DNA from: a virus
Virus record (IMG/VR): IMGVR_UViG_3300005582_000020
Coordinates: 1 to 43,704 of that record
Reading direction: 5' to 3' (one strand)
DNA length: 43,704 nucleotides
Positions 1 to 43,704 of the stretch are shown here, in pieces (the first letter of the stretch is position 1; each line of letters opens with the position of its first letter). Made by a program: the position numbers and the translations under genes. The notes beneath the pieces were generated by a model. It did no database searches. It was not told the DNA's origin and saw only the letters and a program-made list of their open reading frames with translations.

Positions 1-981
1 GGTAAAAAGGATGCTAAAGAATTGCTATGTCAATATTTAGATAGTCATGACCGTACCGCTGAAGCGAAATATCTACGCAAAGTACATGAATCTGAATTCT
101 TGATGACATTGTGCTGGCTCGCACGTATGAATTTGCGCGGTCTTGAACTGAACGAACATGAATCACTTACACTAGAAAATGAAATTTCCCGACTGTTGAA
201 ACTGGTTCACAAGCCTGAGGTCGTTACAAAAGAACCTAGCAATCGTCCTAACATTCAGGAATTGATGCGTGAGAAAGCCGGTGAGGCAGCAGGTGAACTT
301 GAAGGACTACTTGACGAGTACATCACTACAGGTAAGACTACACAAAAGACAGTTGATATTGTTGCTAAATTCAATGTCATGCCACAGCATATCCCTATCA
401 TTGTTGAGATTTGGAAACGCAAAGCTGAAGAATTTAATCAACTAGTTGAGGGTACAGATAAAGACCTGAACGAGGCTTATGCTTTCTTAGGTAAAGTACA
501 AGTGCGTAATCTTGTCAAATTTGTAGATAACGTTCTAGGTGACTTGAACAGCTATATCTCAATTAAGAAAGCAAGCAAAGCACCTCGCAAACGCAAAGCA
601 GTCCCTGTTGAGAAGATTGTTGCTAAACTCAAGTACTTGAAAGAATTCAAGGATCCAGTCAACAAACTTGAACTGATTAGTGTGCATCCTACTAAGTTAC
701 ACGGTGCAAGCGAGGCATGGGTCTATGATACTGCAAAACGTAAAGTGCATCATTACATTGCTGACGATTACAGTAAGACTTTTACAGTTAAGGGTAATAC
801 GATCCTAGGCTTTGATAGCAATACAAGTGAAGTCAAAACATTGCGTAAGCCGGGTGAGCAGATTAAAGAAATAATGGGTAGCAAGCCGGCTGCACGTAAA
901 TACTTTAAAGAGATTAAAGCAGTAGCAACTGCGCCTAATGGTAGGTTCAATGAGAACATGCTAATACTGAAAGCGTTCTAA
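1..981 (+). CDS. Unknown phage protein, 5'-truncated by window edge
   Basis: The frame is open from the first base, so the true start lies upstream; the first in-frame alternative start is a TTG at 22, which I do not trust. About 326 residues are visible. The protein is highly charged and mostly helical for the first 200 residues, with a basic stretch (APRKRKAVP) around residues 200-210. A more beta-like C-terminal part contains SEAWVYDTAKRKVHHYIADD. There is no signal peptide, membrane segment or catalytic motif that I recognise. Its stop overlaps the next start (TAATG at 979-983), so it is translationally coupled to the small gene and to the MazG gene. Function unknown; the coding call itself is firm. 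Confidence 0.85.
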   Translation, partial: GKKDAKELLCQYLDSHDRTAEAKYLRKVHESEFLMTLCWLARMNLRGLELNEHESLTLENEISRLLKLVHKPEVVTKEPSNRPNIQELMREKAGEAAGELEGLLDEYITTGKTTQKTVDIVAKFNVMPQHIPIIVEIWKRKAEEFNQLVEGTDKDLNEAYAFLGKVQVRNLVKFVDNVLGDLNSYISIKKASKAPRKRKAVPVEKIVAKLKYLKEFKDPVNKLELISVHPTKLHGASEAWVYDTAKRKVHHYIADDYSKTFTVKGNTILGFDSNTSEVKTLRKPGEQIKEIMGSKPAARKYFKEIKAVATAPNGRFNENMLILKAF

Positions 982-1172
982 TGGATAATAGTAAAATAAA
1001 AGACAGGATGACAGAACTAATGGCTCCGGTCGAACAGCAATTACTAATGTGTGATGACAAAGAAGACCAGCTTATGATGGCTTGTGCGATGTTACAACGA
1101 GTAAGTGAAGTCTTTGTTTACCATTTAGGTGAACAAGGAGCAAAACAAATGTTTAAGGATTTGATAAAATGA
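981..1172 (+). CDS. Small hypothetical protein (63 aa)
   Basis: A short acidic, methionine-rich, predicted all-helical protein with two cysteines and no membrane segment. It begins inside the stop of the upstream gene (TAATG), and its own stop overlaps the ATG of the MazG-like gene, giving a three-gene coupled cluster. No domain is recognised. Its retention between two genes with no gap is the main argument that it is real; its role is unknown. Confidence 0.7.
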   Translation: MDNSKIKDRMTELMAPVEQQLLMCDDKEDQLMMACAMLQRVSEVFVYHLGEQGAKQMFKDLIK

Positions 1173-1615
1173 ATGTAGATTTAAACAAATATAGTGATTT
1201 TGTGCAGGCTGTTACAAGCCAACCAAGTAGTGACTTGACAACTTTCATGGACACCCTTGACCGATTAGATGCAAACTATGAACTAGATGCCGATGCCGGT
1301 ATAATGAAATATGGGCCTGACATCAACGTTCCGTTGTTACTGACCGCATGTCTAGGACTAGCCGCAGAGTCAGGCGAGTTTATTGAGATTCCTAAAAAGA
1401 TTTTCTTTCAAGGTAAACCCCTAACTGACGATAATGTCTTTCACATGAAACGTGAACTCGGAGACATCATGTGGTACTGGATTAACGCTTGCAGGGCACT
1501 TCGTCTAGATCCTAATGATGTGATTGCTGAGAACGTAGAGAAACTAAAAGCACGATATCCCGGTGGCGAGTTTAACGTGTTCAATAGTGAGAATCGTCAA
1601 CACAACGATATCTAA
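1169..1615 (+). CDS. mazG: MazG-like nucleotide pyrophosphohydrolase
   Basis: Predicted all-alpha NTP pyrophosphohydrolase. The family signature ExxE...ExxD is present as ESGE (E67, E70) and ELGD (E96, D99), which would bind the Mg ions used to hydrolyse (d)NTPs to monophosphates. At 148 residues it fits single-domain phage MazG enzymes and has about 55 extra N-terminal residues before the core. Phage MazG proteins have been proposed to tune host nucleotide pools or (p)ppGpp; which applies here is not visible. It starts within the stop of the preceding small gene (ATGA overlap) and ends just before a convergent methyltransferase gene, with only 5 bases between the two stops. Confidence 0.88.
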   Translation: MNVDLNKYSDFVQAVTSQPSSDLTTFMDTLDRLDANYELDADAGIMKYGPDINVPLLLTACLGLAAESGEFIEIPKKIFFQGKPLTDDNVFHMKRELGDIMWYWINACRALRLDPNDVIAENVEKLKARYPGGEFNVFNSENRQHNDI

Positions 1616-1620
1616 GTAGA

Positions 1621-2241
1621 TTATTTAGGTAATCTACCTTTTCTTTTTATCTCTTCCGGTGTGCGTTTACGAACTATAAATTCAATCGCACACTCACTTA
1701 TACTATGATAGGTTTGATCTACTCTACCAATATCATATATAAATGTACCATTTATTAATTCAACCTTAAGAACCTCAACCTCACTATTGTATTGATATAA
1801 GAATTCAAATACGTTAGTGCTGACCGGGCTCCAGCTTTCTTCTTTATTAATTGTCCAACTTGTTTTATGATCGGGGTTATGGTTACTAGGCCACACGCCC
1901 TGTTCATACAAATCCTCATCAGGAATAGTTACAATAATATGTCCGCCCGGCTTACAAATTCTAAGCCAATTATCAAATGCTTGGAACGGGTCCCTCATGT
2001 GTTCCAAACAATGACTGCTATGTACAAAATCAAATGTATCATCAGCTACCCCTTCCATAAGTTGAGCATCACCGTCAGGCATATCCCACGCTTTTAAACC
2101 TGTCATTAGTGGAAATTGTTGAGTGTATCTTCCAATTTGGTCGTTACCCGCCCCAATATCAATTCCATAACCTCTAAAATATGTACTAGCAAACCTAGCA
2201 TCTTGTAAACGGCGAATTAATGCCTTGCTTGACTCATTCAT
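1621..2241 (-). CDS. Class I SAM-dependent methyltransferase
   Basis: Rossmann-fold methyltransferase of the Methyltransf_11 type. Motif I is GIDIGAGND (residues 26-34), a DGDAQ segment at 56-60 follows the second strand, SSHCLEHMRDP (75-85) is the post-motif-II signature, and KPGGHIIVTIPD (97-108) is motif III. The C-terminal 90 residues probably form the acceptor-binding cap. The substrate is not evident; small metabolites, sugars or lipids are typical for this subgroup. It is on the minus strand against its neighbours, with its own late-type promoter (minus 2270-2263) and an AAGGAA ribosome site (minus 2251-2246). The start is supported by that spacing. Confidence 0.9.
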   Translation of the reverse strand: MNESSKALIRRLQDARFASTYFRGYGIDIGAGNDQIGRYTQQFPLMTGLKAWDMPDGDAQLMEGVADDTFDFVHSSHCLEHMRDPFQAFDNWLRICKPGGHIIVTIPDEDLYEQGVWPSNHNPDHKTSWTINKEESWSPVSTNVFEFLYQYNSEVEVLKVELINGTFIYDIGRVDQTYHSISECAIEFIVRKRTPEEIKRKGRLPK

Positions 2242-2253
2242 TGTATTCCTTAA

Positions 2254-2274
2254 GTAAAATTATATTTATTTTAC
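2254..2274 (-). promoter_or_regulatory. Late promoter inside an inverted repeat, methyltransferase gene
   Basis: On the minus strand AATAAATA (2270-2263) matches the T4 late promoter TATAAATA at 7 of 8 positions. It is straddled by GTAAAAT-N7-ATTTTAC (2274-2254), a perfect 7-bp inverted repeat. With T4 geometry, transcription would start at about 2257, after the upstream arm. The downstream arm ends two bases before the AAGGAA ribosome site. The arms are AT-rich, so chance cannot be excluded. Confidence 0.5.
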
Positions 2275-2324
2275 ACTCACTTATCTAAAATAAAAGTTGA
2301 GTTTAGTTCATTGTACTATGGTTT

Positions 2325-2347
2325 CCAGATAAATATATTATCTGGAG
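2325..2347 (+). promoter_or_regulatory. Late promoter nested in an RBS-sequestering inverted repeat
   Basis: GATAAATA (2328-2335) is a 7/8 match to the T4 late promoter. It lies within the perfect inverted repeat CCAGATAA-N5-TTATCTGG (2325-2332 with 2338-2345). The right arm runs into the ribosome site GGAGA (2344-2348) ahead of the ATG at 2354. With T4 spacing the transcript would begin near 2341, so late mRNA lacks the left arm, while a read-through mRNA could fold and cover the ribosome site. Confidence 0.65.
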
Positions 2348-2353
2348 AACACA

Positions 2354-3124
2354 ATGGCAATTCTGCAATCAACTAGTTTAGACGCATTAAAAGAAGATTT
2401 ATTTAGAAACTTACGCTTACGTATGGGCGAAGGCATTGTTGACGTTGAATTAGATCCTGAACATTATGAAGCCGCTTATAAGTATGCGGTTCAAGTATAT
2501 CGTCAACGAGCACAAAATGCAACAGAAGAAGCATATACTTTATTGACATTACAAGAGCATCAGGAAATTTATACTCTTCCCAAAGAATTTATTAATGTAA
2601 GACAAGTATTCCGTCGTACTGTTGGAATGGAGACAGGCCCAGGATCAACTAGTTTTGATCCATTTAGTAGTGCTATTCTTAACACGTATTTACTGAACTA
2701 TAGTTCGGCAGGTGGGTTAGCAACATATGATTTCTATGCAGGATATGTTGAATTGGTTGCACGTATGTTTGGTGGATATGTAATCTACACCTTCAACAAT
2801 GTTACAAAAGAAATTCGCTTAGTGAGAAATATCAAAGGTAACGGTGAACAGATACTAATTTGGGCTGATATTCAAAAGCCTGAATCAACATTACTTCAAG
2901 ATCCGGGAAGTGGTGTTTGGATTGGTGACTGGACCTTTGCTCAATGTATGAGTATCTTGGGTGAAGCCCGTGAAAAGTTTGCAAGCATTGCTGGCCCGGG
3001 TGGCGGCACTACCCTTAACGGATCCGCATTGAAATCCGAAGCTAAAGAAATGCAAGCCACATTATTAGAAGATTTAAAGCGTTATGTGGATTATAGTCAG
3101 CCACTAACTTGGGTACAAGGTTAA
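2354..3124 (+). CDS. Neck / head-tail connector-type structural protein (gp13-like)
   Basis: A 256-residue protein. The N-terminal helices (LDALKEDLFRNLRLRMGEG, then the YEAAYKYAVQVYRQRAQNA region) are followed by a beta-rich centre (IYTLPKEFINVRQVFRRTVG) and a C-terminal helix. This layout, an N-terminal helical segment on a YxLP..v..v..v core, is what I associate with neck proteins of T4-like phages, and the length is in range. Placement just upstream of the tail genes fits a neck role. The residues GPGGGTTLNGSALKSEA near 216-232 form a loop-helix also seen in marine myovirus relatives. It has its own late promoter and a good GGAGA ribosome site. The exact gp13 versus gp14 assignment is uncertain. 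Confidence 0.6.
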   Translation: MAILQSTSLDALKEDLFRNLRLRMGEGIVDVELDPEHYEAAYKYAVQVYRQRAQNATEEAYTLLTLQEHQEIYTLPKEFINVRQVFRRTVGMETGPGSTSFDPFSSAILNTYLLNYSSAGGLATYDFYAGYVELVARMFGGYVIYTFNNVTKEIRLVRNIKGNGEQILIWADIQKPESTLLQDPGSGVWIGDWTFAQCMSILGEAREKFASIAGPGGGTTLNGSALKSEAKEMQATLLEDLKRYVDYSQPLTWVQG

Positions 3125-3133
3125 TAACATTAT

Positions 3134-3595
3134 ATGAGAGCAACTGAGTTTATTACGGAACTATTTCGCCCCGGTAATCAAAACTGGAAGTGGAATCGAC
3201 AATCCCAGGAAGAGGCAGTTGCAAATTTTACTGTGGGCGAAAGAAAGTATGTATGGTCAGCCTACAGTCATCACCAAGATGATAAGCCAGAAACATGGGA
3301 AATACAATTTCGTTTAATTAGAGAGGCGTTAGACCCTGAAAAATTATCACTATATGGCACAACAGGTACAGGCAACTCAGCAGAAGTAATGTCAATTGTA
3401 GTAGATATAATGCGTGAATTCTTAGAAGACTACAGTGATAATGTACAAAAAATTATATTTGATGCAAAAGAAAACAGTCGCATAGGACTATACACAAGAA
3501 TGGTTAAGCGTTTAATACCCAATTGGGATTTAGAACAAGACTATAATCCAGAAATGGGATTAAGATTCATATTGTCTAGACCAAAACAAATGTAA
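3134..3595 (+). CDS. Hypothetical protein with capsid-targeting-like N-terminus
   Basis: A 153-residue soluble protein that starts MRATEFITE. This resembles the T4 capsid-targeting sequence of internal head proteins (MKTYQEFIAE), including the [I/L]-x-E site where the gp21 prohead protease cuts. The rest is a mixed alpha/beta domain with an RIGLYTRMVKRLIPNW stretch vaguely like an acetyltransferase helix. I see no acetyl-CoA loop, so I do not call a GNAT. It lies 9 bases after the neck gene and 57 bases before the preferred kinase start. The head-targeting idea is inference from the N-terminus only. Confidence 0.65.
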   Translation: MRATEFITELFRPGNQNWKWNRQSQEEAVANFTVGERKYVWSAYSHHQDDKPETWEIQFRLIREALDPEKLSLYGTTGTGNSAEVMSIVVDIMREFLEDYSDNVQKIIFDAKENSRIGLYTRMVKRLIPNWDLEQDYNPEMGLRFILSRPKQM

Positions 3596-3652
3596 CCTAA
3601 ATGCTAGCACATGTCATCTCTTAGTAATATAATTACAAGTACAGGAGAACGT

Positions 3653-4300
3653 ATGATTATAGGAGTAACAGGTCTAATTGGCAGCGGCAAGGATACTATA
3701 GCTGACTATTTAGTAACAAATCACAAATTTAAACGGATAAGTTTTGCATCCAGTCTTAAAGATGCTGTAGCAAGTGTCTTTGGTTGGGAACGAGAAATGT
3801 TAGAAGGTACAACTAAATCTAGCCGCAAATGGCGTGAACAAGTTGATCCTTGGTGGAGTCAACGATTAAACATCCCTGAACTAACACCACGCTGGGTTCT
3901 ACAACAATGGGGTACTGAAGTTTGTCGTGCTAACTTCCATGACGATATATGGGTAGCAAGTGTAGAGAACAAACTACGACAAACAAAAGATGATATCGTC
4001 ATTACTGATTGTAGATTCCGTAATGAAGTTGATGCTATCAAAAATGCAAATGGTATTACTTTAAGATCAAATCGAGGTCCTGAACCCGAATGGTACGATG
4101 CGGCAAAAGCATATAATAAGGGACCTGACGGGAATAGTCTTTGGGCTTTGAGCAAAGCTAAGTTAGACAAAGCTAAGATTCATGCCAGTGAATACTCTAG
4201 TGTGGGATTAGAATACGACCATTATATTGACAATAACGGATCTATTGATGATTTACATGCTACACTTAGTCAACTTCTAAATCGCCCCGACGCCAGTTAA
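3653..4300 (+). CDS. gp1: Deoxynucleoside monophosphate kinase (gp1-like)
   Basis: Predicted dNMP kinase that phosphorylates deoxynucleoside monophosphates for phage DNA synthesis. The P-loop GLIGSGKD occupies residues 7-14 at the extreme N-terminus, as in T4 gp1. WREQVDPWW, WVLQQWGTEVCR and DCRFRNEVDAI, typical of the phage dNMP-kinase family, follow. The start is set at 3653, not the upstream ATG at 3611, because AGGAGA (3643-3648) is correctly spaced and the P-loop then begins at the expected place; the protein is 215 residues. The 3' end overlaps the convergent zinc-protein gene by 35 bases. The match to the family is strong over the whole length. Confidence 0.88.
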   Translation: MIIGVTGLIGSGKDTIADYLVTNHKFKRISFASSLKDAVASVFGWEREMLEGTTKSSRKWREQVDPWWSQRLNIPELTPRWVLQQWGTEVCRANFHDDIWVASVENKLRQTKDDIVITDCRFRNEVDAIKNANGITLRSNRGPEPEWYDAAKAYNKGPDGNSLWALSKAKLDKAKIHASEYSSVGLEYDHYIDNNGSIDDLHATLSQLLNRPDAS

Positions 4301-4607
4301 CTTCTTTTCTTTTTACCACTTCAACACAGTTTAAACAGATTGTACGTAGGTTAGTAAACTCAGTGTGTTCTAGTTTACCATCTATATGAAACACAGTAGT
4401 CTGACTAGGATATGAACTCTTAAAGCCACATAAATCACATGTGGCTTTTTTCTTGTACCCTGACTTTTTCCAACTAGGTTCTCTTGGTTTAAGTTTATTT
4501 TTCTTACGACCACATTCATCACACATACTACGATAGTGTGTTATGCCATCACGTTTATAATTTACAGCAGTATTATTCTTACCGCATGTGTTGCATATTG
4601 GTCTCAT
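4266..4607 (-). CDS. HNH-like zinc-binding protein
   Basis: A 113-residue basic protein with two four-cysteine zinc sites: C5/C8 with C29/C32, and C57/C60 with C91/C94. The second site encloses FHIDGKLEHTEFTNLRTICLNC, in which H74 and N86 sit where the first His and the Asn of an HNH beta-beta-alpha-metal fold would be. The usual final His after the last cysteine pair is not obvious, so nuclease activity is uncertain. Close relatives are common in T4-like cyanophages and pelagiphages, where they are called HNH endonuclease or hypothetical. It is antisense to its neighbours, overlaps the kinase by 35 bases, and its only visible promoter sits immediately before the ATG. Confidence 0.75.
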   Translation of the reverse strand: MRPICNTCGKNNTAVNYKRDGITHYRSMCDECGRKKNKLKPREPSWKKSGYKKKATCDLCGFKSSYPSQTTVFHIDGKLEHTEFTNLRTICLNCVEVVKRKEVNWRRGDLEVD

Positions 4608-4611
4608 ACTA

Positions 4612-4619
4612 TATTTATC
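4612..4619 (-). promoter_or_regulatory. Late promoter for the HNH-like gene (minus strand)
   Basis: On the minus strand GATAAATA (4619-4612) matches the T4 late promoter at 7/8. T4 spacing would put the transcription start at 4606, inside the ATG at 4607-4605, and no Shine-Dalgarno sequence precedes the gene. A leaderless or nearly leaderless mRNA is implied. Confidence 0.5.
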
Positions 4620-4625
4620 ATTGTA

Positions 4626-4637
4626 ACCTTCGAAGGT
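4626..4637. repeat. 12-bp perfect palindrome between divergent genes
   Basis: ACCTTCGAAGGT is a perfect palindrome. It lies between the minus-strand HNH-like gene and the plus-strand tail sheath gene. It could be a protein-binding site or a small hairpin; no T-run directly follows it, so it is not a classical terminator. Confidence 0.4.
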
Positions 4638-4666
4638 ACGCTAATTGGCATTTTTTTACCATTTAC

Positions 4667-4674
4667 ACTAAATA
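4667..4674 (+). promoter_or_regulatory. Candidate late promoter, tail sheath gene
   Basis: ACTAAATA (6/8 match to TATAAATA) resembles the CTAAATA late element described for marine T4-like phages. The predicted start near 4680 gives a leader of about 45 bases containing a small AGGG-N6-CCCT hairpin (4685-4698). AAAGGAAAA lies just before the ATG at 4726. Confidence 0.5.
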
Positions 4675-4725
4675 TTAGTACGTTAGGGCGTTAACCCTCA
4701 TAATCATAACATAAAGGAAAATAAC

Positions 4726-7700
4726 ATGGCACTAGTATCACCAGGCGTAGAAGTAAATATCATCGACCAAAGTCAATATTTACCAGCAGCCACAAATTCA
4801 GTTCCGTTGCTAATTGTTGCATCAGCACAAAATAAAGCAAACGCCGCAGGCACAGCAGTAGCTGTAGGAACAACAAAAGCAAATGCAGGTAAATTATATC
4901 AAGTAACAAGTCAACGTGACTTAACTACTTTGTTTGGTAATCCATTCTTCTATAAGACAACAAATGGTACACCGATTCATGGATATGAATTAAACGAATA
5001 TGGTTTATTAGCAGCCTATTCATTATTGGGCACAACAAATCGTTGCTATATTTTAAGAGCAGATATCGATTTATCAGAATTTGTAGGATCAGTTTCTAGA
5101 CCATCAGGTGAAGCGGTAGATGGTACATATTGGTTAGATACAACTAATAGTACATGGGGCATTTATGAATTTAATGCTACGTCTGGTAAGTTTGTTAATC
5201 AAATTCCATATGTTCTTACAAGTACCGATCAATTAACTGATGCACGACATCCATTAGATACCATTGGTAACGTGGGAGAATATGCAATTGTTGCAATGCA
5301 TCACGCTGGTGAGCCTGCCGGGGATAGTACCTATTTCTATAAAATGATGGATAATACATGGATGACATTAAATAGTGATTCATTGGCTTCAAGTAATCCA
5401 TCAGTAAGTTCTACTATCTCTAATCCAACATTAACTACTGGATATAGTTTTGATATAACATTAACCTGTGAGGCAAGCGGAATGGCATCAACAACCAATA
5501 TTATTGTAGCCGCCGGTGATGATGTGAACGATATTGCAACTTATCTTAATAATTTAAACGACATTCAATTTAACGCTGACGTAATTGATAATAAATTGAA
5601 TATCTATGTAGTTGATGGAAATATTGTCACATTAGCTAATCATTCCACTGACGGTTCCTTGCTTACTCAATTGGGAATTACTGCAGGTTCTTATTATGGT
5701 GTTACATGTCATTATGGTACCAGTGCTCAAATGCCATTATGGACTTCAAGTCAGGCAAAACCCCGTGCTACTGGATCTGTTTGGATTAAAACAAGCAGCG
5801 CCGGGAATGGATTATCACTATCACTCTCAAAATATAGCGTAGCAACTGCTAGTTGGACTTCACAATTTGTTTCAGCATATGGTAGCGAAATTAACGCAAC
5901 CGCTGCATTAGATAGTACTGGTGGAAAGGCTATTCCCCAAAATACAATTTTTGCAAGATATGCTAGTCCTGGTGCTGGCGGTAGTCAAAGTACTGCACCA
6001 GTAAAATTATTTAATAGACTGGCTACGGGGCCTACAGTTACTACTACAACAATAGCTAACCCTACAATTACTACAGGCAATAGTTTTACTGTATATGTGA
6101 GTATTCCTGGTGAAAGATTGTCTAGTATAGATTTACCCGCAACCAAAATAATATTCGAGAATACAGGAACAACCGCGGCTTCATTTGTTACAGATTGGCA
6201 AAATGCTCAAATTCCCTATACAACTGCTACATTAACAACTGATGGAACTATTCAAATTACTCATACATTAGGTGGTGAAATTTTTATATCAGATATTGAC
6301 CCTATAACACTCCAACGCTCAGATGTATTGTATGCTGATTTAGGATTTGATGGGGTAGGTATTAAATATGGACCGATACATACATTTACTGTATCTGTTA
6401 CACCTGAAGCAGTAACAACATCCGGCACAGGTGGATCAATTTCCGTGTCTGTGGATAGTGCAGGAAAATATATAATAAACACTGTTAGTGGTGGTTCCGG
6501 TTACGCAGTGGGTGATGTTTTAAAAGTCAGTGGTGGTTATCTTAGTGGTTCTAACGGTGTTAATGATTTGAAATTAAATGTCACTAAAGTTAATGCAGGA
6601 TCTTTGGAATCAGTTAGAATATCAACAACAACTCAATTTGCAGATAGAAAGTATTATACCCAAATTTCAAATTGGGAAGAAATTGAGTATACTGCAAATG
6701 AAGGTGCTCCTGTAGAATTACCTGCAAACGGTAGATATTGGTACTTTAGCACACCAAGTCAAGTTGATATCATGGTCAACCAAGGTGGAGTATGGAAGGG
6801 ATATAGAAATGTAAACTTTGATAGTTCTGGTCATCCAGCTAACTCAGGAACAAATAATACTGATTCTACGGGCCCTATTGTTAGTGCATCAGCACCAATA
6901 ACGCAAAGTGATGGAACTGTATTGGTTTATGGTGATCTATGGCTTGATTCTGCTGATTTAGAAAACTATCCAATGTTATATCGTTGGGAAGCAGTTAGTA
7001 GTGTAGATCAATGGGTTTTGATTGATAAAAATGACCAAACTAGTAGTAATGGTATTTTGTTTGCTGATGCAAGATGGAGTCATTCGGGTGCTGTGAATCC
7101 AGTAGATGATCCTATTCCATCTATAACTACTTTATTAACTAGTAATCACTTAGATTTAGATGCACCAAATCCAGCTTTATCTCCACAGGGTATGTTATTA
7201 TTCAATACACGCCGTTCAGGATACAATATTAAAGAATTCAAGACTAATTATTTTACAAACAAAAATTATCCTAATGCCGGTAACTATAATTCAGGCGCAC
7301 CGACAAACAATGCTAATTTACCTCAAGTAAGTTATGCTTGGGTTAGTGCTAGCGGATTGAAGTCAGATGGTTCGGCTTACTTAGGTCGTCACGCACAGCG
7401 TCATATGATTGTGTCAGCGATGAAATCGGTAATTGATACAAATCAAACTATACGTGAAGAAGATAATTTCTTTAACTTGATAGCAGCTCCTGGTTATCCA
7501 GAACTACAACCTAATATGGTAACGTTAAACAATGACCGCAATAATACTGCTTACATTGTAGGTGATACTCCATTAAGATTACCAGATCAAGCTACTAATA
7601 TTACAAATTGGGCGACTAATGAAGCATTAGCAACCGAGTCAGGTGAAGATGGTTGGGTTACCCGTGATACGTATTTAGGTGTGTTCTACCCAAGCGGTAT

Positions 7701-8325
7701 TACATCAGATACAACAGGTACAGCCGCAGTTGTTCCTGCAAGTCATATGATGTTACGCACGTTACTAAGAAACGATACATTGGGTTATCCTTGGTTAGCT
7801 CCAGCAGGTACACGCCGTGGTACAATTGACAACGCTACAAATATTGGATACTTAGATGCTACTACTGGTGAATTCCAAGTAGTTAAGAATCGTATGAGTA
7901 TTCGTGATGTGTTATATTTGAATCAAATCAATCCATTAGCATTCTTTACTGGTGTTGGTCTATTGAATTATGGTAATAAGAACTCATTTGATTCACAATC
8001 AGCATTGGATCGCATCAATGTATCACGTTTAGTTTGTTATATTCGTGAAAGACTGCAAGTTGCGGCTCGTCCATTCGTATTCGAACCAAACGATGCTCTT
8101 ACACGTAATCAACTTACCGGTGTTGTTCAGTCATTGTTTATTGACTTAGTTGGAAAGCGCGGATTGTATGACTATCTAGTTGTATGTGATGCAAGTAATA
8201 ATACTCCATCTAGAATTGATAGAAATGAATTGTGGATTGATATTGCAATTGAGCCAGTTAAGGCAGCAGAATTCATTTACATACCGGTTCGTGTTATGAA
8301 CACCGGGGCTATTGGAGCTCAATAA
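4726..8325 (+). CDS. gp18: Contractile tail sheath protein (gp18-like), enlarged
   Basis: The tail sheath subunit, which polymerises around the tube and contracts on infection. The N-terminus MALVSPGVEVNIIDQSQY is the classic sheath start. The C-terminal part (about residues 820-1199) carries the conserved core: SYAWVSASG, a long AMKSVIDTNQTIREEDNFFNL helix region, LNQINPLAFFTGVGLLNYG and the final WIDIAIEPVKAAEFIYIPVR strand. It is 1199 residues against about 660 in T4, the extra material being a large central insertion. The insertion contains GDLWLDSADLENYP/NGILFADARW, typical of marine relatives, and two related beta domains starting TISNPTLTTGYSF (230-242) and TIANPTITTGNSF (442-454). AAAGGAAAA is a good ribosome site. 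Confidence 0.95.
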   Translation: MALVSPGVEVNIIDQSQYLPAATNSVPLLIVASAQNKANAAGTAVAVGTTKANAGKLYQVTSQRDLTTLFGNPFFYKTTNGTPIHGYELNEYGLLAAYSLLGTTNRCYILRADIDLSEFVGSVSRPSGEAVDGTYWLDTTNSTWGIYEFNATSGKFVNQIPYVLTSTDQLTDARHPLDTIGNVGEYAIVAMHHAGEPAGDSTYFYKMMDNTWMTLNSDSLASSNPSVSSTISNPTLTTGYSFDITLTCEASGMASTTNIIVAAGDDVNDIATYLNNLNDIQFNADVIDNKLNIYVVDGNIVTLANHSTDGSLLTQLGITAGSYYGVTCHYGTSAQMPLWTSSQAKPRATGSVWIKTSSAGNGLSLSLSKYSVATASWTSQFVSAYGSEINATAALDSTGGKAIPQNTIFARYASPGAGGSQSTAPVKLFNRLATGPTVTTTTIANPTITTGNSFTVYVSIPGERLSSIDLPATKIIFENTGTTAASFVTDWQNAQIPYTTATLTTDGTIQITHTLGGEIFISDIDPITLQRSDVLYADLGFDGVGIKYGPIHTFTVSVTPEAVTTSGTGGSISVSVDSAGKYIINTVSGGSGYAVGDVLKVSGGYLSGSNGVNDLKLNVTKVNAGSLESVRISTTTQFADRKYYTQISNWEEIEYTANEGAPVELPANGRYWYFSTPSQVDIMVNQGGVWKGYRNVNFDSSGHPANSGTNNTDSTGPIVSASAPITQSDGTVLVYGDLWLDSADLENYPMLYRWEAVSSVDQWVLIDKNDQTSSNGILFADARWSHSGAVNPVDDPIPSITTLLTSNHLDLDAPNPALSPQGMLLFNTRRSGYNIKEFKTNYFTNKNYPNAGNYNSGAPTNNANLPQVSYAWVSASGLKSDGSAYLGRHAQRHMIVSAMKSVIDTNQTIREEDNFFNLIAAPGYPELQPNMVTLNNDRNNTAYIVGDTPLRLPDQATNITNWATNEALATESGEDGWVTRDTYLGVFYPSGITSDTTGTAAVVPASHMMLRTLLRNDTLGYPWLAPAGTRRGTIDNATNIGYLDATTGEFQVVKNRMSIRDVLYLNQINPLAFFTGVGLLNYGNKNSFDSQSALDRINVSRLVCYIRERLQVAARPFVFEPNDALTRNQLTGVVQSLFIDLVGKRGLYDYLVVCDASNNTPSRIDRNELWIDIAIEPVKAAEFIYIPVRVMNTGAIGAQ

Positions 8326-8329
8326 ATAC

Positions 8330-8347
8330 ACTCCCCTCAGGGGGAGT
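8330..8347 (+). terminator. GC-rich hairpin after the sheath gene
   Basis: ACTCCCC-TCAG-GGGGAGT forms a 7-bp stem with a 4-base loop, 4 bases after the sheath stop. It is followed only by TATTTAAG, so it may be a weak terminator or an mRNA-stabilising 3' hairpin. It separates the sheath message from the next late promoter at 8355. Confidence 0.55.
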
Positions 8348-8354
8348 TATTTAA

Positions 8355-8362
8355 GATAAATA
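8355..8362 (+). promoter_or_regulatory. Late promoter, tail tube gene
   Basis: GATAAATA, 7/8 to the T4 late consensus, with predicted start near 8368. AGGAGA (8369-8374) is then at the very 5' end of the message, 7 bases before the ATG at 8382. Confidence 0.65.
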
Positions 8363-8381
8363 ATATATAGGAGATAGTAAT

Positions 8382-9011
8382 ATGGCAACAGCCTCAAATT
8401 CATTGTTCAACATGACTGTCGGATCAGACAACACACCTAGTTCTCAGGGTTTGTTAATGCCTAAACTACAGTTTAGATTCAGAGCATTATTTTTAAACTT
8501 TGGTACAGGTGGTGCAACTCAAGAGTTAACCAAACAAGTTATGGATATACAACGTCCCAACGTTTCTTTTGAAGAAACAGTAATCGACATTTACAACAGT
8601 AAAGTATATCTAGCCGGCAAACATTCTTGGCAAGAAACGCAAATTAATTTGCGTGATGATGCTGCCGGTAATGTTTCAAAATTAGTTGGTCAGCAACTAC
8701 AGAAACAATTTGACTTTGTTGAGCAAGCAAGTGCGGCTTCAGGCCAGGACTACAAGTTCCAGATTAACTATGAAATTCTAGACGGTGGTAATGGTACATT
8801 GGTTCCTAATGTACTAGAAACCTGGGAATTGTATGGATGTTTTATTAAATCAGCAAACTACAATAACATGGATTATAAATCAAATGATCCAGTATCTATT
8901 CAGTTATCTATCCGTTTTGATAATGCAATTCAATCTCCATTAAGTTCTGGCGTTGGTACTAATGTTGGTCGTGCATTTGGTGGAACATCGGTCACTGGTT
9001 TAGGCAGTTAA
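8382..9011 (+). CDS. gp19: Tail tube protein (gp19-like)
   Basis: The major subunit of the inner tail tube, here 209 residues (T4 gp19 is about 163). The tube fold is suggested by KLQFRFRALFLNFGTGG, MDIQRPNVSFEETVIDIYNS, the WQETQINLRDDAAGNVSKLV helix approach, and a late WELYGCFIKSANYNNMDY segment followed by a beta strand SIQLSIRFDNAI. The C-terminus has an extra Gly/Ser-rich tail of about 25 residues. It directly follows the sheath gene in T4 order (18-19), which strongly supports the assignment. It has its own late promoter and strong ribosome site, fitting a protein needed in high copy. Confidence 0.92.
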   Translation: MATASNSLFNMTVGSDNTPSSQGLLMPKLQFRFRALFLNFGTGGATQELTKQVMDIQRPNVSFEETVIDIYNSKVYLAGKHSWQETQINLRDDAAGNVSKLVGQQLQKQFDFVEQASAASGQDYKFQINYEILDGGNGTLVPNVLETWELYGCFIKSANYNNMDYKSNDPVSIQLSIRFDNAIQSPLSSGVGTNVGRAFGGTSVTGLGS

Positions 9012-9023
9012 CTTAGGTAAACA

Positions 9024-10325
9024 ATGGCATTCAGTATTGATGGCCTTGTAAATGGCAATTTTGGCAAAGGCAAAGATGTCGTCAGCGGCGCCGTCAAAGA
9101 TATTTTTGGAATAGATGTTGCTGCCGAAGCAGGGAATGCCGCAAAGGCATTCTTTGGTGGCGGCGAATACTTACGTGATGCTACTCATGCAAGTAAAACT
9201 TTTACTCCAAATAATTATGCTTATGCTCCCAAGTTTAAACATTTATTTCACGTATATTTTGATATAAACACTGCATTGACTGAAGTAGGTAATAATTGGC
9301 CGGAAGATGCTAATTTTAGTTTGAATGTAAAATCAATTCAACTACCTAAATTCAATTTTGAAACACATTCCTTAAATCAATATAACCGTAAACGTATTGT
9401 ACAGACTAAAGTAAAATATGAGGCGGTATCAATAAAATTCCATGATGATAATAGTAATCTAGTTAATAAATTATGGCATGCTTATTATACATATTACTAT
9501 AAAGATGCCGCACAAGTTGATATAAATTCTTCTAGGACAGCAGGGGGATCTACCTCAGGAATAGGTAAACGCTATGAAGATAATAGAAATTTATATGATA
9601 CTATTATTCCAAACAATGATGATTGGGGTTTTATCGGTGAGGGAAACCCATCGCTAACAACAACATCTGGTTTGCTAGGCAGTCCTAAAATTGCTTTTTT
9701 TAAATCTATAAACATCTTTGGATTTCATCAACATAATTTTATGATGTATAAATTGATAAATCCTATAATTTCATCATTTAACCACGATCAATATTCATAT
9801 TCTGAAGCCGGCGTGATGGAAAATAATATGACAATTGAATATGAAACTGTCAAATATTTTCAAGGAGCACTCAATGGCCAAAACCCCGGCGCTATTGTGT
9901 CGGGATTTGGTGATCCGGGACATTATGATACTAGACTTAGCCCTAATGGTAAAGCAGGGAGTAATGCAAGCATCCTTGGGCAAGGTGGCGCGGTTGATGC
10001 TATTGATGGTATCATAGATGATATTTCTACTGGAAATTTTACTGGCGCAATACAAAAAGCAGGAACTGCATATAAAACATTTGATTTGAAAAATGGATTA
10101 GGTAAAACACTTAGCATTGCAAAAGGCGAGGCGGGCGGTATCATATCTAATAAAATAATGGCTCCTAGTAATAGGGGAGGATTTGATTTTCCTAGTGCCG
10201 CATCGTCAGGTATTAATAACGGAATTCAAAAAGGAGTTGATGTTGTTAAAGGAGCATTTACACGTGCCCCGGCTAAATCTCAACCTCAAGTTATTGGTCA
10301 AGGCCAGGATGCTAGGTACGACTAA
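9024..10325 (+). CDS. Tail-tube-like protein, probable tube initiator (gp54-like)
   Basis: A 433-residue protein. The part from about residue 65 to 165 (APKFKHLFHVYFDI, FSLNVKSIQLPKFNFETHSL, KVKYEAVSIKFHDD, LVNKLWHAYYTYYYKD) has the strand pattern of the tail-tube/hub fold shared by gp19, gp48 and gp54. An N-terminal helical, glycine-rich arm and a long Gly/Ser/Ala-rich C-terminal extension (from about 300) are added. Its position 12 bases after gp19 and its length favour a baseplate-to-tube adaptor such as gp54 over a second major tube protein. There is no separate promoter, so it is probably co-transcribed with gp19. Confidence 0.6.
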   Translation: MAFSIDGLVNGNFGKGKDVVSGAVKDIFGIDVAAEAGNAAKAFFGGGEYLRDATHASKTFTPNNYAYAPKFKHLFHVYFDINTALTEVGNNWPEDANFSLNVKSIQLPKFNFETHSLNQYNRKRIVQTKVKYEAVSIKFHDDNSNLVNKLWHAYYTYYYKDAAQVDINSSRTAGGSTSGIGKRYEDNRNLYDTIIPNNDDWGFIGEGNPSLTTTSGLLGSPKIAFFKSINIFGFHQHNFMMYKLINPIISSFNHDQYSYSEAGVMENNMTIEYETVKYFQGALNGQNPGAIVSGFGDPGHYDTRLSPNGKAGSNASILGQGGAVDAIDGIIDDISTGNFTGAIQKAGTAYKTFDLKNGLGKTLSIAKGEAGGIISNKIMAPSNRGGFDFPSAASSGINNGIQKGVDVVKGAFTRAPAKSQPQVIGQGQDARYD

Positions 10326-10346
10326 ATACTAACCAAAACAGTATAG

Positions 10347-10373
10347 CATAAATATATCTACGAGGTAGATATG
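10347..10373 (+). promoter_or_regulatory. Late promoter with RBS-presenting hairpin
   Basis: CATAAATA (10347-10354) is a 7/8 late-promoter match. ATATCTA-N5-TAGATAT (10354-10360 with 10366-10372) is a perfect 7-bp inverted repeat. The loop contains the ribosome site GAGG (10362-10365) and the right arm contains the first two bases of the ATG at 10371. The predicted late start at about 10360 removes the left arm from late mRNA. Confidence 0.6.
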
Positions 10374-10736
10374 GCACAAATAATAGACGGACCACAAACA
10401 CAATTAGATAGAACTGTTAAAATTTTTGACAGCTACTATAATTTCACCGCTTCAGTTGGTGCCAATCAATATGAAATAGTTTTTTCATATTTTTTATCTG
10501 TTTGCAAAAGTAGAAATACTGCTAAAAATTTCACAGCAATGTTGTTTAGAATTGCTTCTACTATTGATGAAAACCCAATGACATTATTAGATTATCTACA
10601 GGGTACTGGAGATAAAATGAAGGCTACACGATTAATGGTTTATTATCTTAACAGTTTAAAAAGTAAAACTACATTATATGGTGTAAATGCAGAACCTACA
10701 CCCAATGAATCAATTCAACGAAACATAGTAACGTAA
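10371..10736 (+). CDS. Tail-associated hypothetical structural protein
   Basis: A 121-residue mainly helical protein with the segments YEIVFSYFLSVCKSRNTAKNF, MTLLDYLQGTGDKMKATRLMVYYLNSLKS and a short TLYGVNAEPTPNESIQRNI tail. I associate this arrangement with a small protein found beside tail genes in several marine myoviruses, but I know of no assigned function. Its TAATG overlap with gp4 couples the two. It follows its own late promoter, which points to a virion or assembly role. Confidence 0.7.
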   Translation: MAQIIDGPQTQLDRTVKIFDSYYNFTASVGANQYEIVFSYFLSVCKSRNTAKNFTAMLFRIASTIDENPMTLLDYLQGTGDKMKATRLMVYYLNSLKSKTTLYGVNAEPTPNESIQRNIVT

Positions 10737-11173
10737 TGGCTAGTTTTGCACAGGGTATATATGAAGTACAGAATCCCGAGAAATATATAGGAAAACATAA
10801 ACCTAGATATCGTAGTGGTTGGGAAATGACTTTTATGATGTTTTGTGATAACAATAAGAACGTACTTAAGTGGGCTAGCGAAGCAATCAGTATCCCATAC
10901 CGCCACCCATTAACTGGTAAGATGTCAATGTACATACCCGACTTCTTTGTAGTGTATGCAAACAGACATGGAAAACAGATAGCAGAAGTTGTAGAAATCA
11001 AACCTAAAAAACAAAGTCTTATTGAAAGCAAAGTAGCTAGTGCTAGAGATAGGGCTATTGTCGCAGTCAATCATGCTAAATGGGTAGCAGCCAATGCTTA
11101 TTGTAGACAGAATGGATTTGCTTTTCGGGTGGTTACAGAGGATGACCTTTTTCATCAGGGCCGTCGTAAGTAA
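10736..11173 (+). CDS. gp4: Head completion protein (gp4-like nuclease fold)
   Basis: Head completion protein needed to finish DNA-filled heads before tail joining. The family look is clear: YRSGWEMTFMMFCD (E30 on the first helix), VLKWASEAISIPY, YIPDFFVVY (P68-D69) and EVVEIKPKKQ (E87-x-K89), together a PD-(D/E)xK-type nuclease core. A helix with AVNHAKWVAANAYCRQNG and a final VVTEDDLF follow. The length of 145 residues matches T4 gp4 (about 150). It begins in the TAATG of the preceding gene and is followed by a late promoter overlapping its stop. Confidence 0.92.
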   Translation: MASFAQGIYEVQNPEKYIGKHKPRYRSGWEMTFMMFCDNNKNVLKWASEAISIPYRHPLTGKMSMYIPDFFVVYANRHGKQIAEVVEIKPKKQSLIESKVASARDRAIVAVNHAKWVAANAYCRQNGFAFRVVTEDDLFHQGRRK

Positions 11174-11179
11174 TAAATA
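11172..11179 (+). promoter_or_regulatory. Late promoter, small-terminase-like gene
   Basis: AATAAATA (7/8 match) overlaps the gp4 stop codon, with predicted start near 11185. A weak AT-only repeat TAAATA-N6-TATTTA (11174-11179 with 11186-11191) runs up to the AGGA ribosome site at 11191-11194, ahead of the ATG at 11201. Confidence 0.5.
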
Positions 11180-11200
11180 TACTGTTATTTAGGATAGCAC

Positions 11201-11686
11201 ATGACAAAAAAGTTAGAAGAATTATTTGAACTACCAATTGATGATGAGGTAAACAATCAAGTGTTTGAAAACACACAGGTTAGTTTTGTCACACAAGAAA
11301 CATACGATACATTACAGAAAATTGAGATTGCTTTGCCCCAAGTTCGTGGGTTAGAAGCAAGCGATAATGAAATGGACGAACTTGCATCATTGGCTACTAG
11401 TAGCTATAAAGACTTGATGGATTTAGGTATGCAAGTAGATAGTCGCTTTTCAGCCGAAATATTCAATAGTGCAAGCGGTATGTTAGGACATGCTATCACT
11501 GCTAAGACTGCAAAGATTAATAAGAAGTTAAAAATGCTTGATTTACAGTTAAAGAAAGCACAGTTAGATCAAAAAATTGCAAGTAAAACTGAAGAAATTG
11601 AGAATACCCCGTTAGGTGAGGGTAGTCTAGTTGACCGTAATGAGTTGCTAAAAACCATATTGGCAAACAAAAAAACGGATAATTGA
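11201..11686 (+). CDS. Probable small terminase subunit (gp16-like)
   Basis: A 161-residue, nearly all-helical acidic protein. An N-terminal linker carries a short LPIDDE motif. A central helix pair (DELASLATSSYKDLMDLGMQ and FSAEIFNSASGMLGHAITAKTAKIN) follows, then a lysine-rich coiled coil (KKLKMLDLQLKKAQLDQK). T4-like gp16 subunits have the same plan: a central helical hairpin that oligomerises into a ring and a charged C-terminus that contacts the large terminase. Its place after gp4 fits packaging. The sequence is too diverged for certainty, and the large subunit gp17 is not in this window. Confidence 0.6.
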   Translation: MTKKLEELFELPIDDEVNNQVFENTQVSFVTQETYDTLQKIEIALPQVRGLEASDNEMDELASLATSSYKDLMDLGMQVDSRFSAEIFNSASGMLGHAITAKTAKINKKLKMLDLQLKKAQLDQKIASKTEEIENTPLGEGSLVDRNELLKTILANKKTDN

Positions 11687-11692
11687 TAAATA
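11685..11692 (+). promoter_or_regulatory. Late promoter, head-associated candidate gene
   Basis: GATAAATA overlaps the end of the small-terminase-like gene. The predicted start is near 11698, directly before AGGAA (11700-11704) and the ATG at 11712. Confidence 0.6.
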
Positions 11693-11711
11693 ATAGAATA
11701 GGAATAACATA

Positions 11712-12320
11712 ATGAAAACCCTTCGTCATTACTTAATGGAAAGTGTTCGCACATACAACTACACGATTAAAATCTTGGGTGATGTAGAGAACAAAAACTT
11801 ATTGAATATGTTTATACATAATCTAAGTAAATTTGATCCTGTAAAAATCAGTGATCCCAAAACAACTGTAATTCAAAAAAATCCTTATGGATTCCCACTT
11901 GAAGAAACGAATCAAAGTGTAATAATTATTCAAGCTGAATTCAAATATCCAGCAACAGAACCGATGATTGTACAAATTGCACAACAATCAGGTCTAAGAA
12001 ATATGATTCGTGCAGTAACAAAAGATTACAATGACAGTATCAATGCTGAAAATGACAAATATGCTAATCAAGTGCAAGATGAAGAAAAGAAAGCATTATT
12101 AGATACACCTGAATTAGAAGATAACGGCAAACAAGCTAGCAAAGACTATGCTAATCAATATCTAGATAAAGTAATTCCAAAAGAATCAAGCATTGATATC
12201 CCTTATAATGCTAAGAAAACCCCAACAATCAAGAACACAAGCAAAGATGGTATTCAAACAAAGAGTCCTTTTAGTAGTGTTAAGATGCCAGAAAGACCAG
12301 CAATCGGAGCACATAAATGA
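11712..12320 (+). CDS. Putative internal head / prohead core protein
   Basis: A 202-residue protein with N-terminus MKTLRHYLMES, close in form to the T4 capsid-targeting sequence MKTYQEFIAE, including an L-M-E protease site. The next 110 residues form a mixed fold with two strand pairs (YNYTIKILGDV; QSVIIIQAEFKYPATEPMIVQ). The last 90 residues are lysine- and proline-rich and probably disordered. No enzyme motif is seen. It heads a coupled cluster with the small membrane protein and the 1045-aa protein, and a late promoter precedes it. The head role is inferred from the N-terminus and the context. Confidence 0.7.
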   Translation: MKTLRHYLMESVRTYNYTIKILGDVENKNLLNMFIHNLSKFDPVKISDPKTTVIQKNPYGFPLEETNQSVIIIQAEFKYPATEPMIVQIAQQSGLRNMIRAVTKDYNDSINAENDKYANQVQDEEKKALLDTPELEDNGKQASKDYANQYLDKVIPKESSIDIPYNAKKTPTIKNTSKDGIQTKSPFSSVKMPERPAIGAHK

Positions 12321-12538
12321 TCGACTTTACTTCTACCCAACTCAGTTGGATACTCATCGGGGCTTGCAGTATAGGCGGTACTGGTTACATGTCTGTGGAT
12401 ACTAAAATTAAAGAGTTAGATACCAGTGTACAAATATCAAGTGCAAAAATGGATGACATGAAAACAAATATGTCTGAGTTACAAAAACAATTAACTCGCA
12501 TGGAAGACAAACTAGATAGAAAACAAGGATCAAAATAA
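12317..12538 (+). CDS. Small single-pass membrane protein with coiled coil
   Basis: A 73-residue protein with one hydrophobic segment near the N-terminus (LSWILIGACSIGGTGYM, about residues 9-25), followed by a heptad-like polar helix (VQISSAKMDDMKTNMSELQKQLTRMEDKLDRK). The plan resembles phage inner-membrane spanin-like or lysis-accessory proteins, and equally a generic membrane-anchored coiled coil. It overlaps the upstream stop (ATGA) and shares TAATG with the downstream giant gene, so the three are made together. No outer-membrane lipoprotein partner is seen, so I do not call it a spanin. Confidence 0.65.
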   Translation: MIDFTSTQLSWILIGACSIGGTGYMSVDTKIKELDTSVQISSAKMDDMKTNMSELQKQLTRMEDKLDRKQGSK

Positions 12539-15500
12539 TGGATTTTAAATCATTACTACAAACAATGGATAATATAAGTGAAACTGTACACAAAGCAGGT
12601 CCGGGCGGATATGGTAATCGTCATGGTACAGAAACACAAACTGACCAATACGGTAAGCCGATTGGTAAAGTAAGTTTAGCTAAGATGGGTCCTAAAGATG
12701 ATACACCTAAGAAACGTGGCGCACCTGTAAAGGCTGACAAGCCGTTGACAGGTAAAGATGATCCAAAAAATAAAAAAGTAGGTGACTTGTTTGGTCGCAC
12801 TACCGGTGATGTACCAGCAGGTAAAAAAGGTACAAAAGTTTCTAAGATGGACGCCGCCGATAAGGAAGAAAAGAAAAAAGAAAAAACTGAAAAGAAAAGT
12901 TTAAAAGATTGGATTGAAGTATCTGAGCACAATCAATTGAATGAAGAAGATGTTTCAGTCAAACCAATTCAAGCAAGTCAAATCATTGGTCAAGATGGTA
13001 AGTCAATGGGAACTGCTGATCCTGCAACTGCCAATGCTATTAAAGCGGCAGCTGAAAAAGGTACATTGAATTTGTCAGGTGATGATAGTAGTACTACTTC
13101 TAATAGCACTAGTTCACAACCAATGACTGAAAAATCTGACAAGCCAGTTAAAACTGACGCTTCAGCAGAAGGCAAGTATAAAGGCAAAAGTAAAAGCGAA
13201 TTACTAAAAGCATTTAAGCATTTAAAGAAAACTGGACCTCATGAAAAAGATAGCACACAGTATAAAAACATGAAAGAATTAGCAGTTGCTATTCGTGCTA
13301 AGGGCGTCTCGGGTAAAGAAAAAGAAGAACCGGTATCAGAAGGTGGGTACAGAGGTCGTGACGCTTACAGCCGAGACGAGTATTCGGCAACTACAGGCTT
13401 TGATAAGAAGGATTCTCAAGCATATCAACAAGACGGTGGAGCCAATGATGAAGGTTGGGAAGATGAAAAACCTAAATATCCTAGAACATCTGATCGTATG
13501 AGACAAGCACAGCAACGCCATTATGGATTTAAACGCCCTAGTTCAGAATCTATTGGTGAAGGCGAAGGTAACTTTGAACAACAGGAAGAAGCGTATGTTG
13601 CCTGCATAGTGCAACATAACCGTTCAGGCCAAGCAGTTGTACAAAGAACAAAACCTATAAGTCGTGACCGAGCAGAAGAAGTAATTAAACATGCTCTTTC
13701 TAAAAATACATTTGTACACCCTCCATTCATGACTATTTACCCAGCAAGTGCTGGTAAGTTAGACGGCTCAACTATTATGGCTCAATTTCCTGATATGAGT
13801 CAAGAAGCAGGTCCTGCTAATACTGGTATGATGGAAGGTAAAGAAAAAACTAAGGCAAAAGACTTACCAGGTGATCAAGATGAATTAGATGTTGCACCAC
13901 CAAAAGGTAAGTTAACTGGTGCAGACTTTAAAGCATTGTCAAAAAAGAAAAAAGTTAAAGAAGATCGTACTATGCAAATATTAGAAGGCATCAACTTTAA
14001 AGAATTAATGGCTTCAGCAGATTCAGAAGTACAAGAAATGTTGATTGAATTGCAAGATGATGTAGAGATGTTTAAAAAGACAGGTCACACATCTGAATTG
14101 ATAGATTCATTCTTAAAAGTACATTTGCATCACAGTAAAAAGAGAATTACAGATGAAGCCGCAGGCGCAGGACGTGGTTCAGTAAATCCACCGGCAGTTA
14201 ATCCTTCAGCACCCTTGCCACCAGCAAGATCCGCTGCACCAGGATGGGGCAGAGATGACTATAAACCTTTAGTACCTGACACCTCACCTAGACCAGCAAT
14301 GGGCACCATCAAAGGTGGTGTATGGAATGCTGATCCTCCTAAGCCAGGTGAAAGAGGAGTACCCGTTCCAATGGATCCAGAAGGCGTTAAAGAAGGTAAT
14401 TTTTTAAGTACATTAGGTCAATCTAATAAAACATTCGAAAGTAAAAAAATGAAAGATATTCAATTAGAAAACTGGGAAAAAGAATTAAATTCTTTACTAA
14501 CTATCAATGAAGGCATTACTGTATCTACAAGTACTGGTCAACAAGGTTCACCTGACTCAGTTAGCGTTAATGCAACTGACGGAGATTCAGCAGAATTGTT
14601 ACAAGTCCTACGTCAAGCTGGCTTAGGAGTGTTTGGTGGCGAAGAAGAACGTAGTAGTTACGGCTCACCAATGCACAGTCATGAACCAACAGGAGCTGGT
14701 TCTGAACCAGAAATGAGTCCAGCGGTAGTTGGAGACGGTGATGATATGATGGCATTGATTAAGAAAATGTCAGGTATACAAGATAGCGGCGATCAAGGAA
14801 GTGAAGAACCAGAAGGCGTTGCAGTAGTTGATTTTTCAAGTGAAGAAGGTTCAGAAGAAGATGATGAGCAAGCAAAACACGGTTCTGATGGTCATAGCCA
14901 TGAAGAATCAGATGACGAAGGTGAAGAAATTTCAGAATTAAGAGCAGAATATCCAGGTGGTAGCACAGATTTTAACACAGGTGAAGTTAAAACAACCGGA
15001 GCAACCAATGAAGATGAAATGGAAGAAGGTAATGCTTTTGGAAACGAAGTTCGCCAAAAGAAATCAGACAATATTCCTGATAGCCAACAACGCATCACAA
15101 CAGGTGGACAAAATCTTCCAGTAAAAGAAGAAGGTCATCACCACGAAGAAGGTGGTACATGTAACGAATGCGGTATGTATGAAGCACGTTGTGTTTGTGA
15201 GCCGGGTAAAGAACAAGTTGAAGAAGAACAACTAGATGAACTAAGTCCCAAGTTGATGCAAAAAGCGGTAAACAAATCAAACGCTATGATGAACAAGAGT
15301 TACCAAGATAAAGATCATAATGCCACAACTGATTATGCAAATCAAAGTACTAGAATACAGCATGGCATGGATAAAAGAGCAGGTAAACCTACCGACTTCA
15401 CTGGAAACAGTAACCATTACGTAAAAAATGAACCAGGTGCTAATACAGCTAAAGGATCTCGTATGCCTGTTGGAATGGCAGAAGATTACGCAAACGAAGC

Positions 15501-15675
15501 TGGTCATGAAGAAATGGCTAGTTTAAAGCATTTGTTAAACGTGGGCAATGATATGCACTACCCTAAAGAAAAACAATCTGTTGGCAATCCAACTAAAGTA
15601 ACATATGAAACAAAGTTATTGAAAGATTCAACAAGTCTATTACACGACTTTAGAAAATTAAGCGGAATAAAATAA
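12538..15675 (+). CDS. Giant acidic, largely disordered virion protein (1045 aa)
   Basis: A low-complexity protein with a Lys/Gly-rich first third, a Pro/Ala-rich middle (residues about 545-615) and a very acidic His-containing last third. The N-terminus MDFKSLLQTMDNISE and internal sites such as QILEGIN, TINEGIT, EEISELR and EQLDELS fit the [I/L]-x-E cleavage rule of the T4 gp21 prohead protease. HHHEEGGTCNECGMYEARCVC (H867-C887; cysteines 875, 878, 885, 887) looks like a small metal site. Similar short helices recur (LRQAGLG, IKKMSGI, FRKLSGI). The best reading is a processed internal-head or core protein, but this is inference; no homolog of known function is recognised. A strong terminator follows 16 bases after the stop. 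Confidence 0.8.
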   Translation: MDFKSLLQTMDNISETVHKAGPGGYGNRHGTETQTDQYGKPIGKVSLAKMGPKDDTPKKRGAPVKADKPLTGKDDPKNKKVGDLFGRTTGDVPAGKKGTKVSKMDAADKEEKKKEKTEKKSLKDWIEVSEHNQLNEEDVSVKPIQASQIIGQDGKSMGTADPATANAIKAAAEKGTLNLSGDDSSTTSNSTSSQPMTEKSDKPVKTDASAEGKYKGKSKSELLKAFKHLKKTGPHEKDSTQYKNMKELAVAIRAKGVSGKEKEEPVSEGGYRGRDAYSRDEYSATTGFDKKDSQAYQQDGGANDEGWEDEKPKYPRTSDRMRQAQQRHYGFKRPSSESIGEGEGNFEQQEEAYVACIVQHNRSGQAVVQRTKPISRDRAEEVIKHALSKNTFVHPPFMTIYPASAGKLDGSTIMAQFPDMSQEAGPANTGMMEGKEKTKAKDLPGDQDELDVAPPKGKLTGADFKALSKKKKVKEDRTMQILEGINFKELMASADSEVQEMLIELQDDVEMFKKTGHTSELIDSFLKVHLHHSKKRITDEAAGAGRGSVNPPAVNPSAPLPPARSAAPGWGRDDYKPLVPDTSPRPAMGTIKGGVWNADPPKPGERGVPVPMDPEGVKEGNFLSTLGQSNKTFESKKMKDIQLENWEKELNSLLTINEGITVSTSTGQQGSPDSVSVNATDGDSAELLQVLRQAGLGVFGGEEERSSYGSPMHSHEPTGAGSEPEMSPAVVGDGDDMMALIKKMSGIQDSGDQGSEEPEGVAVVDFSSEEGSEEDDEQAKHGSDGHSHEESDDEGEEISELRAEYPGGSTDFNTGEVKTTGATNEDEMEEGNAFGNEVRQKKSDNIPDSQQRITTGGQNLPVKEEGHHHEEGGTCNECGMYEARCVCEPGKEQVEEEQLDELSPKLMQKAVNKSNAMMNKSYQDKDHNATTDYANQSTRIQHGMDKRAGKPTDFTGNSNHYVKNEPGANTAKGSRMPVGMAEDYANEAGHEEMASLKHLLNVGNDMHYPKEKQSVGNPTKVTYETKLLKDSTSLLHDFRKLSGIK

Positions 15676-15691
15676 TAAAAATCCGTACTTT

Positions 15692-15721
15692 AAATAGCTC
15701 GGTTCGCCGGGCTATTTTTTT
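15692..15721 (+). terminator. Strong intrinsic terminator
   Basis: AAATAGCTCGG-TTCG-CCGGGCTATTT, an 11-bp stem with one G-T pair and a UUCG tetraloop, followed by further T residues to 15721. It ends the gp16-like to giant-protein unit and insulates the next late promoter. Confidence 0.93.
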
Positions 15722-15745
15722 GGTTCCATCTTACTGATTAAAAAC

Positions 15746-15753
15746 GATAAATA
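15746..15753 (+). promoter_or_regulatory. Late promoter, giant repeat fibre
   Basis: GATAAATA, with predicted start near 15759. AAGGTAGGA (15760-15768) is then at the mRNA 5' end, ahead of the ATG at 15773. Confidence 0.65.
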
Positions 15754-15772
15754 CATAATAAGGTAGGATAAA

Positions 15773-18700
15773 ATGGCACAACAAATTATAGATTTCGGCG
15801 CATTCCCAAATGACCCTGCTGCCGACCCAATACGAGCAGCCTTTCAAAAAGTACAGAACAATTTTACGGATTTATATTCAACTACACTTACCACTGGTGT
15901 CACATCAGTAACAACTGGTCCCGGATTAACACAAAATAGAACTACTGGGGCTGTTCTTGTAAGCGCAAATATAGCCAGTATCACAATACAAACTCAGAAT
16001 GGATTATTAATTGGGGTTGGATCTCCTACATCAACATCTGCTACAATAACAAATTCTGCTACACCTTTTGTTATTGGTCTTTCTACACAGATATCAATTT
16101 CTAATGTTGTTGCAACCAGTGTCACCGGTACATTAAGAACAGCATCCCAGCCGTATGTTACTAGTCTAGGTACTCTGGTATCATTAGGTGTTACTGGTAA
16201 TGTCACTGCCTCTAACTTTTTAGGTAATCTAGTAGGCGGCACTATTTCAGGAACGGTAGCTGCGCCAGGAGCAAATACTCAGTTATTATTCAATAATAGA
16301 GGTAATATTGGGGCAGCCTCTAGATTAACATACTCTGGTACTTCATTACAAATGAACGGAGATTTTACTGTAATTAATGGTGGTGTTAGTGCTATTAATC
16401 TTACTGCCTCTGCCAACGTATATGGTCAATATTTCATAGGTACTTTCTTAGGCCCGGCTTCAAATGCTTCAGTGGTTACTGGAGCTGCTCAGCCAGCAAT
16501 TACGTCAGTTGGAACTCTTTCAAGTTTACAGGTTTCCGGTACATTAAACGCACCTACTATTGCAGGTAACGTTACTGGTAATTTAGCCGGTAATGTTATT
16601 GGTAATCTAGCAGGAACAGCAGACAGATCAATACAGGTCACCGGGGCATCACAACCTAACATTACTAGTTTAGGAACGTTGACTATATTAAACGTTCAAG
16701 GTAATGCATCTATCGGTAATATTAGTGCTACGTATATTGAAGGACAAGTAACATCTTCAAGTCAACCTAATATTAGAAAATTAGGATTGCTAGATGGATT
16801 AGCAGTTGAAGGTAACTTAACTAGTGGTAATATTACATTAACTGGTAGAATGAGTGCATCACTAATGGATGTGACTACATTCACTGCCGCTACTATAGCT
16901 GCTACTAGTCTTGCTGGCAATCTAGCAGGAAATGTTGCCGGTGACTTAACGGGAAATGTTGCAGGTAATTTGACAGGAAATGTTGCAGGTACTTTAACAG
17001 GAAATGTTATTGGAAATGTTTCTGGTAACATGTCCGGCAATATGTCTGGAAACGTGTCTGGTAATATTTCTGGTAATATTTCTGGTAATATCTTTTTACC
17101 AGGAGCAACCACACAATTGGTATTCAATGATAGTGGCATTGCCGGCGCACACACAGGTGCAACATATAATAAAACTACTGGATTGTTTAGCATTACTGCA
17201 AATATTTCAAGTGGCAATTTAAATTCAACAGGTATAATATTTGCATCTGCGGCTGCTAACGTAGGAGATTTAATCAGTAGAGGTGATGCAAACGTTACTG
17301 GAAATGTAAACAGTGGCAATTTAATTACAAATGGATTATTAACCGTCACTGGCAATGCAACAGTAGGAAATATTTCAGCTAGAACGCTTAGTGGCAATAT
17401 TGTAAGTGTTAGTGGTAACGTATCTGGAGCTAATTTAGTTGCAAGCGGGCTTGTCACTATTCAAGGAACAAGCGCAGAATCTCTTAAAACTTCAGGTGGT
17501 GCTAATATTAGTGGCACTACAATGCAAGACGGTAGTGTAGTTACTGCAAACATAAACGTAACAACTAAACTAACAACATTAGATTTATCTGCAAGAGGAA
17601 ATTTAGATGGCGCTAATCTAAGCACAAGTGGATTACTACAAGTTACTGGAAATGCAACAACAGGTAATTTAAACACAGGCATATTAATTACAACCGGTAA
17701 TATTGTAGGCGGTATTGGTACAACTATCAATATTGGTGGCGGAATTATATCTATCGGAACGGCAACGGTAGGCAATGTAGTAACAGCTAATGCTAATATC
17801 ACAGGTATTGCTAATGTTGGTTCGTTGTCATCTCAGGGTAATGTCAATGTAACACAGCAAATATTTGCTGACGGTAATATCAATGCATCAACAGCATGGG
17901 TTAATGCACAGAATGCTAGTTTGGGGAATGTAACATCTACTGGTAATATCGGAACAACTGGTAATATTAATGCAAGTAGTGGTTGGATTAATGCAGCCAA
18001 TGCAAATTTCACTTCAATGCTTGTTGGCAATATTACGGGTAATATTTCTGGTAACACAATGCGAAGTAATGCACTAACTGTTTCCGGCACTTCTAATTTC
18101 TCACACGTAGTTCTACCTACAATAGCGTCAGTGTCAATGGCATCTATATCAGCAAGTAGTACTACTATTACAGTTACAACTACAGCCGATCATGGCATGA
18201 CAGTGGCAGGAGCACAGATAACACTATCAGGTGTTTCTGGTACCAATGCTCCAAGTGGACCTTATACAGTTGCTACAGTTCCCACTAATACAACATTTAC
18301 ATTTACTGCAACTGTAGCGCCATCGGGTGGTATTTCTGGTGGAACATTAACTATTAGACCATTATTAACAAGTACAGGATCAGGATCATTTGGCGGTACA
18401 ATGACTGTTACGGGTACTGGTACATTTGGTAATGCTGCTACTACTCACCTAACAGCATCGGGTGATTTGTATGCAAATGGTGGTTTAATAAAATCTGCTA
18501 ATGCAAACTTTACCGGAACTGCATCTTTATTACACATTGATTCAACAGGTAATGCTAACTTTAGTGGATCTGTATTCAAAGTAACAGCTTCTGCCTCATT
18601 CGCTGAAGTACCTACTGCGGGTAACATTACTTCACAAGCAAATATTCAGGCTGCGAACCTAGTTGCAACAAATACATTGACCGGAGGTAATTTATCTACT

Positions 18701-21538
18701 CCGGGACAATTAACAGTCGCTGGTACAGCTAATGTATCTCACATGACTTTACCATCAGTTGTATTAACTGGTACGTCAGCAATCACATCAATTCTATACA
18801 ATACTGTTACTATTCGTGTAACCACTGTTAATTCGCACGGTATGGCAGTAATTGGAGCAACTGTTGTTGTAACCAATGCAAGCACAACAACCAATGGTAC
18901 TTGGATTGTTTCTAATATTGTCGATTCAAAAAGATTTGAATTTGTAGTTAACGTAGCACCATCAGCATCAATAACCGTAGGAGCAACTACATCTATAACA
19001 ATTAAACCAATATTATCTAGTTCTGGGTCAGCATCTATTGCCGGAACAATGTCTGCTGGTAACGTTGGAACAACTCACGTTGATGCTAGTGGTAATATAT
19101 CTGCCTCATCTGGGTATGTATTCTCAAAAAATGCAAACGTTACTGGATTAGCCAACGTAGGCAATTTAGTAACAGGCGGAAACTTATATGCAAATTCTGG
19201 ATTAATTAAAGCACTGAGTTCAAACATAACCGGTACATTAACCTCATTACACATTGATTCAACAGGTAATGCTAACTTTAGTGGATCTGTATTCAAAGTA
19301 ACAGCAAATGCAAATATTGGTAATATCAGTAATATCATGCACATTGTGTCTACTGGTACTATTTCTACTAGTGGTTTACTAAAATCCGCAAATGCCAATA
19401 TTACTGGTTTAGCTACTCTTGCAAGTGCTAATGTCACTGGAAATAGCTCACACGGTAATATTGAGTCACTTGGTATATTAAACGTTGTCGGCAATGCTAG
19501 TGTAGGTAACTTCAGTACTGCAATAATAAGTGCTACTGGTAGTGCTAGTATTGGTGGAGGATTATCCGTTACTGGTAGTGCTAATGTTGGTAACTTACAA
19601 TTCCCTGCATCAGCTACTGTATTAGGAACAATTTCTGCAACATATGCATCTACTACTATTACGATTATTAGTACAATTGCACACCAACTAAGTGTTGGTA
19701 ATGAAGTTGTATTATCAGGTATAACAGCAGCAACAAATGCACCTAATGGTGTCTATGTGATTGCAACAATCCCAGGAACACCACAAGTAGGTGGACAACC
19801 TAGTAGCTTTACAGTCACAGCCGCAGTAGCACCAACAGGTACATTAGGTGGAACAATTGTTGTAACAGTAAGACCTTTAATCTCTAGTGCAGGTTCTGGT
19901 ATCTTTGATGGTCGATTAAAAGTAGGCGGCAATGCAGAAATTTTAGGTAGTTTAACTGGATTAACTTCATTGTCAGTAAGTACATTGATTTCAGGAGCTA
20001 CTTTCCAAGCATCTGATTTTAACGGATCAAATGCTAATATAACAGGTAACGCAAAATTTGGTAATTTGTCAACACCTGGATTAGCAAACATAACAGGTCA
20101 AATTATTGCAGGTGGTAACTTAACAATCACTAGTACTAATCAATCTAACTTTAGTGGTAATCTTGGCATCCCTCACTTATTTGCATCAGGCAACGTACAG
20201 GGAAATGTTCTAGTATCTTCAACTATAATCACTGCGATAGGAAATGTTTCCGGTGGTAATTTAACTACCAATGGAATGTTAAAGGTAGACGGCAATGCAA
20301 GTGTAGGTAACATCACTACAAAAGATATCAATGGTACATTAGTTTCTGTGTCAGGAAACGTATCCGGTGCTAACTTAATTGCTAGTGGTATATTGACTGT
20401 TGCAGGTACTGCTAACATAGCAAGTTTATCGTTACCAAGTACCCTTAAAGGAATTACTTCAATTACTAATTCTGGTACTACGGTAACTGTTACTACAACT
20501 ACTGATCATGGCGGAAGTATGGGCACTGAATTTACATTGACCGGTACAACAGCAACTACATTCCCGCCAAATATTAATGCAGGTGGAAATCCAGCATGGT
20601 TTGTAATTGCTACTGCCACATCAAATACATTTACATTTACTGTGGCATCAGCACCTACAGGCACAATTGGTATTTCAGTTGCCTCATTAAACTTCAGACC
20701 ATTCTTAGTTAGCACTGGTTCAGCAACCTTTGGTGGTGGATTAACTGCAACAGGGACAGTTATAGCTGGTCAATTCACTGGATATGCAAATGGTCTTCAA
20801 AATATACCAGCAGCAAATATAACTGGTTATGCTCCATTAGCTAATGTGGCTAATACAGCAGTTACTGCTGGATCTGCTACAACGGTTACCGGTGCTTCAC
20901 AGACAAATATTACTGAAGTTGGTAATCTACTTAAATTATTTGTAGGTAATGCAACAGCTAATACTAATTTTGGAAATGGAACAATATCGTTAACTGGCAA
21001 TTTGAATGCAGGTAACATACTTGGAAACGGATTCTTCTTAGCATCTGCAAATGGAGCAAACGTTTTAGGCAATGTAGCAGGTGCAACATTAGCTTACGGT
21101 CTATCCCCAGGACCGTATACTAGTATTAATGCAGTAGGTACATTAAGTTCTTTAACTATAACCGGTGACACAGTTACTGGTTTAGCAAATGTTAACGGTC
21201 TTATAGTTAGAGATGCAACAGGTAGTCACGTTAATTTTAGCACCAATCAAACACTAACTGCTCAATCTACTGCACCTGCAATGAATAAAACAATTAACAT
21301 TATATCTGGAGTTGGAGTAGCTCCATATAACGTCACGATGCCTACAATAGCTTTGGGTAGAAGTATATTTGTGTTTAATGATTCAGCACAGACAATCAAT
21401 ATATTACCAATTGGTGCTGGTGTGAATTTGGATGGGTTTACAGGCGGTGCATCCTTTCCATTGGGTGCAGGAGCAAGAATTCAATTTGTAGCCGGCACAT
21501 TAACAAAATGGTATGCTCTAACAGGAGTTTATTCTTAA
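15773..21538 (+). CDS. Giant repetitive tail fibre protein (1921 aa)
   Basis: A large virion fibre built from repeats. The N-terminal region (MAQQIIDFGAFPNDPAADP ... FQKVQNNFTDLY) is the attachment-type domain seen in marine phage fibres. It contains QLLFNNRG/QLVFNDSG segments, a run of four-residue (S/T/A)-G-N-(V/I/L) units at residues 380-440, and many SGNVSGANL-type beta repeats. Four copies of a beta module resembling the E1-FCCH-like domain often hit in phage fibres follow, each with a (T/S)(D/N/A)HG/HQL turn. The C-terminal 80 residues (INILPIGAGVNLDG ... TKWYALTGVYS) resemble a fibre tip or coat cap. It probably binds the cell surface. Codon use and frame are intact throughout. Confidence 0.88.
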   Translation: MAQQIIDFGAFPNDPAADPIRAAFQKVQNNFTDLYSTTLTTGVTSVTTGPGLTQNRTTGAVLVSANIASITIQTQNGLLIGVGSPTSTSATITNSATPFVIGLSTQISISNVVATSVTGTLRTASQPYVTSLGTLVSLGVTGNVTASNFLGNLVGGTISGTVAAPGANTQLLFNNRGNIGAASRLTYSGTSLQMNGDFTVINGGVSAINLTASANVYGQYFIGTFLGPASNASVVTGAAQPAITSVGTLSSLQVSGTLNAPTIAGNVTGNLAGNVIGNLAGTADRSIQVTGASQPNITSLGTLTILNVQGNASIGNISATYIEGQVTSSSQPNIRKLGLLDGLAVEGNLTSGNITLTGRMSASLMDVTTFTAATIAATSLAGNLAGNVAGDLTGNVAGNLTGNVAGTLTGNVIGNVSGNMSGNMSGNVSGNISGNISGNIFLPGATTQLVFNDSGIAGAHTGATYNKTTGLFSITANISSGNLNSTGIIFASAAANVGDLISRGDANVTGNVNSGNLITNGLLTVTGNATVGNISARTLSGNIVSVSGNVSGANLVASGLVTIQGTSAESLKTSGGANISGTTMQDGSVVTANINVTTKLTTLDLSARGNLDGANLSTSGLLQVTGNATTGNLNTGILITTGNIVGGIGTTINIGGGIISIGTATVGNVVTANANITGIANVGSLSSQGNVNVTQQIFADGNINASTAWVNAQNASLGNVTSTGNIGTTGNINASSGWINAANANFTSMLVGNITGNISGNTMRSNALTVSGTSNFSHVVLPTIASVSMASISASSTTITVTTTADHGMTVAGAQITLSGVSGTNAPSGPYTVATVPTNTTFTFTATVAPSGGISGGTLTIRPLLTSTGSGSFGGTMTVTGTGTFGNAATTHLTASGDLYANGGLIKSANANFTGTASLLHIDSTGNANFSGSVFKVTASASFAEVPTAGNITSQANIQAANLVATNTLTGGNLSTPGQLTVAGTANVSHMTLPSVVLTGTSAITSILYNTVTIRVTTVNSHGMAVIGATVVVTNASTTTNGTWIVSNIVDSKRFEFVVNVAPSASITVGATTSITIKPILSSSGSASIAGTMSAGNVGTTHVDASGNISASSGYVFSKNANVTGLANVGNLVTGGNLYANSGLIKALSSNITGTLTSLHIDSTGNANFSGSVFKVTANANIGNISNIMHIVSTGTISTSGLLKSANANITGLATLASANVTGNSSHGNIESLGILNVVGNASVGNFSTAIISATGSASIGGGLSVTGSANVGNLQFPASATVLGTISATYASTTITIISTIAHQLSVGNEVVLSGITAATNAPNGVYVIATIPGTPQVGGQPSSFTVTAAVAPTGTLGGTIVVTVRPLISSAGSGIFDGRLKVGGNAEILGSLTGLTSLSVSTLISGATFQASDFNGSNANITGNAKFGNLSTPGLANITGQIIAGGNLTITSTNQSNFSGNLGIPHLFASGNVQGNVLVSSTIITAIGNVSGGNLTTNGMLKVDGNASVGNITTKDINGTLVSVSGNVSGANLIASGILTVAGTANIASLSLPSTLKGITSITNSGTTVTVTTTTDHGGSMGTEFTLTGTTATTFPPNINAGGNPAWFVIATATSNTFTFTVASAPTGTIGISVASLNFRPFLVSTGSATFGGGLTATGTVIAGQFTGYANGLQNIPAANITGYAPLANVANTAVTAGSATTVTGASQTNITEVGNLLKLFVGNATANTNFGNGTISLTGNLNAGNILGNGFFLASANGANVLGNVAGATLAYGLSPGPYTSINAVGTLSSLTITGDTVTGLANVNGLIVRDATGSHVNFSTNQTLTAQSTAPAMNKTINIISGVGVAPYNVTMPTIALGRSIFVFNDSAQTINILPIGAGVNLDGFTGGASFPLGAGARIQFVAGTLTKWYALTGVYS
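16910..17092 (+). repeat. 12-bp tandem repeat coding for (T/S/A)GN(V/I/L)
   Basis: About fifteen tandem 12-bp units, of the form GGAAATGTTGCA and GGTAATATTTCT, encode residues 380-440 of the giant fibre as successive x-G-N-[VIL] steps. Third positions vary, so the array is constrained at protein level. Such arrays can change copy number in frame. Confidence 0.85.
18118..18405 (+). repeat. Fibre beta module, copy 1 of 4 (FCCH-like)
   Basis: A module with a strand pair (STTITVTTTADHG), NAPSGPYTVATV, a TTFTFTATVAPSGG segment and the ending LTIRPLLTSTGSGSFGGTM. The other copies lie at about 18756-19056, 19608-19917 and 20438-20742, each ending in (R/K)P(L/I/F)L-S-(S/T)-x-GS-x-x-F/I-x-G. Copies are diverged at DNA level. 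Confidence 0.75.
18529..18588 (+). repeat. 60-bp perfect direct repeat, copy 1
   Basis: The segment from ATTACACATTGATTCAACAG through AAAGTAACAGC is identical to 19246-19305. The copies are 717 bp apart, which is 239 codons, so exchange between them keeps the frame. Confidence 0.92.
18756..19056 (+). repeat. Fibre beta module, copy 2 of 4 (FCCH-like)
   Basis: Contains NTVTIRVTTVNSHGM, TNGTWIVSNI, FEFVVNVAPSASI and the ending ITIKPILSSSGSASIAGTM. It is related to the module at 18118-18405. Confidence 0.7.
19246..19305 (+). repeat. 60-bp perfect direct repeat, copy 2
   Basis: Identical to 18529-18588; the identity stops one base beyond each end. The repeat encodes LHIDSTGNANFSGSVFKVTA. Confidence 0.92.
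19608..19917 (+). repeat. Fibre beta module, copy 3 of 4 (FCCH-like)
   Basis: Contains STTITIISTIAHQLSVGNEV, NAPNGVYVIATI, FTVTAAVAPTGTLGG and VRPLISSAGSGIFDGRL. It carries a short extra loop (GTPQVGGQPSS) compared with copy 1. Confidence 0.7.
20438..20742 (+). repeat. Fibre beta module, copy 4 of 4 (FCCH-like)
   Basis: Contains GTTVTVTTTTDHGGSMG, WFVIATATSNTFTFTVASAP and the ending FRPFLVSTGSATFGGGL. It is closest in its turns to copy 1. Confidence 0.7.
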
Positions 21539-21548
21539 AAGGAAAATT

Positions 21549-22172
21549 ATGATAACATTGGAATTATTACAGGCATTATGCCCAAAAACTAAAGTAGCAG
21601 TACTAAAAGTATATGCTCAACCCTTACATGAAGTAGCAGAATACTATGACATGTATGATAACATGCGTAGAGCGGCAGCATTTGTTGCACAAACTGCACA
21701 TGAATCAGGTGGCTTTAACTTTGTTAAAGAAAATCTAAACTACAGTGCTAAAGGATTGATGGGTACTTTTAAAAAGTATTTCCCTACTGATGACTTAGCA
21801 AGACAGTATGAACGCAAGCCAGAAAAGATTGCAAATCGTGTTTACGGTGGACGTATGGGCAATGGTCCAGAAGAATCAGGTGATGGTTATAAGTTCTGTG
21901 GTCGTGGATTGATTCAGTTAACAGGTAAACAAAATTATACTAAGTTTGCCGCAGATTTAGGTATCAGTATTGACGAGACTGTTGCATATTTAGAAACACC
22001 TGAAGGTGCAGTAAGCAGTGCAGGTTGGTTCTGGGATAACAACAACTTAAATCAATATTGTGATAGTGATGATTTTGTTACATTGACAAAACGAATCAAC
22101 GGCGGAACTATTGGGCTTGAAGATAGACAACATCATTATCATCTTGCATTAGATTTATTACAAGGACATTAA
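21549..22172 (+). CDS. GH19 endolysin (chitinase-fold lysozyme)
   Basis: Glycoside hydrolase family 19 endolysin that should cut peptidoglycan at lysis. The catalytic helix carries QTAHESGGF with E52 as the probable acid. NLNYS, then NRVYGGRMGNGPEESGDGYKF with E108 as probable base partner, then CGRGLIQLTGKQNY and TKRINGG are all classic family motifs. It is 207 residues, a single catalytic domain with no signal peptide or binding module, so it needs a holin; a candidate holin is at 30427-31026. It starts 10 bases after the giant fibre with AAGGAAAA as ribosome site. It could instead be virion-associated because it sits among fibre genes. Confidence 0.93.
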   Translation: MITLELLQALCPKTKVAVLKVYAQPLHEVAEYYDMYDNMRRAAAFVAQTAHESGGFNFVKENLNYSAKGLMGTFKKYFPTDDLARQYERKPEKIANRVYGGRMGNGPEESGDGYKFCGRGLIQLTGKQNYTKFAADLGISIDETVAYLETPEGAVSSAGWFWDNNNLNQYCDSDDFVTLTKRINGGTIGLEDRQHHYHLALDLLQGH

Positions 22173-22173
22173 T

Positions 22174-24336
22174 ATGTCACAGCCGGTTTGGAAAACCCCC
22201 GCAGGAGATTTAGGAACCTATAATATAGGAACCCCAATAAATTTAACATTGAGTGCGGCAGCAACATTTCCTGCAAGTTATTTAGAATATAAATTATTAA
22301 GCGGAGAATTACCAACAGGTGTATCTTTAGACGCATTTGGAAATATTAACGGTATTCCCTCAAATAGTTTAGTTGAAAAAAATTTCACTTTCACAATACG
22401 TGCTACTGATGAGTTAAATAAAATACGTGATAGAACATTTAACCTAGCAACGTCAAGTGTAATTAATAAACCAAAAATAACTACGCTGCCAGGTGAAATC
22501 ATAAACGTAATTGATAGTTTGTATGTAGATTATAAAATTCAATATTCAAATGTCGTTTCGTCAAATAACATATCATTTACTATCCTGGCAGGAAATTTAC
22601 CACCGGGATTATATTTAAATCCTGAGGGAATAATTAAAGGTTATCCCAAAAAACCGTTTTTAGCTAACAAAAGCCCAACAACTATAAAATATACCTTTAC
22701 AGTGTTATTGACAAGTGATTTGGGAAATGATATTGCTATTTTTTCAATCGTGGTAAGAAATAAACAATTATCAAGTCCACTCAATAATAGAATTCCGGTA
22801 ATCTTAAATAAAAAACCATTACATGAACCTATTAGGGTCGATGATCCATACACTGATTATTATTTGTTAGAAGGTGAATCAATATCTACTATCAAAGCTA
22901 ATGAATATTTTGCTTTTAAAATAATTGCAGTAGATTTTGATAACTCGCTCATCGATTATCAATTTGGTGGACTGCCACCTGGACTAGTTGGTAATAGTAC
23001 TACTGGTTGGATTACGGGCATCCCAAAAGAACCTAGAAAAAATATTGTAACATATGATATTTCAGTCAGTGTAGCAAAAAGAAATAATCAAACATTAGTT
23101 TCTGCCCAAGAAATTTTTAGAATTAGTATACGTAAAGATATTGAAGAAGATATTGCATGGAATACCGGTAGTGATTTAGGAACAATATTCAATGGTACAA
23201 TAAGTATGCTTAAAGTTTCAGCTACTGCTACTGAATCATTAGTGTATGAAGTTGTCAGTGGTTCTTTACCTAAAAACTTAGTTTTATTAGAAACTGGTGA
23301 AATTGCAGGAAGAGTGGCTCAACAACCTGACGTTTACAAAATATTAACAATAGGTGATACTATTGAATTCAATTTTACTATTAGAGCATTTAGCAGAACT
23401 TATCCGTTACTAACAAAAAGTAAACAATTTAAAATTACGGTATATCAATACTACCCTGAACCGTTAGAGAATGTATATTTCAAAGCATTCCCTAATACTT
23501 ATGGAAAACGAGTAATTTTATCATTATTGACAGATACCAGTTTAATACCAACTGACTATCTATATAGACCCAATGACATGTATTTTGGAAAAGCAACAGA
23601 TGTTAGATTTGTTCATGTATATGGAATAACTGCTAGTTCAATGCAGAGTTATATTAACGCTACACAGAAAAATTACTATGAACGTAAAATTACGTTAGGT
23701 GAAATAAAAACAGCGATAGCCACTGATTCTGACGGTACTGTATTGTATGAAGTAGTATACAGTAATATTATAGATAATTTACAAAATGAAAACGGTAAGG
23801 GAGTATCAGATAAATTAACTTTTAATAATCCAATAAGTTTACGATTGGGCCCTTGGTTCATTAATAACTCCTCACTATTAATCAATACGTCTACTGTTAA
23901 AATTAATGCGAGTCCCGGAACAACTATGTTTGTATATCCTGCAGGATTGCATAACATGAGATCAGCATTAACATCAAATATTACTCAAAATTTTGATAAT
24001 AGATTGATGCCGTTGTGGATGACCTCACAACAAACGGATACAACACTAGATTCTACTTTGGGCTATGTACAGGGATGGATTATATGTTATACTAAACCTG
24101 GATATGCTGAGATTATTAAAAATAATATCAATGAAAATTGGAATTATACGCTAAATGAAATTGATTTTACTATAGATCGATTCATAGTTGACAAGAGTGC
24201 AACATATAACTGGAATACTAACTTGACTATTCCTTCTTGGAGTGATTTACCAAGTGCAACACCTGTACCGGACCCATTCGATTCGAATGATGCAGTTGTT
24301 CTTTTCAGCAAAAAAACTATTTTACCAAATAGTTAA
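22174..24336 (+). CDS. Virion protein with Ig-like (He_PIG) repeats
   Basis: A 720-residue structural protein. It has four copies of the putative-Ig motif in which x-L-P-x-G-(V/L)-x-L-(x)n-G-x-I-x-G-x-P closes a beta sandwich. They lie near residues 39-64 (SGELPTGVSL...GIP), 134-158 (GNLPPGLYL...GYP), 265-290 (GLPPGLVG...GIP) and 357-383 (GSLPKNLVL...GRV). The C-terminal 300 residues (from YYPEPLENVYFKAFPN) have no repeats and may be an assembly domain. Ig-like domains of this kind on phage tails and baseplates usually give weak surface binding. It starts one base after the endolysin stop, with AAGGAC as ribosome site. Confidence 0.85.
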   Translation: MSQPVWKTPAGDLGTYNIGTPINLTLSAAATFPASYLEYKLLSGELPTGVSLDAFGNINGIPSNSLVEKNFTFTIRATDELNKIRDRTFNLATSSVINKPKITTLPGEIINVIDSLYVDYKIQYSNVVSSNNISFTILAGNLPPGLYLNPEGIIKGYPKKPFLANKSPTTIKYTFTVLLTSDLGNDIAIFSIVVRNKQLSSPLNNRIPVILNKKPLHEPIRVDDPYTDYYLLEGESISTIKANEYFAFKIIAVDFDNSLIDYQFGGLPPGLVGNSTTGWITGIPKEPRKNIVTYDISVSVAKRNNQTLVSAQEIFRISIRKDIEEDIAWNTGSDLGTIFNGTISMLKVSATATESLVYEVVSGSLPKNLVLLETGEIAGRVAQQPDVYKILTIGDTIEFNFTIRAFSRTYPLLTKSKQFKITVYQYYPEPLENVYFKAFPNTYGKRVILSLLTDTSLIPTDYLYRPNDMYFGKATDVRFVHVYGITASSMQSYINATQKNYYERKITLGEIKTAIATDSDGTVLYEVVYSNIIDNLQNENGKGVSDKLTFNNPISLRLGPWFINNSSLLINTSTVKINASPGTTMFVYPAGLHNMRSALTSNITQNFDNRLMPLWMTSQQTDTTLDSTLGYVQGWIICYTKPGYAEIIKNNINENWNYTLNEIDFTIDRFIVDKSATYNWNTNLTIPSWSDLPSATPVPDPFDSNDAVVLFSKKTILPNS

Positions 24337-24338
24337 AC

Positions 24339-24346
24339 TATAAATA
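24339..24346 (+). promoter_or_regulatory. Late promoter, perfect consensus
   Basis: TATAAATA is an exact match to the T4 late consensus, with predicted start near 24352. A weak ribosome site GACGGAATT precedes the ATG at 24366. Confidence 0.7.
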
Positions 24347-24365
24347 GAAGACGGAATTAAAAATT

Positions 24366-25184
24366 ATGAGTTCAATTAACACTAGTGCAATTAACACAGC
24401 TTACCCAATCCCTGGAGTGAATAATAGCACCCAAGGATTCAGGGATAACTTTACCAGTATTAAGAATAACTTAGATACTGCAAAAACAGAGTTAAATGAC
24501 CTACAAAATAAAGTTCTTGTAAAATCTGCATTAGCTGGTAGAACATTAGATAATAATATGGCAGGCGTATTGATATCTAATGCTAGTATTAAAGGATTTC
24601 GCCAACCAATGCATAATATGGGTTCTAGCATAAGTGATACTCTATTAATTGATGTAACTAAAGGTGATGTACAATACGGAACTATTGTTGGTGACACTAC
24701 TATTAGTTTTGCTGGCTGGGCCACTACTGGTACATTGTGTAGTGTTCAACTTAATTTGACTATTGATTGGAACGCTGGATATACTATCTATTTACCTAGT
24801 ACAGTTTATAATGCACAAGCAACCATTGCCAATGGAATGGATGCTACGGTAACTATATTAGAAAATTACGGGTTCATCGGTACTCCTGGAGTAAATGCTA
24901 CCGTAACTAATCAAATTACTGCACCTGCAGGTGTTACTGAATTACAGTTAAAATTTAGTACAGTAAATTGTGGCACAACAATAAGTGTACAGCCATTAAA
25001 TAGAAATCAAACTACTTCTTATATAAATTTAAGACAACCTACCAACAAGGGTGTGCCTGGTGACATGCCCGGAGCTATTTGTTTCGATGGATATGATTTG
25101 TATATATGTATTGGAGCATATGACGGTTCTACTACTATCTGGGGTAAACCTGGTTGGTCATTAGTTCCGGCAGAGACAACTTAA
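24366..25184 (+). CDS. Short fibre-like / virion structural protein
   Basis: A 272-residue protein. The first 50 residues (NTAYPIPGVNNSTQGFRDNFTSIKNNLDTAKTELNDLQNK) resemble the start of the giant fibre (FQKVQNNFTDLY) and other marine fibre attachment regions, a loop followed by a helix. The rest is beta-rich. The C-terminus has DMPGAICFDGYDLYICIGAYDG ending in WSLVPAE, a small beta cap I associate with virion proteins of these phages. A perfect late promoter precedes it. The stop overlaps the next start (TAATG). Confidence 0.75.
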   Translation: MSSINTSAINTAYPIPGVNNSTQGFRDNFTSIKNNLDTAKTELNDLQNKVLVKSALAGRTLDNNMAGVLISNASIKGFRQPMHNMGSSISDTLLIDVTKGDVQYGTIVGDTTISFAGWATTGTLCSVQLNLTIDWNAGYTIYLPSTVYNAQATIANGMDATVTILENYGFIGTPGVNATVTNQITAPAGVTELQLKFSTVNCGTTISVQPLNRNQTTSYINLRQPTNKGVPGDMPGAICFDGYDLYICIGAYDGSTTIWGKPGWSLVPAETT

Positions 25185-25420
25185 TGGAACACCCTTTCAT
25201 GCCAGATTTGTCAAATAAAACAATAGATGAACTACAAACATCTATTCAAGATTTAACTAGTAAATTAACTTTTGCACATCGTATTGGTAAAGAGTTTATG
25301 GTAAATCAAATACATATGGTTCTTGAAGGCTATAACAAAGAATATGCCAAGAGAATGGATGAACTGTACAAGAAGCAAAACATCCAAAACAATATCAAAA
25401 TTGACAATAATAAAGCCTAA
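25184..25420 (+). CDS. Small helical hypothetical protein
   Basis: A 78-residue helical protein; the start is placed at the ATG overlapping the upstream stop (TAATG), which gives MEHPFMPDLSNKTIDELQ. Using the upstream alternative at 25154 would only add residues read within the neighbour. Pattern: PDLSNKTIDEL, then a long amphipathic helix containing VNQIHMVLEGYNKEYAKRMDEL. Similar small proteins occur in T4-like marine phages without assigned function. It is the last gene of the late fibre unit. Confidence 0.75.
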   Translation: MEHPFMPDLSNKTIDELQTSIQDLTSKLTFAHRIGKEFMVNQIHMVLEGYNKEYAKRMDELYKKQNIQNNIKIDNNKA

Positions 25421-25435
25421 AAGGGCAAATAGCTA

Positions 25436-25464
25436 TTGTATTTTTGTAGAAACTATGTTATCAT
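25436..25464 (+). promoter_or_regulatory. Early-type extended -10 promoter, DnaE-like/groES/gp44 unit
   Basis: TTGTAT (25436-25441), a 17-base spacer and TATCAT (25459-25464) preceded by TGT, i.e. an extended -10. The element CTATG-TTAT-CATAG is a short palindrome around it. The predicted start at about 25471 coincides with the ATG, and no Shine-Dalgarno sequence is present. Confidence 0.5.
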
Positions 25465-25470
25465 AGCACA

Positions 25471-25977
25471 ATGCAAATTGATATATACGGTCAGCAAATT
25501 TTAGATGAAATGGACTTATGCAGTGCCTTTCTATCTGACCCCAACATAAAAATCAAAAACGCATTAGTCTCTGATGATATCTATTTTGATAAAGATTTAG
25601 AGATAGAAAATATACCCACATTCAAGAAATATGTCAAGCAATCTATAACTAAGGAAGAGTTTGACAATCAATTACAACGTAATTGGTTTATTCCAGAAGA
25701 ATACAATCAATTAGATATAGCCAAACATGTACTAGACTTATGTCAAACTGACGCAGAATTACAACGAGTTGGGCAAGAGTTAATATTATATCAGCAACGA
25801 GATTTGTTTCAATTATTGCGTTATTGTAAGTATCTAGTTGATACTATGAGAGCAAATAAAGTTGTTTGGGGAGTAGGTCGTGGTAGTAGTGTATCCAGTT
25901 ATGTTCTGTATTTGATGGGGATACACAGAATAAATAGTTTGCATTATGACTTGTCCATTGACGAGTTCTTAAAATAA
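25471..25977 (+). CDS. DnaE-like fragment (DNA polymerase III alpha palm segment)
   Basis: A 168-residue protein whose last 35 residues (VVWGVGRGSSVSSYVLYLMG, then IHRINSLHYDLSIDEFLK) align with the conserved DnaE segment GRGS-x-x-GSLVAY-x-L-x-I-x-x-x-(D/N)PL-x-(F/Y)-x-L-x-F-x-R-FL. In bacterial DnaE this leads directly into the PDFDVDF strand that carries the catalytic aspartates. Here the stop comes just before that strand, so the protein cannot be a polymerase on its own. The N-terminal 120 residues are helical and not clearly PHP-like. It heads an operon with the GroES-like gene and the clamp loader, suggesting a replication-related role such as a decoy or accessory. Function unknown. Confidence 0.75.
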   Translation: MQIDIYGQQILDEMDLCSAFLSDPNIKIKNALVSDDIYFDKDLEIENIPTFKKYVKQSITKEEFDNQLQRNWFIPEEYNQLDIAKHVLDLCQTDAELQRVGQELILYQQRDLFQLLRYCKYLVDTMRANKVVWGVGRGSSVSSYVLYLMGIHRINSLHYDLSIDEFLK

Positions 25978-25987
25978 GGAGAAAATT

Positions 25988-26356
25988 ATGCATAGATCAG
26001 CATTAGGTAAAACAGTAGATATGTCTTCATTGGTTTCAAAAAATGAAAAAGTACGTGCCGTGGGTAACATGAACGTAAATGCTAGAGGTGATATTATCGA
26101 CAGTCACGGCAGAGTGGTACAGGATAATACACAACGAGTTAAAAGACAATATAGTAATACTGTTAATAAACCATCAATTCAAGAAGATGTACAACCAGAA
26201 GTTGTAACTCCTGTAGTTACTCCTCCACCGGTAGTAGAAGTAATAGCACCTGACTTGAATCCAGAAGAACAAAAAATGTTTGAAGAATTTGATGATTACG
26301 AAGAAGTTGAAGAAATCAAGCAAACCGAAACAGAGAAACCGAAAGCAAAGAAATGA
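25988..26356 (+). CDS. Hypothetical protein with disordered acidic tail
   Basis: A 122-residue protein. A conserved-looking N-terminal half (MHRSALGKTVDMSSLVSKNE, then VRAVGNMNVNARGDIIDSHG) is followed by a Pro/Val-rich linker and an acidic then lysine-rich tail. The N-terminal pattern is one I associate with a small protein in other marine myoviruses, without known function. AAGGAGAAAA is a strong ribosome site at 8-12 bases. Its stop overlaps the groES-like start (ATGA). Confidence 0.75.
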   Translation: MHRSALGKTVDMSSLVSKNEKVRAVGNMNVNARGDIIDSHGRVVQDNTQRVKRQYSNTVNKPSIQEDVQPEVVTPVVTPPPVVEVIAPDLNPEEQKMFEEFDDYEEVEEIKQTETEKPKAKK

Positions 26357-26721
26357 AATTAGCGTTTGAACCACATAAGTTTAGTAAAGAGAGTTTTAAA
26401 CCCGTTGGAAAACATATCATTGTAAGTGATATGGAATTTGATGAGCGAATCACGACAGGTGGAATCGTGTTGTTATCTGATAATCGTAAGGATCATGGTA
26501 TCAGACCACGCTGGGCGCAAGTATATGCATTGGGTTCTGACTTCAATGATGATGAGATACAAGTGGGTAAATGGATTTGTATTAGTCATGGAAGATGGAC
26601 ACGGGGCATTGATGTTGAAGATGAAACGGGAGAAAAGACGTTGCGTAGAGTCGATGAAAATGATATACTACTAGTATCAGACGAACCCGTCTATGATTTA
26701 ACAATTGGTGAAAAAGGATAA
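26353..26721 (+). CDS. GroES/gp31-like co-chaperonin
   Basis: A 122-residue co-chaperonin that should cap host GroEL, as T4 gp31 does for major head protein folding. KPVGKHIIV (16-24) is the first strand. DERITTGGIVLLSD holds the mobile loop with the GroEL-binding tripeptide I38-V39-L40 after G36-G37. RPRWAQVYALGSDF (51-64), VGKWICISHGRW (71-82) and DENDILLVSD (101-110) complete the GroES beta-barrel order. It has about 12 extra N-terminal residues and a short C-terminal extension compared with bacterial GroES. It overlaps the upstream stop and lies in the early-type operon with the clamp loader. Confidence 0.85.
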   Translation: MKLAFEPHKFSKESFKPVGKHIIVSDMEFDERITTGGIVLLSDNRKDHGIRPRWAQVYALGSDFNDDEIQVGKWICISHGRWTRGIDVEDETGEKTLRRVDENDILLVSDEPVYDLTIGEKG

Positions 26722-26723
26722 AA

Positions 26724-27053
26724 ATGAAATGGTTAGATAATTGGTTCTTAAAGAAAGTACGTTGGGCTTGGGATCATCAAGAAGCAGACGAAGGACCCAA
26801 TCTTGTTATGACTGGTAGTAAAAGACAAAACATCGGTCGTGCGATTTCAACAAGACATGATTCTTCTGGTGAATTAGAAAGTCGTGGGGTATCATTCAAT
26901 CTATATTCTGCTAACGGCGGGCATGTAGTTGAACTGCGTAACTATGATGATAAAGCAGACAGAATAAAAAACTCATTACATATCATACCACATGACAAAG
27001 ACTTGGGTGAAGCACTTAACCACATTATCACTTACGAAGCATTAAAACGATGA
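26724..27053 (+). CDS. Hypothetical protein (109 aa)
   Basis: A soluble alpha/beta protein with a conserved-looking ESRGVSFNLYSANGGHVVEL strand pair and a C-terminal DLGEALNHIITYEAL helix. No enzyme motif is seen. It begins 2 bases after the groES-like stop with AAGGA, and its stop overlaps the clamp-loader start, so it is part of the same unit. Such a protein occurs beside gp44 in some marine phages, but no role is assigned. Confidence 0.75.
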   Translation: MKWLDNWFLKKVRWAWDHQEADEGPNLVMTGSKRQNIGRAISTRHDSSGELESRGVSFNLYSANGGHVVELRNYDDKADRIKNSLHIIPHDKDLGEALNHIITYEALKR

Positions 27054-27973
27054 AAAATCAACTCTGGGTAGAAAAATATAGACCTCATTCTGTAGAAGAT
27101 TATGTCTTTGTAGATGACAGACAGAAAGAGCAAGTTAACGGTTGGATAGAAACTGAAAGCATCCCTCATCTATTGTTAAGTGGCGAACCCGGTACAGGTA
27201 AGACTACACTTGCAAAAGTTCTTATACAAGAATTAGGTGTAGAAGAATATGATGTATTGGAAATCAATGCATCACGTGAGAATAGTGTTGACGTAGTGCG
27301 AAACAAAATCATTGGCTTTGTGCAAACAATGCCATTTGGTAAATTCAAAGTCGTATTATTAGATGAGGCAGATTATCTAACTCCAGCAGGTCAGGCAGCA
27401 TTGCGTAATGATATGGAAGCATATCACATGACTGCACGATTTATTCTAACTTGTAACTATGAACACAGAATTATCCCTGCACTTAAAAGCAGATGTCATG
27501 AATTTAGAATAACTAAAACGGATAAGACAGAATTTACTGCACGTGCCGCAACAGTATTGGTTGCTGAGAACATAGACTTTGATTTAGATATACTAGATAG
27601 CTATGTCAGTGCTACATATCCTGACTTGCGTAAGTGTTTGAATCAGATTCAAGTAAATAGTAGTACGGGTAAATTGTTACCTCCAGTAGATGCTGGCAAA
27701 GGTGAAGATGAATTGCTTTTTGAAGCAACACAATTGTTTAAAGCAGGTAAAATTTTAGAAGGTCGTCAGCAATTACTACAACATTTAAGTTTATATCCTA
27801 GTAGATTAGAAGATATCTATCGTTGGCTGTATAATAATTTAGATTTGTGGGGTAATTCAAACGAGAAGCGTGATGCTAGTATCATTATCATTCGTAATGG
27901 TCTAGCGAATCTATCAATGGTTGGCATCCCTGAGATCAGTCTTGCAGCCACAATGGTAGAATTAACAAGTTGA
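27050..27973 (+). CDS. gp44: Clamp loader AAA+ ATPase (gp44-like)
   Basis: Large subunit of the sliding-clamp loader that opens the clamp and places it on primer-template DNA. Visible motifs are WVEKYRP (6-12), Walker A GEPGTGKT (45-52), Walker B VVLLDEAD (101-108), sensor 1 in LTCN (133-136) and the SRC motif with its arginine finger (147-149). The C-terminal helical collar starts near residue 205. At 307 residues it is close to T4 gp44 (319). The partner subunit gp62 is not recognisable in the next gene. The start overlaps the upstream stop, giving translational coupling. Confidence 0.95.
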   Translation: MKNQLWVEKYRPHSVEDYVFVDDRQKEQVNGWIETESIPHLLLSGEPGTGKTTLAKVLIQELGVEEYDVLEINASRENSVDVVRNKIIGFVQTMPFGKFKVVLLDEADYLTPAGQAALRNDMEAYHMTARFILTCNYEHRIIPALKSRCHEFRITKTDKTEFTARAATVLVAENIDFDLDILDSYVSATYPDLRKCLNQIQVNSSTGKLLPPVDAGKGEDELLFEATQLFKAGKILEGRQQLLQHLSLYPSRLEDIYRWLYNNLDLWGNSNEKRDASIIIIRNGLANLSMVGIPEISLAATMVELTS

Positions 27974-27980
27974 GAACAAT

Positions 27981-28232
27981 ATGAGATATTTTTTAGTAAC
28001 ATACGTAACTAAGCCTGATGGCAAGATTGATGAACAAGTAGAGATTTCTAAAAATCTAAAGGATAGAGATATTACTATGTGTAATATTATTTTAGATTTT
28101 AAAGAAAAGAATGTTCAGAAGAATGTAGTTCAAGGTAATGTGATGAATCTATCATGGAGTACACTGCTAGAATATTACAAAAAAGTATATCCAGACCAAA
28201 TTGATCAATTAGAAAAAATTAACGGAATATAA
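27981..28232 (+). CDS. Small conserved hypothetical protein (83 aa)
   Basis: A short alpha/beta protein: MRYFLVTYVTKPDGKIDEQVEIS forms a beta hairpin, IILDFKEKNVQK a strand-helix turn, and LSWSTLLEYYKKVYP a helix. It closes the clamp-loader unit, 7 bases after gp44. Small proteins of this shape follow gp44 in several marine T4-like phages in the position of gp62, but it is far too short to be gp62. Function unknown. Confidence 0.75.
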   Translation: MRYFLVTYVTKPDGKIDEQVEISKNLKDRDITMCNIILDFKEKNVQKNVVQGNVMNLSWSTLLEYYKKVYPDQIDQLEKINGI

Positions 28233-28260
28233 AAAAATAGGGATGTTATGAGCACCCCTA
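28231..28260 (-). terminator. Intrinsic terminator of phoH
   Basis: On the minus strand TAGGGGTG-N7-CATCCCTA (28260-28238, with one A-C mismatch) is followed by seven T residues (28237-28231). It lies 7 bases after the phoH stop. The plus-strand reading lacks a T-run, so it works mainly for phoH. Confidence 0.8.
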
Positions 28261-28267
28261 AACCCGA

Positions 28268-29056
28268 TTAAGCGTACAGTCTAAGTACGTGCTCTATAAT
28301 TTTGTGGCGTTGAACATCTTTCAGTTCAAAGTTACACAATTGCAACCCTGGAATCACCCCCTTCCCCAATCGATTTTGTAAGTCTAGTAGCCCATTGTCG
28401 GCTTTTTTTCTATCAGCTTGTTCTATGTCGCCAGTAATTACAATCTTACTGCCGATACTGATTCTAGTCATAATCATCTTGAGTTGACTGGGGGTTGCGT
28501 TTTGAGCCTCATCTAATACGATATAGCTATGTTTAAAGTTTCGACCTCGACAGAATGCTAGGGGTGCAATTTCCACTATCTGTTCTTCTAGCATGTGGGC
28601 GATTTCCTTTACCGTATAATACTCTCTCAATACATCAAGCAAAGGTCTTGTCCAAGGTTCCATCTTAGCGTTCAGATCACCTGGCAAGAAGCCATGCTTT
28701 TCATCATCTACCCCAACGGCGGGTCGTGTAAGAATGATACGAGAAACTTCACCTGCTTTTAGTGCTTTGATTGCAGCTAACATAGCAAGATAAGTTTTTC
28801 CCGTTCCTGCAGGTCCACCGACCACGACAATATCAGTCTCTTGGTCTAGTAGTGCGAGGATATATTTTTCTTGGTTTACTGATTTGGGCACCATGACAAT
28901 GGGCTTACTATTCAGCTTAGGACGACTTTGGTCAAAGTTGATTGTTTTTGATTCGTGTGTGTAGTATGTTTTCTGTGTGTTATCGTATTTTTTACTGTGT
29001 GCGTATCTTGTATCTTGATCCTGAGTGCGTAAAGCACTTGTTTTGCGTTTGCTCAA
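28268..29056 (-). CDS. phoH: PhoH-like ATPase
   Basis: A P-loop ATPase of the PhoH family, widespread in marine phages. Walker A is GGPAGTGKT (80-88), the Walker B strand is IVLDEAQN (179-186), and RIILTRPAVG, EKHGFLPGDL and ITGDIEQAD are the family-specific blocks. The first 55 residues are a polar, probably disordered extension. The start is TTG at 29056, backed by AGGAGA on the minus strand. Proposed roles range from phosphate-stress response to RNA metabolism; none is proven for phages. It is the one minus-strand gene in this part of the genome, with its own promoter candidate and terminator. Confidence 0.95.
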   Translation of the reverse strand: MSKRKTSALRTQDQDTRYAHSKKYDNTQKTYYTHESKTINFDQSRPKLNSKPIVMVPKSVNQEKYILALLDQETDIVVVGGPAGTGKTYLAMLAAIKALKAGEVSRIILTRPAVGVDDEKHGFLPGDLNAKMEPWTRPLLDVLREYYTVKEIAHMLEEQIVEIAPLAFCRGRNFKHSYIVLDEAQNATPSQLKMIMTRISIGSKIVITGDIEQADRKKADNGLLDLQNRLGKGVIPGLQLCNFELKDVQRHKIIEHVLRLYA

Positions 29057-29123
29057 AATATTCTCCTTTTTAGAGCCGAATGCTCATAACATTCAAGAGT
29101 ATTTAAGGTGAAACGGTCCACGC

Positions 29124-29132
29124 AATATAGCA
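29124..29132 (-). promoter_or_regulatory. Extended -10 promoter candidate, phoH
   Basis: On the minus strand TGCTATATT (29132-29124) is an extended -10 that shares TGCTATA with the dnaJ promoter. The -35 region (CAGATG at 17-bp spacing) is poor. The predicted start near 29117 gives a leader of about 60 bases containing GAATG-N7-CATTC. Confidence 0.4.
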
Positions 29133-29154
29133 TACTTTTAACACATCATCTGGT

Positions 29155-29162
29155 GATAAATA
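29155..29162 (+). promoter_or_regulatory. Late promoter, upstream copy
   Basis: GATAAATA with predicted start near 29168, giving a leader of about 56 bases before the ATG at 29224. It is one of two late elements in this 167-base divergent intergenic stretch. Confidence 0.55.
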
Positions 29163-29194
29163 TTAGGCTACGCTACAAAAAATCTAATTGCTCA

Positions 29195-29218
29195 TTATCA
29201 TTGCAAGAATGATAAATA
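29195..29218 (+). promoter_or_regulatory. Second late promoter overlapping an inverted repeat
   Basis: TTATCATT-N5-AATGATAA (29195-29202 with 29208-29215) is a perfect 8-bp inverted repeat. Its right arm runs into GATAAATA (29211-29218). The T4 spacing places the start exactly on the A of the ATG at 29224. Confidence 0.5.
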
Positions 29219-29223
29219 CAACT

Positions 29224-29847
29224 ATGAGTAAACTTCCATCTGACGACTTTTTTAAAGATATAGATTATCCAAATATTATTGATAATATCAAGGGTATCTT
29301 CACCAGCGACGGTACCATTAATACATTGCTTGACTTTGAGCGTGTATTAGATGAGGCAGACTTGTACGCATACCAGAACTGGGAACTAGGTGAACTTGTC
29401 AACGGTCCTATTAGCAAAAAATACACAGTAACCTGTGTGTTTATGTATCCCGAGAAACTAATGCCCAATCCAAAAGGTGGAAAGAGATTAACACACTTAG
29501 GATGTACTATACATTTCAAGAAAACATCAATTGAAGTTCCAGTAAAAATCGAAGGACATGAAGATTTTGAACCAGGCACACATTATCCTAAGATGGTTGA
29601 GAAGCCGGTATGGTTAGTACGTATTGAAATACCAAGAGAATTAATGAATGATGTCCGTGAAGGTAGTATTGACTTAGCAGGACAGACAATTGAACTAGAT
29701 GATTTAGATTCAGCATACGAAGATGACCTAGATAAAGAAGGTACTGAAGAACAAGGTAATGCGCCAGCCAATCAGGCTATGGGTCAACCACCAATGGCGG
29801 GCGGTATGCCACCGCAACCAATGGCACCCCCTCAGGGAGCAATGTAA
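29224..29847 (+). CDS. Conserved virion-type protein with Pro/Met/Gln-rich tail
   Basis: A 207-residue protein; the start at ATG 29224 (MSKLPSDDFF) is chosen over a TTG at 29188. Conserved-looking blocks are YPNIIDNIKGIFTSDG, LLDFERVLDEADLYAYQNWE, GELVNGPISKKYTVTCVFMY and EKPVWLVRIEIPRELMNDVR. The last 30 residues are rich in Pro, Met, Gln and Gly and likely disordered. I associate this arrangement with a structural or baseplate-associated protein of marine T4-like phages, without a firm assignment. Its stop overlaps the next start (TAATG). No Shine-Dalgarno sequence is seen. Confidence 0.75.
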   Translation: MSKLPSDDFFKDIDYPNIIDNIKGIFTSDGTINTLLDFERVLDEADLYAYQNWELGELVNGPISKKYTVTCVFMYPEKLMPNPKGGKRLTHLGCTIHFKKTSIEVPVKIEGHEDFEPGTHYPKMVEKPVWLVRIEIPRELMNDVREGSIDLAGQTIELDDLDSAYEDDLDKEGTEEQGNAPANQAMGQPPMAGGMPPQPMAPPQGAM

Positions 29848-30425
29848 TGAGACTAGTTGAAAACTTAGATTATCGTGATTTAGTTGGACAAGTAATCCCA
29901 ACATTATCTATTGATGAATATGAAGCAAAAGCAGGAAGCAATGATGAGATTATCACATTAGCTTTTAAAGTTGTCGGTAAAGCAGCTAGTACAGATTTGG
30001 TTGATTGGTTTGAACGTGGTTACGAGTGGGTACTAGATGCACAAGTAAGTGAAGGTGAGTATACTGCTGGAAAATATTTAGTTTTTGTTGAGATTGAAAG
30101 AAGAACTAAAGCAGTTGAACGTATTGTTGAATTGATTGATGACTTAGAAACACTAACAAACATGTCATTAGCAGATTGGACAGTTACAGTTGATGGTTCA
30201 GAATATGGTGCAGATATTTCAGAGTTAAAAGGTTTGTTCGAATTAAGTCCTCATTCTTACCGTGAAAGCAATCCGGAAGATACTGAAGAAGATGAAGAAG
30301 ATGAAAAAGAAAATATTGAACCTGAATTAAATGAAATGCGTAGACAAGCTGGATTAGAACCAGCTAAGATGAATAAACAAAAAGATAGTTTATTAAAAGA
30401 TTTTATTGCAAAGGCAGGATTATAA
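29847..30425 (+). CDS. Conserved hypothetical protein with acidic linker
   Basis: A 192-residue protein. An N-terminal alpha/beta domain (to about residue 138) carries LGQVIP-like strands, WFERGYEWVLDAQVSEGEY and YLVFVEIERRTKAVERIVEL. An acidic run (EDTEEDEEDEKENIEPE) and two short helices (MRRQAGLEP, DFIAKAGL) follow, like repeats in the 1045-aa protein. The first domain resembles small virion-associated domains in marine phages but is unassigned. It is coupled to its neighbours on both sides. Confidence 0.7.
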   Translation: MRLVENLDYRDLVGQVIPTLSIDEYEAKAGSNDEIITLAFKVVGKAASTDLVDWFERGYEWVLDAQVSEGEYTAGKYLVFVEIERRTKAVERIVELIDDLETLTNMSLADWTVTVDGSEYGADISELKGLFELSPHSYRESNPEDTEEDEEDEKENIEPELNEMRRQAGLEPAKMNKQKDSLLKDFIAKAGL

Positions 30426-30426
30426 C

Positions 30427-31026
30427 ATGGCAACATTATTAGCAAAAAAAGCAGACGGTACTATACCATTAGCAAAGACAGACGATCACCACGAAGCATT
30501 AGCGGCTGATCCTAGTATATCAGCATTCCCGCAAGGTAGCTCATTCGGAGGAACATCTTCAAACGGATTCGGTACAACCGCACCCGGCTTTGGTGCAGTT
30601 CCCCCAGCATCAAGCTCCAGTGGACTCGGAAGTTTTGGAGCAGTTATTCCAGGAAAAGACTCAGGAGGAAATATGGCAGGATCAGTACAAGTAACACACA
30701 ATCAAGCAGAGTCACTAAAAAGTGGCGGTGGTGCAATGAGTGAAGGTGGAGAATCTACTGTAGCATTGGATCAAAGTTCTACAGATTGGATCAACAAGAA
30801 AATGCGCCCAATGATGGGTTGGATTTATATGTTGACATGTACATGTGACTTTGTTATCTTCCCGGTACTATGGTCAGTGTTACAAGCAATGAGTCATGGC
30901 TCAGTAACAAGTCAATGGCAACCATTGACATTACAAGGTGCAGGACTTTACCATATTGCAATGGGCGCAGTTCTAGGTATTGCCGCATACGGTCGTACAA
31001 AAGAAAAAGTAGCCGGCGTAGCTTAA
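30427..31026 (+). CDS. Holin, GTA 3TM-type, with long Gly/Ser N-terminus
   Basis: Predicted holin. The C-terminal part (MRPMMGWIYMLTCTCDFVIF, then a second hydrophobic stretch LQGAGLYHIAMGAVLGIAAYG ending RTKEK) has the look of the gene-transfer-agent holin family, whose members end in R-T-x-E-K. I count one long or two short hydrophobic helices before the final one. The first 105 residues are a flexible Gly/Ser/Ala region, which is unusual for a holin. The start is the ATG at 30427 with AGGA upstream; the longer frame from 30406 lies inside the previous gene. It would release the GH19 endolysin at 21549. Confidence 0.8.
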   Translation: MATLLAKKADGTIPLAKTDDHHEALAADPSISAFPQGSSFGGTSSNGFGTTAPGFGAVPPASSSSGLGSFGAVIPGKDSGGNMAGSVQVTHNQAESLKSGGGAMSEGGESTVALDQSSTDWINKKMRPMMGWIYMLTCTCDFVIFPVLWSVLQAMSHGSVTSQWQPLTLQGAGLYHIAMGAVLGIAAYGRTKEKVAGVA

Positions 31027-31032
31027 TAAATA

Positions 31033-31061
31033 TTGACTTAGCACACAAACTGTGCTATACT
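31033..31061 (+). promoter_or_regulatory. Strong sigma70-like promoter with internal palindrome, dnaJ
   Basis: TTGACT (31033-31038), a 17-base spacer and TATACT (31056-31061) with TGC before it, each hexamer 5/6 to consensus. TAGCACA-N5-TGTGCTA (31039-31045 with 31051-31057) fills the spacer and touches the -10, an operator-like placement. The predicted start is at about 31068, one base before the ATG at 31069. Confidence 0.8.
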
Positions 31062-31068
31062 CAATACT

Positions 31069-31881
31069 ATGGAACACTATCAAACTTTAGGGGTAGACAG
31101 AAATGCCTCCTCCGATGACATTAAAAAAGCATATCGCAAATTAGCAGGAGTTCATCACCCGGACAAGGGTGGTGATACTGCTACATTTCAAAAAATTCAA
31201 AGTGCTTATGAAACACTAAGCGATCCACAAAAGAAACAAGAATACGATAATCCAAATCCGTTTGGTCAAGGCGGTGGCCCTGGTGGCTTTCACTTTACTA
31301 CAGGTGGAGGAGGGTTTAATATGCAGTTCAATGATATTTTTGGGCAGATGTTTGGGGGACAACGTAATAATCCTTTTGGTCATTCTTTCCAACAAACATT
31401 TAAGACAACCATTTGGGTATCGTTAGAACAAGTATTCAATGGGGCTGAACAACTATTACAACTACAAGGTCAGGGCGGCCCTCAAACTATTAAAGTTGAG
31501 ATTCCAAAAGGAATAGAGAACGGTGCTCAAATGAGATATGATAATCTCATTGCCGGCGGAGTTCTTATTGTTGAATTCAGAGTTCATGTACATCCTAAGT
31601 TTGACCGTGTGGGGCAAGACTTAGTTTCACAACATAGAATTAGTGTATTAGATTTGATTGTGGGTACGTCATTTGATTTCACTACTATTAGTGGGAAAAC
31701 ATTTCAAGTCCAAGTCAAACCAGGAACACAACCTGATAGTACATTAAGAGTTTCGGGTCAGGGATTACCTCACATGAATGAACAAGGCAACGGTGACCAA
31801 TTGCTATTGCTTAAACCATTTATTCCTGATAAAATAGACAACAAGATAACTGCTAGCATTTTGCAGAGTCGAAGTAATTAA
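31069..31881 (+). CDS. dnaJ: DnaJ/CbpA-type co-chaperone (type B J-protein)
   Basis: A 270-residue Hsp40. The J-domain (2-62) carries the DnaK-contact HPD at 30-32, with KKAYRKLAGVHHPDKGG and SAYETLSDPQKKQEYD around it. A Gly/Phe-rich linker (66-110) follows, and then two C-terminal beta domains (TIWVSLEQVFNGAEQLLQ; IKVEIPKGIENGAQMRY; HISV-like and LRVSGQGLPHM blocks). There is no CxxCxGxG zinc domain, so it is type B. Substrate binding and delivery to host DnaK are the expected role. It has no Shine-Dalgarno sequence and a start codon beside the predicted transcription start. It is followed by clpA. Confidence 0.92.
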   Translation: MEHYQTLGVDRNASSDDIKKAYRKLAGVHHPDKGGDTATFQKIQSAYETLSDPQKKQEYDNPNPFGQGGGPGGFHFTTGGGGFNMQFNDIFGQMFGGQRNNPFGHSFQQTFKTTIWVSLEQVFNGAEQLLQLQGQGGPQTIKVEIPKGIENGAQMRYDNLIAGGVLIVEFRVHVHPKFDRVGQDLVSQHRISVLDLIVGTSFDFTTISGKTFQVQVKPGTQPDSTLRVSGQGLPHMNEQGNGDQLLLLKPFIPDKIDNKITASILQSRSN

Positions 31882-31905
31882 ATAAGATTTTAAAAGGAAA
31901 TCATT

Positions 31906-34188
31906 TTGCACTCACCGGAAATCGAATCAATTATTGAAAAAGCAGTTGATTTAGCAAAACAACGCAACCATCAATATTGCACAGTAGAACATCTACTATT
32001 AGCATTAATTTCTTATGCACCATTTCAGAAATGTATAGGCAGCTTTGGTATTGATGCAGATACTATGAGTAAAGAAGTAATTACATATTTAGATAATTTA
32101 AAATATATCGAATTATCAGTATCTGAAGGACAAGAAATTCAGCCACGCAAAACTAATAGCTTAGAACGTGTAATGAATCGTAGCGTTACTCAAGTATTAT
32201 TTACCGGTCGTAAAGTTGTAACAACTATTGACTTGTATCTTAGTATTATGGCTGAAGGCAATAGTCATGCACAGTATTTCTTATTGAAACATGGTTTTGT
32301 TAAGAATGAATTTGTTCCTTTTTGGCAAAAACATTACAAAGGCACACAAGCTGATGTTAAACTAACAGACGAACAAGCAGATAATATCCTAGAAGAATAC
32401 ACTATCAATTTAACACAACTGGCTAAGTTGCAGAAACTAGAGCCTGTGATTGGTCGTAGTAAAGAAGTTGATGACATTATCAATGTATTAGCTAAACGAT
32501 TCAAGTCAAATGTATTGATGGTAGGTGATCCTGGTGTTGGTAAAACTGCAATTGCAGAAGGTCTAGCACAAATGATTGTCAATGATGAAGTCCCTGAATT
32601 CTTAAAAGACCATGAACTTTACAGTTTAGAGATCGGTAGTCTATTAGCAGGTAGTAAGTATCGCGGTGACTTTGAAGAAAAAGTTAAAGCAGTACTTGAT
32701 GCACTGACTGTTAAGAAAGATGCAATTCTGTTCATTGACGAAGCACATACAATGCGTGGCGCCGGTGGTGCAACAAATGGTGCAGTTGATTTTGCTAACA
32801 TGATTAAACCTGCAATTACTAAGGGTACATTAAAAGTTATTGCAAGTACAACTTGGGAAGAGTACTACGAATCATTTGAAAAGGACCGCGCATTGATGCG
32901 AAGGTTCTATCGTGTGAGTATTGATGAACCAAGTCGTGAATCTACAGTTAGTATTCTTAAAGGTCTAAGTGTACGATTGAATGACTTCCACAGTGTGGAG
33001 ATTACAGATGAAGCGATTGAAGCCGCAGTTGAAGGTGCAACACGATACATTCAGGATCGTAAGAATCCAGACAAGTCTATTGATTTGTTAGATGCCGCTT
33101 GTGCTAAACAACGAGTAGCAGAGAACAAGGGCGCTATCATTACTAAAGAATTAGTGTTTGATCAGATTGAAAAATACACCGGAGTTCCTGCTGATAAATT
33201 AACTGATGATAACTCAGAACGTATTATTAACCTTGAGTCTAATGTAAAATCAAAACTATATGGACAAGAAGAAACAGTTAATAAGGTACTTGAACGTGTA
33301 TATGTTAGTTTTGCTGGTATCGGCAATCAAACTAAACCACAAGCGAGTTTCTTATTCTTAGGCCCAACCGGTACAGGTAAAACTGAATTAGCTAAATTAT
33401 TGTCTAAGAACCTTGACATGAAACTACTCAAGTACGATATGTCAGAGTATGGTGAAAAGTTTTCGGTATCAAGTTTGATTGGCGCGCCCCCGGGCTATGT
33501 TGGCTTTGGTGAGGGATCACTAGGTGGTGGACGACTGATTAATGACTTAAGCAAGAACCCACATTCAATTCTATTATTTGACGAAGTTGAAAAGGCTCAC
33601 CCAGATATCTTTAATATCTTCTTGCAATTGCTTGATGAAGGTCGTGTTACCGGTAGCAATGGTAAAGAAGTCAATGCTAAAAACTGTATTATCATTATGA
33701 CTAGTAACTTAGGTAGTGGTGACAGTGAACGAAATGTAATTGGTTTTGGTAGTCAAGAACGTAGCGGGGAAGATGACAAAGCATTAAAAGAATTCTTTAA
33801 GCCAGAATTCAGAAATCGAATTGACTTGGTATGTAAGTTTGGTAAACTAGATATGTTGGCAATCAAAAAAATTGTTATTAAATTTGCTGATGACTTGAAG
33901 AAATCTCTCAGAGAGGCACATAATATTACACTACACTTGAGCGAACCAGTAGTTGAGTATCTAGCAGAAAAGGGTTATGATAATAAAATGGGAGCCCGCC
34001 CACTAGCAAGAAAGATTGATGAACTAATTCGGGTACCTCTGAGCAAGAAACTCTTGTTTGAGCGTATCAAAAATAGTACAATCAATGCTAACTTAGAGAA
34101 CGGAGAAATTGTTTTTGATGTTCAACAAAAATTAATAGCAGAAGTAGGTGAAGATGGCATTATTAAAGTTACAACAGACACGCAGTGA
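31906..34188 (+). CDS. clpA: ClpA-type AAA+ unfoldase
   Basis: A 760-residue Clp ATPase matching ClpA in length (758 in E. coli) and order, with no ClpB middle coiled coil. An N-domain (about 1-140, TVEHLLLALI) is followed by AAA1 with Walker A GDPGVGKT (207-214), Walker B ILFIDEAH (274-281) and KYRGDFE pore loop. AAA2 has Walker A GPTGTGKT (486-493), Walker B LLFDEVEKAHPD (from 556) and pore loop GAPPGYVGF. The tripeptide I612-G613-F614 sits where ClpA carries its ClpP-docking IGL loop. It probably unfolds proteins for host ClpP. The start is TTG with AAGGA 7 bases upstream. No phage clpP is visible in this window. Confidence 0.93.
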   Translation: MHSPEIESIIEKAVDLAKQRNHQYCTVEHLLLALISYAPFQKCIGSFGIDADTMSKEVITYLDNLKYIELSVSEGQEIQPRKTNSLERVMNRSVTQVLFTGRKVVTTIDLYLSIMAEGNSHAQYFLLKHGFVKNEFVPFWQKHYKGTQADVKLTDEQADNILEEYTINLTQLAKLQKLEPVIGRSKEVDDIINVLAKRFKSNVLMVGDPGVGKTAIAEGLAQMIVNDEVPEFLKDHELYSLEIGSLLAGSKYRGDFEEKVKAVLDALTVKKDAILFIDEAHTMRGAGGATNGAVDFANMIKPAITKGTLKVIASTTWEEYYESFEKDRALMRRFYRVSIDEPSRESTVSILKGLSVRLNDFHSVEITDEAIEAAVEGATRYIQDRKNPDKSIDLLDAACAKQRVAENKGAIITKELVFDQIEKYTGVPADKLTDDNSERIINLESNVKSKLYGQEETVNKVLERVYVSFAGIGNQTKPQASFLFLGPTGTGKTELAKLLSKNLDMKLLKYDMSEYGEKFSVSSLIGAPPGYVGFGEGSLGGGRLINDLSKNPHSILLFDEVEKAHPDIFNIFLQLLDEGRVTGSNGKEVNAKNCIIIMTSNLGSGDSERNVIGFGSQERSGEDDKALKEFFKPEFRNRIDLVCKFGKLDMLAIKKIVIKFADDLKKSLREAHNITLHLSEPVVEYLAEKGYDNKMGARPLARKIDELIRVPLSKKLLFERIKNSTINANLENGEIVFDVQQKLIAEVGEDGIIKVTTDTQ

Positions 34189-34870
34189 TGGCGTAGGGTA
34201 TATCGACCATAGAGACTTGTATTTCGGTAAATTTAATTACCGTGCAAGAGTTCATATGATCGGTGCATATTTATGTTCATATGCTACGAAAAAAGAAGAT
34301 TTTCAAAAGCGAATAAAAATCAATAAGAAAACCATGGCAGGAGCCAAGGTCGATGAACTAGTTCTTTTTGCTGATTGGAAGAATACTCAAAAGAAAGAAA
34401 AGAAAAGTGATATCACTTTTCGTATTGAGGGACAGTCTGCTAGTGTGTTTTCTAATAACCTAGAGTTTTTAAGAGAATTAGAATCACTAGGATTCAATGT
34501 TGATTTTACTGCAATTGAAGATGTAGTACCTGTAGGTATAAAATACTTTGTCAATGAACCCAAATTCAAGTATCGTATCTATTTAAAAAGCAAACGAGTT
34601 TCTGAAGATTTTCCTAAGAAATTGAAGAATATGTTTGATAGGTATAAAGGTACAGGCACTAAAATTTCTCCCAGCCCCTCATTAAATGACTGGTTAACTG
34701 AAAGGGGAACTCCTAGTTTAGGTGGATACCTCTCTTGGAAACGCAGTTATTGTAGCAGTCATTACTTTATTGAATACAATGATGAGAGTTTTATTACGAT
34801 TTTTGCACTTACCTTTACCGGGATTATTTCTAGGAAATACACTTTAGAAAAACGCCCAGAGTCAACATAA
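34154..34870 (+). CDS. Unknown protein overlapping the clpA 3' end
   Basis: A 238-residue protein; the start at ATG 34154 (MALLKLQQTR) is supported by AGG 5 bases upstream, and gives a 35-base overlap with clpA in another frame. It is alpha/beta, basic, with YLCSYATKKEDFQKRIKINKK, FRIEGQSASVFSNNLEFL, IKYFVNEPKFKYRIYLKSKRV and a late YLSWKRSYCSSHYFIEY. I do not recognise a family. The overlap implies translational coupling with clpA, so a partner or adaptor role is conceivable, though unproven. Confidence 0.75.
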   Translation: MALLKLQQTRSDGVGYIDHRDLYFGKFNYRARVHMIGAYLCSYATKKEDFQKRIKINKKTMAGAKVDELVLFADWKNTQKKEKKSDITFRIEGQSASVFSNNLEFLRELESLGFNVDFTAIEDVVPVGIKYFVNEPKFKYRIYLKSKRVSEDFPKKLKNMFDRYKGTGTKISPSPSLNDWLTERGTPSLGGYLSWKRSYCSSHYFIEYNDESFITIFALTFTGIISRKYTLEKRPEST

Positions 34871-34873
34871 AAT

Positions 34874-34900
34874 GATAAATACTCTATAATGGAGTGTTTA
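34874..34900 (+). promoter_or_regulatory. Late promoter nested in a hairpin over the RBS
   Basis: GATAAATA (34874-34881) overlaps the left arm of TAAATACTC-N7-GAGTGTTTA (34876-34884 with 34892-34900, one G-T pair). The ribosome site GGAG (34891-34894) lies at the loop/right-arm junction, before the ATG at 34903. The predicted start near 34887 is in the loop, so late mRNA lacks the left arm. Confidence 0.6.
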
Positions 34901-34902
34901 CC

Positions 34903-35070
34903 ATGGCAAAGATTGTCGAAACTGTATTTGTAGTAAAATTAAGTCAATTAGTAAGAGATAATCCAGCATCTATAGAGACTGCTGGGTTTGATGAGCTTCC
35001 AAAAACTATTGAAGAAGTCGTGCAACAGTTAGTTGCAGGTGATGTTTTAGTGGAAGTTGAAAAAGCATAA
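34903..35070 (+). CDS. Small acidic hypothetical protein (55 aa)
   Basis: A short gene that simple length cut-offs miss. It starts MAKIVETVFVVKLSQLVRDN and ends DVLVEVEKA, a strand-helix-strand pattern with an acidic helix (FDELPKTIEEVVQQLVAG). It has its own late promoter, the GGAG ribosome site 8 bases upstream, and a TAATG junction with the next gene. Small proteins of this kind are common ahead of virion genes in these phages. Function unknown. Confidence 0.8.
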   Translation: MAKIVETVFVVKLSQLVRDNPASIETAGFDELPKTIEEVVQQLVAGDVLVEVEKA

Positions 35071-35426
35071 TGAGCCAAACAACCGCACTTACCCTATTAC
35101 CAACAACTATTGCAGTAGTAACCGGGGACAAACAACCCGGGGTAAGTTATTACACCTCTGGAAAAACCCTACAAACTATTACTTGGAAACTTTCAGCATT
35201 CTTAGGAACTGTAATTGTTCAAGCAAGTCTAGTTGAGAATCCAACAACTGATTCTGATTGGTTCCCTGTATATAATTTAATTTGTACTACAGGTAATAAT
35301 AATGGCGGGTCAATACCTAATCCAGCAGTAAGTTTTGTAAATATCACTGGTAATTTTGCATGGGTAAGAGCAAAAGTATCGGCATACACTTCTGGAACAA
35401 TTAATTATGTAAAGGTCTGTTATTAA
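35070..35426 (+). CDS. Beta-rich virion protein (118 aa)
   Basis: A compact all-beta protein with strands TITWKLSAFLGTVIVQASLV, SDWFPVYNLICT, SFVNITGNFAWVRAKVSAYT and GTINYVKVCY. The F-x-W-(V/I)-RAKV-x-AYTSGTI motif at the C-terminus is one I associate with small decoration or structural proteins of marine phages. There is no export signal or catalytic residue set. It starts in the stop of the 55-aa gene. Confidence 0.7.
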   Translation: MSQTTALTLLPTTIAVVTGDKQPGVSYYTSGKTLQTITWKLSAFLGTVIVQASLVENPTTDSDWFPVYNLICTTGNNNGGSIPNPAVSFVNITGNFAWVRAKVSAYTSGTINYVKVCY

Positions 35427-35427
35427 A

Positions 35428-36363
35428 ATGTTTAAGTCAACATTAATCGCAGAACAACTTAAAAAGATTCGTCCTTTATTAAAGGAAGCCAATCCACAGC
35501 AAAAACTTAAATTAATGAAACTAATGAAGGTTGCATTGAAAGAGAATTTTGATGAACGTATGGCATTGATTCGTAAATTAGTCAGAACTGGTAAATATGA
35601 CGCAAGTGATTTAGAATTAGCTACTACTGAACAACTGCGTGAATTATTAGATGGTCAACATGGTTTAGATGAAGACCAAGCTATACCACTGTCAGGAAAG
35701 ATATCAGCAAGACCTAATCAAGATCCAAACTCATTTGAGGATTGGGATTATTACCATCAAGGTGAACCAATACAACCAGGGTCCGATATACATACAAAAG
35801 TAAAAGATGTGCATTTACGCCAACGGGAACCTGCATATGATACAATGAGAAATGCTTTTGATAACCCTATACAACCAGGACCAATACTTCCGCAAAATCA
35901 ATCAGGTGATACAATAATTCCATCACGTCCTAAACCTGCAGAAAAGATAAAAGATGCGGATGGTAAGCCAATTAGATTAAAAGATTTTGTCCCACATGAT
36001 CCTGACATAATGGAAGATGATTTAAAATCAATTGATCCTGACGATCATGGAGAGACAGAAGGTCGTTTTGTAAAGAATCAAATACAAACTATGCTACGTG
36101 TTTTATCACATTTAGAAAATGCAATAGGTGATGACGAAAATTTACCTGAATGGGTACAAATGTTACTTAGCCAATCACAAGATAAGATTGTAGGTGTCAT
36201 GGATTATATGATTAGTGCCAAAGAACTTGCCAAAAAAGAACAAACGGGTAATCAAAGTATAATATCAGCATTAAGTATGCTGGAGGGGGAAAAACGTACT
36301 AAAACCGTTATCCCTAACAAGAAAAAAGTAAAAGAATCTAAAGATTTTCTACAAGAAAAATAA
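35428..36363 (+). CDS. Putative internal head protein with helical module
   Basis: A 311-residue protein beginning MFKSTLIAEQ, again close to the T4 capsid-targeting form with an I-A-E protease site at residue 9. A helical N-terminal 75 residues, a Pro/Asp-rich linker and then a helical module (GRFVKNQIQTMLRVLSHLEN, DDENLPEWVQMLLSQSQDKI, VGVMDYM) follow. This ELPxWVQxKI-like helix pair recurs in many marine-phage virion proteins. The tail is lysine-rich. It starts one base after its neighbour's stop. The structural role is inferred. Confidence 0.75.
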   Translation: MFKSTLIAEQLKKIRPLLKEANPQQKLKLMKLMKVALKENFDERMALIRKLVRTGKYDASDLELATTEQLRELLDGQHGLDEDQAIPLSGKISARPNQDPNSFEDWDYYHQGEPIQPGSDIHTKVKDVHLRQREPAYDTMRNAFDNPIQPGPILPQNQSGDTIIPSRPKPAEKIKDADGKPIRLKDFVPHDPDIMEDDLKSIDPDDHGETEGRFVKNQIQTMLRVLSHLENAIGDDENLPEWVQMLLSQSQDKIVGVMDYMISAKELAKKEQTGNQSIISALSMLEGEKRTKTVIPNKKKVKESKDFLQEK

Positions 36364-36370
36364 TTCGGGG

Positions 36371-36412
36371 TGGTCCTCAGTGTGTAAATAATTACATCAT
36401 TTAAGAGGACCA
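36371..36412 (+). promoter_or_regulatory. Late promoter flanked by RBS-sequestering arms
   Basis: TGGTCCTC (36371-36378) and GAGGACCA (36405-36412) form a perfect 8-bp inverted repeat. The right arm is the ribosome site of the gene at 36414. Between them TGTAAATA (36383-36390) is a 7/8 late-promoter match with predicted start near 36396, so late mRNA lacks the left arm. Confidence 0.65.
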
Positions 36413-36413
36413 A

Positions 36414-37382
36414 ATGGCAACTAAAAAAACTAAAGTAACACCCGAAGCAGCACCCGTAGCAGCACCGGTAGCCGAGGCAGCCCCTACTGCAAAAAAGGCA
36501 ACAAAATCAATTAAATCTACTAAAGAACCCAAAACGGTTCCTGTAGAAAAGGTTCAAGAAATTGCTGAACAGGCAGCTAAAGAACAAGCTCCACAACCCG
36601 GACAGATTCAAGTTAACGTTGACTATCTAAAAACAACCAAAGTACACATTGCAATGCCATGTTACGGTGGTATGTTGACTGAAAGTACATTCATGTCATT
36701 TATTAAGTGGGCTAATACTGCCCGTCAACTTGGTATTGACTGGACATTGGAAACAATGGTTAATGAATCATTAATCAGTCGTGCTCGTAATACACTAACA
36801 GCTAAGTTCTTAGAACAAGAAGGCTCAACGCATTTATTCTTTGTTGATGCTGATATTGGTTGGGAACCATGGCACTTGTTAGTATTAATCAACCGTGACG
36901 TTGACGTTATCGGTGGATTGTATCCAATGAAAACTATGCCGATCAAGTGGGTAGTTAATGGATTTGATGGTGCTGAAGAAGGTCCAGATGGATTCCAAGA
37001 AGTAAGTAAAGCAGGTACCGGATTCTTGTTAATGAAGCGTCATGTATTTGAAAAACTTAAAGCACATCCTGCTGTTAAGCAATACAAGAACGACATTGGA
37101 TTAGATCCAAAATTTGACGCACATTTAAAGACATATTTTGATACAGCAGTTCGTCAAAATCGTTACTACAGTGAAGACTGGACATTCTGTGAAAACTGGC
37201 GTGATCTAGGTGGTAAAATCTATGTTGATAAACGTGTATTATTGCGCCATAGTGGTAGCTATGTATTCTGTATGGAAAATCAGGATCATTTGATGAATTC
37301 AATTGGTCCTATGTATGTTCAAGAATTACAGAAGAAACAAGCTGAAGCCGCTCAACAAGCAGCCGCAACCCCAGCACAATAA
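36414..37382 (+). CDS. GT-A-type glycosyltransferase with low-complexity N-terminus
   Basis: A 322-residue predicted glycosyltransferase. The catalytic region begins near residue 76 (KVHIAMPCYGGM), then ISRARNTLTAKFLEQ, and LFFVDADIGW holds the D145-x-D147 metal/nucleotide-sugar motif. VDVIGGLYPMK and AGTGFLLMKRHVFEKL follow, with EDWTFCENWRDLGGKIYVD as the acceptor-side acidic block. The first 65 residues and the last 15 are Ala/Lys/Pro/Gln-rich and disordered. It may modify virion proteins, phage DNA or cell-surface glycans. It is followed by a strong terminator, so it ends its unit. Confidence 0.82.
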   Translation: MATKKTKVTPEAAPVAAPVAEAAPTAKKATKSIKSTKEPKTVPVEKVQEIAEQAAKEQAPQPGQIQVNVDYLKTTKVHIAMPCYGGMLTESTFMSFIKWANTARQLGIDWTLETMVNESLISRARNTLTAKFLEQEGSTHLFFVDADIGWEPWHLLVLINRDVDVIGGLYPMKTMPIKWVVNGFDGAEEGPDGFQEVSKAGTGFLLMKRHVFEKLKAHPAVKQYKNDIGLDPKFDAHLKTYFDTAVRQNRYYSEDWTFCENWRDLGGKIYVDKRVLLRHSGSYVFCMENQDHLMNSIGPMYVQELQKKQAEAAQQAAATPAQ

Positions 37383-37401
37383 TAGAATTTAATTCTATTT
37401 T

Positions 37402-37435
37402 AATGGCTATCACACACCGTGATAGCCATTTTTTT
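37402..37435 (+). terminator. Strong intrinsic terminator
   Basis: AATGGCTATCAC-ACACC-GTGATAGCCATT, a perfect 12-bp stem, followed by five T residues (37431-37435). It ends the unit containing the glycosyltransferase and lies 2 bases before a perfect late promoter. Confidence 0.95.
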
Positions 37436-37436
37436 A

Positions 37437-37444
37437 TATAAATA
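37437..37444 (+). promoter_or_regulatory. Late promoter, perfect consensus
   Basis: TATAAATA exactly, followed by CTATAT, also like T4 late promoters. Predicted start near 37450, with AAGGA (37454-37458) before the ATG at 37468. Confidence 0.75.
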
Positions 37445-37467
37445 CTATATACTAAGGATTATCTACT

Positions 37468-37773
37468 ATGTTCTCATTTTTATTTTCTAACCCGCCGTTT
37501 AGTAAAGCACCACCGTATAATATATCTATGCCAATTTCAGCACCAAACTTAAATGATAAGATGGAACCAACAGCACCTAAAGTTAACACTAATTTTAACA
37601 GTTGGTTTGGGGTCTCTATAGGTTATTCTGCATCGTTATTTGGAAAACCGTCAACTCCTCCTACGAAACCGGCTTCCACAACCATACCAACAACAAGCCG
37701 TATTGCAACACCGTCAACTATTGCTACAAATTCAAAGATGACTATAACTAAAAAAGGTTTATTTAATTGGTAA
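37468..37773 (+). CDS. Small Pro/Thr-rich hypothetical protein (101 aa)
   Basis: A low-complexity protein with a hydrophobic start (MFSFLFSNPPF), a mixed centre (NTNFNSWFGVSIGYSASLFG) and a Thr/Pro/Ser-rich tail. The hydrophobic start is too short for a firm membrane helix. It has a perfect late promoter and a fair ribosome site, and runs 6 bases ahead of the nucleotidyltransferase gene, so it is likely expressed. No family recognised. Confidence 0.65.
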   Translation: MFSFLFSNPPFSKAPPYNISMPISAPNLNDKMEPTAPKVNTNFNSWFGVSIGYSASLFGKPSTPPTKPASTTIPTTSRIATPSTIATNSKMTITKKGLFNW

Positions 37774-37779
37774 AATACA

Positions 37780-38646
37780 ATGAATTTTAATGAATTAAAT
37801 AGTTTCAACATGTCGGATGCTGTTCGTTTTCACGAACATTTGAATCCTGCCATATTTAACGGTGACCACATGAAAGAAAACGTAAGAGAGCAATTATTAT
37901 TGATTGCTAGCGATTTTATAGAACATCTTGGCTTATCTGATTTAGCAATTCAAGATATCACTATCTCTGGAAGTAATGCAGCCTATAGTTATACTAATCT
38001 AAGTGATATTGATTTACATCTATTGGTTGATATGACTCAGTTCAACGAAGATGATGTTTACCGTGAACTGTTTGACGCTAAAAAGACTGTATATAATGAT
38101 AACCACGACATATTGATTGATGGGTATGAAGTAGAATTATATGTACAGGATAGTAATGAACCTGTTATTAGTCTTGGTGAGTACTCAGTAATGAATGATA
38201 AATGGTTAAAGCTACCTAGAAAACGCAAAGCAGACTTTGACCAAGTTGCTACTAAATTGAAATATCGCAAGTTATACAAGTTAGCAGGATATGCATTAAA
38301 GTCTGATGATCCAGAAAAGATTAATAGATTAATTAATACTGTTAAGAAATATAGAAGAATTGGATTAGATTATAATGGTGAGTTTGGCCCAGAAAATATT
38401 GCATTTAAAGCATTGCGTAATAAAGGTATAATTAAGAAATTATATGAGAAATTACAATTACTACACAGTCAACGATTAAGTTTACCTGAGTCCAGCGGGT
38501 ACATCCCAAGCCCAAATGAAAAGAATGATAGACGATGGATGACTGCATTAACCGCAGATATCACACCATTTACAATGCAACAAAATGCTAAGAAATTAGG
38601 AAGTAAAATAAGTCGTGCGGGTATCCCACCGTTACTTAGACCATAA
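37780..38646 (+). CDS. Predicted nucleotidyltransferase (NTase fold)
   Basis: A 288-residue protein with a pol-beta-type nucleotidyltransferase core. ITISGSNAAYSYTNLSDIDLHLLVD contains G64-S65 and the metal-binding D76-x-D78, and the third acidic residue is probably E117 or E119 in YEVELYVQD. The C-terminal half is helical and basic (KLKYRKLYKLAGYALKSDD; INTVKKYRRIGLDYNGEFG). Such enzymes transfer NMP to RNA, proteins or small molecules; the target here is unknown. It lies among virion genes, not next to any toxin-antitoxin partner. Similar genes occur in large marine phages. Confidence 0.82.
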   Translation: MNFNELNSFNMSDAVRFHEHLNPAIFNGDHMKENVREQLLLIASDFIEHLGLSDLAIQDITISGSNAAYSYTNLSDIDLHLLVDMTQFNEDDVYRELFDAKKTVYNDNHDILIDGYEVELYVQDSNEPVISLGEYSVMNDKWLKLPRKRKADFDQVATKLKYRKLYKLAGYALKSDDPEKINRLINTVKKYRRIGLDYNGEFGPENIAFKALRNKGIIKKLYEKLQLLHSQRLSLPESSGYIPSPNEKNDRRWMTALTADITPFTMQQNAKKLGSKISRAGIPPLLRP

Positions 38647-38665
38647 GAATAAGAAGGAAGATTAA

Positions 38666-41600
38666 ATGTCAAAAATTTGGATAAAACCGCAACAAGTAGA
38701 TATAACTCAAGACCCAGGACTTAGTCCTCCTGTTGTACCTAAAGAAGATTTAGGTCTTGGATTTGTAGATGCTAACTCAACGTTTACTACCTCAACACCG
38801 TCAACACCTTTAACCAATACGGTTAATAACATTTATATCACCCGAGGTCCTAGAGGACGTGATGGACAAGTTCAATTTAATGAAGATGGTTCTTATACAG
38901 GTGATCCTGGATTGTTATATGAGCCGAATTCAGATACATTGACTACTGGAACATTAGACGTTAACCAGCTTAATGCAAATCGTGCAAATTTAGGTTCTAT
39001 CAATTATCTAACTATATTAGGTGGAAACAATAGAGATGTATTAAAAACAAATGGTAGTGGTGTTATTACTTGGGCAAGTGCATTCCCATCAGATGTAGGT
39101 AATAGTGGTAAATTCTTAATGACCAATGGCATTAGTCAGCAATGGGCACATCCTAGCTATACGAATTTAGTTGATGTCCCATCAAATATTGCTACTCAAA
39201 GTTATGTTGGAAATGCTATTGCTAATCTAGTAGATAGTTCACCGGCAGCATTGAATACATTAAATGAACTTGCAACTGCTTTAGGTAATAACGCAAATTA
39301 CGCAACTGATATTACAAATATTTTAGCAAATAAAGCAAACGTTACTTATGTAGATAATAAACTTGCAAACATTACGTGGGCTAATTTAACTGGTAGACCC
39401 ACTATACCGGATGCACAAATCAACAGTGATTGGACTGAAACAAATGTAGCCAGTAAAGCATTTATTCAAAATAAACCAACACTAGGTAATATTTCTAATA
39501 TCAATATTAGTGGCAGTAGTTCTCAGGTATTTTATGGTAATGGTATTTTTGCTAGTTTGCCTGCCGAAGTTAATTTAGGTAATCTAACTTTTAATGGAAA
39601 TAATTTATCATCTACTAGCAATGTGGTTATCATTACTACTAATGGAGCTGATGGATTAACTCAGTTAGAAAATAAACATATCAATGGTGATACATATGTT
39701 TGGTTAGACGAAGGTAATGTAAAAATAGAAGCCGACGGAAATGTTTGGACTTTTGCTAATAGTGGTAATTTAATGTTACCAGCTGGTGGTGACATCTTAG
39801 ATAGTACAGGTAATAGTGTATTGGGTGTTAGTGGCGCAAACACAGGCAATATTACATTTAGTGGCAACGAAATTGGATCTACTGGCAATTTTATTAATAT
39901 TACGTCAACGACTGGATATGTTCAATTAGAAAACTTAGATTCAACCAATGGTTCTACTTATATTTACCTACAAGAAGGTAATGTATTTGTAGAAAACAAT
40001 GAGGGAACTTGGACATTTCATAACACTGGATCATTATTATTTCCAGAAACGTCAAATGTTGAATTTGCTATAGTAATAAATGACACACTTGGTGAAATGA
40101 GTATTAGTACTGATAGTGGAAATATAGCTATATGGCCGGAAAATAGTAAGTGGTTGTTTGGCGCAGATGGTAACTTAACATTACCGGCTAATACATTTAG
40201 TGTTAACTATGCTAATGGTACTCAAGTGTCCTTAGGTGGAGGCGGTGGAGCGAACACCGGCAATATTACATTCAGTGATACTACAATGGCTAGTACAAAT
40301 GGTAATGTTAAGATTGGGTTTTCCCCTTCAGCAAGTCCTGCAGTAGAATTTACGTTTACTGATAATGGTAACTTAGTGTTACCACAAGGTACTATCTTAA
40401 GTGAAACAGCCAACTCAACAACCATCACACCACCGAATGCATTAGCTGGACAGGGTTTAGTAGTTCGCTTAACAGGGGTTCAAGGAATTGTTTCCGATCA
40501 TCCAGGTGGATTTACTGACGGTGATACTATAACTCTAACTGTAACTCCTGATTATGGCAGTGCCCAAGTTACTGGAACATTAGATTATACATTTACTGGA
40601 GCTACTAGTGTACAATTAGGTAGAGCGTTAACAGGCACATTGACATTTACTAATGAAGTTTCTAAACCAATAAGTTGGACTATACCAGTATCAAGTACTA
40701 TGACAACTTTCACTGTCACCATTAGCAATGCATCAGGGTTTACTATTACTAGTGTTGATAACACACTTACACTGTCAACTACCGGTAGTACTGAAGACCA
40801 TCATATTCACTTAATAGCAGGTGATCCTTCAATCACTGACATATATTTAGGTGATGATGACCAGTATGTTAAAATTGAAAAGAACGGTGGTAATGTAGTT
40901 ATCGGAACTGATACAAATAATAAGCAATGGACCTTTGACACAAACGGTGCGCTAACATTCCCAGGTGGTGAAACATTTGAAAATGGACAAATAACAGCGA
41001 CTGCAAATGGACAGGCTATGTTAGCCGACAATGCACTTAATAATTTTATCTGGGTTGATAGTAATGGTGCGTATATTGAAACAGATGATGGCACAGAAAA
41101 TACCTGGACATTCGGTGATGATGGTAATTTATCAATGCCAGGCAATACTGTTGTCTCAACTCCTGATAATACATCATTGAGATTACGCACTTCAAACAAT
41201 GAATACGGTTCGACTAGTATTGAATTTGTTAGTGATATCAACGGACCTCATCCTTATACCTCTAAAGTTGAGGTTGACGGTGATGGTGTAAAGGTACATA
41301 ACAGTGGTGATACTGTAGTTTGGAGTTTTAGTGGTGGTACATTTAACTTACCAAATGATAGTACAGGAAATGGTGTAATTTATTCTAACGTTGCTAATGC
41401 ACAGTTATACACTGATAGAACTGGTAATGCTCAGGTAAGTATTCGTTCTAAAGGTATCGCCGGTGACAAGACCTGGGCATTCAAAGACAACGGAGAAGTA
41501 CAGTTTCCGGACAACACATTACAAACTACTGCATACAGAAACAGACCATTAACTAATCTGAACCTAGATGGCGGTAGTGCAAGTGTAGTTTTTGAAATTG

Positions 41601-41728
41601 ATATGGCATTTGTTGATGGTGGCGGAAGTTTCTTACGTGGCATTCTATCACAAGATATATATGACGGCAATGATGGTGGTGCAACCATAACACAATTTGA
41701 TAAAATATTAGACGGAGGCCAATCATAA
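38666..41728 (+). CDS. Large tail fibre protein (1020 aa) with beta repeats
   Basis: A fibre with a distinctive N-terminus (MSKIWIKPQQVDITQDPGLS) for particle attachment, a collagen-like RGPRGRDGQVQFNEDGSYTG segment, and then many modules of the form (E/V)-x-WTF-x-(N/D)-(S/D)-G-N-L-x-LP. Blocks such as LPAGGDILDSTGNSVLG and ANGTQVSLGGGG ... NTGNITF recur in the next gene. The C-terminus (DKTWAFKDNGEVQFPDNTLQ ... MAFVDGGGS) ends with a small cap. GAAGGAAG is a good ribosome site. TAATG joins it to the following fibre gene. Confidence 0.85.
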   Translation: MSKIWIKPQQVDITQDPGLSPPVVPKEDLGLGFVDANSTFTTSTPSTPLTNTVNNIYITRGPRGRDGQVQFNEDGSYTGDPGLLYEPNSDTLTTGTLDVNQLNANRANLGSINYLTILGGNNRDVLKTNGSGVITWASAFPSDVGNSGKFLMTNGISQQWAHPSYTNLVDVPSNIATQSYVGNAIANLVDSSPAALNTLNELATALGNNANYATDITNILANKANVTYVDNKLANITWANLTGRPTIPDAQINSDWTETNVASKAFIQNKPTLGNISNINISGSSSQVFYGNGIFASLPAEVNLGNLTFNGNNLSSTSNVVIITTNGADGLTQLENKHINGDTYVWLDEGNVKIEADGNVWTFANSGNLMLPAGGDILDSTGNSVLGVSGANTGNITFSGNEIGSTGNFINITSTTGYVQLENLDSTNGSTYIYLQEGNVFVENNEGTWTFHNTGSLLFPETSNVEFAIVINDTLGEMSISTDSGNIAIWPENSKWLFGADGNLTLPANTFSVNYANGTQVSLGGGGGANTGNITFSDTTMASTNGNVKIGFSPSASPAVEFTFTDNGNLVLPQGTILSETANSTTITPPNALAGQGLVVRLTGVQGIVSDHPGGFTDGDTITLTVTPDYGSAQVTGTLDYTFTGATSVQLGRALTGTLTFTNEVSKPISWTIPVSSTMTTFTVTISNASGFTITSVDNTLTLSTTGSTEDHHIHLIAGDPSITDIYLGDDDQYVKIEKNGGNVVIGTDTNNKQWTFDTNGALTFPGGETFENGQITATANGQAMLADNALNNFIWVDSNGAYIETDDGTENTWTFGDDGNLSMPGNTVVSTPDNTSLRLRTSNNEYGSTSIEFVSDINGPHPYTSKVEVDGDGVKVHNSGDTVVWSFSGGTFNLPNDSTGNGVIYSNVANAQLYTDRTGNAQVSIRSKGIAGDKTWAFKDNGEVQFPDNTLQTTAYRNRPLTNLNLDGGSASVVFEIDMAFVDGGGSFLRGILSQDIYDGNDGGATITQFDKILDGGQS

Positions 41729-43704
41729 TGGCAAATAGAATACAAATAAGACGAGACAGTGAAGAAAACTGGGTTGATGCTGACCCAGTATTAGCTGACG
41801 GAGAACTAGGATTAAACTACGATAATAATCAAATCAAGATTGGTGATGGGACAAACACTTGGACTAGCTTATCTTATAGTGGTTCTAGTACAGGTAATGT
41901 TACATTCAGTGACCAAGTTATAGTAGGTACCGGCGACATTGATGGTGGTGGTAGCGGATTATATTTGTCTCCGGGCGCTAACAGCACAGCTAATCTACAA
42001 TATCTCAGAGTGCGTGGTGGAGATGACAGTGGTCACATTCATTTGGACACAGGCAACAACACAATATATGACCAATTCTTCGGCAATGATAACAAGTATC
42101 TTAAATTAGAAGCTGGCGACACCGGTAATATAGTAATAAGCACAGACGGAACCTATGAATGGCAATTTGGCAGCAATGGCAATTTAACACTGCCACAAGG
42201 TACTACTATAAGTGAAGCAACAAATATTGTTACTGTTACATTAGACCAGTTAACTGCTATCTCAGCCTGGACTGGAACTTTGGTTTTTACCAAAGTCAGT
42301 GACACATTATATCAAGCATTACCGAGTGGTCCAACTATGGAACTGGTTGTTGGTATTTGGAGACTTAGGTCTAATACTGCTACTTACTATGACTCAACAG
42401 ACCTTATAACTTGGGGAACTGTTGCCGGTTCGTTGCCTGCGCCGGTTGGTACTACAGAGATATTGGAAACAATGAACCTAACAGTGGGTAGTAATGTTTG
42501 GACCTTTGGCGACGATGGCAACTTAACACTACCAGGCAATGCTTTTGCAGTTAACTATGCTAACGGTACACAAGTATCAATCGGCGGTGGTGGTAATGCT
42601 AACACAGGCAATATTACATTTGACGATAATATTGTTATTGGCACAGGCGATGAATTTGGCAGTACCGGATTGTATTTGGCCCCTGGAAATGCTAGTATTG
42701 CTAATAGTGCAGTACAATATTTAAGAGTGCGTGGAGGTGATGTTGCCACACACATTCACCTTGATACAGGCAACAACGCTTATTTTGACCAATACTTTGG
42801 TGATGACGACAAGTATGTAAAACTGGCTAATACCGGCAATGTCGTAATCGGTACTGATGATGCCAATGGAAACTCAGCACAATGGACATTTGGCACAGAT
42901 GGTAACTTAACTACACCAAGTAATTTAGTGATTGGCACAGGAGCTGGTAGTGGTTCAAGGATATTTCAATATGACGATGGTCTAGAAATTGTAGGAGAAG
43001 GTGCTAACTCCGTTGTACTAATGGGTTGGACAGCAAATATAAGCGCACCCGATAGTGTTGCAACAATAGCAATGAATTACCCAAGTGGTGGCGAAGGTAA
43101 TATATTGATTGCTGTAGGTAATAACGCAACCACTGTACACAGCTGGCTTTTTGGCAATGATGGTGACTTAAAATTACCTGCAGGCGGTGATATTGTAGAC
43201 AGTACTGGTACTAGTGTATTAGGCGGTGGCGCGGGTGGCGGTATAGCATTAACAGATTTAAGTATTGGTACTGATGGTACACCAACTGGTGGTGGTAATA
43301 TTTCATATGCCAATTCAACTGGTGTATTTACATATACTCCGCCGGTAATACCTGATGTTAGTGGATTTGCATTAACAAGTGATATACCTGATGTTAGTGG
43401 GTTCGTAACAGGCACGCCTTGGACGAGTGCAGGTTATTTAACAACTATCACAAATATATTCAATCAAGACTTGAATACAACTAACAATGTTACATTTAGT
43501 AGTGTAATCACTAGCAATGTACAAGCAACTAACGGCTCACCCGCTGTGGCAAGTCCAGTGGCTGTCGGTGGTGCCGGCTCTTTGTTAACAATCAGTGCAG
43601 GTGATGGCGGCATTGCGGCTACCGGTGTTAATGCTGGGGCAGGTGGTAATCTAACAATCACTGCAGGTGATGCTGGTTCTGATATAGGTAACCCAAGTTG
43701 GGGA
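41728..43704 (+). CDS. Tail fibre with Mtd-like N-terminal domain, 3'-truncated by window edge
   Basis: An open frame of 659 codons to the window end, with no stop. The N-terminus (MANRIQIRRDSEENWVDADP ... LADGELGLNYDNNQIKIGDG) is the major-tropism-determinant N-terminal type, seen at the base of phage receptor-binding fibres. Two long homologous modules follow (about 41926-42120 and 42627-42830), each with GLYL(S/A)PG, QYLRVRGGD and HIHLDTGNN. WTFG-x-DGNL-x-x-P repeats and a DVSGF(A/V) pair come after. It shares modules with the previous fibre. The variable tip is probably beyond the window. The start sits in the upstream stop (TAATG). Confidence 0.85.
   Translation, partial: MANRIQIRRDSEENWVDADPVLADGELGLNYDNNQIKIGDGTNTWTSLSYSGSSTGNVTFSDQVIVGTGDIDGGGSGLYLSPGANSTANLQYLRVRGGDDSGHIHLDTGNNTIYDQFFGNDNKYLKLEAGDTGNIVISTDGTYEWQFGSNGNLTLPQGTTISEATNIVTVTLDQLTAISAWTGTLVFTKVSDTLYQALPSGPTMELVVGIWRLRSNTATYYDSTDLITWGTVAGSLPAPVGTTEILETMNLTVGSNVWTFGDDGNLTLPGNAFAVNYANGTQVSIGGGGNANTGNITFDDNIVIGTGDEFGSTGLYLAPGNASIANSAVQYLRVRGGDVATHIHLDTGNNAYFDQYFGDDDKYVKLANTGNVVIGTDDANGNSAQWTFGTDGNLTTPSNLVIGTGAGSGSRIFQYDDGLEIVGEGANSVVLMGWTANISAPDSVATIAMNYPSGGEGNILIAVGNNATTVHSWLFGNDGDLKLPAGGDIVDSTGTSVLGGGAGGGIALTDLSIGTDGTPTGGGNISYANSTGVFTYTPPVIPDVSGFALTSDIPDVSGFVTGTPWTSAGYLTTITNIFNQDLNTTNNVTFSSVITSNVQATNGSPAVASPVAVGGAGSLLTISAGDGGIAATGVNAGAGGNLTITAGDAGSDIGNPSWG

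Follow-up and report, generated by a model that had tools for sequence, protein, structure and literature searches.

What does a virus do with a ClpA unfoldase, and whose peptidase would such a protein serve? The question is raised by a clpA gene in the IMG/VR virus record IMGVR_UViG_3300005582_000020, the whole of which (43,704 bp, referred to here as the window) was analyzed. The record is itself a fragment, in which 9.5 kb follow clpA. An initial annotation proposed that the phage redirects the host ClpP peptidase to chosen proteins, for example host regulators. Our analysis leads to a different reading, namely that clpA of the window probably encodes the unfoldase of a virus-owned ClpAPS protease. 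This reading is drawn from sequence comparison: the genes present in relatives, intact active-site and docking residues, co-occurrence, synteny and the common descent of ClpA. The gene deserves attention both for the co-occurrence rule described below and because it raises a question open to experiment, namely whether viruses of this kind run a private protease. If such phages do own the whole machine, the question shifts from which host protease is hijacked to which proteins are destroyed.

The features of the window on which the argument draws are given below. Conservation counts for ClpA refer to 81 aligned rows (62 different proteins), comprising the window and the best 80 of 344 relatives, which are 75-100% identical to it.

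26353..26721, plus strand: GroES-like co-chaperonin, a weak assignment (PHROG 3188 GroES, 6.2e-07)
31069..31881, plus strand: dnaJ, 270 aa; J-domain with HPD (by eye) and DnaJ_C, no zinc-finger match
31906..34188, plus strand: clpA, 760 aa, TTG start behind an AAGGA-like site (open reading frame, Pfam, 1ksf alignment)
31906..32331, plus strand: ClpA N-domain, aa 1-142, where ClpS would dock (Clp_N PF02861 at aa 13-62)
32524..32547, plus strand: D1 Walker A GDPGVGKT, aa 207-214, invariant in 81/81
32659..32673, plus strand: YRGDF, aa 252-256, which we take to be the D1 pore-1 loop, invariant in 81/81
32728..32751, plus strand: D1 Walker B LFIDEAHT, aa 275-282, invariant in 81/81
33361..33384, plus strand: D2 Walker A GPTGTGKT, aa 486-493, invariant in 81/81
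33493..33510, plus strand: D2 pore-1 loop GYVGFG, aa 530-535 (GYVG 81/81, F534 74/81, G535 77/81)
33571..33594, plus strand: D2 Walker B LLFDEVEK, aa 556-563 (L556 54/81, the others 81/81)
33739..33747, plus strand: predicted ClpP-docking tripeptide I612-G613-F614, opposite IGL of 1ksf, 81/81 with varying codons
34148..34870, plus strand: fast-evolving 240-aa gene overlapping the 3' end of clpA, present in 74/74 loci that reach it

The encoded protein is a full-length ClpA by domain order, as the initial annotation had stated. It aligns end to end and collinearly with PDB 1ksf, ClpA from E. coli (query 4-739 on chain 4-746, E 8.6e-176), and its Pfam domains follow the ClpA order of Clp_N, AAA, AAA_lid_9, AAA_2 and ClpB_D2-small. 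Both Walker sets and the pore loops, likewise recognized earlier, were all found and are near-invariant in the 81 rows, and RRF, RNR and GAR motifs are also present and invariant there. The placement of I612-G613-F614 at the position of the ClpA IGL loop proved exact; in the alignment, this hydrophobic-Gly-hydrophobic tripeptide of the D2 loop stands opposite IGL of 1ksf. Residues 610-628 form the IGL loop of E. coli ClpA, and the ClpP ring has clefts into which six of these loops dock (PMC9663308).

A ClpB-like disaggregase identity was considered and ruled out. The ClpB/ClpC-type middle domain is absent (760 aa, without a large insert relative to 1ksf), and the NCBIfam ClpB model scores 658 bits, below the 778 bits obtained with the cellular ClpA equivalog TIGR02639. 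The latter score lies under the curated cut-off of 993, of which all 22 phage records with ClpA fall short; the window protein is classed outside the TIGR02639 equivalog, in a branch of the ClpA family carried by phages. The fold of its structure model matches ClpA, ClpC, ClpB and Hsp104 chains with Z scores of 21.7-27.1 (among the 50 matches listed). The model has a poor domain arrangement (pTM 0.39), and its docking loop, residues 603-648, has a pLDDT below 50.

Selection appears to have preserved the docking tripeptide. IGF is invariant in the alignment, though several other positions of the same loop vary, and it is encoded by three Ile, four Gly and two Phe codons that give 12 different 9-mers over the 81 rows. 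The dN/dS of clpA between the window and four relatives ranged from 0.05 to 0.12, with dS at 1.4-2.3, near saturation, for three of them. Invariance of IGF despite codon change, together with low dN/dS, indicates that clpA is constrained at the protein level. The invariant tripeptide, the purifying selection and the lack of a ClpB-type middle domain support the view that the window ClpA is built to feed a ClpP. The initial annotation emphasized the retention of IGF, whereas this is the ordinary state of bacterial ClpA: a pattern search using 63 of 80 genome loci (17 were left out, several of them partial) found xGF in 49 of 51 bacterial ClpA rows. The N-domain had been described as the most diverged part. 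It is indeed the least conserved folded domain relative to 10 bacterial ClpAs, with a median identity of 28.5% against 47.7% for D1, 46.0% for D2 and 38.5% for D2-small, yet the 10 bacterial proteins, compared with one another, are likewise least similar in this domain (51.1%, against 65.2, 68.2 and 52.8%, respectively).

Which ClpP this protein feeds depends first on what the rest of the genome holds. As the initial annotation had observed, no ClpP gene is present in the window: neither a PF00574 (ClpP) match nor ClpS was found within its 43.7 kb. The same PF00574 profile and the ClpS profile PF02617 were then used on 50 of the 80 fetched relatives' records, and identified ClpP in 11 and ClpS in 10. 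All 10 searched relatives whose records extend 68 kb or more downstream of clpA carry both genes, and in nine of these long records ClpP lies 56.6-68.7 kb downstream of clpA in the same orientation. The tenth, G026 (524 kb), contains two ClpA and two ClpP copies, of which one ClpA at 858-3029 and one ClpP at 68036-68578 are 65 kb apart, and may join two genomes. Among the other 40 searched records, ClpS was found in none and ClpP in one (G018), where it lies 34 kb upstream of clpA. One of the records, L045, reaches 60 kb past clpA with neither gene, which speaks against a virus-owned protease; since ClpP lies nearer than 60 kb in three of nine other records, it is a possible, not a decisive, exception. 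Records were sorted by downstream reach for 51 relatives, including L003, which is outside the 50 searched for the two genes. The pattern of presence among the 50 is explained by how far each record extends downstream of clpA, and the missing ClpP of the window is most likely an effect of truncation. The window's own phage would therefore be expected to carry clpP and clpS.

These results bear directly on the proposal that phage ClpA docks on host ClpP and steers it to chosen proteins. Part of that proposal holds, in that the ClpA is apparently made for a ClpP; the prevalence of xGF in bacterial ClpA also makes docking on host ClpP chemically plausible, and the window itself is without ClpP. 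Reliance on the host peptidase for want of a viral one is not supported, given the ClpP and ClpS genes of all 10 long-enough relatives and, as described below, of 12 isolated phages. A phage reliant on its host would have no peptidase of its own, whereas every long lineage record has one and the window's phage presumably does too. The full-genome search for clpP and clpS suggested alongside this proposal thus came out negative on the fragment and positive for both genes in every long-enough relative. Redirection of host ClpP was rejected as the main reading on account of the genes in the long relatives, and we regard it as improbable.

The closest long relative, G001, illustrates the expected arrangement for a virus-owned ClpAPS protease. 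This 171-kb record encodes a ClpA 93% identical to that of the window and aligns with most of the window in one order at 65-89% DNA identity. A minus-strand cluster contains ClpX, bS21, DnaK, Hsp20, ClpS, SprT-like and ClpP genes, each above its Pfam cut-off. ClpX (412 aa) has AAA and ClpX zinc finger domains and an IGF tripeptide, bS21 has 73 aa and DnaK 630 aa. The best PDB E-values, all to relatives of the respective names, were 1.7e-73 for ClpP, 5.6e-13 for ClpS and 5.3e-262 for DnaK, and 67 PDB sequences named ClpP fell under 1e-60. Partial ClpX-like matches in a frame of 401-417 aa lie near ClpS in all 10 long records, of which that of G001 was read fully.

Examination from the ClpP side gave a consistent picture. 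Among the best 80 of 596 ClpP loci, some from records already counted from the ClpA side, the Ser-His-Asp triad S97-H122-D171 is intact in 80/80; 59 loci have 6 kb of upstream sequence, which includes ClpS in 58 and Hsp20 in 58. The triad is likewise kept in all 22 rows of a phage ClpP alignment containing 10 lineage proteins (G018 included, G043 excluded). In ClpS of five aligned lineage records, N34, D35, M40, H66, E79 and the tandem prolines are retained, with D36 replaced by Glu and M62 by Thr; retention of these pocket residues makes N-degron delivery to ClpA plausible. Aat transferase was found in none of the 22 phage records, a point against the virus-owned reading, so the degrons would come from host Aat or from cleavage. 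GrpE was also absent from all 22, and GroEL was found in one (Vibrio phage 2.275.O); Aat, GrpE and GroEL are outside the Clp gene set. DnaK is present in five of the 10 long lineage records and in none of the 12 isolates.

To place the lineage in a wider context, we turned to isolated phages. ClpA matches were found in 166 phage records, 87 of them with 80% coverage, and 12 isolates with full ClpA were chosen among the 60 matches listed: Phosso, PA5oct, Atu_ph07, Kaldavass, CBB, PBECO4, Vibrio 2.275.O, XaC1, Munch, GAP32, BF and RaK2. The matched records also include small, unannotated entries under labels such as Listeria or 'Bacteriophage sp.'. One further entry, 'Acinetobacter phage MD-2021a' (L106), was rejected as a phage: it resembles a piece of bacterial chromosome (clpS, clpA, argC, aroF), was removed from all phage counts and served as a bacterial row. 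All 12 isolates have a PF00574 match (138-268 bits) and a PF02617 match, the latter above the cut-off in 11 and below it in XaC1 (18.4 bits). For comparison, 10 other jumbo phages served as controls, none with a ClpA-length match. ClpS was found in none of these controls, whereas four had ClpP-family matches above the Pfam cut-off. Phage G gave a strong match of 206 bits, next to a ClpX-like one, and the other three were partial (46-62 bits), so that ClpP by itself is no specific marker of ClpA phages. Fisher's test on ClpS in isolates versus controls gave 1.5e-6, though the isolates are related, and 0.001 when four clades were set against the ten controls, some of which are kin too. The isolates are 12 of 166 matched records and nine of the 12 form one branch, which weighs against the virus-owned reading.

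If phage ClpA serves phage ClpP, traces of this partnership may be visible at the interface. Pocket positions were read from the alignment of 22 phage ClpPs, in E. coli ClpP numbering. F82/L114 goes with an IGF ClpA in 12/12 cases (10 lineage records, Atu_ph07 and Phosso). Seven RaK2-like phages have Gly at ClpP position 114, with N, Y, C or S at position 82, and G114 pairs with xGM, IGV or MNM in 7/7: VGM in BF, IGV in RaK2, MNM in Munch, LGM in GAP32 and CBB, IGM in PBECO4 and MGM in Kaldavass. T114 pairs with VGF or IGV in 2/2, XaC1 and Vibrio 2.275.O (M82/T114; VGF and IGV, respectively). PA5oct, with Y82/S114 and IGF, departs from the simple rule. This pattern, which rests on few deep branches, suits a ClpA loop that tracks the ClpP of its own phage. 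Against recruitment of host ClpP, the E. coli phage PBECO4 reads IGM, in contrast to IGL of 1ksf, and its ClpP pocket differs as well. In RaK2-like ClpS, several pocket residues are lost, a point against the virus-owned reading.

The pocket of the window's own lineage shows no sign, in its residues, of orthogonality to the bacterial one. L48, F82, M92 and L114 are kept in 80/80 lineage ClpPs, as in E. coli. This similarity would suit a mixed use, in which ClpA serves phage ClpP and competes with host ClpA/ClpX for host ClpP, or in which mixed ClpP rings form; host ClpP could be used in addition, since IGF fits the canonical bacterial pocket too. Set against the similarity are position 60, which is Ser in 67/80 phage ClpPs and Tyr in E. 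coli, and position 112, which is variable. We consider mixed use unlikely.

Phage ClpA also seems to have a long history. A tree of 98 rows was built from 22 of the 81 lineage ClpAs, 12 isolates, 52 bacterial ClpA and 12 ClpC-like rows. In it, all 34 phage ClpAs formed one clade on the ClpA side, not with ClpC, with an SH-aLRT of 99; the tree came from a quick search without bootstrap, and long branches were flagged. Among the best 80 listed, cellular ClpAs are at best 42-43% identical when near-full-length and up to 47% when partial. The order from PhoH to DnaJ-ClpA in PA5oct is that of the window, and its order of ClpX-bS21 ... Hsp20-ClpS is that of G001. The single phage clade and these matching gene orders point to a ClpA that was acquired once, long ago, and then kept by descent.

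The genomic neighbors of clpA bring in another possibility, that ClpA and the adjacent DnaJ remodel or assemble virions without a peptidase. DnaJ adjoins clpA in 72/72 lineage loci that reach it, as well as in Atu_ph07 and PA5oct, and one gene lies between them in Phosso; the other nine isolates have no DnaJ beside ClpA, a point against the virus-owned reading, and there virion structural genes surround clpA. Iyer et al. suggest that phage ClpA acts as a translocase or in assembly (PMC7824862). Such a role would place no constraint on the tripeptide, which is nevertheless invariant in 81/81, and ClpP and ClpS accompany ClpA. A purely chaperone function is thus very improbable. The GroES-like frame (26353..26721) has a homologue in 59/61 lineage loci that reach it; it scores better on PHROG 931 head morphogenesis (4.3e-16), its NCBIfam GroES score of 20.7 bits is below the cut-off, and no Pfam match was obtained. 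The 240-aa gene (34148..34870), which has no Pfam or PHROG match, was considered as an adaptor and rejected: its model has a pLDDT of 87, yet all eight BFVD matches (E <= 0.001) are uncharacterised phage proteins, one of them from Atu_ph07.

In the virus-owned ClpAPS reading, a jumbo myovirus would make its own ClpA hexamer, whose six IGF loops would dock in the hydrophobic clefts of a phage-encoded ClpP. Phage ClpS would bind the ClpA N-domain and bring N-degron proteins for unfolding and destruction, while phage ClpX would act as a second unfoldase feeding the same ClpP. DnaJ, Hsp20 and the GroES-like protein, plus DnaK in some members, would provide a folding arm. Phage ClpA, ClpP and ClpS would assemble with one another and target N-degron substrates, and the system may regulate how much of certain host or phage proteins is present while infection proceeds. 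As a tentative extension, about which we have more doubt than confidence, ClpA-bearing jumbo phages may keep a private protease whose ClpA/ClpX-ClpP interface evolves on both sides, with the RaK2-like branch having left the host's docking code, thereby running their own N-degron pathway parallel to that of the host during infection.

Several of these components have been reported in other phages. Iyer et al. (2021) considered that phage ClpS likely brings targets to host ClpAP, and treated ClpP, ClpA and DnaJ apart (PMC7824862). Their ClpS example, AMM43882.1, belongs to phage CBB, which also owns ClpA and a ClpP (AMM43669.1). Near phage bS21, Chen et al. described Hsp20 together with two families of Clp proteins, and they invoked the proteostasis network (PMC9723584). 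For a Sinorhizobium jumbo phage, ClpX, Hsp20 and DnaJ are mentioned, with the term 'clps' absent from the main text (PMC11242549). Neither the ClpA-ClpP-ClpS rule nor the loop/pocket match was found in print among openly licensed PMC papers. Moraphages, whose core genes include ClpA according to Perez-Hernandez et al., resemble the window's lineage in being jumbo phages with core ClpA, DnaJ and, in some, DnaK and Hsp20; they have predicted Bacteroidota hosts, and 'clp' occurs in the main text only as the ClpA table row, with ClpP and ClpS unnamed (PMC12619734).

Compared with bacterial ClpAPS of the E. coli type, the phage system shares domain order, Walker and pore motifs, tripeptide position, the ClpP triad and the ClpS core. 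It differs in that clpS and clpP of the lineage lie near a clpX and far from clpA, and in that phage ClpA is at most about 43% identical to near-full-length cellular proteins (among the best 80 listed). RaK2-like phages (RaK2, PBECO4, GAP32, CBB, BF, Munch and Kaldavass) have the ClpA, ClpP and ClpS families in common with the lineage, but their tripeptide and ClpP pocket are altered, ClpP has a C-terminal extension, ClpS is longer and partly degenerate, and clpA lies among structural genes with DnaJ not adjacent. Sharanji, a PBECO4-type relative among the ClpA matches listed, has E. coli K12 MG1655 as its host. PA5oct (Wroclawvirus; 287-kb record) is closer in organization, sharing PhoH ... 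DnaJ-ClpA with the window and ClpX-bS21 ... Hsp20-ClpS ... ClpP with G001; it differs in its Y82/S114 ClpP pocket, the lack of a DnaK match and an FtsH-like gene in the cluster. Its GenBank record tags ClpP with 'ESI-MS/MS', presumably a sign that mass spectrometry detected the protein. Atu_ph07 likewise has the DnaJ-ClpA pair, its own ClpP and ClpS and an IGF loop, while its ClpA is 38% identical to that of the window and it carries further Clp proteins. Its authors list ClpA (gp292), DnaJ (gp293), ClpP (gp676) and ClpS (gp708) together with ClpX and ClpB, describe high conservation of ClpA across most Rak2-like phages and, in the accessible text, propose roles for the Clp genes without a test (PMC6102473). 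A phage with all three genes is therefore already known, and the window probably comes from a further example.

Three features identify the window as myovirus DNA whose replication genes are T4-like:
4726-8325, tail sheath
27050-27973, T4-type clamp-loader subunit
28268-29056, PhoH

The end of clpA is overlapped by a fast-evolving gene (34148-34870) encoding a 240-aa product, an arrangement seen in 74 of the 74 clpA loci long enough to show that position. Structure prediction yielded a confident model of this product (pLDDT 87), and its matches were exclusively uncharacterised phage proteins.

Among the relatives, the closest long one, G001, carries a ribosomal protein gene between ClpX and DnaK:
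L098 (the locus of G001) 18326-18547, corresponding to G001 58326-58547, minus strand, bS21 gene (Pfam S21, 51 bits)

G017, a record retrieved in the search for relatives of the window ClpA, contains a second, more diverged ClpP-family match (25352-25867, 113 bits) adjoining ClpP; the paired genes possibly represent a two-subunit ClpP. A clpS-clpA pair is carried by CAKLQF020000008.1 (L106), which is labelled Acinetobacter phage MD-2021a. Despite this label, the record looks like a piece of bacterial chromosome, and its ClpA groups with that of an Acinetobacter genome in the tree.

Among isolated jumbo phages bearing ClpA, the ClpP of Atu_ph07 (L240, NC_042013.1 463635-464249) is designated 'head maturation protease' by RefSeq, a name that could mask it in keyword surveys. 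In Sinorhizobium phage Phosso, the gene between DnaJ and ClpA (L105 1939-2457) is annotated as a peptide deformylase, which could bear on N-terminal degrons, and PA5oct carries, next to its Clp cluster, genes annotated as FtsH and an FtsH-interacting membrane protein (L241, 175160-176890 of the PA5oct record).
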